Source of the DNA: Psococerastis gibbosa | Lineage: Eukaryota; Arthropoda; Insecta; Psocodea; Psocidae | Length of the DNA stretch: 64,000 nt | Direction of reading: 5' to 3' | Assembly (NCBI GenBank): GCA_963971405.1 | Contig: OZ020491.1 | Span: forward strand, 18,594,855 to 18,658,854 | Notes under the pieces: model-generated | What the model was told of the DNA's origin: nothing | The model's database searches: none | Seen by the model: only the letters and a program-made list of their open reading frames with translations | Position numbers and translations under genes: made by a program | Shown here: in pieces, positions 1 to 64,000 of the stretch | Layout of the letters: each line of letters begins with the position of its first letter | How positions within the stretch are numbered: position 1 is the first letter of the stretch

Positions 1-592
1 TCATGGAATGATAAGCTGTGAAGAAGTTATCCGGAAGTCAAACATGGGTCGCCGTCTCAATAGATAGAAAATGCACATTTTAGTTCGTTTTAGACGTGTA
101 GATAATAATTAATTACTGCCAAGGGCGGTAATTTTCGAATGTTCCAGTTAAAATCGACAGTTTGGTGATTTAATAAACATACAGATATTCACAGCCAAAA
201 AAAGTTCTGCTCTGTTAAAAAAGATACATTTTCCATGATTTTTCGGAAACTACTACATTCGTACCAACCCTGTTTATTTAACTTAAATCCAAAATATACA
301 TTTAGACCCGAATTAGAACATTCATGTTTTTTGTTTTTGGCCACCTAGCACTCCTCAAATTTCCCATAGTGCGACGTCTCATGAAATCTATTTATTGGCG
401 CTTGAATAATGTGTATGCTTGCATAATTTCCATAGTCGAGAATTTATAGAGTCTGTTAAGCTTGGTATAGAAGTTGCTGAGCTGGGCTCTTCACACTTCA
501 CTAGAAATAACCATTTTAACACCAACAGTGTGAATACCTTTAGTACTCGGCAGCAATTTGGAGTAAAAATTTATCACTCTTCCTTATTTTAG
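1..592 (+). other. Presumed intron upstream of the first visible exon
   Basis: AT-rich sequence with no convincing exon, ending in a pyrimidine-rich acceptor just before 593. I see no recognisable repeat in it. Confidence 0.35.
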
Positions 593-3588
593 GCCGAAGA
601 AGTACCGCCAGTAGTACAACCGCTGAGTCCAGAGCCCACTCTAAGAGAAACTGTTGAACCTCTCGCAACCGATATATATGGTTCTGACGCACTTGCACCT
701 TCCGAGCATGCACAGTCCCCAGAACCCCCCAAGGAGTCTCATGGGGAAATAGCATTGGAAGAGACCCTCCCGGTTGCAGTCCAAGTCACAGATACTTTGA
801 AAACGGAAAATGATTCCAAACCTACTGAACCTGAAACACTTCTAGACATTGGGAGTGTATCACTCGGTAGGTTCATAAGAGAATAGCTAAAAAGGAAATA
901 ATGTAAAATTCATAACCAAATCAGTTTTACAAAGGGAAATGTGTGAAAAATGCATGACTATTTCAGATTTCAACTTGACTTCCTTGACTTAAGTTGGCTC
1001 ATCGTGATCGGTGTCAGAGTCATGAAACCTGTACACCAGTCAGTTACTTGAAGGTCCACCAGCTGCGCATCTTGAAGCACCTGGTCTCTTGCGGACAGGG
1101 TGGATGGCCTATCATGATTTAAATTTTGTATCAATGAATCCATATTGTAAACTGTTATTTTTGGAGGAATATATTTTACTTTACTTACTTAGTAGTAGTA
1201 GTAGTAGTGTTCGTCGGGTTAATAACGACTTAGGCCTCAAATTTGGGCCCATAGAGCGACCCCGACTTGACTGTCCTACGCCAGCCCATAGGACAGTGGA
1301 CCTCCTGATTATAGTGGATTCCGAACCACTTGGGGAACACAGTGAAGTCACACGATTAGTTCGGAGGTGACCAGGACAAGTCCTACCATGTTTCCCTACC
1401 GGCACTGTGCACACAACCAAGTTATCTGCAGCTTTGAACCTGCTCTGGTCCGCGGGATTCAACTTGGTTTGGCGGCCGGCTTACTTACTCTCCCAGATTG
1501 GTTAATGCGCTCTTGTCAGATCCATGCCTTGCAAGCATGATAGAAGAGTCCAAAAATGCATGAATATCTGAATGTGCGGGATCCATGTCTGCCAATACTA
1601 TTATTATTACGCTTGTTTCCAGAAGCTTCGGCTCCTGCTGAAGAACTTCGAGGACTTGACTTGGCTAAAGACATGACCAGTTCCTTTATCGATCCTTCTA
1701 CTATGGGCGATGAAGATGTACGTGCTGACACGCCGCAGTCCACCATTGCTGAACCAGCCACTACACCTCCTTCTACACCCTTGACTGTTGACCTGCTATC
1801 CGCATCTATTCCTCCGGCCGAAATTAACGAGGTTTGTTGGTGACTTTTGTTGTTTCTATGGTTACGGTCGGTCAATACCTAGACTTCGTAGCGGGAATTT
1901 CATTTCTGAGACACTTGTGAGTTATAATTTAATGATACAGTGACCCAGGCCATATACATACAGTAGATATAGTATTTTAGTGTCAATGGTGTCAAATGTA
2001 TCTGCTACTCCTAAAATGTTTATTCCTGCTCCTTGCGACCTATTGGAAGTACATTCTTCTTAAAAGCGTTGAAGCAAGCCGCCAGCAATTCTGTCAATTG
2101 CTATGTGCGACAACCAGTACTGCCAGTGGCTATTTCGAGCGCTCCATCAAGATTATTTATTGCTGCCAGATGAAAGATTTAGTTATGCGGGGTTTCCACC
2201 GACCTCTCATTGCAGAATGCAAATGACATTGACGGAAATTTGCATTTTTCTTTTTATAGAAATCTATTAAAATGTTTGTACTTAATATATCCCATGAAGC
2301 CATTTTTTAATTTTAGTTTGTTTGTGATTTTACTCTATGATCATTGATCAATTTTAACTATGGCATATAGTAAAACAAACATTTCCGTCAATGTCATTTG
2401 CATTCTGCAATGAGAGGTCGGTGGAAACCCGCCTTTATTAATGGTATCTGCTACCACGTCACCGTATACGTATTTTGCACTTAGAGGTCGGTGGAAACCG
2501 CGCCTTAGAGAATCAAATATACCTATAAGTATCGTGTTATCATACTATGTTCTATTTATATTTTCTAAGTGTACAGGATAAATTTATTTTCAGCAATTGC
2601 TTTGCATCTTATCGCCTCATGATTCACATCCGGAGCATATTTAAATTTAAATATTTTCATCTTGCAGGTCGCTGAGAAGTTAGCAGCCACAAGTTTAACT
2701 GCTGTTGCCGTTGGTGCCGTCGCCGTTGGCGCTGCTGCTGCTGTTGTGGGCACCAAGAAGGCTCCGACGAAAGCAGCCACCCAGAAACCTGCAGCGAAAC
2801 CTGCGCCATCGCCTACAACTCCCAAGACAACCTCTACAGCGAGAAAATCCGCTACACCTTCTGCGGCAAAGACCCCTATTTCTGCGAGAACAACGACGCA
2901 GAAGCCAGCCACCAAAACTACTCCCACAACAGCTCTTGCACCCAAGCCTAAGCCTCCAAGCACTGCTGCCCCGAGACCTGCCAGTGCCTCTGCACCAAAG
3001 CCTAAACCCACAACTACAGCGGCCACTAAACCGTCAACTACAGCTCCGGCAAAGCCTGCATTGAAGAGTACCATTCCTCCGCGTACAGCGGCTCCTCCAA
3101 AACCACGTGTCCCTGCTGCGCAAATCAATGGCGACGCTAAAGTCGAAAAGAAACCGGAAGCTTCAAAAAAATCGCCCGTGAGTCTAGCAAACCGTGTCCC
3201 ATTGTCAGCCCGACCTGCTTCCGCACCGACAAAAACTACTGGGGCTCCCGCGCCTAAACCAGCGGGCACGGCTGCCGCCAAAACAGCCACGGCAAAGACT
3301 CCTGCCACCACGAAACCCGCTACAGCTAGGACTACTCCTACATCAACAGCCGCGCCCAAGCCGAAGACGATCTCTAGCACGGTTCCTCCTGCTAGGAAAC
3401 CCGCGGTTGCCGCTCCCAAGACGAACGGCGTTGCTGCAAAACCGGCTCCTGCGAAGCGAGTGACCACGAAGTCGGCCGAACCTAAGACTGAAGCGAAGAC
3501 TGTTTCGAAGAGTTGTGATGCTGCAGTAACTAACGGCAGCGCTGCAACGGCGGCTCCCCTAACTAATGGCGTGACGGTCAGTGAGTAA
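593..3588 (+). CDS. 3' exons of an unrecognised acidic / Ala-Pro-Thr-Lys-rich protein (5' partial)
   Basis: Three exons join in one frame: 593-866, 1623-1831 and 2668-3588 (stop TAA 3586-3588). Acceptors are ttttag, tttccag and cttgcag; donors are GTAGGT and GTTTGT. The exon 1/2 junction splits a Glu codon and the exon 2/3 junction is phase 0, which supports the model. The first 160 visible residues are acidic and rich in Pro, Ser and Thr. Exon 3 opens with a roughly 20-residue hydrophobic Ala/Val/Gly stretch that could be a membrane segment. About 270 residues of Ala/Pro/Thr/Lys low-complexity sequence follow, with frequent KP and TP pairs. Such tails occur in microtubule-associated, histone-H1-like and mucin-like proteins, but I do not recognise the family. 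Upstream exons must lie outside the window. Exon 3 is GC-rich against AT-rich flanks. Confidence is good for coding, low for function. Confidence 0.62.
1095..1190 (+). repeat. Dispersed repeat end, shared with 15976-16066
   Basis: About 90 bases starting CAGGGTGGATGG and ending in a TTTACTTTACTT-like tail recur nearly unchanged at 15976-16066. The short tandem tail suggests the 3' end of a non-LTR retroelement or SINE. It lies in the first visible intron of the 5' partial gene. Confidence 0.55.
1210..1475 (-). repeat. Diverged copy of dispersed repeat X
   Basis: The reverse complement matches the repeats at 38990-39351 and 48575-48940, sharing for example GGAGGTCCAC and CAGGACTCG-like blocks. 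It is the most diverged of the three copies. Confidence 0.5.
2187..2506. mobile_element. GGCG-type palindromic MITE, left outer arm missing
   Basis: An inner palindrome (about 2187-2434) starts GCGGGGTTTCCACCGACCTC and ends with its inverted copy. It is followed by one arm of the outer palindrome (TCTGCTACCACGTCACCG, then GGTCGGTGGAAACCGCGCC). The matching left outer arm is absent, so this is a partial nested copy of the family seen intact at 8473, 19668, 49139 and 63598. It lies in the intron before the last exon of the 5' partial gene. Confidence 0.7.
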
Positions 3589-5524
3589 AGGCTAAGTCAT
3601 GAGTTTAGGTAAGCGAAACTTAAGGCAGGCAGCTCGCGGTTCGACTAAATATGAAATCTAGGTGTGTGCCTATCGAATCATCGCACGAAAAATTCGGTAG
3701 CTTCCAGTGGTGATACGCACAAAAAAATTACACGTCCGTATAATTACAGTTTTCTATGATGTTAGCGGCGTGATTAATATTTTATTGAGGTGTTGAAAAT
3801 CTCAAATATGTAATCCCCAGAGTACTGTACTGCAAAGAAGAGATGAGACATTCGCGTCCGCCAAAAATATATATTTGAATTACAGGTGCCACCTCTCCTA
3901 TGACCAACTATTGAAAAGACGTCCTATCTGTCATATATAGAACTCCAGTAATCCCCATCTGTATTTGGTGCCTATGAGCCTAACTGATTTTGTCGTGCTA
4001 AAGAATATGGAAAGCTTGTGCAAGGATTCATAGATCCTATACAATGAGGTATACAAGTGCTAGGGATGGGAGGATTCTGATGGTAATTATTGTTAGGTTC
4101 CTTGTGAATTAAGGTAACATAACTTACTATTAATGTGACTTTAAACACAATATTAAATTATTTATTATATGCATGTATATCTACATCATGCATATATTAT
4201 CTATTTGCATTTGATTAAAAACAATCTTGATTGTAATAGGCAAGTCAGATCACTTGTATACCCCATTGTGTTTTAAAAATGCAGAACAGTGAACACCTAT
4301 GAGCCAAAATTTTTTTAATTTCCCGACGCTTTGCCTGCCTTGAGTTGATTTTTGTCTTCGGCCACTTCCTTGTGTCCATGCCTAATTTATTTTTTAAGTG
4401 CCTCCCCCTGGTATGGCACCAAGTGACAAGTAAAGAACGGAAGTGGAAGGCTTGTGTTATATAAAGACTGTTTGAGAGCTTCTTATCCTACTATTCGTAA
4501 TTTGTATTGTGTATAAATCGTTTTTATTACCTTATATTAATATTAGTCGCTTGTTATTCATTCAGTGATGGAGCATTAGGATGCTATTTTAATATAAAAC
4601 GCAGCATGCGGGGAGAATTTGCTTTTATAGGTGGATTTAAACTTAATATTTTTTTTAATGGAGAAATTGGGCTATGTTAATAGTCATTAAATGGTCAAGG
4701 AGTAAGCTTACGTATTGGAACGGCCCTTGTCCACTAACATTAATAAAAATAAACTTGTTATTTTCTCTTTGCTGTCGACTTAAACATTGTTATAAATCTA
4801 TGATATGACAAGCTATATGTTGCGATAATTGCTGAAAATGTGCCTATGCTCAGTATTGTGTTAAGTCGATCAATTCACTGGATCTGTTTTATAGCATTAT
4901 CGATTTCTGGAGTAACTTCAATTTATTTCCTCGTCCTCTTAAGTTATTTTGATGTTGTTTCATTTGTATTCAGGTGGAAAAACGGGAGAAGCTACTCCAA
5001 TAGTTCATACGTAATAATGAGCTATTAACGTAACCCAACTCCGTTTTTATTATTTATAGCCACCAGTTGCTTATTGAGCTCTTATGTCGCCTTTGTACAA
5101 TCAAAACCTGTGTATGTTTGCATTTAGTGCGTTAAATATCCGTATTTTATAACGTCCTAAAAATTGTGGTATGCTAAGCAAGTTATATAAGTATGTATAA
5201 CCTGGATATCTCGCCTGTAATTTGTATCATGAAGCAGTCAATAAGTACATGGAGTTTCATGTTTTATTGGAGTGGAACTTGGATTGAACAGTCAGACGTT
5301 GGTCTTGGGCCTGCTACCACGATAAGGTGTTTTTCATCATGTGATCACGTTTTATGTCTTCAGTTTATTAATATTATATTGCGTGTGGCTCATGGTCAGC
5401 AGTCCAAACACAGCGTATAAAGAACAACCTATAGGGAATAAGATTAAATTATTCTAAAAAAAAAAAACCAATAACTATAAATTTATTTCCGGGAGTTGAA
5501 GTGGAATACTATTATTTTACAGAT
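3589..5524 (+). other. 3' UTR and intergenic DNA; candidate poly(A) signals near 4742
   Basis: No coding sequence is supported here. Two AATAAA hexamers overlap the stretch 4742-4753, about 1.15 kb after the stop of the upstream gene. They are the best visible candidates for its cleavage signal, but the region is so AT-rich that chance occurrence is likely. Confidence 0.3.
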
Positions 5525-5608
5525 AGTATTGTCAAGAGACATTAATTGTGGCATATGCTTAACTTAAGTATTGTCAAGAGACATTAATTGTGGCATATGC
5601 TTAACTTA
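5525..5608. repeat. Perfect tandem duplication of a 42-base unit
   Basis: Two identical 42-base units lie at 5525-5566 and 5567-5608. Both begin AGTATTGTCAAGAG and end GCTTAACTTA. Identity indicates a recent duplication. No gene overlaps it. Confidence 0.9.
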
Positions 5609-7380
5609 TGTATAACTTACATTTTCTGCGCTCATCGGTAACAACATGACAAAAACTAAATTTAGTCTGCTGGGCAATTTTAACATCCGTATTAAAATGG
5701 TCTGAACTTCAAATAATTCCCGGGGTAAATAAATATTTTTGATGCCGTGCTAGGGCTGCTGATGTGAACGTGGGTTATTTGAACCAAGTTTCTGTGAAAT
5801 TACATTTCAAATCAGTTTATAACCTAATTTAGAACTGGATTAAGCTATTTCTAGACTTCTGTGTTTAATTCTAAAAAAAAAAAATTGCTTAAAAGTAGGA
5901 GGCTTTTGACAAACTCGTGCCTTCATCTTCCCATGTAAATGCATATTTAATTATTTATTACGGGCCAATCTGCTAAATTTGATGTAATTAAAGACTGGGT
6001 TTCAAACATTCACATTGTCTGTAATGTTTGAAAAACTTATTAAATTAAATTATTATTAAAACCCCGTCTTTAAAACAGTCCCAATGCTTTGAAGATGTTT
6101 GCATACTTTTACGGGGGATAACTAAGGTAGTTTCATTCGATGAAACTCATTTAGTTCCATATTCATGCACAATGTTATATTGCATAAGAGATCATCGCAC
6201 TAAAATGTAACAGTAACCTAACCAAACGCTCAACTCTTGTTTTTTTCCAATGATGGGGGCTTTAGTTAATCCACTTCGTTATTTTTTTTGTATAGATATT
6301 TTAAACTCGTTTGTGGTGAATGTAGGTCTTTATTGTAAAGAGTTGCAGACAAAATGGCTGCCATTAGAAGACTGGGCGCTTATAAACCTGGTATTGGAAG
6401 GTCATGTCTTCACAACTATTGCCCATCAATATTTCTCTGCAATTCTGTTCATTAAAATGTATATTCTCATCGCAAATCTAGTGTATTCACAATACCGTAC
6501 TATAGCACAATAATAACAAAGGGGTGACTTTTATAAATGAATACGAAATAGATGTTTGTCCATTTGGAATAGCCCCACGAGCTAAATATTTTTATTTTTA
6601 TTCAGGAAAACACCAAAGTGTCATTTTTGTGTGTAACAAGTTGGTATTAAATGCATTTTGCACTTCCGCCAATTTTTATTCATTTTTATACGCTAACCAA
6701 AATTTTCTTTAACAACGAAAAAATCACCGTGCAACTGGAATATTTGTTGTGCAGTTTGGAAGTACTTATATCAAAATTACAGGTATTAGAATGCTTATCT
6801 ATTATATACAGTCCATAAACTAAGTAATGAAAGAAATCCCTTTCCGTGTAAGAAAAATGGCGTTATACGCATTATTTCGTCTTTGTTCCAAGGGCTGACC
6901 GCAGTTTACTGTTGTGTTACAAAAATAGGAAGAAAACAGGCCAGGCTTCCATGCTGAACTCCTCCATTTATTGCAGTTATCAAACGTTGATATACATTTA
7001 ACTATTTTCATGCAACAAAACTAATAAACCTACTGCATACATGTATTTCTATTATTATTATATATTTATTTTATTCGCTGACACAATATTAAATTTTATT
7101 ACATTTACCCCATGCGCCTTTTCTCTATAATAATATACACGACTGCACATACTAGTAGTACTTCAGACCTGGTGCACACGGTCAATTGCATTCCAGCGAT
7201 TCACTGACAATTTGTCCTATGAACAAATTGGTAGGTGCAAAAAAATATTAATTTCTGAACGGACTTTCAAAGATTTTTTTGGCGATGATGCGTGTTCTGG
7301 GCCTGTCGGGGGGGGGGGGGGGGGGGGAACCGTCAGAAATCATCTTTAACTGCAGATTTCCTACTAATATTTTACTATAG
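5609..7380. other. AT-rich intergenic DNA without recognisable genes
   Basis: Only short chance reading frames without splice support are present. A G-tract of about 18 bases interrupts the sequence near 7310. I see no RNA gene. Confidence 0.4.
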
Positions 7381-7640
7381 GACGTTAGAACGCCAGTGAT
7401 CCTCTGAGAAATTTTCCATGGGAGTCAAAAGTCAATGGTGGCAAAACCGCAGTCTACTGCTGCAGATTTTTGTAACTGCCTTGTCATTGGTTTAATCGCA
7501 GCTACAATCTACTGCAGTTTTGCGCCCGTAAAAAATTTCGCAGCCGTTCGAACGTCCACGTGTACGGGGCTACAATAACAAATTTCTCAACGATTCACCG
7601 AGGTTCGAATCGTCCGTGTATGATAGGATATCTAATTGGT
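7381..7640. mobile_element. TIR element related to 43405-43634
   Basis: It shares with 43405-43634 an internal CAGTCTACTGC / GCAGATTTTTGTA block and terminal sequences resembling GTACACGGACGATTCG. The two ends are roughly inverted, as in a non-autonomous DNA transposon. This copy is the more diverged one and its borders are approximate. Confidence 0.45.
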
Positions 7641-7664
7641 CAAATTAAAATTGGTCCTACAATA

Positions 7665-7914
7665 TATCGCCACCCTAAAGTCAGAAGGGCGTCACCAACA
7701 TTTTTGGGGAAATTGAGTTATGATCAGATTTAGTGACCTTGTCGTAAGTTCTACCTTTGCATGTGCCGAAAAAAATCTTACGTGAAAAATAAGGCGAAAA
7801 TGTTCGATTCGGAGGGCATATCTGACTGTTTGTTATTAGCAAAAGTATCTTTAGACACAATTTGTTCGAAATTGGTTTTTTGATGGTAGCCCTTCTGACT
7901 AGGGTGGCGACATA
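7665..7914. mobile_element. MITE with about 25-bp inverted ends
   Basis: The left end reads TATCGCCACCCTAAAGTCAG and continues AAGGGC; the right end is its inverted copy GCCCTTCTGACTAGGGTGGC and continues GACATA. The 250-bp length and lack of any reading frame fit a MITE. No superfamily is assigned. Confidence 0.65.
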
Positions 7915-8472
7915 GGAGAGATGGGACATTCAATTTTATTTTTTTAATTCTGGAGCCACCTCATGCCACGTCTTCTATGACGAGTAATTGAAAAAAGGAC
8001 AGGTGACCCCAGGATTCAAAGTCTAGTTTTATTGGTTAATGTATACAATCATGTCCCTCTAATAGTGCTGTAAGCGTTCTTTTAATATGCCTGTTGTTGA
8101 GATTCACCAAAATCATAAAAAATAGACATAAGTATTAGTTAACAGAACTTAGTGACGTCGGCGCCAATTTTGCAAACATTTTGGGGGTGCTCGGATATTA
8201 GAATAATACTTTTAACTTATATTATTAGGGGTCCCTAATAATATTGTAATATATTTTGATTAGTCTGGAGGTCGTTTGGTTGATATAAAGAGACAGTCAC
8301 AACCCTCTGTGTAGTATTTGGGCTTACTTCTTTTTTCGATAATGTTTAGCTCATGGGGTCGCTCTTGTCACTCTCACCTGAGCTATGGTCAGTTCGTTCC
8401 GGCAGGGGAAAAAGCTCCATGTATGCCTGAAACAGTACAATTATTATCGTTATTACTCATATTAATGCCTTA
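7915..8472. other. Intergenic DNA, no gene recognised
   Basis: AT-rich sequence without supported exons, TIR elements or RNA genes. Confidence 0.4.
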
Positions 8473-8857
8473 GGCGGGGATTCCACCGACCGGCTAGGGC
8501 TAAATACAAAAACGGTGACGTGGTAGCAGACATTCAAGACTTAGGCGGGGTTTCCATCGACCTCGCATTGCAGAATGCAAATGAAATTGACGGAAATGTT
8601 TGTTTTTCTCTATTTCTTAGTTAAAATTGACCAATGATCATAGAGTAAAATCACAAACTAAAATTAAAAAATGGCGTCATGGGATATGTTAAGTACAAAC
8701 ATTTCTAGATTTCTATTTAAAAAAAAATTCTAATTTCCGTCAATGTCATTTGCATTCTGCAATGCGAGGTCGGTGGAAACCCCGCCTAAGTCTTGAATGT
8801 CTGCTACCACGTCACCGTTTTTGTATTTAGCCCTAGCGGGTCGGTGGAATCCCCGCC
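8473..8857. mobile_element. Nested palindromic MITE (GGCG family)
   Basis: Outer arms begin GGCGGGGATTCCACCGACCG and end with the inverted copy. The inner palindrome (8544-8786) starts GGCGGGGTTTCCA and sits exactly at the outer dyad centre (GACTTA...TAAGTC). The flanks extend the symmetry: AATGCCTTA on the left and TAAGGCATT on the right, so the insertion site was itself a palindrome. TA borders both levels. Confidence 0.85.
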
Positions 8858-8940
8858 TAAGGCATTCGACTAGAGCTTCCTTGCTTTGGTTGAGATAGGC
8901 CGATAGGGTGGCAGCAGAAGACTTCCTCCCATCTCTCCCT

Positions 8941-9070
8941 AAGGCGCTTATTCCACCTACGTCAATAGTAAATGCGGTATTGACGTGGTAGCAGACATTA
9001 AAGACAGTCTAAAAATGTCGGCTACCACGTCAATACCACATTTACTATTGACGTAGGTGGAATAAGCGCC
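8941..9070. mobile_element. Short palindromic MITE (AGGCGC family)
   Basis: About 60-base arms starting AGGCGCTTATTCCACCTACG fold back around a short AGACAGTCTA-like loop. It contains the family motif GACGTGGTAGCAGACATT but no inner insertion, so it shows the simple, un-nested form of the family. Confidence 0.8.
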
Positions 9071-9548
9071 ATAGAAAAGGTTCCATCTTCATGAAAAAAT
9101 TAAGTGCTAAAGAAATCATTTTTGTGATGAACCATTACGGTACCTATAGTAATGGATTAATAGCAAAGTACGTTCACTCGTACCGGTTCTTTCTGCATTA
9201 ATTGTTTTTTTGTTGGCAAACTGGCAAACAACTTCAAAGTTAACCATCATTGTTTTCACGCGACAATGTACAAGTTGAGGCTTGCCTACTATTGATATAA
9301 TTTTTTTTTTTTTAAATTATACCATAGCATGAGGCTTCCGCCATCAACTTTCTTCCAGCCCAATACAACACATAATCCGGTGAACCTCAGCTACTGACGA
9401 GAGCCGGATACGTCTTAGTAAGGTGTTTTCCGTCCATCTCATTCCGGGTGTCACACATTGTAATATGCGTATGCCAGATTTAACTTGTTTGTAGTTATCC
9501 TTAAATCAGGTACGGTAATCAGCAAATATTTACTAGAAAATGACTTAC
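9071..9548 (-). other. Region expected to hold the last exon of the receptor kinase gene
   Basis: The kinase exon ends at 9549 with a GTAAGT donor, so at least one more exon should lie to the left. Read on the minus strand, a phase-0 frame stays open for about 50 codons after a weak AG near 9502, and a shorter one ends after about ten codons near 9450. Neither looks like a known FGFR tail, and part of the region resembles repeat DNA. I do not assign the exon. Confidence 0.25.
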
Positions 9549-9986
9549 TGTGTTAGCTGCTAACTCCAGCATTCTCTCTAGTCTATGAACCAAATCACTG
9601 AACATAGGTCGGTCCGAGGGCTTGTAGCTCCAGCAATCATTCATTATGATGTACATTTCAACAGAACATCCAGGCGGCTTTTCCATTCGATATCCATTCC
9701 GAAGCATTTTGTACAGTTTCTGGTGAGAAACTGCAGGATACGGGTTTGCTCCCAGGGTCATAATCTCCCACAAGAGTACCCCGAAGGACCATACGTCCGA
9801 CTGGGAAGTGTACACGCAGTGGGCCAGGGCTTCCGGGGCCATCCACTTTATCGGCAGTCTCCCGGCTGTTTTTTTTCGGTAATAATACTGACTGTTAATT
9901 TCACGGGCCAGCCCAAAATCGGCGATCTTCAGAATGTCATCGTTACAGACGAGGACGTTCCTTGTTGCGAGGTCGCGGTGAATAAA
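9549..9986 (-). CDS. Receptor kinase exon 3: catalytic and activation loops
   Basis: HRDLATRN (the usual form is HRDLAARN) and DFGLAR give the catalytic Asp and metal-binding Asp. The activation loop has adjacent tyrosines (YYYRKK) before [25 protein letters not shown] and SDRPMF close the C-lobe. All residues needed for catalysis are visible, so the kinase looks active. Confidence 0.9.
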
Positions 9987-12900
9987 CTGCAACATACACC
10001 AGAATGTTCGATTTCTATTTTTATGTGTTTAAAACTGATAGCTTGTCACATTCTCAATCTGCATTTGCAAATTCCATTTTAGATTCTTCCTGCAGCATAG
10101 AAGATTTCATATACCTTCCTTGAGGTCAGATATTCCATTCCTCGTGCGACTTGATAGGCAAAAGACACCAATGACTTCTGAGTGAGGCCACTGGAGAACA
10201 CTGTCCCCACTGTGCCGCCTGCAGACTCGTGACAGCATGTATCAGATTCTGATCTGTAACTTCCCAAAAACTCCCTCAAATTTCCGTATGGCGCGAACTC
10301 TACAGCCACCAAAAGGGGACCTCCCTGCGTACAACATCCTACCAAATTGATAATGTTGGCATGCCTGCCAATCATTTTCAAAATTTCCATTTCACTCACG
10401 AGGTCGATCATATCTTCATCGGTATGATCATCTAGAATAAAGGTTTCTGCTGTTATAGTTTGAATTGTAGAAACACACTATAAAATATAAAGCATTTTAA
10501 GAGAAAATATCAAATAAAAACGTTCTTGTCATTTACAATATTATATATTAATCAATTGACAACAGCTTATTAAACTTCTTTACATCTACATACTACTGAG
10601 CATTGGACCTTTGCTTTTTAATAATTAATGCACTGCATAGCATACCATATATACATACATATTGCAATATTATTCTGTAGTATTATATTGGCTGTCCATG
10701 CTAGTCTATGCAATTGGCTTATCGATCAATCCAATCAAGCCAATTTCGGGACCTATACTAATAGAAAAATAGGAATAACGGACTTTTCATTTGCACAGCT
10801 TTTCATTATGCTATTATCTTTAAGGAACCTTAAAAATTAAGAGTGAAATAAATGTAGCTATTACTCAGGCTCACCTTTTAACATTTTTACTGCCACAACA
10901 TTGCTCAATCTCTCATTTTTGCTCCATGTACACTCCGCTTGAACTACGCGTCCGAACGCGCCCTCTCCAAGAGTTTTTCCCAAGTTGATACTATCCCTTG
11001 GTATCTCCCAATCAGGGTCCACAAGCAAATCGAACTCTGGAGCCAGCTGAAAGCTTCTCAAGTCTTCTACCAATACCTGTTCACAATAGGAGCACCTTTA
11101 TAACAAGCAGACGGTTGCTTACCACTTACTTAATATTATATTGCAACAGGCGTAAACCGGAAATAACGAAGTACCTATAGTCATTTAGCTTTCAACCTAT
11201 TCAGTACATCTTAGTGTAAAGTACCTTTTCTAGATCTTCCGAGATATATTTACCCTTTCTCTCACAATCTTGACAATCGGCGGCACAATTTCATCCTTTG
11301 CAGCATTATTGTCAATGTTCAATTTAAAATGCTTGAGCACCACAATCATTTTCTTCTCCATCATTTGCTGAGTTCTTGTCGTCATCTGGCGGTTAATTTT
11401 ATTGTTCCGGCGATATAAGTAACCAAAAATAGCTGCGACTATGATTAGCGAAGTGCAGAAGGCAGCTAAGAAGACTTGGAAGACACTTACACCTTCTGCA
11501 AAAAACAATCGGAAAGCGCTACATATTGTGCAAGAACAGCCGCTACTAATAGCAAGTAGTAAAAGTTTGTTAATCAAGTTTGTAACGCTTGGTAAGGAGA
11601 AATCACTAGAAAAGTCACATTTGACAAATGGGTCCTAACTTGTTTTGATTCCTTATTTCCAAATATAATTAAATTTCAAGGAAAAATCTCCGCGACCCTT
11701 CATTTACGTATTCAATGCAGAAGCAACAAGACGTGATGGAAAAGTTAGGTGATTTTTGTAAATATCAGCAAAAGGGGCATTGGATGGTTCCCGTCAAATC
11801 CTGAAATCCGCAGCGGCCCTATATGGTTGGTGGCGCAATTATTCTACTTTTAACTTATGCTTCTAAATAATTATGACAAGCATCCCCAGTTTCTACGTCA
11901 GCATTTATATTATACTCCTCTTTTCCCCAAAAATTTCAACTCAATGGCCATGGTTAGAAACATTTTAGCTAATTTATTTCTACTGCATTGATGCAGCCAA
12001 TAACCATACAGCTAGCTGGTTTATAAAAATAATAAAAATCTTACTGTCGACAATTTGGAGATAACCATTCGACGTAGCGAACTCTGTGACGCAAGAATAC
12101 CAGCCTTCGTCTCTATGAGTCACGTTAGTAATAATTATCATCTGAGACGCGTTCTTAGGGGGGTTCTGCAAAATTATTACAATACCGTAAAATAAGTTAC
12201 CGTTTATTGTATTATAGCCCTTTTACGATTTGGTGGATGTATACCCATGTAGGCCCAACGCCTTTCTTTCTGCCAAAGAAACCTCTCTGATACTACTATC
12301 GGAGATAGCCGCTCAAATATTGATCTTTCAAACATAATTCAACCAGCCCTTCATGATTCACTTTGCATTGAAAACCTACTCGTTTCTTTCCAAACTATTT
12401 TGCCGTTATAATTACAAATACTTTCACGGCCGGAGTTACGTGAAGAAGCAGTAGAATCCGGGATTATTATTATTATTATTATTTAGAGAGTTTAGCTGAC
12501 ATAGGTCTTGGAAGTTGGGACCCTTTGAACAGCATAATTATTGGGATCACATCCCAATCATTCATATTATGACCATTGCCAATTAATCAACTGTCTAAAA
12601 ACAGCAGCTTAACCGTGTTAGCCGCAGATTCCACCGACCGGCTAGGGCTAAATACAAAAACGGTGACGTGGTAGCAGACATTAAAGACTTAGGCGGTGTC
12701 TCCACCGACCTCGCATTGCAGAATGCAAATGACACTGACGGAAATGTTTGTTTTACTATATGCCATAGTTAAAATTGATCAATGATCATACAGTAAAATC
12801 ACAAACAAACTAGCTAAAATTAAAAAATGGCGTCATGGGATATGTTAATTACAAACATTTTAATAGATTTCTATAAAAAGAAAAATTCTAATTTCCGTCA

Positions 12901-15900
12901 ATGTCATTTGCATTCTGCAATGCGAGGTCGATGGAAACCCCGCCTAAGTCTTGAATGTCTGCTACCACGTCACCGTTTTTGTATTTAGGCCTACCCGGTC
13001 GGTGGAATTGGCACCTTAGCAAAGACAGCCATGTCCTTCAACCTGGTCTATGTAGGCAGCCCTAAAACAGTCAAACCGCGCCCGCCACAGGGCCAACCAC
13101 GTGTTCCGCGGTTTCCTCGGACTCATTGCACTACGGGCAGTAGTGGAAGTAGATAGTGGAACTGCGCAGACATATAAATACAGATCTTAGAATTCTACGC
13201 AGTTCCACTGAGGATGTCGACCGCAGATGTATACGCAACGTTTGAAAGTACGCTTTCAGAACGACCACGGCCTATCATCCCGGATTCTGCTGCTTCGTCA
13301 TATTTTGCCGTTGATGCTGGAGCGATTGGCAACCGTTCACCGCTAGACCTACCAGAGTCATGCTAGAATATACAGAATAGTCTGTATGATCCGGATTGTT
13401 CCTTGAGTAAAACCATTTCATGGAATTCTCATCAATGTCAGACGTAGGGACGCATTCCATTATCACATCTGAGTTGATTTCAGCTGTTTCGTTCACTAAC
13501 TCTTTGGTGAAGTAGGGACCTGCAAATAATCGGTGCCGTAATCAGTGACTAGTTCTATTTTTTCTTTTTTTAAGTTTTACTTCTAACTTTACTTCGAGCG
13601 TTAAAACTTAAACGAGCGAGAGCGCATGTGTGGCACTCTACTGTATGACATTTTCTAAGATAAAATGGGATATAGAAGGCTCTTAAAGTAAGTAAGTACA
13701 ATATTGTCTTTGCATTTTCACCATGAGTTAATTGCAAGAGTGCTGGCCGAAAGACCCAAAATTCGTCCATAAAGACAATTTTCTTTCTTTCATTCACGAC
13801 ACTTCATATTATTATGAAAGTAACGTGTGATCGAAACGAATGTACGACTGACCGCATACACAGTATATACTGCAGTTGTTCTCTTAAACAAACACTTACC
13901 GTCAATTTGTAGATAAGCCTTCGATGTAACATTATTTGCAACACATGAGTACCAGCCTTCGTTTCTATGAGTTACATTAGCAATAATTATCATCTGAGGC
14001 ATGTTCTTGACGGACGTCTGCAAAATGACTACGGTTAGAGTTATATTGTACATAGTTTTACAATGTTTTAGCAATATCGCTATTAGGGACCTACTGGCTT
14101 ATAGTAAGTAATTAAGTGGTAGCACTGTAGTAGTGGTTAAAGTACTACTAGTACTATACTTGCGTTGGGGATTGCCTTCATATTGGCATACTGAAATTAT
14201 TTCATTAATTTAATTCTAATATCTAAATCTAATTTAACAAATTAATTGAACTGAAATTTTGGATATCATTAGTATTTAATGGTACCAGAGTCTTGCGAGA
14301 AACTGCGGAAAAGCCGTCTTCATCAAAATGTTTCCTGGTGTAGATCCATCTAATGGAATTAACATTAGAGTTAAACTGAAGGACGCATTCCATGGTAACA
14401 TTTGTGAACATTTTAGCTGTTATGTTCACCAACTCTTTAGCGAAGTAGGAACCTGTAAGTGAATCGTAATTAAAGCTTATGTTTTTATTACCTTGTGAAC
14501 ATTGTTTATGAAAAATTTCTCTTGGACGGCACAAGGCTATAGAAACAGTACAGGAACAAGGTAGGTAAGTAGGTCTATCTAGCGATAACGATAGTCTTTT
14601 TCCTAGGTCTTATATACAGTTTTGGTATCATAATATTACATATGCTTATGGCGGGAATTACTCCTAACACCATGCTCATAGCGGGGACTTGCTCTGTCGG
14701 GGGTGCAGGTCTAGCGCTTCCTCGTCAAAGTCGAAACTGGGCTTCTCTTGTTATGAATTACCTCGAATGCTATGCGAAGTATGGAATTTAAAAAATTCTC
14801 TTACCTTCATTGCAAATTTGAGCTACGAAGTCAAGATCCCATTTTCCGAATAAACATAGTACATGATTCCCCTTTTCTGATGGCAACGGACAAATAAAAT
14901 GCGCGAAAATGTTATGCGGCACCGTATTGTTGACACTAGTAAGAGTAACATTATGGGAATCGACAGATGTGCTGTATTTCCTCACTCTTATTCCAGGCAG
15001 AATTTCTGGCAATTGACCACAACCTTCTGAAATAATAAATAAATAATAAATTACAGTAGATCTATAGATTTGAACCACGTCCTTTTTCAAATGATGGATT
15101 CATTGCAGATTGTAGCTGCATTAAACGTGACCCATCGAAACTCCTCGGGCCAAATATACCACTAGTTTGTAGTATAGTTTGTCAACATCGGTGTTCCAGC
15201 ATATATAAACGTATTCTTGATTTCTTTCACGTTAAGGCAGAAATTGTAATACACTACGTCCAAAAGGGTACTAACCAGGTGGACAAAGAAGAACTATTGC
15301 ATTATTATAAGCACCTGTAAAAACAGAACTTTTATCATGGTGAGTGCCACCTGCTGAAAAATTTTGGAATATAGTACCGTACAAGGCCGTAGCCAGGAAT
15401 TTTTTTCGGTGGTGGCTATGGTGACTGTGATGCTATGTAAGTTAGTGTAAATTGTTTTCTTGAGAACTCATTGTATCTTGTGTATTCTTTAGAGGTTGTG
15501 GTGTTACTCGTATATATGATAATAATAATGATAATAATACTAATCTGAGTTTTCAGAAAGTTTGTAGTTTTTAAGAAGATTTCATCTGATCACATCCATC
15601 CAACTTTGAAGGGGGCTAACCTCTCGTTGTACTTTGTACTTGTCTCCTTTATTCATCATTCTACTAAGCACTTCTATATTACTAACATTTTTTTACTAAC
15701 TTTTACTAACCGTTTATTACTATCGTAAAGATACCTGTGCAATATAAATAAATGTATTTCGTCTATTATTCACTTTCAATTTGTTTTAATATATATTTTT
15801 AATCGCACAGATAGATACGATCTTTGCTCTAGCCCCCCCCCCCCCTCTCTTTGACAAGAGTTATTATAGTGGGGGCTCTCCGCAATTCTATCCAAGCCGG

Positions 15901-18900
15901 CGACATTGATGTCAATATTTCTCTCTCCTGCTTGATTTGACGTCCATCCGTGCAGACACGAGTTTCTCATTGTGCAGGGTGGATGGTCTATCATGATTTA
16001 AACTTTGTATCAATGAATCTATATTGTAAACTGTTATTTTTGGAGGAATATATTTTACTTTACTTTTCGTTAACAGAGTTAGTTCTATAATAAAGTTATA
16101 ATAGAAGAACAGCGCATTGTGTCATGAGCTCTGTCTGTCTTGATTTGAAAAGTTGAGCCAGCCACGGCTCGAACTAACATACCAGCACAATATGAAGGCC
16201 CATTCTGACTTGGCTCGCTCACCCAGTGTCCATTTCTGCAATTTAAGCTAGTCGAACCTTGAAGAGTGTATCCCGCCTTGCACTCGTAATCAATGACACT
16301 ACCAGATGGAACTGTTGACTCGTATTTGTAGTTGTAAGGAGAAATCTTAAGAATAGTATGTATACTGTGGCTCGGAACTTGACATGGCCTGATGAAGAGA
16401 AAATTAAATGCAATAGACAAATTTAATGTACTGCCCGACCTCGATAGGATGACATTTGGAAAACTTAAAAAATTCGAATAAACTCGGTGTTTCGCTTATG
16501 TAAGTTTTCCAATAATTAACAGAGTGTTCCTAAAGTCATCCTATCGTGGTTGGGTAGTATTGTATCTGACTAACAAAGGGTCAAATTTTTACAAAATTCT
16601 GGATGGTAACAGTACACACACATATAACATGCAGTGGCGGATTGACCAATAGGCAACTGAGGCAAATGCCGATATCCACGCGCGCGTACATAAAAGATTT
16701 TTTTGAACATATTATGAAAAAAAAATTAAAATAATTATCAGATATTAAGAAATAATTTTTCAATTTTTTTTTAATAATTAAAAATAGTAGTTTTACTTTT
16801 ATTAGTGAACACCCCCCCCCCCCCCTATTACATGCAATCATTATTAATGTAATATCCGCGACAAGGGCAGTCCCTATATCCCCTCAAAGCCAAATCCGCC
16901 CCTATATACTACTAATAACCAAGTGACAAGTTTTGGTACAGGTTCCTGGGGGCATTGCCCAGAGGTAAGCTTATACGTAGCAACTGCGGTAGGACCCTTC
17001 GTTCTGGAAAACGATGCACACAACATGGTTAAAAAGAGAGGACTTTTCTTTCAGGAGGAATATTTTGTTTAAGCAACAGTCTCTTTCAAGAATGTTGCTT
17101 TGTGGTGCTTTCTACCGAATCTCAACCAACGCTATGGTTTCCGCGGAATTTGAAAACTTCGGTCTTTTTCTAACACACCTCGCATTTGGTAAAGGTGGTA
17201 ATCCAGTAATTTTACATTGTGGGGCGTATTCATCCGAGTGATCGCTACACTCACTCCGTCCGTTACATATCGCATCGCCGTCTACGCATGCGCCATATGC
17301 ACAGCGAAATGCATACTCTGGACACCTGGGAATAAAAATAAATCATGAGTTTCCTTTAACAAGGATATATCTAACTAGACTGTAAGGCATCTTACCAGTT
17401 TTAATTACTTGGGCACTAGGCGGCTATTCCACTTGTCAATATTCCGTCATTTGTGCATCAATAATTGATGAGATTTTTGTTTTCAGGAGACTATTATGTA
17501 GATACTTAACTTATCTATAATAAATTAAGTTATAATATAGTAGAGACTTATTATTGATGCATAAATTACGGAATATTGAAAAGTGGAATTGCCACCGATT
17601 TACTTTTAACATTATATAGGCATTAACAGCAAAAATCTCTTGAAGTGCGGAGTCTAGAGGATTGGAGATTCATAAAAAGGGTGTAGAATATAGCATTAAT
17701 CGAGGAATCAAGTGAAACGTCTACTGAAAAAATTGTGCTTCAGTAAAATGTAACTGACATATGCTTCCTCAATTCATGCCAGTTATTGGTTATTTCGAAG
17801 ATACCTATACTATCTCTCACCAGAAACATGAGAGTTTTCCAATTTATAATATATTCCTTTACAGTGAAAAGTCAGAGAGAGATATCAAAAGTAAAGCAAT
17901 TCCAACTGAGCCATCATTCTACGCATTTTGTTGTGATCCATATCCGTGATTTGTCCCACATGAGTGAGTCCGGCAATGTATCAATGGATGACTGAGCATT
18001 CTTTCATATAATTCAAGTGAAAATATTTTTTATGTACGGAATTTTGCCTCTTGTATAAAAACGTAGTATTTTTTCAGGAAACTGATTTTTTAAATTGCCT
18101 ATCCTATGGTGTGAGGCTTGTAAGGATTCCCAAATGCCAAGATTGGGATAGCTAATCATGTACCGTACAATTAGTAGCCCAGAAGGAATTTTATTCATCA
18201 CCCTAAAAAGAAAACTTGCAAAGGCAGTTAGGCATACTTACGTAAAATTAAAGCAGCTGATTATATTTTCATCAGAACCATCTTCGCAGTGTACGACTCC
18301 ATCACAAAATTGATAAGTCTCGAAACAATCTCCAGACAAGCATGATAACTTCGAAGCCCTGAAATGTGAAAACTGTGATGTTAAGGCATATATTTCAGAA
18401 TATTTTGAGAACAAAGAATGACAGTCGTTTTAACTAATATGCTCTGAATATACATATGTATGTATCTTGACGAAATTAACCTAAAATAGGCGATATGAAA
18501 ATCATGTATAAAAAAATACAAGCATTCCAAAGAAGCTAAATTTTCTATGGTTATAAAAATTATGAACCTGCGGGCCTACTATGCCGTTTAGTTGAATAGA
18601 GTCAATTGCAGAGAGCCCCGAACTTCAAAGTCAAAGAAATCACTTCCGTGTCGCTAGGTTCACTTTGGCAGAAGACCGACCAGGTATTATTGTACAGAAA
18701 TCTGTCAAATAGAATTGGATTGTGTCTAGATAACAAAATAAATGCCCAAAAGAAATTCGGCTGACTTACCCACAATAGGTTTGCCTAGGTGGCAGTATTA
18801 CGCCTGGACAATGTGGAAGAAGTTCATCTGACCTGTCAACACAATCTTCTACCTCGTTGCAAATGACATCCCCGGCCACACAGGCTCCGTATGCACAGCG

Positions 18901-21900
18901 AAATGCATACTCAGGACACCTGCTAGGATTTACAAATAGTGAAGGGAGAGTTCACATGAGCTGTGGGGGATATCTTGTACAGCATATTATATTACAATAT
19001 TATTGTATAATATATAGCACTGAAATTAAATTAACTTTTATTGAAGGGGTAACCTCCTCGTTATATCCGAAAATTATAGAAATATAGAAAAGCTGGGCTT
19101 GGCGGGATTCGAACCCACAATCTACGCCTAACCGGGGCATCGTCTTAATCGAACCATGTCAAATAGAGCATATAAGTAGAGGATATACAGTCCATCAACT
19201 GTTCTTGTCGGGGCTTGTGGTCCAGCGCCCCGGTTAGGCGTACATCGTGGGTTCGAATCCCGCCAAGCCCAGTTTTTCTATATCCTCTAATTTTCGGTTA
19301 TATCTTTTATAAGTTATTTCATATATGGACAAAATGTTTACAGTAGTAAAGAACACGTCTCCAGGTATCACCTTCTTGCCACGGGCAGAGGACCGAGACG
19401 ACGTTGAATTCTACCAACCAAACCTCTTACTCTATTATATATATTTATATATATAGGCTATATATATGGAAGCATTTAAAAAGCTTTTATTTCACACAAA
19501 CTGAGCCCCTATGATGTCTCAGTGACACAATCCCGTTTGTAGCGCATTTGCGGAGATAGGGCGGAACATGATAATTCACTTAATTTGTCATAATTTTGAA
19601 TATCGGAATTACTGCTAGTCTGCTTGAATTATTCTTTAATTGTAGGCGTACTCGCACGCCTGTGATAAGGCGCATATTCCACCGACCTGCTAGTGCTAAA
19701 TACAAATACGGTGACGTGGTAGCAGACATTCAAGACTTAGGCGGGGTTTCCACCGACCTCGCATTGCAGAATGCAAATGACGTTGATGGAAATTTTTGTT
19801 TTACTCCATGCCATAGTTAAAATTTATCAATGATCATAGAGTAAAATCACAAACAAACTAAAATTAAAAAATTGCTTCATGGGATATGTTAAGTACAAAC
19901 ATTTTAATAGATTTCTATAAAAAGAAAAATTCTAATTTCCGTCAATGTCCTTTGCATTCTGCAATGCGAGGTCGGTGGAAACCCCACCTAAGTCTTGAAT
20001 GTCTGCTACCATGTCACCGTATTTGTATTTAGAACTAGCAGGTCAGTGGAATATGCGCCTTAGCTGAAGTCAGAGAGAATATATTATAAGTATAGTATCT
20101 ATCTTTATAAAAATCAAACCACTTTCCCGCGTGAGTATGTATACGTATGTATGTACGAGCGGGCCATAACGTTATCCGGTAGCGGTGTGTATTTTCTTAT
20201 GGGCGATGAACCATCACTCTGATTTGCATAACGTTAGGCGGTAATTCCGTGACCGTACAACGTCGCTATAGGGATCCCTTATTGGACAGTTCATAGCCAT
20301 ATGCAGCTGCGACTTTGTTCGATGAATGGACATTGAGTTTTAGACTGGTGTTTGGGAAAACTAAAAGAGCCGGTCCGAGTTTACTCGAACATGCTTTCCT
20401 ATTTGATCAATTAGTAGATAGATAATATGAGTAATTTCATGCTAAATAATTTTCCTATAGTTAAATTTCGGATCCCTCGATGTCCCCATGACCGTAGCCA
20501 GATTGGGGGGGGGGGGGGGGTCATCTGGCATCCCTGAATGTGAGGTAACTTCATAATATTTTAAAATCCTTAAAACTCGCTCCATTGTATATAGTGTACG
20601 CTGCAAACATTGGGGGGGGGGGGGGGGGGGGGGTTGGGCCCGGATCAGTTCAGGATCTTGGATTTTTATTACTGGGGCGCCAATAAGGTGCATAAATGAA
20701 ATGGCCTTTCTCTCAAGTCGTGTAAGTCAAGTAGTGGTAAAGAATTGGGGCAGCACTACTGGCAAGGGGGGGGGGGGGCTAGAGTCAATGGCGTAGCCGG
20801 AATTTTTTTTGGGGGGTCTGGTTTTCATGCAGCATCAATACATAAATTTTGCCCAATTACGATAGGCTTTCGAAGGGGGCAGTGTTTCATTTTTAAAATG
20901 TTACAAAAATATAGAAAAGCCGTTCTCATGGACTAATTAGGGGCATGATTTTAATTTCCCTTGCCCAGGCCGAAGGGGGGCCCGGCGGTTTCCCCCGGGG
21001 AAAGTTTCTTAAAATATAGGCCTGAAATGGTTTGTCGGCAAAAAAATGATTTTGGAGACGATAACTTTATTAACATGGAAACAGGTGTCCATTTGGGGGG
21101 GGGGGGGGTCCAGACCCAGCTGACCCTCCCCCCTCGGCTACGCCACTAGCTGGAGTCCCCCCTGAGGAAATATTTAATGAGGCAGGTGCGGAAAAAAAAG
21201 GTTTTTCCTACCAGTATTTTAAATGTTTACTTGTAGCTGCAATTGTAGGTATCTCCCATCTTTACGGAGCATATCCTATCAACAACGAATATTTTTCTGT
21301 TCACGCATCAGACTTTCGAATTTAACAGGTTAAATCACGCATGAATGCCCTATTTTAATATTTAATATTTCTTTACAGTGCTGGTGGATAAATAGGCTAA
21401 AGTACAAAATCTGCAAATGCTAAGTTATGCAACTGTGTTGTATATAGTCCAGATCCGGAAATTCGTGCCTTTCCCAATGGATTTGACTTGATAATTCACC
21501 CTTGACTCTAGATACCTAGTCCCAATGTACCTACATAAAGGCGAAGTTATCTTTTGAAAATCAAGATTTACGGTACCTATTATTTTTCGCCTATTTATTC
21601 AAATTCTCCCTCCCTGGGGGATATCCTCTGGCTCCCCTGTTTGCAGTTACATATACTTACATAATAATTATATTAATAACTTACTTCTATAATCTAAAGT
21701 TTTTTTTTCGGTGTCAAAAATTGATAACAATGATTATGTTCACGCAACAGGCTTTCAAAATGAATTTGATAAACAACGCATGGATGCCATATTTTATTAT
21801 TTAATATTTTTTAACATTGTTATTTGCTGGTGGATGAAATTAATTGGCTAAAATTATAAAAACTGCAAATGTTTAGTTATGCAATCGTGTTGTATACAGT

Positions 21901-24900
21901 CCAGATGTGAAGATTCATGTTATATCATTATCATAAATTAAATAATTATATCCTCCATCATGCACAACTGCATGAGATCATCGACAGATCACTTTATGAG
22001 GCAGAACGAGTTCTAATTGAAAATATTCAAGTAAATTTAATTGTTATGCAACTTGACAAGGGTAACCAATAAACTCCAAGAAATCCAGCAAATTTGGAGC
22101 AGCCTATAACTCAAAAAAGAAAACCGCTTTGGGTATTTCGTTGACCCTTGAAAACAATCTCATGACAACTTTTCACATTCAGAAATGTGGTTTGAATATC
22201 GTAAGCCGCTAATAGATACCCCGTTAATGCCGCGTATATAGTCTACGATATAATATAATTATTAACAATATAATTCATTTTCCAAAAGCATCATACACTT
22301 TATTTTACTTTTTAGTGATATTTGTAGCCTACCTACTTTTAAATTAAATATAGAATTTTTTACATTAATTTAATATTTATTATTATGATTTTACATTGTA
22401 GCGCAAAAAATCAATAAAGTCATCATATTAAATTGCGGCGACCCCATCCCCCCCCCACCCTGCCCCAAATAAAAATTCGACTGAGCCCGTCCATACAGTT
22501 CAACCGACGGTTCACTGCGGTTTCAAGCCAATCAGATGGCCGTGATTTCGCGCCAATTCTATTGCATTGAACCGACGAAAACACGCCATTATAGTAAACC
22601 TAATATATTAATTATCAATTAATTAAGTCGGTTTGCAAACTTTTTACTTAACTAGGAGGCTTCGTATGCCGCATACTTCCACCTTGAACCCAAGACAAAG
22701 CAATAATAGCGATTAATATTGAAGAAAACTGGAATTTAAAAATTACCGGATAACGTTATGGCAGGCTGGTGCTACGCGTGTCCGCCTAGCGTTATGGCCC
22801 GCCCGTATAGGTGTATGTATGTATGTATGTATGTGGACACTTTTTTGACTCGCCATAACTCGGGACCCACTGGCACCAGAAACTTGCGGATACACTCAAA
22901 ATTTAGAGAAAAATCGGGACATGGTTTTCCTGTAGGTCCGAACCTGAAAAAGTGAACCTGATCAGGTACAGGAGCGATAATCGGTTCGAAAAATCCCATA
23001 AGAAAGCATTGGAGGGTTCAACGCAATGCCTTAGCCAGACCTTTGAACCTACCTCAATTTAAATTATATCACTGCCTTCGTCCATTCTTCCTCTTTCAGG
23101 CCATGCTATACATGATGTGATGGGGCAAGGGGTTCGACTTTGGGGGGTGGAAACGTGAGGGGGTGCGCCCAAATTTTCCGATTTTCAGCGAAAATAGGCC
23201 TTTTTGGGCTGCGTTTTTGGGGGTGTTAATATCAATTCGAAAACTTCAAACTACTTTTGTTCTTTTCCACTGTTCTTATTCTTTTCAGTCATATATTCAG
23301 TTTTGCTATGCGCCTTTTCGTTCGGGTTCAGGTGAGTTGGTAAGCAGTCCCTGTTTTGCCGAAAAACCGGTTTAAAGGGTATATTTCCAAATACATGCAT
23401 AGAGTAAAAAAATTCCACAGCCTGCAATTTTCCATCGAAATTAATTTTTAATCTCTCATTAGAAGCAGTATGAAATAAGCTTTAAAACTAGTATAAATAC
23501 ATAATTTCAAATTCACCCCTTCCCCCTTAATCACGAGTGGAACACAAAGTTTTTAAAAATGACGCGAAAAAAACTGCATTTCTAGCAATCCCATTTAAAT
23601 TGCATGGGTGGGTTTAAAGCAATATTTTGGGCAGATGTGGAAGGCCTATGTTAATTTAAATTATATCAGTGTCTTTGTCCGCTCTTCTTCTTTTAGGTCA
23701 TGCCAAATTTGTCGTGATCAAGCAAGAGGTTCGGCTTTGGGGGTGGAAGCGTGACGGGGTGCGCCCAAATTTTTCGATTTTCAGCGAAAATAGGCTTTTT
23801 CGGCCGCGTTTTCGGAGGTCTTGATATCATTTTGAAAACTTTAAACTACTTTAGTTCTCTTCCTCCTGTCTTACTCTTTCCAGAGATATATTCAGTTTAA
23901 CTATCCGCCTCTTCGTTCGGGCTCAAGTGATTTGGTAAGCCATAGCCATCAGCGTTTTGACGGAATACAGGTCTAAAGTGTACCTTTGAAATTACATGCA
24001 TAGAGTAACAGGATTCCACAGCCTGACCTCTTCCACCAAAATGATTTGTTAATGTCTCATTAGAAGCAGTATAAATTAACCAATTTTCATAGTTGTTAAC
24101 TGCTTCGTTTGGGTTTGGGGGCATTCACATAAGTCATGCGAGCCCCGAAGGGGCGAGCTGCGTAATGCCAAATGGAACCACGTTAATGCGAGGCCCCGCA
24201 GGGGCGAGCTGCCGCCCGCGGCAGGCGCAATGGGGGCGGGGCCGCGAAGCGGTCCCAAGCTCCGCTTGTAAATAATAAAAGGTAAATCAGTACTAGGCTA
24301 CTATTTTTTAAATAAATATGATGTGAGTTACCAACTTTCAAAAGAGATGGGACTTACTTAAAGGATGGGTCCGAACAGAGATGGAAGGTTTCATCTGAGC
24401 CATCTCTTCAATCTTGTTTGCCGTCACAAACAAGGGTTTGGTCAATACACTGGCCTCCCGTTACACAAGGCCACTCCAAGGTGCCACTGCATTTCGGTGA
24501 TCCAATAGTCCCATCTGTTAACAAAATGCAAAATTTTATAAGGTAGGCCTATGTGACACATGAATAAATGCCACAGTGCCGACAAATCAAAAACTGCTGC
24601 CAGTTAACTAAGCAGAAGGCGAAATATTAATTTTATGATTGAAGGTTCATCGGCCGTTAGTATATATTAAAACGCCCCCCCCCCAATTAAAAATAAAAAT
24701 ATTTTCTGGCCAACCTCATGCATTAAATAATAAATAATTAAATAAGAACTTTTTATTGTTTCTATTCCTAAGCCAACCTAGCGGAGTTAGGGCTATAAAG
24801 CCCTCTCTTACACTCACCTAGGAAGACCCGGGACCGCCTGTTTTACATGCCCTCCGAAGCATGGCCAGAAAATTTAGCCAGTGTGGTACTCGAACCAACA

Positions 24901-25181
24901 ACCTTTCGGGTCACAGCATAGGTACTACCTAATTTATTATGGAAGGGAGTAAACCTATACAGACTCAAAATTATTTGAACAATGTAGGTACTTGCACTGA
25001 ATGTAAACCGAGAAATAAGTCAGAACTTACAGATGTAGATGGAATGATCATCAGTGGTATTTTCTGGAGAAAAGTAATCTTCAGGAATGTTAAATTCTGA
25101 AGTCTCAGCAGAATAAACTTCAGAACTAGTGTTTAATTTTGAAGTTTGGCATCGGGAAAGAGCAATGAGGAAAAGGACCCC
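9549..25181 (-). CDS. Receptor tyrosine kinase: signal peptide, LDLa x4, CCP, Cys4/Wonton-like module, Ig x2, TM, FGFR-type kinase
   Basis: Fifteen minus-strand exons connect with matching phases and give 974 visible codons. In transcription order: 25181-25031, 24514-24358, 18919-18770, 18358-18242, 17325-17179, 16388-16183, 15026-14805, 14452-14286, 14017-13900, 13519-13353, 12165-12045, 11495-11254, 11076-10875, 10431-10115, 9986-9549. All have GT-AG borders, mostly GTAAGT-like donors. The intracellular part is closest to FGF receptors by its G-loop, [18 protein letters not shown] and WMAPEAL motifs. The extracellular order of four LDLa, one CCP and one Cys4 module is that of insect ModSP/HP14 proteases, but Ig domains and a kinase follow instead of a protease. 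One in-frame TGA lies in LDLa 1. The start codon is hidden by the gap and the final exon is unassigned. A two-gene explanation remains possible but the phases argue against it. Confidence 0.78.
10115..10431 (-). CDS. Receptor kinase exon 2: alpha-C helix, hinge and kinase insert
   Basis: [13 protein letters not shown] supplies the alpha-C glutamate, and [15 protein letters not shown] plus GNLREFL match FGFR lobe 1 and hinge. A short Ser/Gly-rich kinase insert follows, then QVARGMEYL. Donor AAG|GTATAT in phase 0. Confidence 0.88.
10875..11076 (-). CDS. Receptor kinase exon 1: G-loop and catalytic lysine
   Basis: Contains DPDWEIPRD, the FGFR-like lead-in to the kinase, the glycine loop LGEGAFGRV (visible residues 691-699) and VAVK with the ATP-binding Lys 719. 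It ends MLK plus one base, matched by the next exon to give MLKDD, the FGFR consensus at this point. Confidence 0.88.
11254..11495 (-). CDS. Receptor transmembrane and juxtamembrane exon
   Basis: A hydrophobic helix of about 22 residues (around visible residues 580-602, [16 protein letters not shown]) is followed by the basic stop-transfer YRRNNK and a Lys/Met-rich juxtamembrane segment. Acceptor ttttttgcag; donor AGG|GTAAAT in phase 0. Confidence 0.8.
12045..13519 (-). CDS. Receptor Ig domain B (exons 13353-13519 and 12045-12165)
   Basis: A clear duplicate of domain A. The first exon is also 167 nt and starts PYFTKELVN where A has SYFAKELVN; the second has [10 protein letters not shown] where A has [10 protein letters not shown]. 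Cysteines and the core Trp (MKWFY) are kept. The intron between its exons holds a nested MITE (12620-13016) and a copy of the CACTGARGATG repeat. Domains A and B could be serial or mutually exclusive, because all borders are phase-interchangeable. Confidence 0.75.
12620..13016. mobile_element. Nested palindromic MITE (GGCG family)
   Basis: Outer arms carry CCACCGACCGGCTAGG and GTGACGTGGTAGCAGACATT; an inner palindrome beginning GGCGGTGTCTCCACCGACC interrupts the outer dyad centre. It lies in the receptor intron within Ig domain B. Arm mismatches suggest an older copy than those at 49139 and 63598. Confidence 0.8.
13190..13300 (+). repeat. Repeat family with CACTGARGATG...CGMAACGTTTG core
   Basis: The segment CCACTGAGGATGTCGACCGC, then CAACGTTTGAAAG, recurs at 25382-25480, 37120-37230 and inverted at 41480-41660. 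It is a dispersed repeat inside a receptor intron. The CTGARGA / GAAAC pair resembles a hammerhead core but no proper stem II was found. Confidence 0.55.
13900..14452 (-). CDS. Receptor Ig domain A (exons 14286-14452 and 13900-14017)
   Basis: Exon one (167 nt) carries the first Ig cysteine (MECV) and the core Trp (IRWIY). Exon two (118 nt) carries the second cysteine in the [10 protein letters not shown] context. The split inside an Ig domain is as in FGFR Ig3. Exon one ends phase 0 at CTG|GTACCA, and exon two leaves one base. Exon lengths and phases equal those of Ig domain B. Confidence 0.75.
14805..15026 (-). CDS. Receptor exon 7: degenerate CCP / Wonton-like Cys4 module
   Basis: The cysteines lie in the contexts [20 protein letters not shown] and QICNEG, a loose CCP pattern with a long first loop. 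In ModSP/HP14 the CCP is followed by a CCP-like module called Wonton; position and Cys4 count fit that. The exon ends with one base left over, matched by the first Ig exon. Confidence 0.65.
15976..16066 (+). repeat. Dispersed repeat end, second copy of 1095-1190
   Basis: Begins CAGGGTGGATGGTCTATC and ends in TTTACTTTACTTT. Near-identity with 1095-1190 marks it as mobile DNA in a receptor intron. Confidence 0.55.
16183..16388 (-). CDS. Receptor exon 6: CCP/sushi module
   Basis: A canonical CCP with four cysteines: [21 protein letters not shown] and SYC. CCP modules are beta-sandwich protein-binding units. The acceptor tcttcatcag and donor GTATGT are good, and phases fit both neighbours. Confidence 0.8.
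16633..16903. mobile_element. Possible hAT-like element with poly-C tract
   Basis: The left end AGTGGCGGATTGACC and right end AAATCCGCCCCT are roughly inverted, and a C-tract sits inside. Similar GGCGGATT ends occur at 50881-51053. The inverted ends are short, so this is tentative. Confidence 0.35.
17179..17325 (-). CDS. Receptor exon 5: LDLa module 4
   Basis: An LDLa module with HSDE motif, starting [14 protein letters not shown] like module 2. The FRCxYGAC signature is, from memory, typical of insect ModSP/HP14 LDLa repeats. The donor G|GTGTGT splits an Arg codon completed by the CCP exon. Confidence 0.75.
17418..17597. mobile_element. Palindromic MITE, AGGCGGCTATTCCAC subfamily
   Basis: The start AGGCGGCTATTCCACTTGTC is mirrored by an imperfect right arm (GAAAAGTGGAATTGCC). 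The interior matches the larger copy at 42339-42964, which carries a hAT insertion. It lies in the receptor intron between LDLa 3 and LDLa 4. Confidence 0.65.
18242..18358 (-). CDS. Receptor exon 4: LDLa module 3
   Basis: Five cysteines plus CEDGSDEN give an LDLa module whose first cysteine comes from the preceding exon. The short C-x3-C spacing (CLSGDC) resembles LDLa 1 more than LDLa 2 and 4, consistent with an ABAB duplication of a module pair. Donor AC|GTAAGT. Confidence 0.78.
18770..18919 (-). CDS. Receptor exon 3: LDLa module 2
   Basis: A complete LDLa module starts [14 protein letters not shown] and contains DRSDE. The first 14 residues are identical to those of LDLa 4 (exon 17179-17325). 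The exon also supplies the first cysteine of the next module (TYCG). Phase 2 in and out. Confidence 0.8.
19061..19305. repeat. Inverted pair of tRNA-like sequences
   Basis: The right arm contains a 60-base tRNA-like unit (19211-19270): acceptor arms GGGCTTG and CAAGCCC pair over 7 bp, GTGGG/CCCGC encloses TTCGAAT as in a T arm, and GCGCC/GGCGT could pair as an anticodon stem. The D arm is almost absent and the base before the putative anticodon is not T, so it is not a normal tRNA. The left arm (19061-19139) is an inverted copy of its 3' half plus flank. A SINE foldback or tRNA-derived element is likely. Confidence 0.6.
19668..20060. mobile_element. Nested palindromic MITE (AGGCGC family), TA borders
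   Basis: Starts AGGCGCATATTCCACCGACC and ends with its inverted copy, with TA on each side. The inner GGCGGGGTTTCCACCGACC palindrome sits at the outer centre between GACTTA and TAAGTC. Located in the long receptor intron between LDLa 1 and LDLa 2. Confidence 0.85.
20061..20784. repeat. Repeat-rich intron DNA with poly-G tracts
   Basis: Begins with a TCTATCTTTATAAAAATC stretch and GTATGTATGTA tandem sequence, reminiscent of Helitron starts, but no matching 3' end was identified. Two G-tracts of 12 to 20 bases follow. No coding sequence is supported. Confidence 0.3.
20785..21147. mobile_element. hAT-like TIR element with GGCGTAGCCG ends
   Basis: The left end ATGGCGTAGCCGG and right end CGGCTACGCCACTA are inverted copies. 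Poly-G runs flank both ends inside. The GTGGCGTAGCC terminus is common in insect hAT-type MITEs. No reading frame of note. Confidence 0.5.
21148..23055. other. Receptor intron, AT-rich, no exon seen
   Basis: Long AT-rich intron sequence. A GTAT microsatellite lies near 22810. I see no exon with receptor-type cysteine spacing here. Confidence 0.35.
23056..24090. repeat. Tandem pair of a roughly 597-base repeat
   Basis: AATTTAAATTATATCA starts both units, at 23056 and 23653. Shared blocks include GGGGTGCGCCCAAATTTT, TTTTCAGCGAAAATAGGC and ACATGCATAGAGTAA. The second unit ends in the GC-rich block at 24137. Divergence of some 15% by eye suggests an old duplication. Confidence 0.6.
24137..24270. 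repeat. GC-rich cluster of short palindromes
   Basis: Within 130 bases there are several GC hairpins: GCCCCGAAGGGGC, GCCCCGCAGGGGC, CCGCCCGCGG and CCGCGAAGCGG, with AGCTGC spacers. It is far richer in GC than its surroundings. It could be the end structure of a rolling-circle or other DNA transposon, since it directly follows the 597-base repeats. Confidence 0.55.
24358..24514 (-). CDS. Receptor exon 2: LDLa module 1 with an in-frame TGA
   Basis: The exon encodes an LDLa module whose cysteines and DGSDE calcium-binding motif are in order, except that the codon of the fifth cysteine (24410-24408) reads TGA. The local sequence is CDGKQD-stop-RDGSDE. The exon is otherwise open, with good splice sites (ttaacag acceptor, AA|GTAAGT donor) and phases matching its neighbours. 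A single-base allele, a sequencing error or a real stop are all possible. Confidence 0.65.
24727..24930 (-). mobile_element. tRNA-derived SINE, minus orientation
   Basis: On the minus strand a B-box-like GGTTGTTGGTTCGAGTACC lies near the head, and the A/T-rich tail lies toward 24727. The body (AAGCCAACCTAGCGGAGTTA on the plus strand) recurs at 50582-50800, and its complement at 38083 and 44245. It is in the intron before LDLa 1. Confidence 0.6.
25031..25181 (-). CDS. Receptor exon 1 (partial): signal peptide and acidic linker
   Basis: The visible frame starts inside the gap edge with a hydrophobic run (VLFLIALS) ending RCQTS, typical of a signal peptide core and cleavage region. About 40 Ser/Thr/Glu-rich residues follow. 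The donor T|GTAAGT leaves one base, which completes a Tyr codon with the next exon. The initiator Met must be in the N run or upstream of it. Confidence 0.65.
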
Positions 25182-25381
25182 NNNNNNNNNNNNNNNNNNN
25201 NNNNNNNNNNNNNNNNNNNNNNNNNNNNNNNNNNNNNNNNNNNNNNNNNNNNNNNNNNNNNNNNNNNNNNNNNNNNNNNNNNNNNNNNNNNNNNNNNNNN
25301 NNNNNNNNNNNNNNNNNNNNNNNNNNNNNNNNNNNNNNNNNNNNNNNNNNNNNNNNNNNNNNNNNNNNNNNNNNNNNNNNN
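25182..25381. other. Assembly gap of 200 N
   Basis: Exactly 200 undetermined bases. The receptor start codon should lie here or beyond, because exon 1 reads into the gap in the middle of a signal peptide. The round length suggests a placeholder, not a measured size. Confidence 0.95.
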
Positions 25382-25480
25382 CTACACAGCGCCACTGAAG
25401 ATGTCGACCGCAGATATTGACGAAACGTTTGGAAGTTCACTTTCAATTCCAACACGGGCCATCAGCCCGGATTCTACTGG
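25382..25480 (+). repeat. Copy of the CACTGAAGATG repeat family
   Basis: CGCCACTGAAGATGTCGACC, then GACGAAACGTTTGG, and further GCCCGGATTCTACTGG match the copies at 13190, 37120 and (inverted) 41480. It abuts the gap, so the assembly break may be repeat-induced. Confidence 0.6.
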
Positions 25481-26877
25481 TTCTTCAGTTACCCGTAGTT
25501 TATTTTTATTGGCATCTACGAAGAGCATTGGCAGCGGCAATTACCACACAACTTGTTTCGGAAAACCCATGCATGGGAGTTATTACTATACCAGAATAAA
25601 ATTTATCCTGTGAATTATTTAATAGACTAACTGGTTCTCCGCAATCTCAACATTTGGTTGGCAGCAACTCCCTACATCTTCGAGCTCTCTCGGTCCTGCG
25701 CCTCCCTCTTCAGTTCTTGCTACATTCAAGCTCCTTCAGTTGATTCATGAATTCCATTCTTCGATAGTTATGGGCGAATATCAATCAAATTGTGTACGAT
25801 AACTTAAACATTATATAACTGAAATATCTAATTCAAGGGATGGTTAAATAAATGAACACAGCATAATTCCATCATCGACCACCGAGTGCCCAAGCAACAG
25901 AGCCACCCCTAATTTAGTTCATCTAATTCTAATAGAGACCAAAGAAGTCACAACATGCAAGCGGTAAAACGAGCAGTCATGGAGCGGCAATTTTTTACGT
26001 CAAAGACAGAGGGTCTGGGAACCATTTATGGCTTGCCATAGGTCACCCGTTATAGCTTTTTAATAAGTTAGCACTTAGCTGGTCAGACCGACCGGATTTT
26101 TGTCAAGTTAAAGAGCACAAACGACGGCTTTGCTTTCCTATTTCAATGTTAGGATAAGGAAAGCTATGTGATGGACGCAATTTTCGATTTCGAGATTTCA
26201 ACAGATTTCCGCATAACTTACAATTATTTAAACATGAATTATTCAATGATATATATATATCTACAGATATCTAAGGTCTTGACTAAATCTGCTAATGGCC
26301 TGTTTATCGCAAGTGTGAAAAAATAGGCCTGAAATTGGGGTTTGACATATTTTACACTCCTATAGCCTTATTGAAGTTACGTTAAGTCGAAACAGGGGGT
26401 CCGGGGTCTCTCTCGGGAGTTTTTGCTTAAATACTGATGCAAAGTTGTAGGGTTTCAAGCATTTTGGTTGGAAAATATACATTTCAAGAGGGGGCTAAAA
26501 TCGGCTGACCCCCCCCCCCCCCCGGGTGCGGCCTTGACTAGCAGGCAACTCCAAACATCATAAGAGTAAAAAGTTAGAGAAGTTAAAGCTTGGGAGAGAA
26601 CGAAAGTATCCTTGAACTGAGGAAATTTTGGCAAAGCACAAAAATTAAAAAAAGGGGATTTTGGGATGAGCTCGAGTCATTACCAAGCAATTAAAAACGA
26701 ATCACCACTAGAGAAGTCGAAATGGGCTTCCTCGGCTAAAAATTATGAGCGTTGTCTGCTTTAGTCATTTCCATCCCATTAATTTCCTCTCCTTAAAATT
26801 ATAATTTTTTACGATCAACCCATTCATTTGGTATACTATTATACATCAAGTTTGGTGACGCATAACTTTTGACTGTT
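25481..26877. other. Intergenic DNA without recognised genes
   Basis: No supported exon. A C-tract near 26508 is followed by GGGTGCGGCCTTGACTAG, similar to other poly-C repeat ends in the window. Confidence 0.35.
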
Positions 26878-27018
26878 AGGCGCAAATTACACCAACCTCG
26901 CATTTGATAGTGATCCAGATATTGACGTGGTAGCAGACATTAAAAACAGCCTTTAATGTCTGCTACCACGTCAATATCTGGATCACTATCAAATGCGAGG
27001 TCAGTGTAATTTGCACCT
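26878..27018. mobile_element. Short palindromic MITE (AGGCGC family)
   Basis: Two arms of about 65 bases starting AGGCGCAAATTACACCAACC fold back perfectly for most of their length around AAAACAGCC. The motif GACGTGGTAGCAGACATT is retained. The near-perfect symmetry suggests a young copy. Confidence 0.85.
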
Positions 27019-27954
27019 TATGAGAAGATTTGAGAACCGCGCAGTGGCGTAGCGTGGCATTATAAAAATTGTGTTAGGCCTTCCTCCGCACTTCAGAATT
27101 TCAGACTAAAATTAAAACCCAATGTTGAAGACAATGCACCAGATATGCTTCATTTCTTCTCACTGTAGTGCAGCCCATCTGACGCACGGGGCACTAAATA
27201 AACTTTATAACCTGAAGTCATGGAAAAACGTGGCATGACAACCTACTGAGTGTACTGCTGTTTGTCGAAGAGGCCACGAGGGTGGCTTGTCAGCATGACG
27301 CCTACATCAACATAAATTTCAGGAATTGTTATGCAAAATGCAATGCCAGGCTGGAGGGGAGAGGGAGGCTGGATGATTTGTCTCCTGAGAGTCTGCACTG
27401 CAGCCCAGCACTAGACCGCAGCCTAATCACCTAAATGACAAGTGACAATTTGGGGTTTGGGTTGGGGTAAAGAATTGAAGGAAAGGGTGAAAAAAGGCGT
27501 CAAGAAACAAAATATATACAGAAGAGCAGAAGATTAAGAAAATGGAGGCAGACGATGTGTACACAAAAGAATAAGTTGGGTGGCATGACCTCAAATTAGA
27601 AGAAATCTCGCAATGAAAAAACGAAGAATGAGAAAAAACAGGGAAAGATTGAAGAACGCAGAAAAGCTAAAAACGTTGAACGTGGAGAAAAATGCTGACA
27701 GAGATTCTGTGCAAGATGAGCCTCCTTGATCAGACTGTGAGACTTGTTTCTTGTGTCCATTAATTTGACTTCGCGCTACATTAATGTGTCATTTAAACAT
27801 AAAATCGGAAGAAAAAAAAAAACAAGAATATTCAACAGATAATAAGGAATGAATAATAAGTAGGTAGGTACGTGATCACAATATAAGACAGACTAAAAAC
27901 TACTATTTCAATTAGGCCTATAGTTTGAGAAAACAGACATTTTCATTTTTAGCT
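27019..27954. other. Intergenic DNA, purine-rich stretch, no gene seen
   Basis: A purine-rich part near 27440-27700 has no open frame of note. No RNA gene recognised. Confidence 0.35.
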
Positions 27955-28275
27955 TCATTTACCTACCCCGCTGTATCAAATGTCGAATGAAAATGCTTTT
28001 AATTTGGAAGGAAAACATCCCATTTGCAAGGGAATTCATATTTTAAGCAAGGGTTGACTGACAGTGTTGCTTCCATAAAATTTTTATGAGCAATTTGATC
28101 CTATACCTAACCTGCCCATGCAACAATTTGAACTGAATTGGGTTGTAACTCAAAAACTATACTTTTCCGACTTATAATTCTTTCGGAAATGGGTTTCTTT
28201 AAAGCTAAATCAACGATATAGAACCAAATTTTGTGATTTTTTGAGGGGTAGCTAAACTACACCTTTACCTTTTCA
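27955..28275. mobile_element. Copy of the GGTAAAGGTG foldback element, inverted and left end worn
   Basis: It is the reverse complement of the ends of the element at 28322-33250: shared blocks are AAATTGCTCATAAAA on its complement, AACCAAATTTTGTGATTTTT and GGGGTAGCTAAACTACACC. Its left terminus (near TACCTACCCCGC) is worn. With the adjacent copy it forms an inverted repeat about 200 bp long. Confidence 0.65.
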
Positions 28276-28859
28276 TGAAAAGCGCGTCAGAATAATTAAA
28301 ATTAATTAAATTAGAAGATAAACGGTAAAGGTGTAGTTTAGCTACCCCTCAAAAAATCACAAAATTTGGTTCTATATCGTTGATTTAGCTTTAAAGAAAC
28401 CCATTTCCGAAAGAATTAAAAGTCGAAAAAGTATAGTTTATGAGATACAGCCCAAATTAGTTCGAATTTTGCAGGTTAGGTATAGGTCATAGGAACAAAT
28501 TGCTCATATTGAGCGAGCATTGACGTGTTGACAAGTTTTGTGAGGTTGCATGAAAGGCGCTCCGGTGTTTTTTCTCTTATTTTGGTGGAAAAAGTTTTCT
28601 ATTCGCAACGTATTAATAACCATAGTGATCGGGAAGGGACTGGACACGTTTATCCAAGGCTGAAGGGTCAGTGCCTATTCCATTTTCTACATTTTTTGGC
28701 TAATTTGTCTGTCTGGATGTGTGCTGAGCTGTTGTGAATGCGCAGACTGTGACTATAGCAAGAACGGCTCTCGAAAGTTAAGCGTGCTCAGGCGCTGTGA
28801 AAATACACTACACAGGAATTGACAATCAGCTGTGATATTGAATTGATAAGAGTCTTAAC

Positions 28860-29921
28860 ATGTTTAAACCAGCAACATTCTTACAATATTCTCGACAGAT
28901 ATCTACTGTTTGCGTGATAATAATGGTGGACTGTGCAAAATGCGGGAAGCAACTAACCGAGACCAAGGTCCCTTCGTGCGCTGAATGCTTTGGGAGTTAC
29001 CATCTTGAGTGCGTAAATATAAGATTGAGTGTCTTTAAGCAACGCACTCCCGAACAAAGGGCTACTTGGCGATGCCAGGTGTGCAAAGCAGCTAGTGACC
29101 CAGCGTACTCGGATAAGGCACAGCTGAAGGCTATTGAGAGCAAAATTGATAGTCTAGCCGTCGGACTTAAGAAAATGGAATCAGTGCCAGAGGAAATAAA
29201 AACTATGCAGTCATCCCTGAAATTTCTGTCTGACATATATGACGTCATAAAGGGTGAGTTACAAGAGGAAAAAAAGAAGAGAGAGGTCTTATCTAAAGAG
29301 GTATCAGTCCTAAAAAATCAGAACCAATGGCTAAATCGAGAATTGTTAAAGATAAAAACAGATGTGAGCGATCTCAACCAATATGGCCGGAAAAACAACG
29401 TTGAGATACATGGACTTGACATAACCGAAAATGAAGACCTCATGAAGGTAATAACGGATATTTCTGAGCACCTTCGACTCCCAGTAATACAACCAAACTC
29501 AATCGAAGCCTGCCACCGACTGAAAACACCAAAAGTGAAGCCAGCAGTCATAATTAAGTTTTCAAGACGTAAGGATGCGGAGGAGTGGCTAAAAAAGAAG
29601 AGAACAGGACTCACGAGCAAAAACCTAATCACTGGAGGCTCCGACGACAGAATATTTATCAATGAGAACTTAACGCCATTCAATAAAGAGTTATTCTGGC
29701 AGGCGAGGAGAGCAGCCAAAAACATAAACTACAAATTTGTGTGGGTCTCAGATGGTCAAATATTCATGCGGAAAGACGAATACAACCAAAAACTACGCAT
29801 TCACCTACTAGAAGACATACCAAAGAGCCCGTCAAACAATGCCCCCCCATCAGCTGGTACTACCACTCCTACTACTACCACGGCCAGTGTTGTTGGCACA
29901 AGTTCACGGCACCAGATTTAG
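28860..29921 (+). CDS. LINE ORF1: PHD-type zinc finger, coiled coil, RRM-like region
   Basis: The 353-codon frame is open. A Met at 28923 gives MVDCAKCGK and may be the better start. Residues about 25-77 have a Cys/His pattern of a PHD finger (CAKC, CAEC, YHLEC, WRCQVC). A coiled coil follows (about 90-175), then QYGRKNNVEIHGL, which opens the nucleic-acid-binding region typical of L1/CR1-type ORF1 proteins. It likely binds the element RNA. It ends in a Thr-rich tail, 40 bases before ORF2. Confidence 0.85.
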   Translation: MFKPATFLQYSRQISTVCVIIMVDCAKCGKQLTETKVPSCAECFGSYHLECVNIRLSVFKQRTPEQRATWRCQVCKAASDPAYSDKAQLKAIESKIDSLAVGLKKMESVPEEIKTMQSSLKFLSDIYDVIKGELQEEKKKREVLSKEVSVLKNQNQWLNRELLKIKTDVSDLNQYGRKNNVEIHGLDITENEDLMKVITDISEHLRLPVIQPNSIEACHRLKTPKVKPAVIIKFSRRKDAEEWLKKKRTGLTSKNLITGGSDDRIFINENLTPFNKELFWQARRAAKNINYKFVWVSDGQIFMRKDEYNQKLRIHLLEDIPKSPSNNAPPSAGTTTPTTTTASVVGTSSRHQI

Positions 29922-29961
29922 ACTAGAGTAGTTATGTACTTATAATTTTTTAAACCGTTAC

Positions 29962-32805
29962 TTGATAATAATGGCATTTAACATTTTTTATTGCAATATT
30001 CGCTCGATTAGGCAGAACTTCGACCACCTAGTAACACTACTTCACTCAGATGTCTATAAAAATATCAACTATCAGCTCATAGTGCTTAGTGAATCTTGGA
30101 TTACCAAATCAGAGTTCAAACTATTTAAAATACAAGGCTACACGGGAAGACTACAAGAAAGAGCCAATGGAAGATCAGGGGGCGTGGCCCTGTACATCCG
30201 AGACGACGTTCAACATGATATTGTCACCACTTTATCCACATTATATCATGAGAGTATACTCATTAAAATAAAAAGTAGAAAAATAAACTTTAGGTTGTTA
30301 TGCTCGTACCGAAATGTAAAAACTAACATAAATAACTTTTTAGATGAAATAGATGACCTCTTACACATGGAGAGTACAAAGTTTGACGCTCTACTTGGTG
30401 ACATAAACCAGGATATAAGTACACAAACATCAGATTCTATAACCTATTTAAATTATTTTTCCTCACAGGGCTTTCAATCGCACATACAAGGCCCAACGAG
30501 AGTTACACCCACTACATCTACCACAATAGACCATCTATTCGTAAAAAATAATATGCAAGCTATAATTACTACACATTGCAGTGATACAGGTATCAGCGAC
30601 CACAAGTCTATATCTATCACTATACAGGGAATAGACCCTATAATAAACGTTCAAAAATCGTACACATATTGCGACATTCACTTACTTAAAGGACATTTAA
30701 ATAGGGTAACTGGCAACCCATTGGATTGTACAACACTCAAAATGTTGATCGGGCCTATGAGATAATTGAATGTGAAATACAAAAAAGCATAAAAAGCTCA
30801 ATGGAAACAATCAGGCTGTCTAATAAAAACAGAAAAAGAAAAGAATGGGTAAGCAATGAAATTATAAACATGTATAACGTAAAGAATAAATTATATAAAC
30901 TCTGTGCACGTTACCCCTTTAACAATAGCCTCCGCGATGAGCTTAAAACGGCCCAAAAAAAATTAAAAAAATTGATTAAAAAAACGAAAACACAGCATTT
31001 TATGAAAAAATTTCAAGAGGCTAAGAGTACCCGCGAGTTTTGGAATGTAGCGAATTCTGTTATCAAACCTAGGCCTAAAAAATTTATAAGCTCAATCAAG
31101 ATTAGTGGAACCAGCTATGAGGTAGAAGGAAATGAATCATTAATTGCGGACCACTTCAACTCCTACTTTGCAAGCATAGCCCAAAATTTAATAGCCAGTA
31201 GTGGAATAAGCGGCTCAGATCCTTTACCTGAAATAATAAAACAGTCATATTCAATGTTCTTCCCTTCCCTTACCTTAAATGAGGTAGATCTAGCAATAAA
31301 AAAATTAAAAAAGAAAAGATCGTCAGGGATTGACGGTATTACCTGCGAAATGCTTAAAGAATGCAAGGAACCCCTACTACCAGCCCTCCACCACCCTCTC
31401 TTTGTCCCAAGGAAAATACCCTGAGGGACTCAAGCAAAGTAAAATAGTACCTATCTTTAAAGAAGGGGATCCCTCACTAGCATCACAATACAGGCCCATC
31501 CATGTACAACCAGCGATTGGAAAATTGCTGGAAAATTGCGTTCAAGCAAGGCTTCTTAAATATCTGTCGACCACGGGATTTTTATCACCAAACCAGTTTG
31601 GCTTTCGGGCAGGACGGAGTACAGAGCTAGCAATTTTTGAACTGACAAAAAGAATTTTGGATTCATTTGAAAGAGGAGAAAAAACAGCAGTCCTACAAAT
31701 AGACCTAAGCAAGTGTTTTGACCTTATTGATCATACCATAATGATAAACAAATTAAAGCAACTTGGAATCCATAAATCTTTACTTCGATGGTTTCAATCA
31801 TATTTTTCTGGACGAAAGCAAGTAGTACAAATAACAAGTGCTAGTGGATCATCCCTTAGCTCCCCTCAACCCATTACACATGGCATTTTTCAAGGCAGCG
31901 GCCTTGGACCATTATGTTTTTTAGTCTTCGTAAATTCCCTTTCGGAACTGTCAGTATCCCATAAATTATTAAACTTTGCAGATGACTATGCGCTAATTGT
32001 CAAAGCTGGCAGCTCAAATAAACTCGCACAAAAACTGAATTCCGACATGCATCTTATAATGAGTTGGCTAAAACAACACAGATTGATCCCGAACCTAGAA
32101 AAAACAAAATTAATGTACCCTTCATGCAGAGCCACTGATGAGACACCCCCCGCTCTGAAGTATAACGGCATTACAATTGGTAGTACACGGGTAATGAATT
32201 ATCTTGGAGTACAATTAGATGAACAACTGTTGTGGAAGGAGCATATCAACAAATTGCATAGCAGTCTACGCCCAATAAACATGATACTATACAACCTTGC
32301 AAAAATTTTCCCCCAGAAAGCCCTATTACAAATATATAGGGCCTGGTATGAGGCCAAGTTAAGCTACTGTCTGGGAGTATGGGGTGGGGCTGCAACCACT
32401 CACTTACGTCCACTCCGCACAGCACAGAACTATGCACTTAAGACAATTACAAGAACACCCAGGCTGGCGCACTCAAACACAGTTTACAAATCTAGCAATA
32501 TACTACCGCTGGAACTACTATACAATAAGCAACTACTTTCCTTTAATCAGAGGCATATAGCGCATAAAATGGTTAGTCCGTCTGTCAATATCCGAAACAC
32601 TAGATCTCATGCATACGAAACACTCCCACTACCCTCATGGTCTCTTTCGCGCACAAGAAACAGTCTGCTATATAAGGCAATATCAGCCTTCAACATATAC
32701 TCTAAGCACACCTATAACAAACCAGAATACGATGTCAAAAGTAGTCATAAGTCAAAAATAAACCTATACATAGGCCTAACTAACAAATTGAAAACACTCA
32801 CTTAA
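29962..32805 (+). pseudogene. LINE ORF2: AP endonuclease and reverse transcriptase, two frameshifts
   Basis: The endonuclease part (29962-30765) shows CNIRS, LSESW, GDINQD, TTIDHLF and SDHKS, the expected apurinic endonuclease motifs. The frame shifts near 30720-30765 and again near 31385-31424. The RT part shows YRPI, FGFRAGRST, QIDLSKCFD, QGSGLGPL and FADDYAL, with the catalytic DD. The C-terminal part continues to 32805. With two frameshifts this copy is probably not autonomous. Confidence 0.85.
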
Positions 32806-32926
32806 GACTTAACACTCACTTGCAAAACAATTAACACAAAACACTAAATTGATATCTTTATATTGTCTATGTAACTATGTTTAAGTAATTTTAAGCTTGT
32901 AAGGCTGTAGCCTACCACTTATTAGA

Positions 32927-32972
32927 TTGGGCGGCTATTACACTGAGGATCGTCAGTGTAATAGCCGCCCAA
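32927..32972. repeat. 46-base perfect hairpin made only of MITE termini
   Basis: A 20-base arm (32927-32946, TTGGGCGGCTATTACACTGA) and its perfect inverted copy (32953-32972) flank the 6-base loop GGATCG. The arm matches the terminus of the AGGCGGCTATTCCAC subfamily. It sits in the 3' untranslated part of the LINE. Confidence 0.9.
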
Positions 32973-33250
32973 GATAATGCGTGACCCTCACACGCCTCAC
33001 GGTACGAGGGAGCGCAACCATTATTAATAAAAAACTGTATAAACATTAGATCGAGGTAAATACACGATTATTTATTTATATTTATTTATAAATTTTTTTA
33101 TGGAAGCAACATTGTCAGAGGCATGTAAATAATACAACCCTTGCTTAAAATATGAATTCCCTTGCAAATGGGATGTTTTCCTTCCATATTAAAAGCATTT
33201 TCATTCGACTTTTGATACGGCGGGGTAGCTTAACTACACACCTTTACCAG

Positions 33251-34104
33251 ATAAACTGAAAATTGGGTTAGTGTAAAAAATGTAAACTTGAGGGAGTTCA
33301 AAAAGAAACTTGTGGAGGATGTAAAGAAGAGGACGTAGTGCAGTAGTTTTAGGATTAAACATTAGTGCGATGCCCTACTTCAATTCACAACTACTACTAC
33401 TACATGGTATGGATGGAGAGATTTTTTTTAACCTAAAGCCAAATTTTGCACTTACCAACTCTGCTGGCTACATTGCCAAAACCAAACGGTACTTCTTTTC
33501 TGCAGTGCTCTGCGCCCATTATTATCATAAATATCAATCCTCATCGTTATACTATTGCAGTACAGTTTAATGTGAGCAATTCTTAAATTCAACATTCTAT
33601 TCAAATTTTGATACAGTAGGAGGGGTGGAACATGGAACTATTGGAACTGTGGTAGCCGGAAGCCGGAAGTCTGGAACTGGAAGGGGTGTAAAGCTAAAGG
33701 TAATGTAAACAAAACAAGAAACTGTGGCCTTGACTATCAATGTCAAGGGCAAACTATAATATTTACAAAATTAATTTTACGAAACTATGTTCAGAATAAT
33801 TTAAGAAAACTAGTGTATGTTATAATTTAAGAATTATATATAAATTAAATTAGATATATTTGAAATTAATCCGATATAAAATAAAATATAAAATATAGAT
33901 TATTTCCAGTCGACTCTATTTTATGGTCTAAAATTCAAAATGGCAATCTTCAAAATAAAAACGCGTAAACATCTAATTTATATTTTATATAATTTAGTTT
34001 CACAACTTTAAGCAATTACAGTGCATAGCAGCTCATCACATTTTCTTAAGCCGGTTAATTGTCAATTCAAATACTAATACTCTCCTAAAATAAGCTGATT
34101 TGCA
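33251..34104. other. Intergenic DNA upstream of ERCC6
   Basis: AT-rich, no supported coding sequence. The ERCC6 promoter and any 5' UTR exon should lie here, but no TATA box or initiator can be singled out. Confidence 0.35.
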
Positions 34105-37100
34105 ATGTCGCAATTAGTTTATACCCAGAGTGACATGGATGTGTCAAATACTTCCGAACATGTTTCGCATCCTAATATTGAGGGTTTTACAGCTACTTCG
34201 CTTGATATTACTCCAGAGGAACACAACGCCAACTCTGATACAGACAAGAATGTGTTTAAGATTGACATGTCCTCTATTCCAAAAGCTTCTGCTGATGATG
34301 AGGTAAAGGCTAGTTATAGTTTAGGCCAATGGCCTTGTGGCATTAGCTGGCTTGTGGTCCCAGTGGCCAGTGTCCGACTCCGCCATGAACAAAGGCGAAG
34401 CTATGATTTTGACACGACGGCATTGCTGTTCTACCGCTGAGAGAAGATGTAGGCAATGGCAATGGTCGCCAGTTAATGTCGTTGTGCGTCAACTTATGTC
34501 CTTCAAAATATAAAATAGTATGACAACACAGGAAATTCTGCCCTGAAAGAGCTACTGCTTTGAAAACAGAATGTTCACAAAAAAGCACGTGCAAAGGTGC
34601 AATATATATTATCATAAATAATTAGCTCCAGTTGCCCGGGTGTGATATGTTAGCTTCATTGACTCCCTACTATCTCCACTCTTGATTATTCAGCGCTTTC
34701 TCTGGAACCAGTCTCATTCTTCTGGTATCGTCCTCAGTCTGGTTCTAGTATCTCTTCCTTAGTCTTCCCCTTCTTGGTGTTTTGGTGTTCCCTCTATTTC
34801 TTCCTCTGGCCATTTCCTCGTTGCCTCCATTCGCTTTACGTGCCCGAACCTTTGCAATATCCTTCTCGCTGTCCTCTCCAGTAATGGGGTTTCCACCCCA
34901 AGCTCTCTTCATTTCTAATCCTATCCCTTCATGCCCTCTGACAGGCTGTGAAATTCATCTCAGCCGCTCGAATTATGCTGTCTTGTCTGTTGTTCGAGAC
35001 CCCTGTTTCCATATATTTAATAGTGTATAGCTTAAATTAATATCTTGTAGTATAAGATTACTTAATTCATAATTTCTGTTTAATTAGTTTAAAGAACTCC
35101 AAACCCTTGGAATCGAAGCGTATCACTTGGATGTTCTGGAGGAAGGGATCATTAACCAAGTGGATAAAGCGATTGAGAAAGACATACAGGTCAAATCATT
35201 GAAGCGAAAAATACCAGTAGTAAAACATCAACAGCCGAAGCGTTCAAAGAAATTAGAAGATGGAGAAATTGATGATGACGAGGGGAGCCAGATAGAAATC
35301 AACGGGACAGATCCTTCTATGCCGGTCGAAACGGATCTGGAACGGAAAATTCGAATGGGAGAAATGACACCATTTGGCAGTGCTGTAGAGTCAAAGTCTA
35401 ATGAATCGTAAGTACCGTATTTGCAATGACGACGATACAAGTACCTACAACACGAGGCAGTGGGGAGACCTTGTAAGGCCAGCGCCACGCACAGCCAAGT
35501 GTGAGCGACTGGATCCTATACTACAAGGTTTCGCATACCTTAGAAAACTCCCGATTGAACTGAGAGTGGCGAGAAATGCTTCTAACTTCCCTAAATTACT
35601 TAGAAACCATCTCGTAGAGAAAGCTTTCTACACTGTCACTGAGGTACTAACACAATGACAATGACAGAACTACCTGATTTTGACGATATTTTGACGATTT
35701 TACTTAATACTTTCTAGTCAATTACTTATTGATTACTTGTATTGTATAATTTAACTGAAATAGGCTATATATTTATTTATTTAAAAAAAATTAATATACC
35801 ATTGTAACAGTGTGTAAAGTTAGTAGTAGCAACTAAGTTTAGTCTAAAGTTAAGAATGTTTGTGGGATTGTCCGTGAGTTGTACGAAATTGCTTACTATG
35901 GCAACATCTGTTATGTCATAATCTCATCAAAAAAATCAGCTTCAGTTTCCCAGGTTTTTTCCGGTTTCCATATCTCTTCCTTCGTGATGCCACTGTTATG
36001 GTCTATTTCACCATGTAGGAGGCTGTACATACAATAGAACACAAAAATGAAATATCCAATATATTATATTAAAACACTTACCCTAATCTCATATTTGTAG
36101 TTGCTCTCTTTTTTAGGAGTTCTTTTTTCTTTCGTCTGGTAACTCAGAATTGTCCTCTAAGTCGCCGTTACAAGTCTTTTATCACTTCAGTGAGCCTACC
36201 CATCAGTAGTCTAAAAGACATGTAACTAGCGCTCTGATTGGCTAATAATGACGCACATTGATGACAGTAGCCTATAAGTACACATGGTACACACATGTAT
36301 TATCTTTAGACCTAGCTGTCCAGAGTGAATAGTTACTATGCCATTTAGGACAATTGTCAGCACAATACCACTATCCAGACATTTCTTCGCTGAAATTCTC
36401 ATCACTTCATTCCTAATTCTGTCCCTCGTCCTCGGACGGGCTGTTCTGTTGAAAACCCCCTGTAATTTAGTGTCTTTTCTGTTGTTACGGAAATAATGTC
36501 CGAAACCCATGGGGCCGCTGACGTTGGACAAGGGACCAATGGGCCACTTTATGCAGGCCTAAGTTCATCAAAAGTCCTTCAAAACATAATTATTAATAAG
36601 GCTTTAACTGAAGCGTTTTCTGCACTACTTACTGCTTTTGAAAACGCCAACCTTGGCTTCTCGCGCACTTTGTACCTGTTTCGTTTAAAGCCAGAATGCT
36701 AACATAGCAGACCTTTCTTCATAGGTTCAATGTTCAGAACTACTTGCAACGAGAGATTAATTTTCAACTGGCTTTGAAGACAAAAGGTCCTAAGACTCCT
36801 GTCAAGAAGTCAAGCGTCAATAGAAATAAATCACCCCTGAAAAAGAGAATATTTTCTCCTAAAAAGAAAAAACCTGGAGACGTTCTTGGCACTGAAATAG
36901 ACTATGAAGTCAGGTGAGTGTTGAAAATGTCAAATTTAATACTACGATATTGTTTTATTTTTTAAATCTACCACTCTACCTGAGAATGAGTCCAATAGAA
37001 GTAGCTACTCAAACTATTTTATTACTGTGCAGCTGCAAAGGCTTTCATAGCCGGACTCATATGAAGAGCCATCCTGGCTGATTCGCACTCGCTACGGAGC

Positions 37101-37903
37101 CACCGAGGTACAGCCTTCGTAGTATACGCAGCGCCATTGAAGATTTCAACTACAGCTGTTAACGAAACGTTTGAAAGTTCACTTTCATGTTGCCCATCAG
37201 AATAGATTCTACTGGTTCTTCATATTACATTACTATACATCTTAGTTAAAACCATTATTACGAAAACAAACCCAAAAATGTTTCAATTAAAAAAATAAAA
37301 ATAAGATAAAATGCCATGATGCCTATCTAATTTGACAAACAGAGTATAATTAATCCTGGGTTTGATTTTTCGCAGTATGTACCGGAGTAAGCCAAAGAGA
37401 CCTAGACAGTTACCGTCTGAGTATACCGCAATGCCTGAATCATCGGGGAGCGAGTACCTTCCGGATGATGATGATAATGACCAAGAATGGAAAGCAGAAG
37501 ACGAGGAAATGAGAGTTCCGCCTGTGCCCGTACCTGTGCGGCACCGGAAACGGAAGTCGAGGAGCTGCCATGATCGTGATGAGGAGTGGGCTACCGATGA
37601 TTCTGATTGGGAGGATTCCGATGATGAAATTAAAAGAAAGCGTATGTATCAATCATAGAAATATATTAACTGGAATGGCAAGAGCTATAATATCCCGTTT
37701 AACTGATATCCCGCTTATTTTCTAACTAGGAAATTATTGTGTATTTCAGGTGGTAAAGATCTAGATGATGGGACCATGGCAGATTATATTCGTAGGATAG
37801 AAGCTTGGGAAAAGGAGAATAACCGAGAAGAAATCGAAAACAATGTGAGAGAGCTGGATAACGGGTTCAAAGTTCCAAGTATTATTTGGGACCAGCTTTA
37901 CAA
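34105..37903 (+). CDS. ERCC6: ERCC6 exons 1-5: N-terminal region
   Basis: Exon 2 encodes the conserved [13 protein letters not shown] helix and a Lys/Arg-rich probable nuclear localization stretch (KRKIPVV, PKRSKK). Exon 3 continues with basic KSPLKKR-type clusters. Exon 4 is highly acidic ([16 protein letters not shown]), matching the acidic region of CSB. Exon 5 ends in the [11 protein letters not shown] lead-in to the ATPase. Confidence 0.85.
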
Positions 37904-40900
37904 GTATGTCAATTTGTCAATCAATACCTGTTCTCGTGGAGAGAATGCAGTGAAAGTAATACAGCCCAAAGCCGTGCGGTGAATTGCTTCAGCAAGACTT
38001 GAAAATGGCGCACTTTTTCGAACGAACCAAAAGTGCTTGTAGTACGTTGCTTCAGAGGGCATGTTAAGTGGGCAGTCCTGGGTCTTCCTAGTTGAGTGTA
38101 CAAAAGGGCTTTATAGCCCTAACTTTGCTAGGTTGGCTTAGTAATAGAACAAAAAGTCATTATTTATTTATTTATATATTTATCAGTCAATAATAAATAT
38201 AAGTAAATCAAGGCCCGACCCAGATCCCATGAACTTGTCAAAGTGGCGAGAGGTTGGATTGTTTTTTTTTTCTTTTTTCAATTAAACATACAATGCTAAA
38301 GGCACTTTTCTCCACAGTATGTACCTAATTATTAGTAGTAGTAAGTTCCAGGCACTAATGACATTGTACAGTACGAAATTTTTCGATATCATTTTGGCTT
38401 ATGAAGAGGAGCAAGGGTTAATCCCTATAAAATAATGTCCTGGGTGCCTTTTGTAGTTTCGGCGCCTCAGGGGGCCGCCTCACCGCCTCATTGGACCGCC
38501 TAAACTTCTTACTTTCTATAACTCAGGTTATAGTTCCAGGATTGATTCACAAGGTCTGCGCAGACATGCAGTCCCTTGCCACATATTTTATATTTTTTTT
38601 TTGTCGCGGAAGTGGAGAATCTGGAAGCAGACACCTGATGCCCTGTGACCTCCTCTGCTGTTTTTTGGCCCACCTGCTGGTATAGCACAGGAAGTGTGAG
38701 GCTTATATACATAGTAGTCTCCTTATTCGCTTTATAAAACTTACTGTCACTCATTTTGAATAAAATGAGTGTGAGGCTTCAACTTAACTCCCATCCCGCA
38801 GCAGGACTTGCTGGCCTTTAGCTGCTGGTCAAAGCTTGTTTACGTAGTTGTACCTGTCAGAAAACAGACAGAAAGCTGCAACAGTAACGTAACCTAACCT
38901 AACCTTGCCACACACTGACAGTCTTAGAATACGTAATACTGTGCCTCGCCCTCACCTTGAGATGTAGTTAAAAACAACTAGATCCCTATTAGGGTTGGGT
39001 ACGCCAACGGCCTTACCATGTTGATCCCATTAGAACAGAGCATGTTTCAAACTGCGGCAAACTTGGTAGTGTGCACAGCGTTGGTAGGGGAACATGGTGT
39101 GACATGATAACGCACTGAGACTATACCAGTCAGGCTACGTTAGTGTCGAGTCCTGGTCACCTCCGATTTAATCGTGTGACTTTACTATGTTCCCCAAATG
39201 GTTCGGAATCCACTATAATCAGGAGGTCCACCCTGTCCGTCAACTCCCCTTACCCCCGAGGTGAAAGAGTCTGCCCTTTGGGTGCCTCAAGTTAACAAAC
39301 AGACTCACTCCCCCGCCAGGCTTGCTTAAAGCAGAAATGCTGAAAGCAGCCGTTGGAAACAATTATTATTATTATTATCCAATGCCCACTCTTGGCATCT
39401 CTGCCATTCGGTGTCGCGCAAGCCAGTATAGATCAGCGGGGAGATATTCTCCTGTGTTCACCGACGAGTCTCGAGCGTCTGCAAGCCCCGTGCATCCAAA
39501 GAGATGATCGGCCACCATTGAGGGGTGTCCACACAGGGGGCATGAGGACGAGTCGAATACGCCTATCCTATGTAGGTGTGAAGCTAGGTAGTCGTGTCCA
39601 GTGAGGGCTCTGAAGGAGGCAACAAACACGTGGCGGGGGAGGTTTCGGTTGATTGGCCCGTCCTTTACTAGCCTCTCCCACTTCTTGCCCTGTGCAGCTG
39701 TGGCATGACGAGTTTTTACTTGATTAGCACATGTGCAGTTTATTAGTGATCTCGCAGAGGAGAGTGTAGTTTTCATTTTAACCTGCTGTAGTGATGCGCC
39801 AAGTTTAGCTAGGTGGTCTGCATTCTCATTTCCAGCCACACCTATGTGACTCGGAATCCACTGAAGCGCAATTGTCCAGCCAACAGCAGCCATTTCGTCG
39901 AGTAGTCGCCTACATTGGATGGTGCGAGGACAGTCAGTTTCGTTATTGCTGGAGAGGGCGAGGATAGCAGCATGGGAGTCGACAAAGATAACTGCTTTTT
40001 TGTGACTCTTCGCTTCTTTTAACCTCTCCACTGCTATCGTAACGGCTGCAACCTCTCCATCATAGCAGCTTAGGGGGGCTCCTACAGCAGCGTGCCCTTC
40101 AAATAAGGGACTGAAATACCCAGCACCTGTGTTTCCTGACCCGGGCATAGATGATCCGTCCGTGTAGACATGAAGCCAGTCAGCAGCCGGATATCGGCTA
40201 TGGATTGTTTGTAGGGCCGATTTACGCAGGGCTATATTCAAGGATGCGGATTTGGGTAGGTTGTGATCTTCTAAGGTCAAGTTTGCAGCAGGTAGGTTAT
40301 TAAAGAACTCAAAATTATTGTTGGCAGTTTCAGCTTCACCCAAGTTGAACCCATACTTTTCTGCCAACTCGAGAGTCTTTGCAATAGGAGCCATGTGAGT
40401 ACGCAGTCGCTCCCGGGCAGGGTTATATGCTTTCCAGAAAGTTGACCTGGCCCGCTTCATACGTTCCCATATCTTCAATGTTGCACATTCCCGTCTGACT
40501 TCTAGTGGTTCCACTCCAGCTTGTATTTCCATAGCAGCAATTGGCGTGGATTTTGCAGAGCCTGTAATAATACGGAGTGCGTTGTTCTGAACTTTATTTA
40601 GTTTCTCCAATTGACTTGCGCTTCCCATCACTATCACTTCGCTGCCGTACTCCATGGCTGGCCTGACATAGGTTTTATGTTGGAAACAACAGGATTGGGT
40701 ATGTGCATAAGACTCAACAAATTATGATCCACAGGTATCAACGCGTGGGAGTCAAATGGCTTTGGGAACTGAATCAGCAGAGATGTGGTGGTATCCTCGG
40801 TGACGAGATGGGCCTCGGGAAAACCGTGCAGATCATCGCGTTTTTGTCGGGGCTCTCTGTGAGCGGGCTCAAGTCCCGATACGGTGGTTTCCACGGCATC

Positions 40901-43900
40901 GGCCCCGTACTTATTGTATGTCCAACGACGCTGATGCAACAGTGGGTCGCCGAACTGCGCAGGTGGTGGCCACAGTTTCGTGCTGCTCTATTGCACATGT
41001 CTGGTTCACATCATGGTAAATGTTTTACTACAGCCAAAATAGCGAAACCACCATCGGGTACCTTGCTTGTGAGTAGAAAGAAGACATATCCGTGTTAGGT
41101 TCTGAATAGCTTGACATACCTACAAGGGCACGGTGCACACGGACGATCTTGATCCAGGTTATGCGCTGAGAAATTTGTCATTGTAGCAAGTGAGTGGTTG
41201 GAAAATCACTGAGTAAACTTCAATAGATTTCTGAAGATGGCGTGAAGCTGACCGCACACCGGTGCACGGTTTTCCCCTCGACACGCCTCAGCGTCGAAAA
41301 TCTTCTGAAGTGCATTCAGATGGAGTCGGTTTTTTGCACCAACCTATTACCAACCCATCTGTTTCCATAACAAGTTCCTTGGCGGCTGACGCCCGGCGTT
41401 GAATGTCCTTGTGTACCGAGCCTTAGTAGGTGGCGCGGCGACGAGCAAGCAGCACATGGTAACCGCGTATATGAAGGGGACAGAAGAATCCGGGCTAATA
41501 CGCTTCCAAACGTTTCGTTTAACAACTGCGATCGACATCTTCAGGGGCACTACGTACACGTACACTTCTAAGGTTGTATCGCGGAGGTACCGTTGCTACT
41601 GTATCTGGAAGCCTACCTTCAAATCGACCACGGCCTATTAGCCCGGATTCTTCTGTCCCCTTATTTGACTCCAGCCGTGAAACCCTTCGTTATTATATTA
41701 ACCCCGTATATGTTTTATTATTGTCCTCCGGGCAATTTCTTTCCTTTTATGGATCCTTTCGTTGCTTTTAGGCTCAAAGAAATCTTTAATTGAAGATATA
41801 CTCAAGCACAAAGGCATCCTCATTACTTCTTACACTGGTAAGTAGTTTTTGTTTACGGTACTGCATAGCGTTTGATTGGAAGTGGCCAGGCTAGCAATAT
41901 GCCATGGCCATCCTCGGCCCAACCAATCAACGAGTGTGCTGTTGAACGGAGTTCTCGCCGTAAACCAAATGCAGTCAAAATCAAGCTACTAGGAATACCA
42001 CCAAGTCAGGTATGTCATCGATTCCCGTAGTTGTGACCCATAACTTCTGCGTCTGCGATTCTGTTGTCAGCCCTGCCTGTTGAATTGTGCATTTGTTTTT
42101 CATTTTCCGATATTTTCTTTTTTTATGTTTGCAACCCTACAACTTAACCACATTTCCCTTGACAGTTCCCTCTACGTTTGCCCGCTGTCGGCAACACATA
42201 GGTTATTGTTAGGCACGATCTATTTTATTTTACCAATTATTGGAAGTGGCTTGGTAATTATGCCAATTTATTTCGGTTCAATGCAAAGATAATGCAAGTC
42301 ACGACTCTCGTCATCAATATCGACAGATAGTTTAGGTAAGGCGGCTATTCCACCGGCAAAATTGCTTCAATTGTGTTTTGAGATTTTTGTTTTTTTTTTT
42401 TGTTTTAAGGAGACTATTATGTAAATACTTAACTCATCTGTTATAAATTAAGTTAGAATATGGTAGTAGGGGTTCTCAAAGTGTGGGTCGCGAAAAATTT
42501 CCAAGTAGGTTGCGACGTGGTCTCGTCTGCCAATTATACACTAGATAGAATTGAATTGAATGACAAGTTTTTTTTCAATTTAAGTCATATTTTTTAAATA
42601 TTGGTGGGAGCGGTGGCCAAAACCGATAAAAAAAACGCGGAAACCCATCATTTTCTGCTTACAATTTCCAAAATAAATAAATAAAATTAAAGTAAGGCGA
42701 TGTATCATATTTATTGGTTGCTGGATCAACCCCCCCCCCCCCCCTTGCTCCTATTCCTGCGTACGCCTATGGAATGTAAGGCTATTTTTTTAGGATGGAA
42801 ATCGAAGTAAAAATTGCAATGTAGAATTTAGTGGGTCGCGATGCAATTTTATATCATTTAGGGGCCAGCTACGAAAAAAGATTGAGAACCTCTGCGGTAG
42901 AGACTTATTAATGATATCTGCTACCACGATTAGTGAAGCAAATTAGTCGGTGAAATAGCCGCCTTAGGTTCTGGAATTTGTATTTCGGCAGTAGAATTTC
43001 TTTTATCTATTATTATTATCGTAAATGTCATTATTGGGCTCATTCACCCATGCAGCAGGGATTAAACTTTTTTTGTGTAAGGCGCAAATTCCACCGACCT
43101 CGTTTTTGGTAGTTACCATAATATTGACGTGGTAGCAAACATTAATGACAGTCTAAAAATGTCTGCTACCATGTCAATATCACGGTAACTATCAAAAACG
43201 AGGTCGGTGGAATTTGCGATTTGCGCGTTAGTGTGAAATATTATATTTTGTTTAAGGTTGTGTTCAGCAAATTGAAACTCTATCCCGTTATAGATGGCAT
43301 TATGTGATATTGGACGAGGGACATAAAATACGAAACCCAGAAGCACAGGTGAGCCAACACCCCGAATTAAATTCAAGTGACAATATTGTAGATTTTCTTT
43401 GTGCGGCTTAGGCGTAGACACGGACGATTCGGTCGCGAGTGATCCGCTAAGAAATTTTTTATGTGAGCTAATGGAAAATGGCAGTCTACTGCAGCAGATT
43501 TTTGTAGCTGGCTTGTCGCTGGTCTATCGCAGCTACAATCTGCTGCCGTAGACCAGTTACGCCATATTTTCCTCCCATTAAAAACTTCTCAGTGGATCTA
43601 TCGCGACCGAATCGTCCTTGTATACGGGCCCTTATCTTAGAAGGGTAGAAAACACCTACCCGATGAGTTGGCGGGGCAATAAGCTTTTACCGCCCCTTAA
43701 TGTGTATTCATAGTGGCTTCCTGTTCCAGGTGGCTGTTGCCGTAAAACGACTTACTACGCCCCATCGTTTAATTCTTTCGGGATCGCCGATGCAAAACAA
43801 TTTACGCGAGCTTTGGTCACTATTTGACTTTATATTCCCTGGTAAACTGGGCTCTTTACCTGTCTTTCTGGCCGAATTTTCTGTTCCCATCACCCAAGGA

Positions 43901-46900
43901 GGCTACGCGAATGCTTCACAGGTAATGTGGGCAGACTATATAATAGTATGCCATAGTTTATCTTGAACGTGGTCAGAAGTAGTCCAGGTGGTAGACAACA
44001 AGACTATGAAATGGAAAGTAAAAGTTCGAGACTCGCCATAGAAGGAAAAACATTTCCGCCTGGCCTGTGTCCACCCATCACTTAAGGGGAGCTTTCCTTC
44101 ACCAGTAGGGGAAAATCGCGGCTGTGGGCCATGTTACTGACCACAACATTCCAAATAGAGCAGTGGTCAAGAGAGAGGATGTTCTACCAGTCCTCAGGCC
44201 ATCATCATCTACCCTCATTGAGTTGCCGCTGTACTATCCTACCGATGGCATGTAAAGTAGACTTCCCGGGCCTTCCTAAGTCAGTGTAGCCCTAACCCCG
44301 CCAGGTTGGCTTAGTAATAGAATAAAAGTCATCATTTATTCATAACCGAATAATAAACCTAGTTTCCTTGCTTCAAGTTGCGACAGCCTACAGATGTGCG
44401 ACCCCGCTAGGTTGGCTTAGTAATAAAATAAAAGTCATCATTTATTCATAACCGAATAATAAACCTAGTTTCCTTGCTTCCTAGGTTCAAGTTGCGACAG
44501 CCTACAGATGTGCGACAGTTTTGCGCGACACAATTTCACCGTACCTTCTTCGGCGTATGAAAGCCGACGTAAAGACGCACATTAACTTGCCGAGCAAAAA
44601 CGAGCAGGTCCTTTTCTGCCGGCTAACCGACGAGCAAAGGGAATTGTATCGGAGCTATTTGGACTCTGGGGAGGTTGACCGGATCTTGACTGGGCGGTAC
44701 AAAATCTTCGTTGGGCTAATTAACATGAGGAAGATTTGTAATCACCCGGATTTGTATTCTGGGGGGCCCAAGATGTTTAAATGGGTAAGTTATAAGGAAA
44801 TTACCACTAATTTTTCTGGAAGTAGAGACTGTTCTTAATATTATACCCATCCTAGTAGACAATTGGAGGGGAAAGCCTAATAGGTGTAAAAAGCAAATAA
44901 CTCATGTAATATTGACTGTAAAATTGTTTAAAATACATATCTAGAAGGACAGACAAATTTTTCTGAGCATTTTGATGTATGAGATGTACCACTTTCGAAC
45001 ACAGCTTGGCCACAATTATTGAATTTGATTTGCACCAAAACTTATTGACTTATTGCTTAGGCGCGGTTTCCACCGACCGGCTAGGGCTAAATACAAATAC
45101 GGTGACGTGGTAACAGACATTCAAGACTTAGGCGGGGTTTCCACCGACCTCGCATTGCAGAATGCAAATGACATTGACGGAAATGTTTGTTTTACTCTAT
45201 GTTATAGTTAAAATTGATCAATGATCATAGAGTAAAATCACAAACAAACAAACTAAAATTAAAAAATTGCGTCATGGGATATGTTAATTACAAACATTTT
45301 AATAGAGGTAATATACTATAGTCTCATGCAATCTCACCTGTCGTATGGCGTAGCCCTATGGGGAAATTCCTCAGACTGCACTAGGGCTTTCCGCCTGCAA
45401 AAAAAGGCTGTGCGACTTCTGGCAGGAATATTGGACCAGCGTGTGTCATGCCGATCACTATTCCCTCGTTTGGGTATCCTCACTCTCCCTGCTCTATTTA
45501 TATTAGAACTGATAATTTATATCAGGAGGGAGGGACTGGGGCTTAAAAATTATGAAATTCACCACCATCACACACGGAGAAGGGGTGACATTCACCTGGG
45601 AGCAGTCAGACTCTCTAAGGTACTAAAGGGACCCTTCCAACTCGGTTCCAGACTGTTTAATAAGCTCCCACAGGGTCTAAAAAGAGAAGATATTAGCCTA
45701 AACGCTTTCAAGAGCAAGGTGAAGGGACTCCTGGTGAGTTGTTGCCCTTACTCCGTCAATGAATTCCTAGCGACCAACCTCCCTCCCTGCTGACATTCTC
45801 TTCATACTTATAAGTGCCTATTGTCTGTTGTCAAACACCTATGAATAACAGTTGCATATGCGATGCCATGTATATCAAATAATTTATTTAAATATAATGT
45901 TAAATAAAATTTTAACATTAATCAATTATTATTTTGAAATCAGTAAATTTATTAATTTGAATATAGGAACTCGACAAAATATTTTCGCCTGTTTTATCAA
46001 AACTAGTCTTTTTGGCAAAATATTAAGTCCAATCTTATCACTGATAATTTAAAGAGCCAATGGGAAAAGTTTTAGTTAAACCTATTAAACATTAGAATGT
46101 CAAACTAAAACTATTGATATGGACTTTTCTCTCATTGTTTTTTTTTTTTTTTTTTTTTTTTTCAAATTATTGACTCATAAATAGTCAAAATGTTTATAGT
46201 CTAGACTTGATGTTTTGATATTATGTAGCCTACATGGTAGACCTAATTGTATTTTTGACGGTGCCGAGCACATACTGTACCTTTATATCTATATTGTACT
46301 GTATGTGGTAATAATGGCCTATTATATTTCATTTCATTTCATTTCATTAGATTTCTATAAAAAGAAAAATTCTAATTTCCGTCAATGTCATTTGCATTCT
46401 GCAATGTGAGGTCGGTGGAAACCCCGCCTAAGTCTTGAATGTCTGCTACCACGTCACCGTTTTTGTATTTAGCCCTAGCCGGTCGGTGGAATCGGCGCCT
46501 TAGGGTGGTTCTATTGGTTCACCTAAATTGAAATAGATCGCGAACCAATCATTCACTTTAGTCTTTAGTTAAAATTAAATGGTTAAATTACAGGACGAGC
46601 CAGATGCACTTCCCACAGAAAAGAGATTTGGGTACTGGGAGCGAGCTGGTAAGATGATTGTTGTGAAAACTTTGCTGGAGCTGTGGAAAAAACAGGGCCA
46701 CCGTGTCCTGATATTTACCCAAAGCAAGCAGATGTTACATATTCTTGTCGCCTTTGTACAGGATCGGGGTTACGAATATTTGAAACTGGATGGAAGCACC
46801 AGTGTTTCCAGCCGGCAGCCATTGATTACCAAGTTTAATTCGGTAAGTTCAAAGACAAGACGTGATTAAGTGTAGACGTCGGGCACCCATTATATTCCTA

Positions 46901-49900
46901 ACGGGGCACCCGTTATCCATAAGCGAACTGGATTGAAAATGAATTCTTGTTTTTTTCTTTTTTGATAACATAAAAGCATTTTCTTGGGACCCATGAGGTC
47001 CAATTGAAGTGTACAATTGTTTTGTTTTCTTTTTTCAAATATATGCACCCTGTCGACCGCGTAGGCGGTAGGGGAAAAAAAAACTATGGTAAACAGGGTC
47101 CTCTGCGCCTCCGATTCTTTTGCCTGTTGAATTGTTCATTTGTTTTTTTTTCCCCCCGATATTTCTTATTCGCAACTTCACAACTTGGTCACATTTCCTT
47201 TAAAATGTCCCCCTACGTTTGGTTAGGGGCGATCTATTCTATTTTATTATCATTGTAAAAAAAAAAAAAGTAATAGGAAATGAAAAACTAATTAACAATT
47301 CAACAGGTAGGACTGACAACCGAATTCTGGCAAGGTTTATCCCTTAGAGCCCTTACCATGAAAAAATGTAATAATTGTAAAAATGTATTGTATTGAAGGA
47401 AATAAATAAATATTGTATTGTATTGTATTGTATTGTCTTTGGACCCCTGACCATCTTAATAGCTTGATTTTGACTGTATTGGGCTAGTGGGGGGAACCAC
47501 CCGCTTAAACTGGGAAACAAGTTAGTGCTGCTTCATTGCATTCGCTGTGAATGGACATCCAGTTAGCCTGGTAGTTGGTCATTTTTATAGCTGATCACTC
47601 ACGACCAGTATAAAGTTTAGACAATACACAAGAACAGTACACTAATAGTTCTATAATGTAAAAGATGCACTTTGTAACTCGTATTGTTTTAGGATAAAAA
47701 GTATTTCGTGTTTCTTGCGACAACTCATGTTGGTGGGCTGGGGGTGAACCTGACTGGGGCTGACCGAGTAGTCATTTATGATCCTGACTGGAACCCAGCA
47801 ACCGACATGCAGGCGCGTGAGCGAGCATGGAGGATAGGACAGCAGAACCAGGTACGATAAATATACATACTTTACTTTAAGGCGCTTATTCCACCAACGT
47901 CAATAGTGACAGTAAATGTAGTATTGATGGAAATTTAAATTTTACTCTATGCCATAGTTAAAATTGATCAATGATCATAGAGTAAAATCACGCGTTGCAA
48001 ACAATAACAAACTAAAATGACGTCGTGGGATATGTTAAGTACAAACATTTTATATTTTATTGTTTATAAAACAATTTTCACCCATTAAACAGATCGGTGA
48101 AGGTCGATCATACTTTGGATCTCCTACTATTATTAGGTTTTATTAAAAATAATAAGTGTACGAAGAAAACAAATACAAACAAAATTTCAAAAAACAAATG
48201 CAAACAAATTTCAAAAATTTGGTGCATACGTGTCATTAAAACAAAAGTGATCAATAGTTGAAAAAAACCAGTGGAATGGCGTGTATCAATAAAAAATACA
48301 AATTTCCGTCAATACTACATTTACTATCACTATTGACGTTGGTGGAATAGGCGCCTTACGGCGCCTTGTCCCTCCCACAGGGTCGGTGGCACGGATCTTC
48401 AATTTGCAGGTGCCACGGTCATGTGCACCTTCTGATGACAAACCAAGGTCATACCTCACTTTTGTTTCTAGGGACATCCTTGGTCGTCCTAGTGGTTTGT
48501 CGCCGTCGTACGTAGCAGGTACGATGTATATTTAGTCCGTTAAGTACCTTGGCCACTATAAACACTTCCAACGGCCTCACCATGTTGAATCCATTAGAGC
48601 AGAGCACGTTTCAACCTGCGGCAAACTTGGTAGTGTGTACAGCGTTGGCAGGGGAACATGGTGGGACATGACAACGCGCTGAGACTATACCAGTCACGCG
48701 ACGTTAGTGTCGAGTCCTGGTCACCTCCGATTTAATCATGTGACTTTACCATGTTCCCCAAGTGGTTCAGAATCCACTATAATCAGGAGGTCCACCCTGT
48801 CAGTCAACTCCCCTTTCCCCCGAGGTGAAAGAGTCTGCCCTTAGGGTGCCTCAAGTTAACAAACAGACTCACTCCACCCGCCAGGCTGACAGGGTTGCTT
48901 AAAGCAGAAATGCTGAAAGCAGGCGTTAGAAACAACAACAACAATAAACACTTCTCTTGTCGGTTGTGCACTAGGTCCTCACTGTCACTACTTCGCATGT
49001 AAAATTTATTGGAAGCCATTAAGTGTTTCTTCATTTCCATAGGCATATGCTGGATCTTGTAAAGATGTAGTATGCATAAATATAAAACCTCTCTAGTACC
49101 TTACATTTCTTTATCAATGTGTCCCTTCTTTTTTGTTAAGGCGCCCATTCCACCGACCGGCTAGGGCTATTTACAAAAACAGTGACGTGGTAGCAGACAT
49201 TCAAGACTTAGGCGGGGTTTCCACCGACCTCGCATTGCAGATAATTAAAATTGATCAATGATCATACAGTAAAATCACAAACAAACAAACTACAATTAAA
49301 AAATGGCGTCATGGGATATGTTAAGTACAAACATTTTAATAGATTTCTATAAAAGAAAAATTCTAATTTCCGTCAATGTCATTTGCATTCTGCAATGCGA
49401 GGTCGGTGGAAACGCCACCTAAGTCTGTCTGTCTAAGTATGTCTGCTACCACGTCACCGTTTTTGTAAATAGCCCTAGCCGGTCGGTGGAATGGGCGCCT
49501 TAAGAACGAGACAGGTAGAAAAAAGCACTGTGGCACGACAGCCCTAGACTGGTAAGGGATCCTCTCCTTTGACCGCTCTATTGGGAAGTCGTGGCCTGCA
49601 ACATGTCCGACAGCCTTGTTTTCACCTACCGGTGGAGGTAAGGCAACCATTAGTGTTGGGTGGACCTAAGTCAGGCGGAATAGTTTTCCTCTTAATTCGA
49701 GTCTCGATCCTCTAACTTCCGTTTCATAGTTCTCTACTACCTGGACTATGGCTGACCATCAATGAATGGGGGCAGGTTAGGCAGGTGTAAACTCAGTTAG
49801 AAATACTCGGGATCCGCTATAGGTATTACATTATAACCCAATAATTAATCAGTAATTTTGTTCCCAAATGACTGCCGTTGCACTACAAATATGTTCTTGC

Positions 49901-52900
49901 CGCAGGTTACAATATATCGCCTTGTTACTTCGGGAACTATTGAAGAAAAAATCTATCATCGTCAAATTTTTAAGCAGTTTCTCACTAATAAAGTGTTAAA
50001 AGATCCCAGACAGCGCAGATTCTTCAAAAGCAACGACTTATACGAGCTTTTTACACTGAAGGAAACTGATCTTACTGAGACTTCCGCGCTTTTCGCAGGG
50101 ACTGGATCAGAGGTCAACGTATCGAAGGGCAGTAGCCACAGGGAAAAAGTGAGTAACGTGCCTAGTAAATTGGAATATACTTGTAAAGTCTGTTTAAACC
50201 AATTTTCAAACGTCTCTTCTTCAAGTCACAGCCGGATGGCTGGTTAGCAGCAACATGTGACTTCGATGCCTCGAATTATACATGGTCGCTGGTTCTTGGG
50301 ATGCCACTTGAGCCTATAATGCGGTGGTTTCCCCTTGCCTTCCGCATCCTATGCCGTTGACCGTCACCTGCTGCCAGGATCCAGTTCGTCCGCCTTTAGG
50401 GAGCTTTTCGTCTCCCATGGACACGAGGGTGCCCATGCCCTAACTCTACGGAGTTAGGTGGGGGGTCTTTGACCGAACCCCACTCGGTACCTGCCTGTGT
50501 TAGCCGTCCTTGAATGTTGACGTTGCCCGCCCCTCACCGCGAGGAGGTATAGGTCAGGAGTTTGCTGAGGGGCAAACGTCTATAAATAAATAAATAAGGA
50601 CTTTTTTTGTTCTAATACTAAGCCAACCTAGCGGAGTTAGGGCAATGAAGCCCTCTCTTACACTCAACTAGAAAGGCCCGGGACCGCTTGCTTTACATGC
50701 CCTCCGAAGCATGGCCAGAAAATGTAGCAAGTGTAGGATTCGATCCAACAACCTTTCGGGAGAAAGTCAGAGTCCTTACCACTACTCTGCATGTCTTGAC
50801 GTCTCTGCATTGTCATGATGGCAGCGTCGCTTCAACCCGTTTTAACAAACCCCAAAGTATGTTTAGCTAACACACTAGCTAGCAAGGGCGGATTTTAGGG
50901 GGGGTCTGGACCCCCCCCCAAAAAAAAAATGAACGTACAGTAGGTAATATGGGTTTACAGTGGGAATTAAAAATAATAATGTTTTTTAATGTTATAATCC
51001 ACTGAATCTGCCCCCCCCCCCCTAAATTGGGGGCAAAATCCGCCCTTGCTGGTTGGCTTAGTTTTCCATAACATGTCAGATGTCATAATGAGTGAAAAAT
51101 AAGAGGTTTTTCAACTAATTCAAGGTATCCAAAATTAAGAAAAAGATGTCACTTGATTCTAAACCAATCACCAAGCCCGTAAGCTTACTGACACAAGAAA
51201 AAATAGATGCAATGAAGAAAATGGCTCAAGAATTAAGTAAAAAAATAGCATTAGGAAATTTGGCAAGTGAACCAAAAACGGAAGAAATTGCACCGCCAAA
51301 GAAAAGGAAGCATAAGAAAGATAAGAAGAAAAGAAGAGAGGCGTGGTTTGAAGGTGAAAAAGTTCCTCATCTTGTGAAGCACGAAGTTTTCAAACAGCAA
51401 GAGGAATCGGAAGGAATTGATCATGCTAAGCAAGATGAATATATTTTAAAGAAGCTATTTTCTAAATCAGGTATTGTAGCCTTACTTTTAAATTATTTCC
51501 CTTTTAACCATTTGGGTGTGAAGTAGAGAAGGCAACAATCATTTTTCGCCTAGAGATGGCGTTCTAGGGCGGTCCGGCGTAAATAAAGTCATATATTTTA
51601 TACCTGTAAAATACATTTTTTTTGTTAATTATTGAAGCTGAAGAAGATCTCTTAAGCCGATAATACTAAGACAAAAGTCGAGGTGTCTGGACAGAGGTGG
51701 TGCGACAAGCCGGAGCTTGCCCCTTTTTCAAGAGAACCCGTATTTACTTCGGAGCGTCGGACAACTTAAATTGTCTTCCGGATTTCATTTGATGGTGGAA
51801 GTTAATAACTTGTATACTGTTATATAGGCATTCAAACTGCTCTAAGGCACGATAAAATAATGGAGGGTGGCCCATCAGACTATGCCCTCGTTGAAGCAGA
51901 AGCCGATAAAGTCGCTAAAGAGGCCGTGAAGGCGCTGAAAGAATCAAGACGGGAATACCAAAGAAGAATGGCGGAAGCAAGGCAGCAGACCTCGCTGCAA
52001 AAACCCAGGTTTGGGGCTAAGAGGTTTGGAAAAAAAGCCCCTGCTGCTGCTGAACCAGCTCAGGTATGCTATTATCATTAGCTGTACTACTTTTCTATAC
52101 TGTTAAGGAAGCTTCTCTATTGCCTGTGGTTTATTTATAAACCAGCATTTATTCTCCTGTCATGCAATGGCGTTGTTGTTTACTATGGGGGGGGGGGGGG
52201 GGTAGTAGAGGTTAATAGGGGTATTCACTTCACTGCTGTGACTTGGTTTACCCTAAGGGAATGTAGGAATAAGAACTCCAGTTTGTCTACGTAGAAAAAT
52301 AAGGAAACGTATTTAAAAACACTCCCACACTTTACCCAACTACTTGGTTAGGTAAACTGAGCTTGGGGAATCGAAAACGCCAAACGGCCATATTTGTTGT
52401 TGTTTTGCATTTGAATTTTGGTTTTTATTTATTTTTATTTTTTTTTTTAAATGGGTTCTACGACAGAAAGTAATAAAAAAACATCAACATATGGCAAGAG
52501 GTGGACTACAGCAGATGTTCATAAGTTTATAGCCGAAGGCAAAGAAATTTTGGAGGTAGGTTAGGTTAGGTCGGGTTAAGTCGGAAACGTAGAGATACAC
52601 GTTGCCATGGCAATTATTTTTCAACGTAGAAAAACGAGTTCTATTCCTAATTTCCCTTAGGGAAAACCAAACAGAGTGAATACCCCTAATGTATTAATGT
52701 AAGATGGCCAGTAATGCTATGGAAATAATTTACAGTGAGAATGAGTCTTCTAAAATTGTATCCGTTTTACTATTTTAATGTTTGCCCCGAACCTTATCAT
52801 CTTACGTTTATCTACCTACTAGTTTGGCGTGTAAGGACCTAGCACTGTAGTTTAGGTGAAATTAATAAAAGATGACCAGGTCAGAGGGAACCCCTATTTA

Positions 52901-55900
52901 GTGCATCAGAAACAATTTACAGTGAGAATGTCTCCTCTTAAATTGTGCCCGTTTCCATACCTAATGCTTGCCACGAACACAATCATCGTTCGTTCCATTA
53001 CCAACAAACTATGATTTCAGCAAGGAATACGTTAATGCTGATTTCAGGGTGGCGCGATGAGCGCTGCGGAATTAATTGCACGGATTCGAGAAAGGAATCG
53101 ATTACTACAAGAAGAGGACTGTGGTGAACCGCCGGCTCCTGTTGAAGAGCACAGTGACTTGTTGACAGATATTCGAAATTTTATATCATTTGGAACGCCT
53201 AGAGATAACCATGCTACCACCCATGAAATACTTGAAAAGTAAGTAATATTTGTGATTTCTCGTTTATATCTAATTTTTACTTAAATGAAGATGATGTCGC
53301 ACTGAAACTAAGAGAAAGAAGACTCAGCTGGTGGGGCCAGGTCCAGAGCAGAAAGGAAACATCCCTCCTAAAGCCTATTCAGAACATGACACTCCCTGGA
53401 CCCCGCCCCCGGGGAAGACCGAAAATACTTACTTACTTACTAGCCAACGCCCGCTCTTGGCATTTCTGCCATTAAGCGCCGCGCTGACCAGTATAGATGT
53501 GCCGTGAGTGGTGCTCCTGTTAGTGGTAGTGTCCGCCTTCCCTCGGTCAGTATTGGGCAGCTATATAAGTGGGATGCATCCATGGTGTGGAAGTCACAAA
53601 GTGGACAGGCCGGTGACTGTAGGATGCCTATTCTGTTCAGGTGGGCTGCTAGAAGGTCATGTCCGGTGGTGGTGCGGAAGACAGCGACGAATGTAGGTCG
53701 TGGTAGAGTTCTGTTGATGGGTCTTGAAGCCAGTACGTTCCATCTCTTACCTTCTGCCGCTTGTTTAGAAGTGCTAATGATTTTCCTACGCACTGCTAAC
53801 TGTATGGCATTCTTGGCTGATGCAAGGGACGACCGGCCAGTTGGTTGGTGGAGATGTGTGCCCATCTTTGCGAGGAAGTCTGCCTTCTCGTTTCCATTGA
53901 TGTCGACATGACTAGGGATCCACTGCAAGGCTACTGTTGTCCCATGCTCCATTAGATTGCTGAGTGACTGTCTGCACTTAAATGTGAAGGGACATTCTGT
54001 ATATGTGTTGGACGTTAGTGCTTCAATGGCCGATTTTGAGTCCACTAGGAATACCACTTTTTCATGGGTTTGAGTGTCCCCAAGTCTCTCAATTGCCTTC
54101 TCAACTGCCACTATTTCCCCGTCAATGTTACTGAGGGGTGCGCCGACAGCGCAAAAGCCCTCAAAAGAGTCGACAGTAGTAGCCTGCTCCAGTTTTTCCA
54201 GCGCCAGGAACACAGGACCCGTCTGTATATATGTGGAGCCATTCTGTTTCAGGATATCTTTCACGCAGTGTTTGATAAGCTGCCTTCCGAAGATGGTCTG
54301 GTAATGATTGAGATTTTGGTGCATTGTGGTTGTATAGAGAGAGGTACTTCTCTGGTAGGAAGTTCTGGATCTTGTGGCACAAAGGCATTTGCTCGGGTTC
54401 TCCTATATTGATGTTGTACTTGACTGCAAGTTCCTTAGCTCTGGTCAGGGGTCCTCGCTGGGTTGCAAGACGGTTTGAGGCTGGGTTGTAATTGTTCCAA
54501 AAACTGGCCCTCGTTCGCTTCATCCTCTCCCATGTCTTTAACAGGGCCATGTCCCTCCTGGCTTCCAGGGGTTGGATTCCCGCTTGGAGCTCCATTGCCG
54601 TAATTGGAGTTGACTTCGTAGCACCAGTGATTTTACGAAGAGCTGTGTTTTGGACTTTGTCAAGTTTCAACAGCTGTGCCTTACTAGCCGTACTCATAGC
54701 CTCTCCTCCGTATTCCATGACTGGCCGTACATAGCACTTATAGGTAGTTCCAAGAACATCTTGCGTGCAACCCCATGTCGTTGCTGATAGCCGCTTAAGT
54801 AGTCTGGATCGGTTTGTTCCTCTTTTTGCTGCGTCTTCTATTTGGTCTTTCCATGTGAGCTTCGAATCTAAGGATACTCCTAAGTATTTCGTGATTGATT
54901 TTTCCTCAAGAAGAGAGCCTTTATAGTGCAGATGTATTTTTTTCTTTTTTGTCGATAGGGTAAAAAGCTGGCACACTGTTTTTTCTGCGCTAACTGTCAT
55001 TGCATTTTGGTCAGCCCATTCAGCCAGGGCGGAGAGCGCTTGGTTTAGGACAGTTTCTAATGCTTGCCAGTTACTACTTGTGGCCCAAATTAGAAGATCA
55101 TCAGCGTACATTAGCGCGTCTATTCCTGGTATCTTCTTCATAACGGCGATTATGTCATTTATCATAATATTGAAGAGGGTGCAGCTGAGTACCGCCCCCT
55201 GGGGTAGGCCTTCACGTTGAATTCTGTATCGTGACATAGCACTATGGTGTCGGACCCTTATTTGCCTGTGTGATAAAAAAGCTATGATCCATTTGAAGAG
55301 ATGTCCTGATACTCCCATTTTCTGCAGCTTGTGTAGGAGCATTCGCTTCCACACTCTGTCGTAGGCCGCCTTAAAATCAATCAGCACCGCAGCTGTAGTC
55401 ATTTTGTGATGAAAACCAACTTTCACCATCTGGGAGAATGTAATCACTTGGTCTATTGTACCTCTTCGTTTCCTAAAACCAGCCTGAGCGTCGTCAATTA
55501 GTTTATGTTTTTCAATGTAACTGGTAAGTCTATTCGCGACCATCCTTTCTGCAAGTTTGCAACAGACGCTTGTAAGTGCTATCGGCCTGTAGCTGTCTGG
55601 AGAGTTGGGTGGTTTCCCTTTTTTTAAGAGGGGGATTATTTCGCCTTTTTTCCATGCGTCTGGCAGATATTTTTTCGTGGGCCGCTTTTATTATTAATTG
55701 ACAAAACGTCTTAAAGGAAGAGTCGGGACAGTCCGTGATAATTTCCGGAGTTAACAGTCTATTGGTTACCTTGGCGTATTTGTCCCATTTTGCTTTCTTG
55801 AGATTCCACCTAGGGAGTTTTCTTCTATTAATAGGCCTACGGTGGGATACTATTTTAACTAGTATTGCTCTGTGGCCACAACCACATGCGTCTTCCTTCA

Positions 55901-56742
55901 GTGTCGCTTTCGTTTTTGCTGCAACTTCTGGGTGAACTAGGACTAGGTCAGGTCTAGTAGTGTGGCCAGCGTATGAAGACCGAAAATGACACTCCCCAGA
56001 AAAATCGAAGAAGACAAGACTCTTGCTCTGAACAAGGAAGAAGCTCTAAACAGAGTTGTTTGGAAACGCCGCTGCCGTGCCGCGGACCCTCCCTGAGGGC
56101 AAAGGCGATGTTAAACTAAAAGTAAGTAGAAGTATTTAACTTTTCTCACTTTTCTTTAACATTGCGTCACGACTAATTGTATCGGGACCTCCCCAGCTCT
56201 TGGTATTGACAGGTGGAAAAATATACTCAGGAATGGGCTAGCTCAAAACTTTTAAAAAGAACGAGTCATGTGCGCAGAACTTACTTACTTGAATTGTTCA
56301 CTTGTTTTTCATTTGCCGCTATTTCCTTTTTTTATAACCCTACAACGTGGAAACGCTTCGTTTGCCATACCCCCATCGCGGAGATGCCAGATTTCCCGCT
56401 ACGTTTCACTGCAATCGGCAATACTAAACTTATGGTTTGATGCCATATATTCTATTTTATTCTCGTTGATTTCCACCAACTTCCATGGAAGTCCCAATGG
56501 ACAAGGCAACTCTTACCTGTTCAAACTCACCCAGAAGTAATCAGGACTTAAACCAGCTGTGATTGTTAGATGGCTTTCAAACTTAAAAACTATAATACAT
56601 TGATGTTCCTTACAGATTCCAAGACAAACTGCCTGCGGGAAAATCGCCTCTTTTCAAGGCCCTCCTCCAAGAAATTTGTGAATTCTTCAGAACACCCTCC
56701 GGAGAAGGTATATGGACCCTACGAACCGAATTCCGTTGGTAG
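34105..56742 (+). CDS. ERCC6: DNA excision repair protein ERCC6 / Cockayne syndrome B (CSB), complete
   Basis: Seventeen exons join in frame into 1202 codons plus stop: 34105-34302, 35088-35407, 36725-36913, 37376-37641, 37750-37903, 40735-41015, 41772-41837, 43257-43348, 43730-43921, 44485-44784, 46594-46842, 47693-47851, 49906-50148, 51125-51470, 51828-52063, 53048-53238, 56616-56742. All have GT-AG borders and total length is divisible by three. The product is a nuclear SWI2/SNF2 ATPase that acts on stalled RNA polymerase II in transcription-coupled repair. Visible motifs: DEMGLGKT (K405), DEGH (511-514), SGSPMQNN, and [11 protein letters not shown] (809-819). Human CSB is 1493 residues, so N- and C-terminal tails are shorter here. 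The first Met was chosen because the frame closes upstream; a further 5' coding exon cannot be excluded. Introns hold several retroelements. Confidence 0.93.
36480..36600 (+). repeat. Dispersed repeat shared with 63066-63170
   Basis: GTCCGAAACCCATGGGGCCG, then GGACAAGGGACCAATGGGC and TAGGCCTA-like sequence recur at 63066-63170. It is a short unclassified repeat in ERCC6 intron 2. Confidence 0.5.
37120..37230 (+). repeat. Copy of the CACTGAAGATG repeat family
   Basis: CAGCGCCATTGAAGATTTCA, then AACGAAACGTTTGAAAGTTC, matches the copies at 13190 and 25382. Located in ERCC6 intron 3. Confidence 0.5.
38040..38175 (+). mobile_element. SINE copy, plus orientation, truncated head
   Basis: GGGCTTTATAGCCCTAACTT and GCTAGGTTGGCTTAGTAATA match the complement of the SINEs at 24727 and 50582. 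It ends in a TTTATTTATTTAT tail region. Located in ERCC6 intron 5. Confidence 0.55.
38990..39362 (+). repeat. Dispersed repeat X, interrupted at its 3' end by a LINE
   Basis: About 370 bases aligned with 48575-48940 at high identity, sharing GAGTCCTGGTCACCTCCGAT and AGGAGGTCCACCCTGTC. It ends GAAAGCAGCCGTTGGAAAC, after which the LINE at 39363 begins, and resumes at 40679. Likely a non-autonomous retroelement with an ACA-rich tail. Confidence 0.65.
39363..40678 (-). mobile_element. 5'-truncated RNase H-bearing LINE (I-like), intact 3' ORF
   Basis: An 11-base target duplication GTTGGAAACAA flanks it (39352-39362 and 40679-40689). The 3' end is an ATT-repeat at 39363-39377. The frame 40655-39375 covers the end of the reverse transcriptase and an RNase H domain: [21 protein letters not shown] and WIPSHIG...NADHLAK supply the D-E-D-D residues. 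A CCHC-like tail (CPLCG...H...C) precedes [10 protein letters not shown]-stop. It lies antisense in ERCC6 intron 5. Confidence 0.85.
40735..44784 (+). CDS. ERCC6: ERCC6 exons 6-10: ATPase lobe 1
   Basis: Exon 6 has motifs Q, I (Walker A) and Ia (LIVCPTTL). Exons 7-8 have ILITSYTG and the Walker B DEGH. Exon 9 has [18 protein letters not shown]. Exon 10 has [14 protein letters not shown] and [10 protein letters not shown]. Exon 7 is only 66 bases. A partial duplicate of the start of exon 10 lies just upstream at 44295-44400. Confidence 0.92.
41480..41660 (-). repeat. Inverted copy of the CACTGAAGATG repeat family
   Basis: The complement reads GCCCCTGAAGATGTCGATCG, then AACGAAACGTTTGGAAGCG and AGCCCGGATTCTTCTG. 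It is in ERCC6 intron 6 in the opposite orientation to the other three copies. A second similar block follows toward 41700. Confidence 0.5.
42055..42240 (+). repeat. Dispersed repeat Y, copy 1
   Basis: TGTTGAATTGTGCATTTGTT, CCGATATTTTC and GGCACGATCTATTTTATTTT align with 47090-47255 and 56285-56465. All three copies are in ERCC6 introns and in the same orientation. Confidence 0.55.
42339..42964. mobile_element. AGGCGGCTATTCCAC-type MITE carrying a hAT insertion
   Basis: It begins AGGCGGCTATTCCACCGG, ends GGTGAAATAGCCGCCT and has TA on both sides. The interior matches 17418-17597 but is interrupted at 42467-42895. It lies in ERCC6 intron 7. Confidence 0.75.
42467..42895. mobile_element. hAT-family non-autonomous element
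   Basis: The ends AGGGGTTCTCAAAGTGTGGG and GATTGAGAACCTCTGC are the classic hAT-type GGTTCTCAA inverted termini, followed inside by GGGTCGCGA. It is inserted in the MITE at 42339. GGTAG is repeated at both sides; the expected 8-bp duplication is not fully preserved. It contains a C-tract at 42730. Confidence 0.75.
43080..43230. mobile_element. Short palindromic MITE next to ERCC6 exon 8
   Basis: Arms of about 65 bases starting AGGCGCAAATTCCACCGACC fold back around AATGACAGTC. It ends only about 25 bases before the splice acceptor of exon 8, so its hairpin lies close to the branch point. Confidence 0.85.
43405..43634. mobile_element. MITE with GACGATTCGGTCGCGA ends
   Basis: Left end GTAGACACGGACGATTCGGT and right end ACCGAATCGTCCTTGTATAC are inverted. 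The interior CTACTGCAGCAGATTTTTGT relates it to 7381-7640. Located in ERCC6 intron 8. Confidence 0.7.
43980..44290 (+). repeat. Dispersed repeat Z, copy 1, running into a SINE end
   Basis: GGGGAAAATCGCGGCTGTGG, TTCCAAATAGAGCAGTGGTC and GAGGATGTTCTACCAGTC recur (inverted) at 49505-49770 and at 59810-59945. The right part (from about 44245) is the SINE sequence CTAACCCCGCCAGGTTGGC. Confidence 0.55.
44295..44514 (+). repeat. Tandem duplication of SINE tail, splice acceptor and start of ERCC6 exon 10
   Basis: Unit 1 (44295-44400) and unit 2 (44401-44514) both start ACCCCGC(C/T)AGGTTGGC and end with the exon sequence GCGACAGCCTACAGATGTGC. Unit 1 lacks 8 bases (CTAGGTTC) present at the acceptor of unit 2. 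Unit 2 continues into the real exon 10 (start 44485), so unit 1 is a decoy exon start. Confidence 0.88.
45059..46500. mobile_element. Nested palindromic MITE split by a LINE fragment
   Basis: Outer (AGGCGCGGTTTCCACCGACC) and inner (GGCGGGGTTTCCACCGACC) palindromes are both present at each end. A LINE fragment (45307-46350) interrupts the inner one between TTTTAATAG and AGATTTCTAT. Located in ERCC6 intron 10. Confidence 0.82.
45307..46350 (+). mobile_element. 5'-truncated CR1/Jockey-type LINE with ATTTC-repeat tail
   Basis: The frame to 45793 encodes the end of a reverse transcriptase: [34 protein letters not shown] and [11 protein letters not shown] are typical C-terminal LINE motifs. Untranslated AT-rich sequence with a T-tract follows, then a tandem ATTTC tail at 46328-46350. 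Only the 3' kilobase was inserted, inside the inner MITE palindrome. Confidence 0.8.
46594..50148 (+). CDS. ERCC6: ERCC6 exons 11-13: helicase C lobe
   Basis: Exon 11 has [11 protein letters not shown] and YLKLDGST (motifs IV-V region). Exon 12 has [22 protein letters not shown] and the arginine-finger motif [10 protein letters not shown]. Exon 13 has [19 protein letters not shown] and [11 protein letters not shown], strongly conserved in CSB. Introns here contain nested MITEs and LINE fragments. Confidence 0.92.
47090..47255 (+). repeat. Dispersed repeat Y, copy 2
   Basis: GTTGAATTGTTCATTTGTTT and GGCGATCTATTCTATTTTAT align with 42055 and 56285. ERCC6 intron 11. Confidence 0.55.
47395..47437. 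repeat. TATTG microsatellite
   Basis: AATAAATAAATA followed by five or so TATTG units. It looks like a retroelement tail at the end of the repeat Y neighbourhood. Confidence 0.8.
47880..48356. mobile_element. AGGCGC-type MITE, longer variant
   Basis: The left end AGGCGCTTATTCCACCAACG and right end CGTTGGTGGAATAGGCGCCT are inverted, as in 8941-9070, but the interior includes the inner-MITE block AAATTGATCAATGATCATAG and other sequence. It looks like a recombinant between family members. ERCC6 intron 12. Confidence 0.7.
48575..48940 (+). repeat. Dispersed repeat X, copy with ACA-repeat tail
   Basis: Aligned with 38990-39362 along its whole length. Ends AAACAACAACAACAAT, a short tandem tail consistent with retroposition. 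ERCC6 intron 12. Confidence 0.65.
49139..49500. mobile_element. Nested palindromic MITE (AGGCGC family), cleanest borders
   Basis: AGGCGCCCATTCCACCGACC and its inverted copy are the ends; GTTA and TAAG flank it, giving TA (or TTAA) at the site. The inner palindrome has lost part of its left arm after GCATTGCAG. ERCC6 intron 12. Confidence 0.85.
49505..49770 (-). repeat. Dispersed repeat Z, copy 2 (inverted)
   Basis: The complement matches 43980 and 59810: CGGTAGGTGAAAACAAGG..., CCAATAGAGCGGTCAAAGG and GGATCCCTTACCAGTC. ERCC6 intron 12. Confidence 0.5.
50582..50800 (-). mobile_element. tRNA-derived SINE, minus orientation
   Basis: On the minus strand the head carries GGTTGTTGGATCGAATCCT, a close B-box match; the TAAATAAATAAATA-type tail is at 50582. 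The body matches 24727-24930. ERCC6 intron 13. The GC-richer block before it (50250-50580) may be another old SINE. Confidence 0.62.
50881..51053. mobile_element. Small TIR element with poly-G/poly-C interior
   Basis: AGCAAGGGCGGATTTTAGGG at the left and AAAATCCGCCCTTGCT at the right are inverted copies, with G and C tracts just inside. It ends about 70 bases before ERCC6 exon 14. Confidence 0.7.
51125..56742 (+). CDS. ERCC6: ERCC6 exons 14-17: C-terminal region
   Basis: Exon 14 is Lys-rich ([11 protein letters not shown]) with the conserved [11 protein letters not shown]. Exon 15 has [20 protein letters not shown], a CSB signature. Exon 16 has [13 protein letters not shown]. Exon 17 ends in [11 protein letters not shown], the conserved C-terminal winged-helix part, and stops TAG at 56740-56742. 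Intron 16 is expanded to 3.4 kb by a nested LINE pair. Confidence 0.9.
53288..56110 (+). mobile_element. RTE-like LINE 3' fragment, interrupted by a second LINE
   Basis: Two pieces, 53288-53426 and 55988-56110, encode successive parts of a reverse-transcriptase C-terminus ([16 protein letters not shown], then [13 protein letters not shown]), as in RTE-type elements. The pieces are separated by the antisense LINE 53427-55974. ERCC6 intron 16. Confidence 0.7.
53427..55974 (-). mobile_element. RNase H-bearing LINE (I-like), 5'-truncated, 13-bp TSD
   Basis: GAAGACCGAAAAT stands on both sides (53414-53426 and 55975-55987). The 3' tail is an ACTT-repeat at 53427. On the minus strand the RT frame (55543-54161) has [32 protein letters not shown] and MYADDLL; the RNase H frame (54324-53440) has [14 protein letters not shown] and [15 protein letters not shown]. 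The two frames overlap by a frameshift at 54161-54324. Same family as 39363-40678. Confidence 0.87.
56285..56465 (+). repeat. Dispersed repeat Y, copy 3
   Basis: CTTGAATTGTTCACTTGTTT, CGCTATTTCC and ATTCTATTTTATTCTC align with 42055 and 47090. It is longer in the middle. ERCC6 intron 16. Confidence 0.5.
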
Positions 56743-57730
56743 CATTTGATACTTACAGTACTTACTTCGCGTGTCCAGGCAGACACGCATTGGGTTGTCC
56801 AAAATCGGTAGCATTTGATGATTAGCATGGTTTTAGAATTTTTCAGTTCGTTACGGTTGTCAAAACTATTATTGTTGCAATTTATAATATACCTAATAAA
56901 AAAGGGCTACTGTTAGACCACTAATTGAAGCGAACGTGACACTTATTTCAGTAATGTTTTCCACATTCACTTTGTCACACTTCGTCCCCCCGAGCTATGT
57001 TTCCAAAAACGTGGAACCTTAACTTCTACGATATAAATTAATTTGCATTACATCTTCTTCTTTAAATGCCTCTTCTATCGAGGATTGGCCATCATTATGG
57101 AAATTTGTACCTTGGAGACTGCTGCTCTGAAATGGGAAGTAGTGCTCTTGTCCAACCACTGACTCAGGTTTTTCAACTGGGATATTCATTTTCTGCTGGG
57201 AGCCCTCGTCTATCCTTGGACTATTACATGCAGAAGGCGATATTTTTCGTTCCTCATCACATGTATGTTAGTTTTTGTTTCTTAACCGTCAGCAGCAACT
57301 CGGCTTCTGTATCCATCGCATTGCATAAATGCGCAAAAATTAAAACGCAAACTATTTTAGATAGTGTAAAATTTCGGCTTCCGTTTAAGACTCATGTCGT
57401 TGCTGCATAGTTAATTTTGGAGATTTCCTACAAACATTTTTTTATTGTAATTGAGCTACCAACATAATGCCAACCAAATGATAATTCGTTGAATAGTGAG
57501 GCAGGAAATAGAAGGCCTTAATTTGATTTAAAAAACATTTTATTTTTCAAATAGCCCTTCGCAATCATTAAAAACCTTATTATAGGCGCCTTGAGTAAGC
57601 TCTCACATTTTTAGGTACCGGTACTGGGAAAGTCTCATTGGACCTAATACGAAATATAAAAAATGAACGGCATAATAAATAATCAGGCTATTCACGTTGC
57701 ATTGACTTGATATAATAAAACTACGCTGAG
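56743..57730. other. Region downstream of ERCC6, no gene recognised
   Basis: AT-rich 3' flank and intergenic DNA. A 114-codon frame at 57066-57410 has no domain or splice support. No canonical poly(A) hexamer can be singled out for ERCC6. Confidence 0.35.
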
Positions 57731-58027
57731 TTGAGACATACGTAACAGCAGAAAATCACGGTAGGTTGACTGAGGCATACTGTACAAGTGTTACGCGAAC
57801 AACAGTCATCTGTTGTCATGATATGTCATGAGTCATGATATGCTTTCGCTGGTGATTTTTCATCTGACTAATTTCACATCTTTATAAGACTTAAGAACAA
57901 GGAATGACTTGTTGCTGAAACCTCGCATCGTAAGTATCACTTAAAAGATTACTCTTGTTCGCGTGACACTTGCAAAGTATGTCTTAGTCAACTTACCGCG
58001 ATTTTTCTGCTGTGACGTATGGCTCAA
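57731..58027. mobile_element. MITE with about 75-bp inverted ends
   Basis: Left TTGAGACATACGTAACAGCA, continuing GAAAATCACGGTAGGTTGAC, is mirrored by the right end down to TGTGACGTATGGCTCAA. Arms match for about 75 bases, including AAGTGTTACGCGAACAA. About 300 bp, no coding frame. Confidence 0.75.
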
Positions 58028-58147
58028 ATTAGGGTAGTTCTACAATAGTCAAACCAGTTTGAGCGTATTTCATCCAATCACCAAGTTGGGGAACTTTCTT
58101 GTAGAAAATCCAACAGGGAGGGTACGGTGCTTCACCGTAACTTATGG

Positions 58148-58382
58148 AAAGAGGTGCAGTTCAATTTTTAGCTGTCGCTGTGATTGGCCCGTCGCATCCC
58201 CTATACTTATCTAACTGAGAGGTGCATCGTTTCACTTTCGTACAGGATCCAACCCCCTGATTGGTGTGGCCTAGTTTCTAATGGCCCTAAGTTAAGGTTG
58301 GGGGATGCGATTTTATTTTATCGCAGTTACCTACGTTAGGGTTGCCACTCGCGAAAACTAAAAATTTGACTGCACCTCTCTC
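58148..58382. mobile_element. MITE with AGAGGTGCAG ends
   Basis: Left AGAGGTGCAGTTCAATTTTT and right AAATTTGACTGCACCTCT are inverted copies, extending to GCGA/TCGC. About 235 bp, non-coding. Confidence 0.65.
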
Positions 58383-58544
58383 ATCATACGGCTATTTTCC
58401 TATCTTTTTGGGCTGTGACAAGAGGAATTAATTTTATACGATTAAACAGTGATGACACATACAATACAAAAATGCACATTAAACTAAAAGCTTTTTTTAA
58501 TGTAACGAATATATTGTACCCTCGTACAGTAATTTGATCTGTAG

Positions 58545-58801
58545 ATCTATTTACAGTGGAGAATGATAGCTTGAGTATGCAACAAAGACGCATACAGTAC
58601 GCCAGATGCCAATTTAACAATCATCCTAAACGATTCTCTTTGTTTGAACACGAACCTTTTGCATTAAGGTCGCTCCCACAATTGCTTAAAAAGTCTCCAT
58701 TACGAATACTGGCTAATGGCTCCGCCATGCATTTGGAACTTGGTGATGCCGTCCAGTTTTACTTACCGAGACTTTTCGAGCGATTCTGGGGAGTTACAAT
58801 A
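58545..58801 (+). CDS. Uncertain small ORF / possible exon
   Basis: An open frame of about 82 codons follows a pyrimidine-rich acceptor-like ctatttacag and ends TGA at 58799-58801. Its composition is balanced (LPQLLKKSPLRIL, YLPRLFERFW), unlike most chance frames here, but I recognise no domain and no partner exon. Confidence 0.2.
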
Positions 58802-59639
58802 TGAGACAAACCTTACGGATGTAATAACAATAAAATTTCTCAGGAAATGTCGATTGTGGAGCTAAAAATCAAATGTTATAAAGTAAAGTTCCTCAACATT
58901 TTGAAATTACTTTACGTGGCTCTACCATTAATATTTCCAGTGAAATTGGATTTTATTAAAAAAAAAAAAAAACGACTGAGGGGTGTTCGATTGTTTCATA
59001 AAAGCCACCTCGCGATTTTTTTACAAAATCAATTTTATCGATCGTAGAGCCGTCGACAACAGATCTATGCGTTAAATTGGCAGAAATGCTTCTCTATATT
59101 TCATTTTGGTATATGACATACACTAATTGGCCACATTTCTTGAACCCCTTCCTCGGGACTACTACACTAATCGGTAGTTGTACTGTGCTTATCAAATTCA
59201 ATCATTTTGGCCAATCGGCAATCTGTGTTAGAAAAATTTACATATCATGTATCAAAATTTCTCAGAAAAATTTCTTGTTTGTCCTGATATTCTTGACAAC
59301 TCTACGATTAGTATTTCATGACATATTTTGTCTTCTGAAGACATAGCCCGATGTTATTGGCCTACCGTATGCGTACATACAATCTCCATCGGCCCTTCAG
59401 TGTATGGATATAAAACGTGAACCTAATTTGAAGCCGTTATCTTTACGCAAACAAGTAAAATTAGTAATCTTAAGTGTGCGACACTCACTCAAACACTCAA
59501 ACATGTCATAATTCATTACTAGGTAGGTAGGTAGGTTGGTACTCCTAAGAACTATTATGGCACAGAAGGTCGAGGGTTGAATCTTGACATGAAGGAATAG
59601 TTTTCCGCCGGACCTGAACTCACTCAGCCCAATATGCGG

Positions 59640-59800
59640 ATCCACGGGGGGGGGGGGGGGGTGTGTCAGGGGGGTCATGACCCCCCCCCCTAAATGAGTA
59701 AATTCATAAGATAGAAAAAAATTGAACCAAAAAAATTACCTTTTAACCTTACAAAAAACGTTTGACCCCCCCCCCCTAAATTTTCGGCTGTTCCGCCCTT
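59640..59800. repeat. Poly-G/poly-C repeat block
   Basis: Three homopolymer tracts of 10 to 18 bases occur in 150 bases, with CCGCCCTTGA at the right end as in 50881-51053. Probably a decayed relative of that TIR element. Confidence 0.45.
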
Positions 59801-59809
59801 GACTGTCTC

Positions 59810-59945
59810 AGCCCTAATGCGTACCTTACCTTCAGGCTTCATTGGTGGGGGAAAACGTGGCTGGCGGGTATGTTTCTGACCACAGCACCGAAATAGAGCA
59901 ATATTCAATAGAGAGGATCCTCTACCAGTCGTCAAGCTTAGACCC
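59810..59945 (+). repeat. Dispersed repeat Z, copy 3
   Basis: GGGGGAAAACGTGGCTGGCG, CACCGAAATAGAGCAATATT and GAGGATCCTCTACCAGTCG match 43980-44290. Confidence 0.5.
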
Positions 59946-60105
59946 ACGGCGTTTTTTACTCCTACGAAGAGAGATGCATAGCCTAGAACCCTTCAATCAT
60001 GCAAAACTGCTCTAGACAAGTTACTTGTGAGTTAATGAGGGATAGTTTCTTCTAAAATGCTCTTAAATAGGTCTTACGTACTATGTTGGGTCAATTCACA
60101 CCGCC

Positions 60106-60141
<36 letters not shown>

Positions 60142-60211
60142 GTTAAACGCGTACAAACAATTTAATGAATGTATCCGGTTAACCTCTTCAGTCGCCTCAC
60201 TAAGTAACCTA

Positions 60212-60552
60212 AAGGAGTCTGCCCACTACACTACCTTGCTATCAAACACGGAAAGCAATACGATATGGCTTGCTTTGCCCACTGAAACGAATCGACGGCG
60301 TTTAATGCCCGTGTGATGCCCGTATGACACCAAGAGGGTAACGCAGTTTCTACCGCGCGGAACGTATCGGCACCGGCAAAATATTCTCGTCGACAATTCT
60401 TAACGTTTCGTGCATGGCACGCGACGGTACTGGTCGGTGACGGAACGGTCTAGTGGGCGTAGTGTCATGCTTTTCTATACAAAGAAATTTTTTTTGCCTG
60501 ACACGTTCCTATTACGGTCATGGTATGATACGGTGTAGTGGGCAGACTCCTT
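60212..60552. mobile_element. MITE with AAGGAGTCTGCCCACTACAC ends
   Basis: The 20-base start (60212-60231) and its perfect inverted copy GTGTAGTGGGCAGACTCCTT (60533-60552) bound a 341-bp non-coding element. TA or TAA stands at both borders. The AGG-start and TA site resemble the AGGCG families. Confidence 0.8.
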
Positions 60553-61113
60553 AATAGGTACTTTTATCGGGTTACGACACGTCTCCGACCGCAAGGTGTG
60601 TAGAGACTCGCACAAGTACAAGCACGCTACCACCTTGCCACTGAAGTCGTTAAATCGCTATACTTATTATCTCATCGTTTTCCACGACTGAGCCAGTAGA
60701 ATGCCTCATTAAAATCGTCCACAATCGTTTCGTTATCCCTATTACAGAGTTACAGTAGGTTGAAAAGTTTTCAACCCTGTGAAATTACTGAATAATCCGC
60801 ATTCTGCGCAGTTAAGGTTCGAAACTACTAGCTGTTAGTAGTAGGTCTATATGCAGAACTAGTATAAACGCTATTAGTTTTTAACAACTCGGAAGGCAGC
60901 TAACTAAATACAGCCATAATTTGCATTACATTACATTTTGTTTACAAGCTGCAGTGTAAACTGTATTCAACCATAATGCCACACAGTATTTCACTATGGT
61001 GTACATCACATTGCGTATGTATGATACATGGTGCACGTTTTTGTTTTTGTTTGTTATTATAAGGTGAATCGCATACAAACAATTTAATGAATGTATTAAC
61101 GTACGCGGAAGTG

Positions 61114-61445
61114 TTATGAGATAGGGATGAGGGCCAAGTTCATAGGTCACAGGATTTAAAAAAATATATGGCTGCGTTTTAGATAACTTGGCCAGGCTCT
61201 TAACCTAAAAAATAGCTCAACTTCATCAGGAGCGTCTTATTGTCATACGAGTAGGCGACCCAGTAATTGTATTCTAGCCTTAATGACGGTATCGAAATAT
61301 TGGTTCACAATGAATTAATGAGACTGCTTTTGAATAGCACAGTCCTAAAACATCATTTGTCAGGCCAAGTTATCTAAAACGCAGCCATATATTTTGTTTG
61401 AAAAATCCTGTGACCTATGAACTTGACCCTCATCCCTATCTCATA
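61114..61445. mobile_element. MITE with about 80-bp inverted ends
   Basis: TATGAGATAGGGATGAGGGC, continuing through TCATAGGTCACAGGATTT to GTTTTAGATAACTTGGCC, is mirrored at the right end. About 330 bp. A third block with GAACTTGGCC motifs follows to about 61540. Confidence 0.8.
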
Positions 61446-62035
61446 GCTTTAGATGGCCAAAGAACTTGGCCAAATTTAAGATCTCATTACTTTGAATGGC
61501 TAAGCTTTTTGCAAGATCGGTGTTAGGAACTTGGCCCGTTTTTACACGAAGTGTTTTTGTTTAGATCCGATTGACTTCTTCAGTCGCTTCTTTAAGTAAT
61601 CTTATAGATAGGTACGGTACTTGTCTCGAGCTACGACATGTCTCCAATCCCAAGGTGTGTTCAGACTCGCGCATAGTACAAGCAAATTTATTTATTTATT
61701 AAAATTTTTTTAACCACCGAACTGGATACTGCGGTACCTACCGTATTTACTTTTGTACCTGTAGCCTATTTAAATTGTCTTTTAGCCTATGCTTCTGTAT
61801 TATACTGACAATGCCGTATCTTTCATTCGATTTGGCCACTTTATTTCAACGCAGCCCAGAAGGACTATTTAAAAAAAGAAATCAACGCATATGCAGTACC
61901 GTACATGTACCGTACTGTAGTTATACCGTTTCGTTGTTACACTAGGCCATACTTTCTTGCCTGTCGATCAGACAGCCCAAGATAATTATAATTACTGTTC
62001 TAACTAGCGCTCACTTATATTATTAAGTTTTAATC
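61446..62035. other. Intergenic DNA, no gene recognised
   Basis: AT-rich; contains AACTTGGCC repeats next to the preceding MITE and otherwise nothing I can name. Confidence 0.35.
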
Positions 62036-62221
62036 CTAAGAATTTGAAATTTCGTACCGAAAGCAGCTATCCATTCTTTTGTATTGGTTAAATGACTTGG
62101 AGTCTTGAGGCGGCGAGACATTAGGACTTTGAACTTTTGGTGCTACTGGGAAGCAACACCACAAAATGAACGCTATGAAAGCCACGAACGTTCCAATTAG
62201 GAGAATGAAGTCTTCAATAGT
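62036..62221 (-). CDS. Probable last exon of a single-pass membrane protein
   Basis: On the minus strand a good acceptor (tttcattttcag) precedes 61 codons and a TAG stop. The peptide has a hydrophobic segment (FILLIGTFVAFIAFILWCC) followed by a Pro/Ser/Asn-rich cytosolic-type tail ending RYEISNS. That is a credible transmembrane C-terminus. I do not recognise the family. Its upstream exons would lie to the right, beyond the LINE insertion at 62322 or outside the window. Confidence 0.4.
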   Translation of the reverse strand, partial: TIEDFILLIGTFVAFIAFILWCCFPVAPKVQSPNVSPPQDSKSFNQYKRMDSCFRYEISNS

Positions 62222-62321
62222 CTGAAAATGAAATTGCAATTTTAAGTAGGACATAGCAGATACGAGTAGGTGTATTAGCGAGACTACGAATAATTCAATT
62301 TTTTTTAGTTAATATAAAGGA

Positions 62322-62867
62322 GATGAGGAGACAATCAATTGCCGAAAAAAACTGGAGGAATTCATTTCGGCAGGGTGGGCAGCCTCCCTACAGTGGGTAC
62401 CTAGCCATGTGGGAATATATGGCAATGAAAAAGCTGATGCGAAAGCCAAGGAAGGAGCGGAAATGGACCAACCTAACGTGCCACTAACCCTGAACCGAGC
62501 CAAGAGCCAAATAAATGCAGCAATCTGCAGTGCCACGAAGAACACCCTCAAGACCCTAAACACTGGCAAAAAGTGGGAGAATCTTGCTACAGTGGGACCC
62601 ATCTGTAGGAACCTTGAGAGAGCTGAAGCTGTTGCTAGATTCCGCCTCAATACCGGCCATGACTACCTTCAGGCCCACCTACACCGCATTGGCCTTGCCG
62701 CCGATGACACATGTCCACTATGTCACGGTGGAAGAATGGACGAAGACCACCTGAGGGACTGCACGGCTCTCACCTACCTGAACGATGACTTGGTGAACCG
62801 CTATTGGGAAGCTCGGCGACGAATGGTTGAACTACCACGTTCGGGCGTTAGATAAAGTAAAGTAAGT
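62322..62867 (+). mobile_element. 5'-truncated RNase H-type LINE end with 15-bp TSD
   Basis: AGTTAATATAAAGGA stands on both sides (62307-62321 and 62868-62882). The frame to 62855 encodes the end of RNase H (LQWVPSHVGIYGNEKADAKA) and a CPLCHGG...H...C zinc-knuckle-like tail ending ELPRSGVR-stop. The tail GATAAAGTAAAGTAAGT follows. The perfect duplication indicates a recent insertion. Confidence 0.88.
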
Positions 62868-62882
62868 AGTTAATATAAAGGA

Positions 62883-63597
62883 TTTCGTACATTTTCGTTG
62901 CGCAATTAATTAGGTATTATTTATGCAGTTTTAGAAGTTAATTGGTAGTAGGAAGTCTATCGACTCGTATCTGTACTTTCGCCTGCTTCATTGCGTGAAT
63001 GGTAAGCTTGTCTCAACTTGTCCATTATCGCTTGTAGCCGGTGTCGGTTGACATTGAGGGCATATACCAGTTGTCCGAAATCCATGGGGTCGTTGGCATT
63101 GGACAAGGGATCTATGGGCAACTATAAGTAGGCCTAGCTCCATAAAATGGCCTTCAAGACATTACAGGAAGTCTATAACCAAATTTCTCTGTAGAAAGCC
63201 TATAATTTCTATAAAAAAAAAAAATGGCCGGCCCTTCATACTACAACTTCTAGGCCTAGTTTAAGTTTCCTACTTCCTTTTATGTAGGTTAATTACGTTT
63301 ATGTCTATGAATAATATATACCGTATTATATTATAACCAGCAGGGGGAATGCAGCCGCCCTCCCCCCGAAATGTTACGACTTTACACTAGATAGAATTGA
63401 ACTTTCTAGACGTGCTTTCACTATATACAGTACTAAAGTAGCATCGCAGCCCTCACCGAAATAAAATCGTGGTTACGAACCTGCATAGAGCTACCGTACC
63501 TACCTATTCTAAGTTAACTGCTCGCTTGCCTGCAGCGTTTAGGAACGGGGGTCTATAAAAAAAGAGATGTATGCTATGGTACGGTATTATTACGGTA
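62883..63597. other. Intergenic or intron DNA with one short dispersed repeat
   Basis: 63066-63170 (GTCCGAAATCCATGGGGTCG...) repeats 36480-36600. Otherwise AT-rich without recognised genes. Confidence 0.4.
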
Positions 63598-63999
63598 AGG
63601 CGCGGTTTCCACCGACCGGCTAGGGCTAAAGCTAAATACAAATACAGTGACGTGGTAACAGACATTCAAGACTTAGGCGGGGTTTCCACCCACCTCGCAT
63701 TGTAGAATGCAAATGATATTGACGGAAATGTTTGTTTTTCTTTTTATAGTAATCTATTAAAATGTTTGTAATTGACATATCCCATGACGCCTTTTTTAAT
63801 TATAGTTTGTGTGTTTGTGATTTTACTCTATGATCATTGATCAATTTTAACTATGGCATAGAGTAAAACAAACATTTCCGTCAATGCCACTTGCATTCTG
63901 CAATGCGAGGTCGGTGGAAACACCGCCTAAGTCTTGAATGTCTGTTACCACGTCACCGTATTTGTATTTAGCCCTAGCCGGTCGGTGGAAACCCCGCCT
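63598..63999. mobile_element. Nested palindromic MITE (AGGCGC family) at the window edge
   Basis: Outer ends AGGCGCGGTTTCCACCGACC / GGTCGGTGGAAACCCCGCC-T and inner GGCGGGGTTTCCACCCACC / CACCGCC are both complete. The inner palindrome is at the outer dyad centre (GACTTA...TAAGTC). The right target base lies beyond the window. Confidence 0.85.
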
Positions 64000-64000
64000 T

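Follow-up and report, generated by a model that had tools for sequence, protein, structure and literature searches.

In the 64-kb stretch of Psococerastis gibbosa contig OZ020491.1 that was analysed (the window), a set of minus-strand exons most probably represents a real chimeric gene (probability roughly 0.8), in which exon shuffling joined a front of the ModSP/HP14 type to the D3, transmembrane (TM) and kinase exons of an FGFR through a phase-1 intron. We infer that all these exons are transcribed together and encode a type I membrane receptor. The first-pass annotation had further suggested a possible link from such a receptor to Ras/MAPK signalling; that the receptor works was not supported by the analysis, and the assembled haplotype has a stop codon in the first LDLa repeat (LDLa1).

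Gene model and domain order

The model comprises 15 minus-strand exons (25181..9549) and 980 visible codons, a recount that replaces the 974 given originally. Phase is kept throughout and all 14 introns are GT-AG and phase-compatible, so that the exons, coordinates and phases proposed at first were borne out. The proposed coding continuity held only as far as the phases were concerned, since an in-frame TGA at 24410-24408, which breaks the single open frame, had been overlooked. The spliced model encodes, in order, a signal peptide, four LDLa repeats, a CCP, a Cys4 module, two Ig domains, a TM helix and a complete FGFR-type kinase. A Pfam search of the model without exons 1 and 2 returned Ldl_recept_a in three stretches, Sushi (27.9 bits; cut-off 20.7), Ig and PK_Tyr_Ser-Thr (3.7e-91); a fourth Ldl_recept_a stretch, ended before the stop, scored 18.0 bits against a cut-off of 24.1.

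Exon 1 (25031..25181), an inferred exon with a phase-1 donor, encodes a signal-peptide-like hydrophobic start and an acidic linker. Its 5' end is cut by the sole N run in the window (25182-25381, 200 N), which hides the start codon. Exon 2 (24358..24514) encodes LDLa1. Donors of the model score 3.0 to 7.5, the lowest among the 16 scored being the weak GTACCA of exon 8 at 14286. Downstream of 9549 the last coding exon was not identified; an ORF near 7776 was too weak a candidate to be accepted. A doubtful 39-nt minus-strand exon (15276..15314, phase 1-1) fits the phase of the model; it was omitted because it adds an odd Cys and no counterpart was seen in ModSP.

Parentage of the two halves

A ModSP-like gene in the same genome (C1:52.875-52.889 Mb) carries exons homologous to those for LDLa1-4, CCP and Cys4, followed by trypsin exons. 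Amino acid identity to this gene (at C1:52.877 Mb) is 59% for exon 3 (LDLa2, 18770..18919), 58% for exon 4 (LDLa3, 18242..18358), 78% for exon 5 (LDLa4, 17179..17325), 36% for exon 6 (CCP/Sushi, 16183..16388) and 32% for exon 7 (Cys4, 14805..15026), and phases, read by eye, match at the five clearly resolved donors, those of LDLa1, LDLa2, LDLa3, CCP and Cys4. Genome-wide, the ModSP gene is the nearest relative of LDLa4 (77%; next 63%), the nearest match to the CCP lies in the ModSP cluster (2.7e-5), and the nearest match to Cys4 is again the ModSP gene, though with an E of 0.12 only. The Cys4 module occupies the place of the ModSP Wonton module and shares its exon phase, with four of six Cys kept; a Wonton profile from other insects, built from six phmmer matches among 120 proteins, gave it about 2 bits and does find the CCP exon. 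Three ModSP queries, with matches accepted up to E 0.5, revealed no trypsin-like protease in the 64-kb window.

The second half belongs with the FGFR family, which is expanded in this genome to at least ten loci including the window kinase. Exon 12 (11254..11495) encodes the TM helix (residues 579-597) and the juxtamembrane region and matches the FGFR paralogues of the same genome; identity to them is 39-58% over the stretch matched between TM and N-lobe and reaches 69% in the kinase. The kinase itself is spread over exon 13 (N-lobe with LGEGAFG and VAVK, 10875..11076), exon 14 (middle part including the kinase insert, 10115..10449) and exon 15 (C-lobe with HRDL, DFG, YYYRKK, APE and SDVW, 9549..9986), and its motifs are intact. 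The best PDB match was FGFR1, aligned over Ig2, TM and kinase, and the best 60 of 93 PDB matches were all FGFR1-3. Among the protein matches listed, most of the named ones were FGFRs, the top score falling to an odd Culex 'hypothetical protein'. In kinase trees the window kinase grouped with the FGFRs of its own genome, adjoining those of lice; an earlier tree held all ten own loci, among which a long-branched Culex protein (P0121) fell, and a later one excluded P0121 and used five of the ten.

The two Ig domains assigned to an FGFR in the first-pass annotation are present, yet both are tandem copies of D3 rather than a D2-D3 pair, and a phase-0 intron divides each of them. Ig1 is encoded by exon 8 (D3a type, 14286..14452) and exon 9 (D3b type, 13900..14017), and Ig2 by exon 10 (D3a copy, 13353..13519; 45% to exon 8) and exon 11 (D3b copy, 12045..12165; 71% to exon 9). 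Four queries for FGFR D1 or D2/acid box in the window gave nothing better than E 0.017, reached by a plus-strand fragment at 63298 that contains a stop. The loss of D2 presumably argues against FGF binding.

The exon-shuffling origin claimed at the outset is thus well supported by a ModSP gene of this genome whose exon boundaries coincide, by nine FGFR paralogues without such an ectodomain in the stretches fetched (LDLa, CCP and Cys4 queries gave none better than E 0.32), and by a window in which neither protease nor D1/D2 was found. By this route a copy of a ModSP/HP14-type gene would have lost the protease exons downstream of its Cys4 exon, and one gene of the species-expanded FGFR family would have contributed the D3-TM-kinase exons attached to it via a phase-1 intron; the D3 module, running from phase 1 to phase 1, would have been duplicated in tandem.

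The junction and the LDLa1 stop codon

The halves meet at 14805^14452, across a 352-bp intron (14453..14804, minus strand) that has phase 1 on both sides and contains no gap. A phase-1 intron is an exon edge in both parental genes: in the ModSP gene it follows Cys4 and leads into the trypsin exons, and in an FGFR paralogue the D2 exon ends and D3a starts in phase 1 (phases by eye in both). The 200-N scaffold gap just 5' of exon 1 might suggest that a ModSP fragment was placed beside an FGFR gene by the assembly. We consider this very improbable, since the whole of 9549-25181, the junction included, is free of gaps, which speaks against the misassembly named beforehand as a refuting condition; moreover, the junction lies exactly on exon edges, and with 22-68% of their residues differing from the C1 gene the ModSP-like exons are not a misplaced copy of it.

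This arrangement would also result from two adjoining genes, the first a truncated relic of ModSP and the second an FGFR-like gene that starts independently. The junction intron holds a TATA-like GTATATAAG at 14617 and an AATAAA at 14489, there are weak, short ATG-hydrophobic readings at 14679, 16841 and 16691, and the TGA lies in the ModSP part. However, the TATA-like motif lies upstream of the AATAAA, whereas two genes would call for the reverse order, and it lies downstream of the ATG at 14679; the open frame that runs from 14609 into exon 8 lacks an ATG ahead of that exon. We scanned for a separate phase-1 signal-peptide exon for the FGFR half, with the plus strand as control, and found 0 minus-strand against 0 plus-strand candidates at the strict setting, 2 against 1 at the middle and 5 against 7 at the loosest. 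Candidates were thus about as frequent on the opposite strand. The scans required a donor score of at least 3.5 (5.5 at the strict threshold, which would miss some model donors), more than the 3.0 of one model donor, and could thus overlook a genuine exon. Each half is moreover incomplete, the ModSP half being without protease and the FGFR half without D1, D2 and signal peptide, so neither product would be normal, and the ModSP exons are constrained. On balance we regard two genes as quite unlikely.

Within the single chimeric gene, the in-frame TGA falls at a conserved Cys position of LDLa1, where the ModSP paralogue has TGC. LDLa1-LDLa4 are all present in the assembled haplotype, with LDLa1 broken and the frame consequently not open, and, barring a base error, no receptor is expected from the haplotype sequenced. 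If exon 2 were skipped, phase 1 would meet phase 2 and the reading frame would shift, and a scan for a phase-2 signal-peptide exon bypassing the TGA gave 0 minus-strand against 0 plus-strand candidates at both the strict and middle settings and 2 against 5 at the loosest, which is not above chance. The position at a Cys might point to selenocysteine or readthrough, an explanation we find hardly credible: the site belongs to an LDLa disulphide, TGA-A is not known as a favourable read-through context, and no Rfam family, from a library that includes SECIS, matched the 64-kb window at gathering thresholds.

Both the LDLa-CCP-Cys4 region and the kinase are under purifying selection. Against the ModSP paralogue the former has an omega of 0.20, with lnL 40 better than at omega 1 and 12 better than at 0.5, at synonymous sites near saturation; for the kinase omega is 0.12. 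Part of the ectodomain constraint may be older than the fusion. Ig1 against Ig2 gives 0.94, with no signal of constraint, whereas each against the paralogue D3 gives 0.22-0.23. The window copy evolves faster than ModSP (excess with all eight outgroups; chi-square >3.84 in three) and, apart from the TGA, has lost two Cys pairs relative to the ModSP gene of its own genome, one in the CCP and one in Cys4.

These data bear on whether the chimera is real but dead, that is, a recently pseudogenised fusion in which the LDLa1 TGA is fixed in the species. Its presence in the sole sequence at hand, the frame-breaking effect of exon 2 skipping, the lack of bypass exons above chance, the faster evolution and the Ig1/Ig2 omega all favour this. 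On the other side, there is one stop in 980 codons, with no frame break, every intron GT-AG and the kinase motifs intact, and Cys were lost in pairs. In the 332 ectodomain codons counted, each neutral substitution per site should yield about 51 stops, and 10% neutral change hence about 5, which leaves room for a death dating back no more than a few per cent of such change. A dead chimera is accordingly a real possibility, if short of an even chance. Given the ectodomain omega and the paired loss of Cys, the TGA probably reflects a recent loss, polymorphism or a base error.

If the gene functions, a Toll/prophenoloxidase recognition front end would drive an FGFR kinase, linking microbial recognition complexes to Ras/MAPK in the cells carrying it, and the TGA would be a null allele or base error; we hold this to be possible but rather unlikely. 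The LDLa repeats of HP14 bind a glucan-recognition protein, and by analogy LDLa-CCP-Cys4 would gather recognition complexes and cluster receptors, whose FGFR kinases would phosphorylate each other and feed Ras/MAPK.

Comparison with known systems

The birth of receptor kinases through domain shuffling is generally regarded as something that happened long ago. In this case a single genome displays both parental gene types, the matching phase-1 intron and the duplicated module, which makes each step testable. If expressed, the gene would wire extracellular immune recognition straight into growth-factor signalling, of which we found no record; if dead, it would be a well-marked failed fusion. Among the matches listed (120 of 248, 120 of 7945 and 120 of 4264), none combined LDLa and kinase Pfam domains, and no second species turned up with the fusion. 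In the last of these sets the FGFR paralogue at C1:39.016 Mb had a best match of 67% and likewise no near-identical entry among the 120 of 4264 listed, so the absence of a window transcript from that database is uninformative. No ModSP-FGFR fusion was described in the titles and abstract openings searched (PMC7215089 among them), a search with most subscription journals outside its scope.

To our knowledge, ALK has no Sushi or Ig domain and its kinase belongs to a family other than FGFR. What ALK shares with the window gene is an LDLa module in the ectodomain of a receptor tyrosine kinase; according to PMC4761370, it has one LDLa between two MAM domains, plus a Gly-rich region. Modular serine proteases are laid out as 4-5 LDLrA, Sushi, Wonton and SP, according to PMC1761132. 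The window gene shares with ModSP (Drosophila), HP14 (Manduca) and honey bee SP49 the order of LDLa repeats, Sushi and a Wonton-like module, whereas Ig, TM and kinase stand in place of the serine protease. With the ModSP gene of its own genome it shares equal exon boundaries and phases where resolved, but differs in the missing Cys pairs and the LDLa1 stop. Compared with insect FGFRs (htl/btl type, 'FGFR homolog 1'), the kinase, TM, juxtamembrane region, D3-type Ig and exon split are the same, whereas LDLa-CCP-Cys4 replaces D1, the acid box and D2, which were not found in the window, and D3 is duplicated.

Exon model and reading frame

Rebuilding the minus-strand model from the sequence gave 15 exons running from 25181 to 9549 (2940 nt), with GT-AG boundaries in 14/14 introns and phases that were consistent throughout. 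The fifteen phase-compatible exons proposed in the first-pass annotation were thus recovered, with 980 codons in place of the 974 counted there. In the spliced protein, Pfam matched LDLa, Sushi, Ig and tyrosine kinase domains, the kinase motifs LGEGAFG, VAVK, HRDL, DFG, APE and SDVW were found, and the TM helix corresponded to the best hydrophobic stretch of the model. The weakest of the model's donors was that of exon 8. A 39-nt exon at 15314-15276 (phase 1-1) also fits, and was omitted because the ModSP gene showed no counterpart and the number of Cys would become odd.

The model is not a single open frame, however: an in-frame TGA, overlooked in the first-pass annotation, lies at 24410-24408, on a conserved Cys of LDLa1 for which the ModSP paralogue has TGC. 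The neutral expectation for 332 ectodomain codons is about 51 stops for each substitution per site, i.e., approximately 5 at 10% neutral change, as against the one seen; if the gene is dead, it was probably lost no more than a few per cent of neutral change ago.

Elsewhere in the window, the plus strand carries an exon with an SNF2-related helicase domain (40667-41095; PF00176, 8.9e-27), and retroelement-like ORFs within 28842-32802, namely one with reverse transcriptase (PF00078) at 31309-32802 and one matching the Baculo_FP domain (28842-29918), in which a PHD finger fell below its cut-off. Retroelement-like ORFs on the minus strand encode reverse transcriptase (54164-55687; PF00078) and RNase H (39378-40721; PF00075).

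One gene or two

The ModSP half (exons 1-7, ending at 14805) and the FGFR half (exons 8-15, from 14452) are each incomplete alone. Within the 64-kb window, no protease was found downstream of the former and no D1/D2 Ig domains ahead of the latter, the best of four D1/D2 queries (E 0.017) being a plus-strand piece bearing a stop. The absence of a protease, together with a Cys4 donor in phase 1 as in the ModSP of the same genome, agrees with the proposed replacement of the protease by an Ig-TM-kinase half. With regard to scaffold misassembly, no N run occurs at the junction, the sole one in the window (25182-25381) removing only the start of exon 1.

Two adjacent genes would need a separate promoter and signal peptide within the junction. 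In the 352-bp intron there (14453-14804), a TATA-like motif (14617) precedes AATAAA (14489), opposite to the order needed by two genes, and no ATG before exon 8 lies in a frame open into that exon. A strict scan for signal-peptide exons found none, while looser thresholds gave 2 and 5 on the minus strand vs 1 and 7 in the plus-strand control, bearing in mind that such scans might miss a true exon, given that the model's own donors score down to 3.0. The evidence that the exons form one gene is good but indirect.

Probable parental gene types

The genome that carries the window also has, at C1:52.875-52.889 Mb, a modular serine protease gene with LDLa1-4, CCP, Wonton-like module and trypsin exons. 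Residue identity to it was 68%, 59%, 58% and 78% for LDLa1 to LDLa4, 36% for CCP and 32% for Cys4. Donor phases were the same for the five modules compared (LDLa1-3, phase 2; CCP and Cys4, phase 1), the donor of the ModSP LDLa4 exon being one that could not be fixed; in ModSP, the Cys4 exon joins the protease exons in phase 1. Genome-wide, the LDLa4 search ranked ModSP first (77%; its LDLa2 63%), followed by generic LDLa exons at no more than 55%. For CCP, the top match was a neighbour in the ModSP cluster (2.7e-5, at C1:52.850 Mb), with contig C12 second (6.9e-4) and ModSP itself reaching only 0.19; Cys4 also ranked ModSP first, yet only at E 0.12. The cluster of ModSP-like genes at C1:52.849-52.889 Mb (loci L031, L030, L028, L027 and L029) has one member with LDLa1-4; the pieces upstream of it yielded no more than a single LDLa, one CCP and two Wonton-like exons, besides trypsin exons.

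The kinase is FGFR-type, and its split exons recur at at least nine further loci (C1:1.76, 38.996 and 39.016 Mb; C3:45.16 Mb; C15:0.33, 0.35, 0.38, 4.18 and 4.19 Mb), giving with 9549-14452 of the window an expanded family of at least ten, several of which adjoin each other. Drosophila has two FGFR genes. The C3 locus has a TAG within its kinase match, and Ig exons at C1:39.016 Mb are duplicated or alternative. Kinase matches overall were spread over nine contigs (C1, C2, C3, C12-C15, C19, C20), nine also being the chromosome number given for two barkfly genomes (PMC13219991, PMC11303940). In a 28-row kinase tree that took in 5/10 of these loci, the FGFRs of this genome and two lice formed one set (support 99/97), which makes Psocodea the most likely group of the host; a second tree with 10/10 agreed, except for a long-branched Culex protein among them. 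LDLa, CCP and Cys4 queries around the other nine loci (10-20 kb each, gene included) gave a best E of 0.32, and 0/48 genome-wide LDLa4 matches lay near them.

In the C1:39.016 Mb paralogue, D2 and the acid box share an exon ending in phase 1, and D3 comprises two exons (phase 1 to 0, then 0 to 1). Since both window Ig domains share this split, they are both D3 copies (first halves 45% identical to each other, second halves 71%). D3 is thus a symmetrical 1-1 module, and this accounts for its tandem duplication as well as for a join that keeps the phase.

Selection and proposed function

By pairwise codon models, omega was 0.20 for the ectodomain vs ModSP (298 codons; lnL -2169.5, against -2209.8 at omega 1 and -2181.7 at omega 0.5) and 0.12 for the kinase vs the C1:39.016 Mb paralogue (310 codons), values that pool constraint from before and after fusion and, owing to the large distances (t 2.4 and 1.6, respectively), derive from nearly saturated synonymous sites. 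Among columns with Cys in at least 6/10 sequences, ModSP keeps 36/39 and the window copy 31/39; the five losses relative to ModSP are one pair in CCP, one pair in Cys4, and the TGA, each pair presumably representing a disulphide. Unique changes were more numerous in the window copy than in ModSP against 8/8 outgroups (chi-square >3.84 in 3/8). For Ig1 vs Ig2 (exons 8-11, 12045-14452; 94 codons), omega was 0.94, with omega 0.5 just 1.9 lnL worse, and each gave 0.22-0.23 vs D3 of the C1:39.016 Mb paralogue. Evolution of the Ig part thus appears relaxed or diversifying.

HP14 binds a glucan-recognition protein through its LDLa repeats; by analogy, the ectodomain, carried on a membrane kinase, might gather receptors on recognition complexes, and the gathered receptors might then start Ras/MAPK signalling. 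Since D2 contributes to FGF binding in vertebrate FGFR structures, a receptor lacking it is unlikely to bind FGF.

No protein with both LDLa and kinase domains was among the matches listed in three protein searches, nor did any title or abstract opening listed in the literature searches name such a receptor. The window gene would represent a receptor tyrosine kinase whose ectodomain is a new product of shuffling. ALK is described as a receptor tyrosine kinase that also carries an LDLa domain (PMC4761370).
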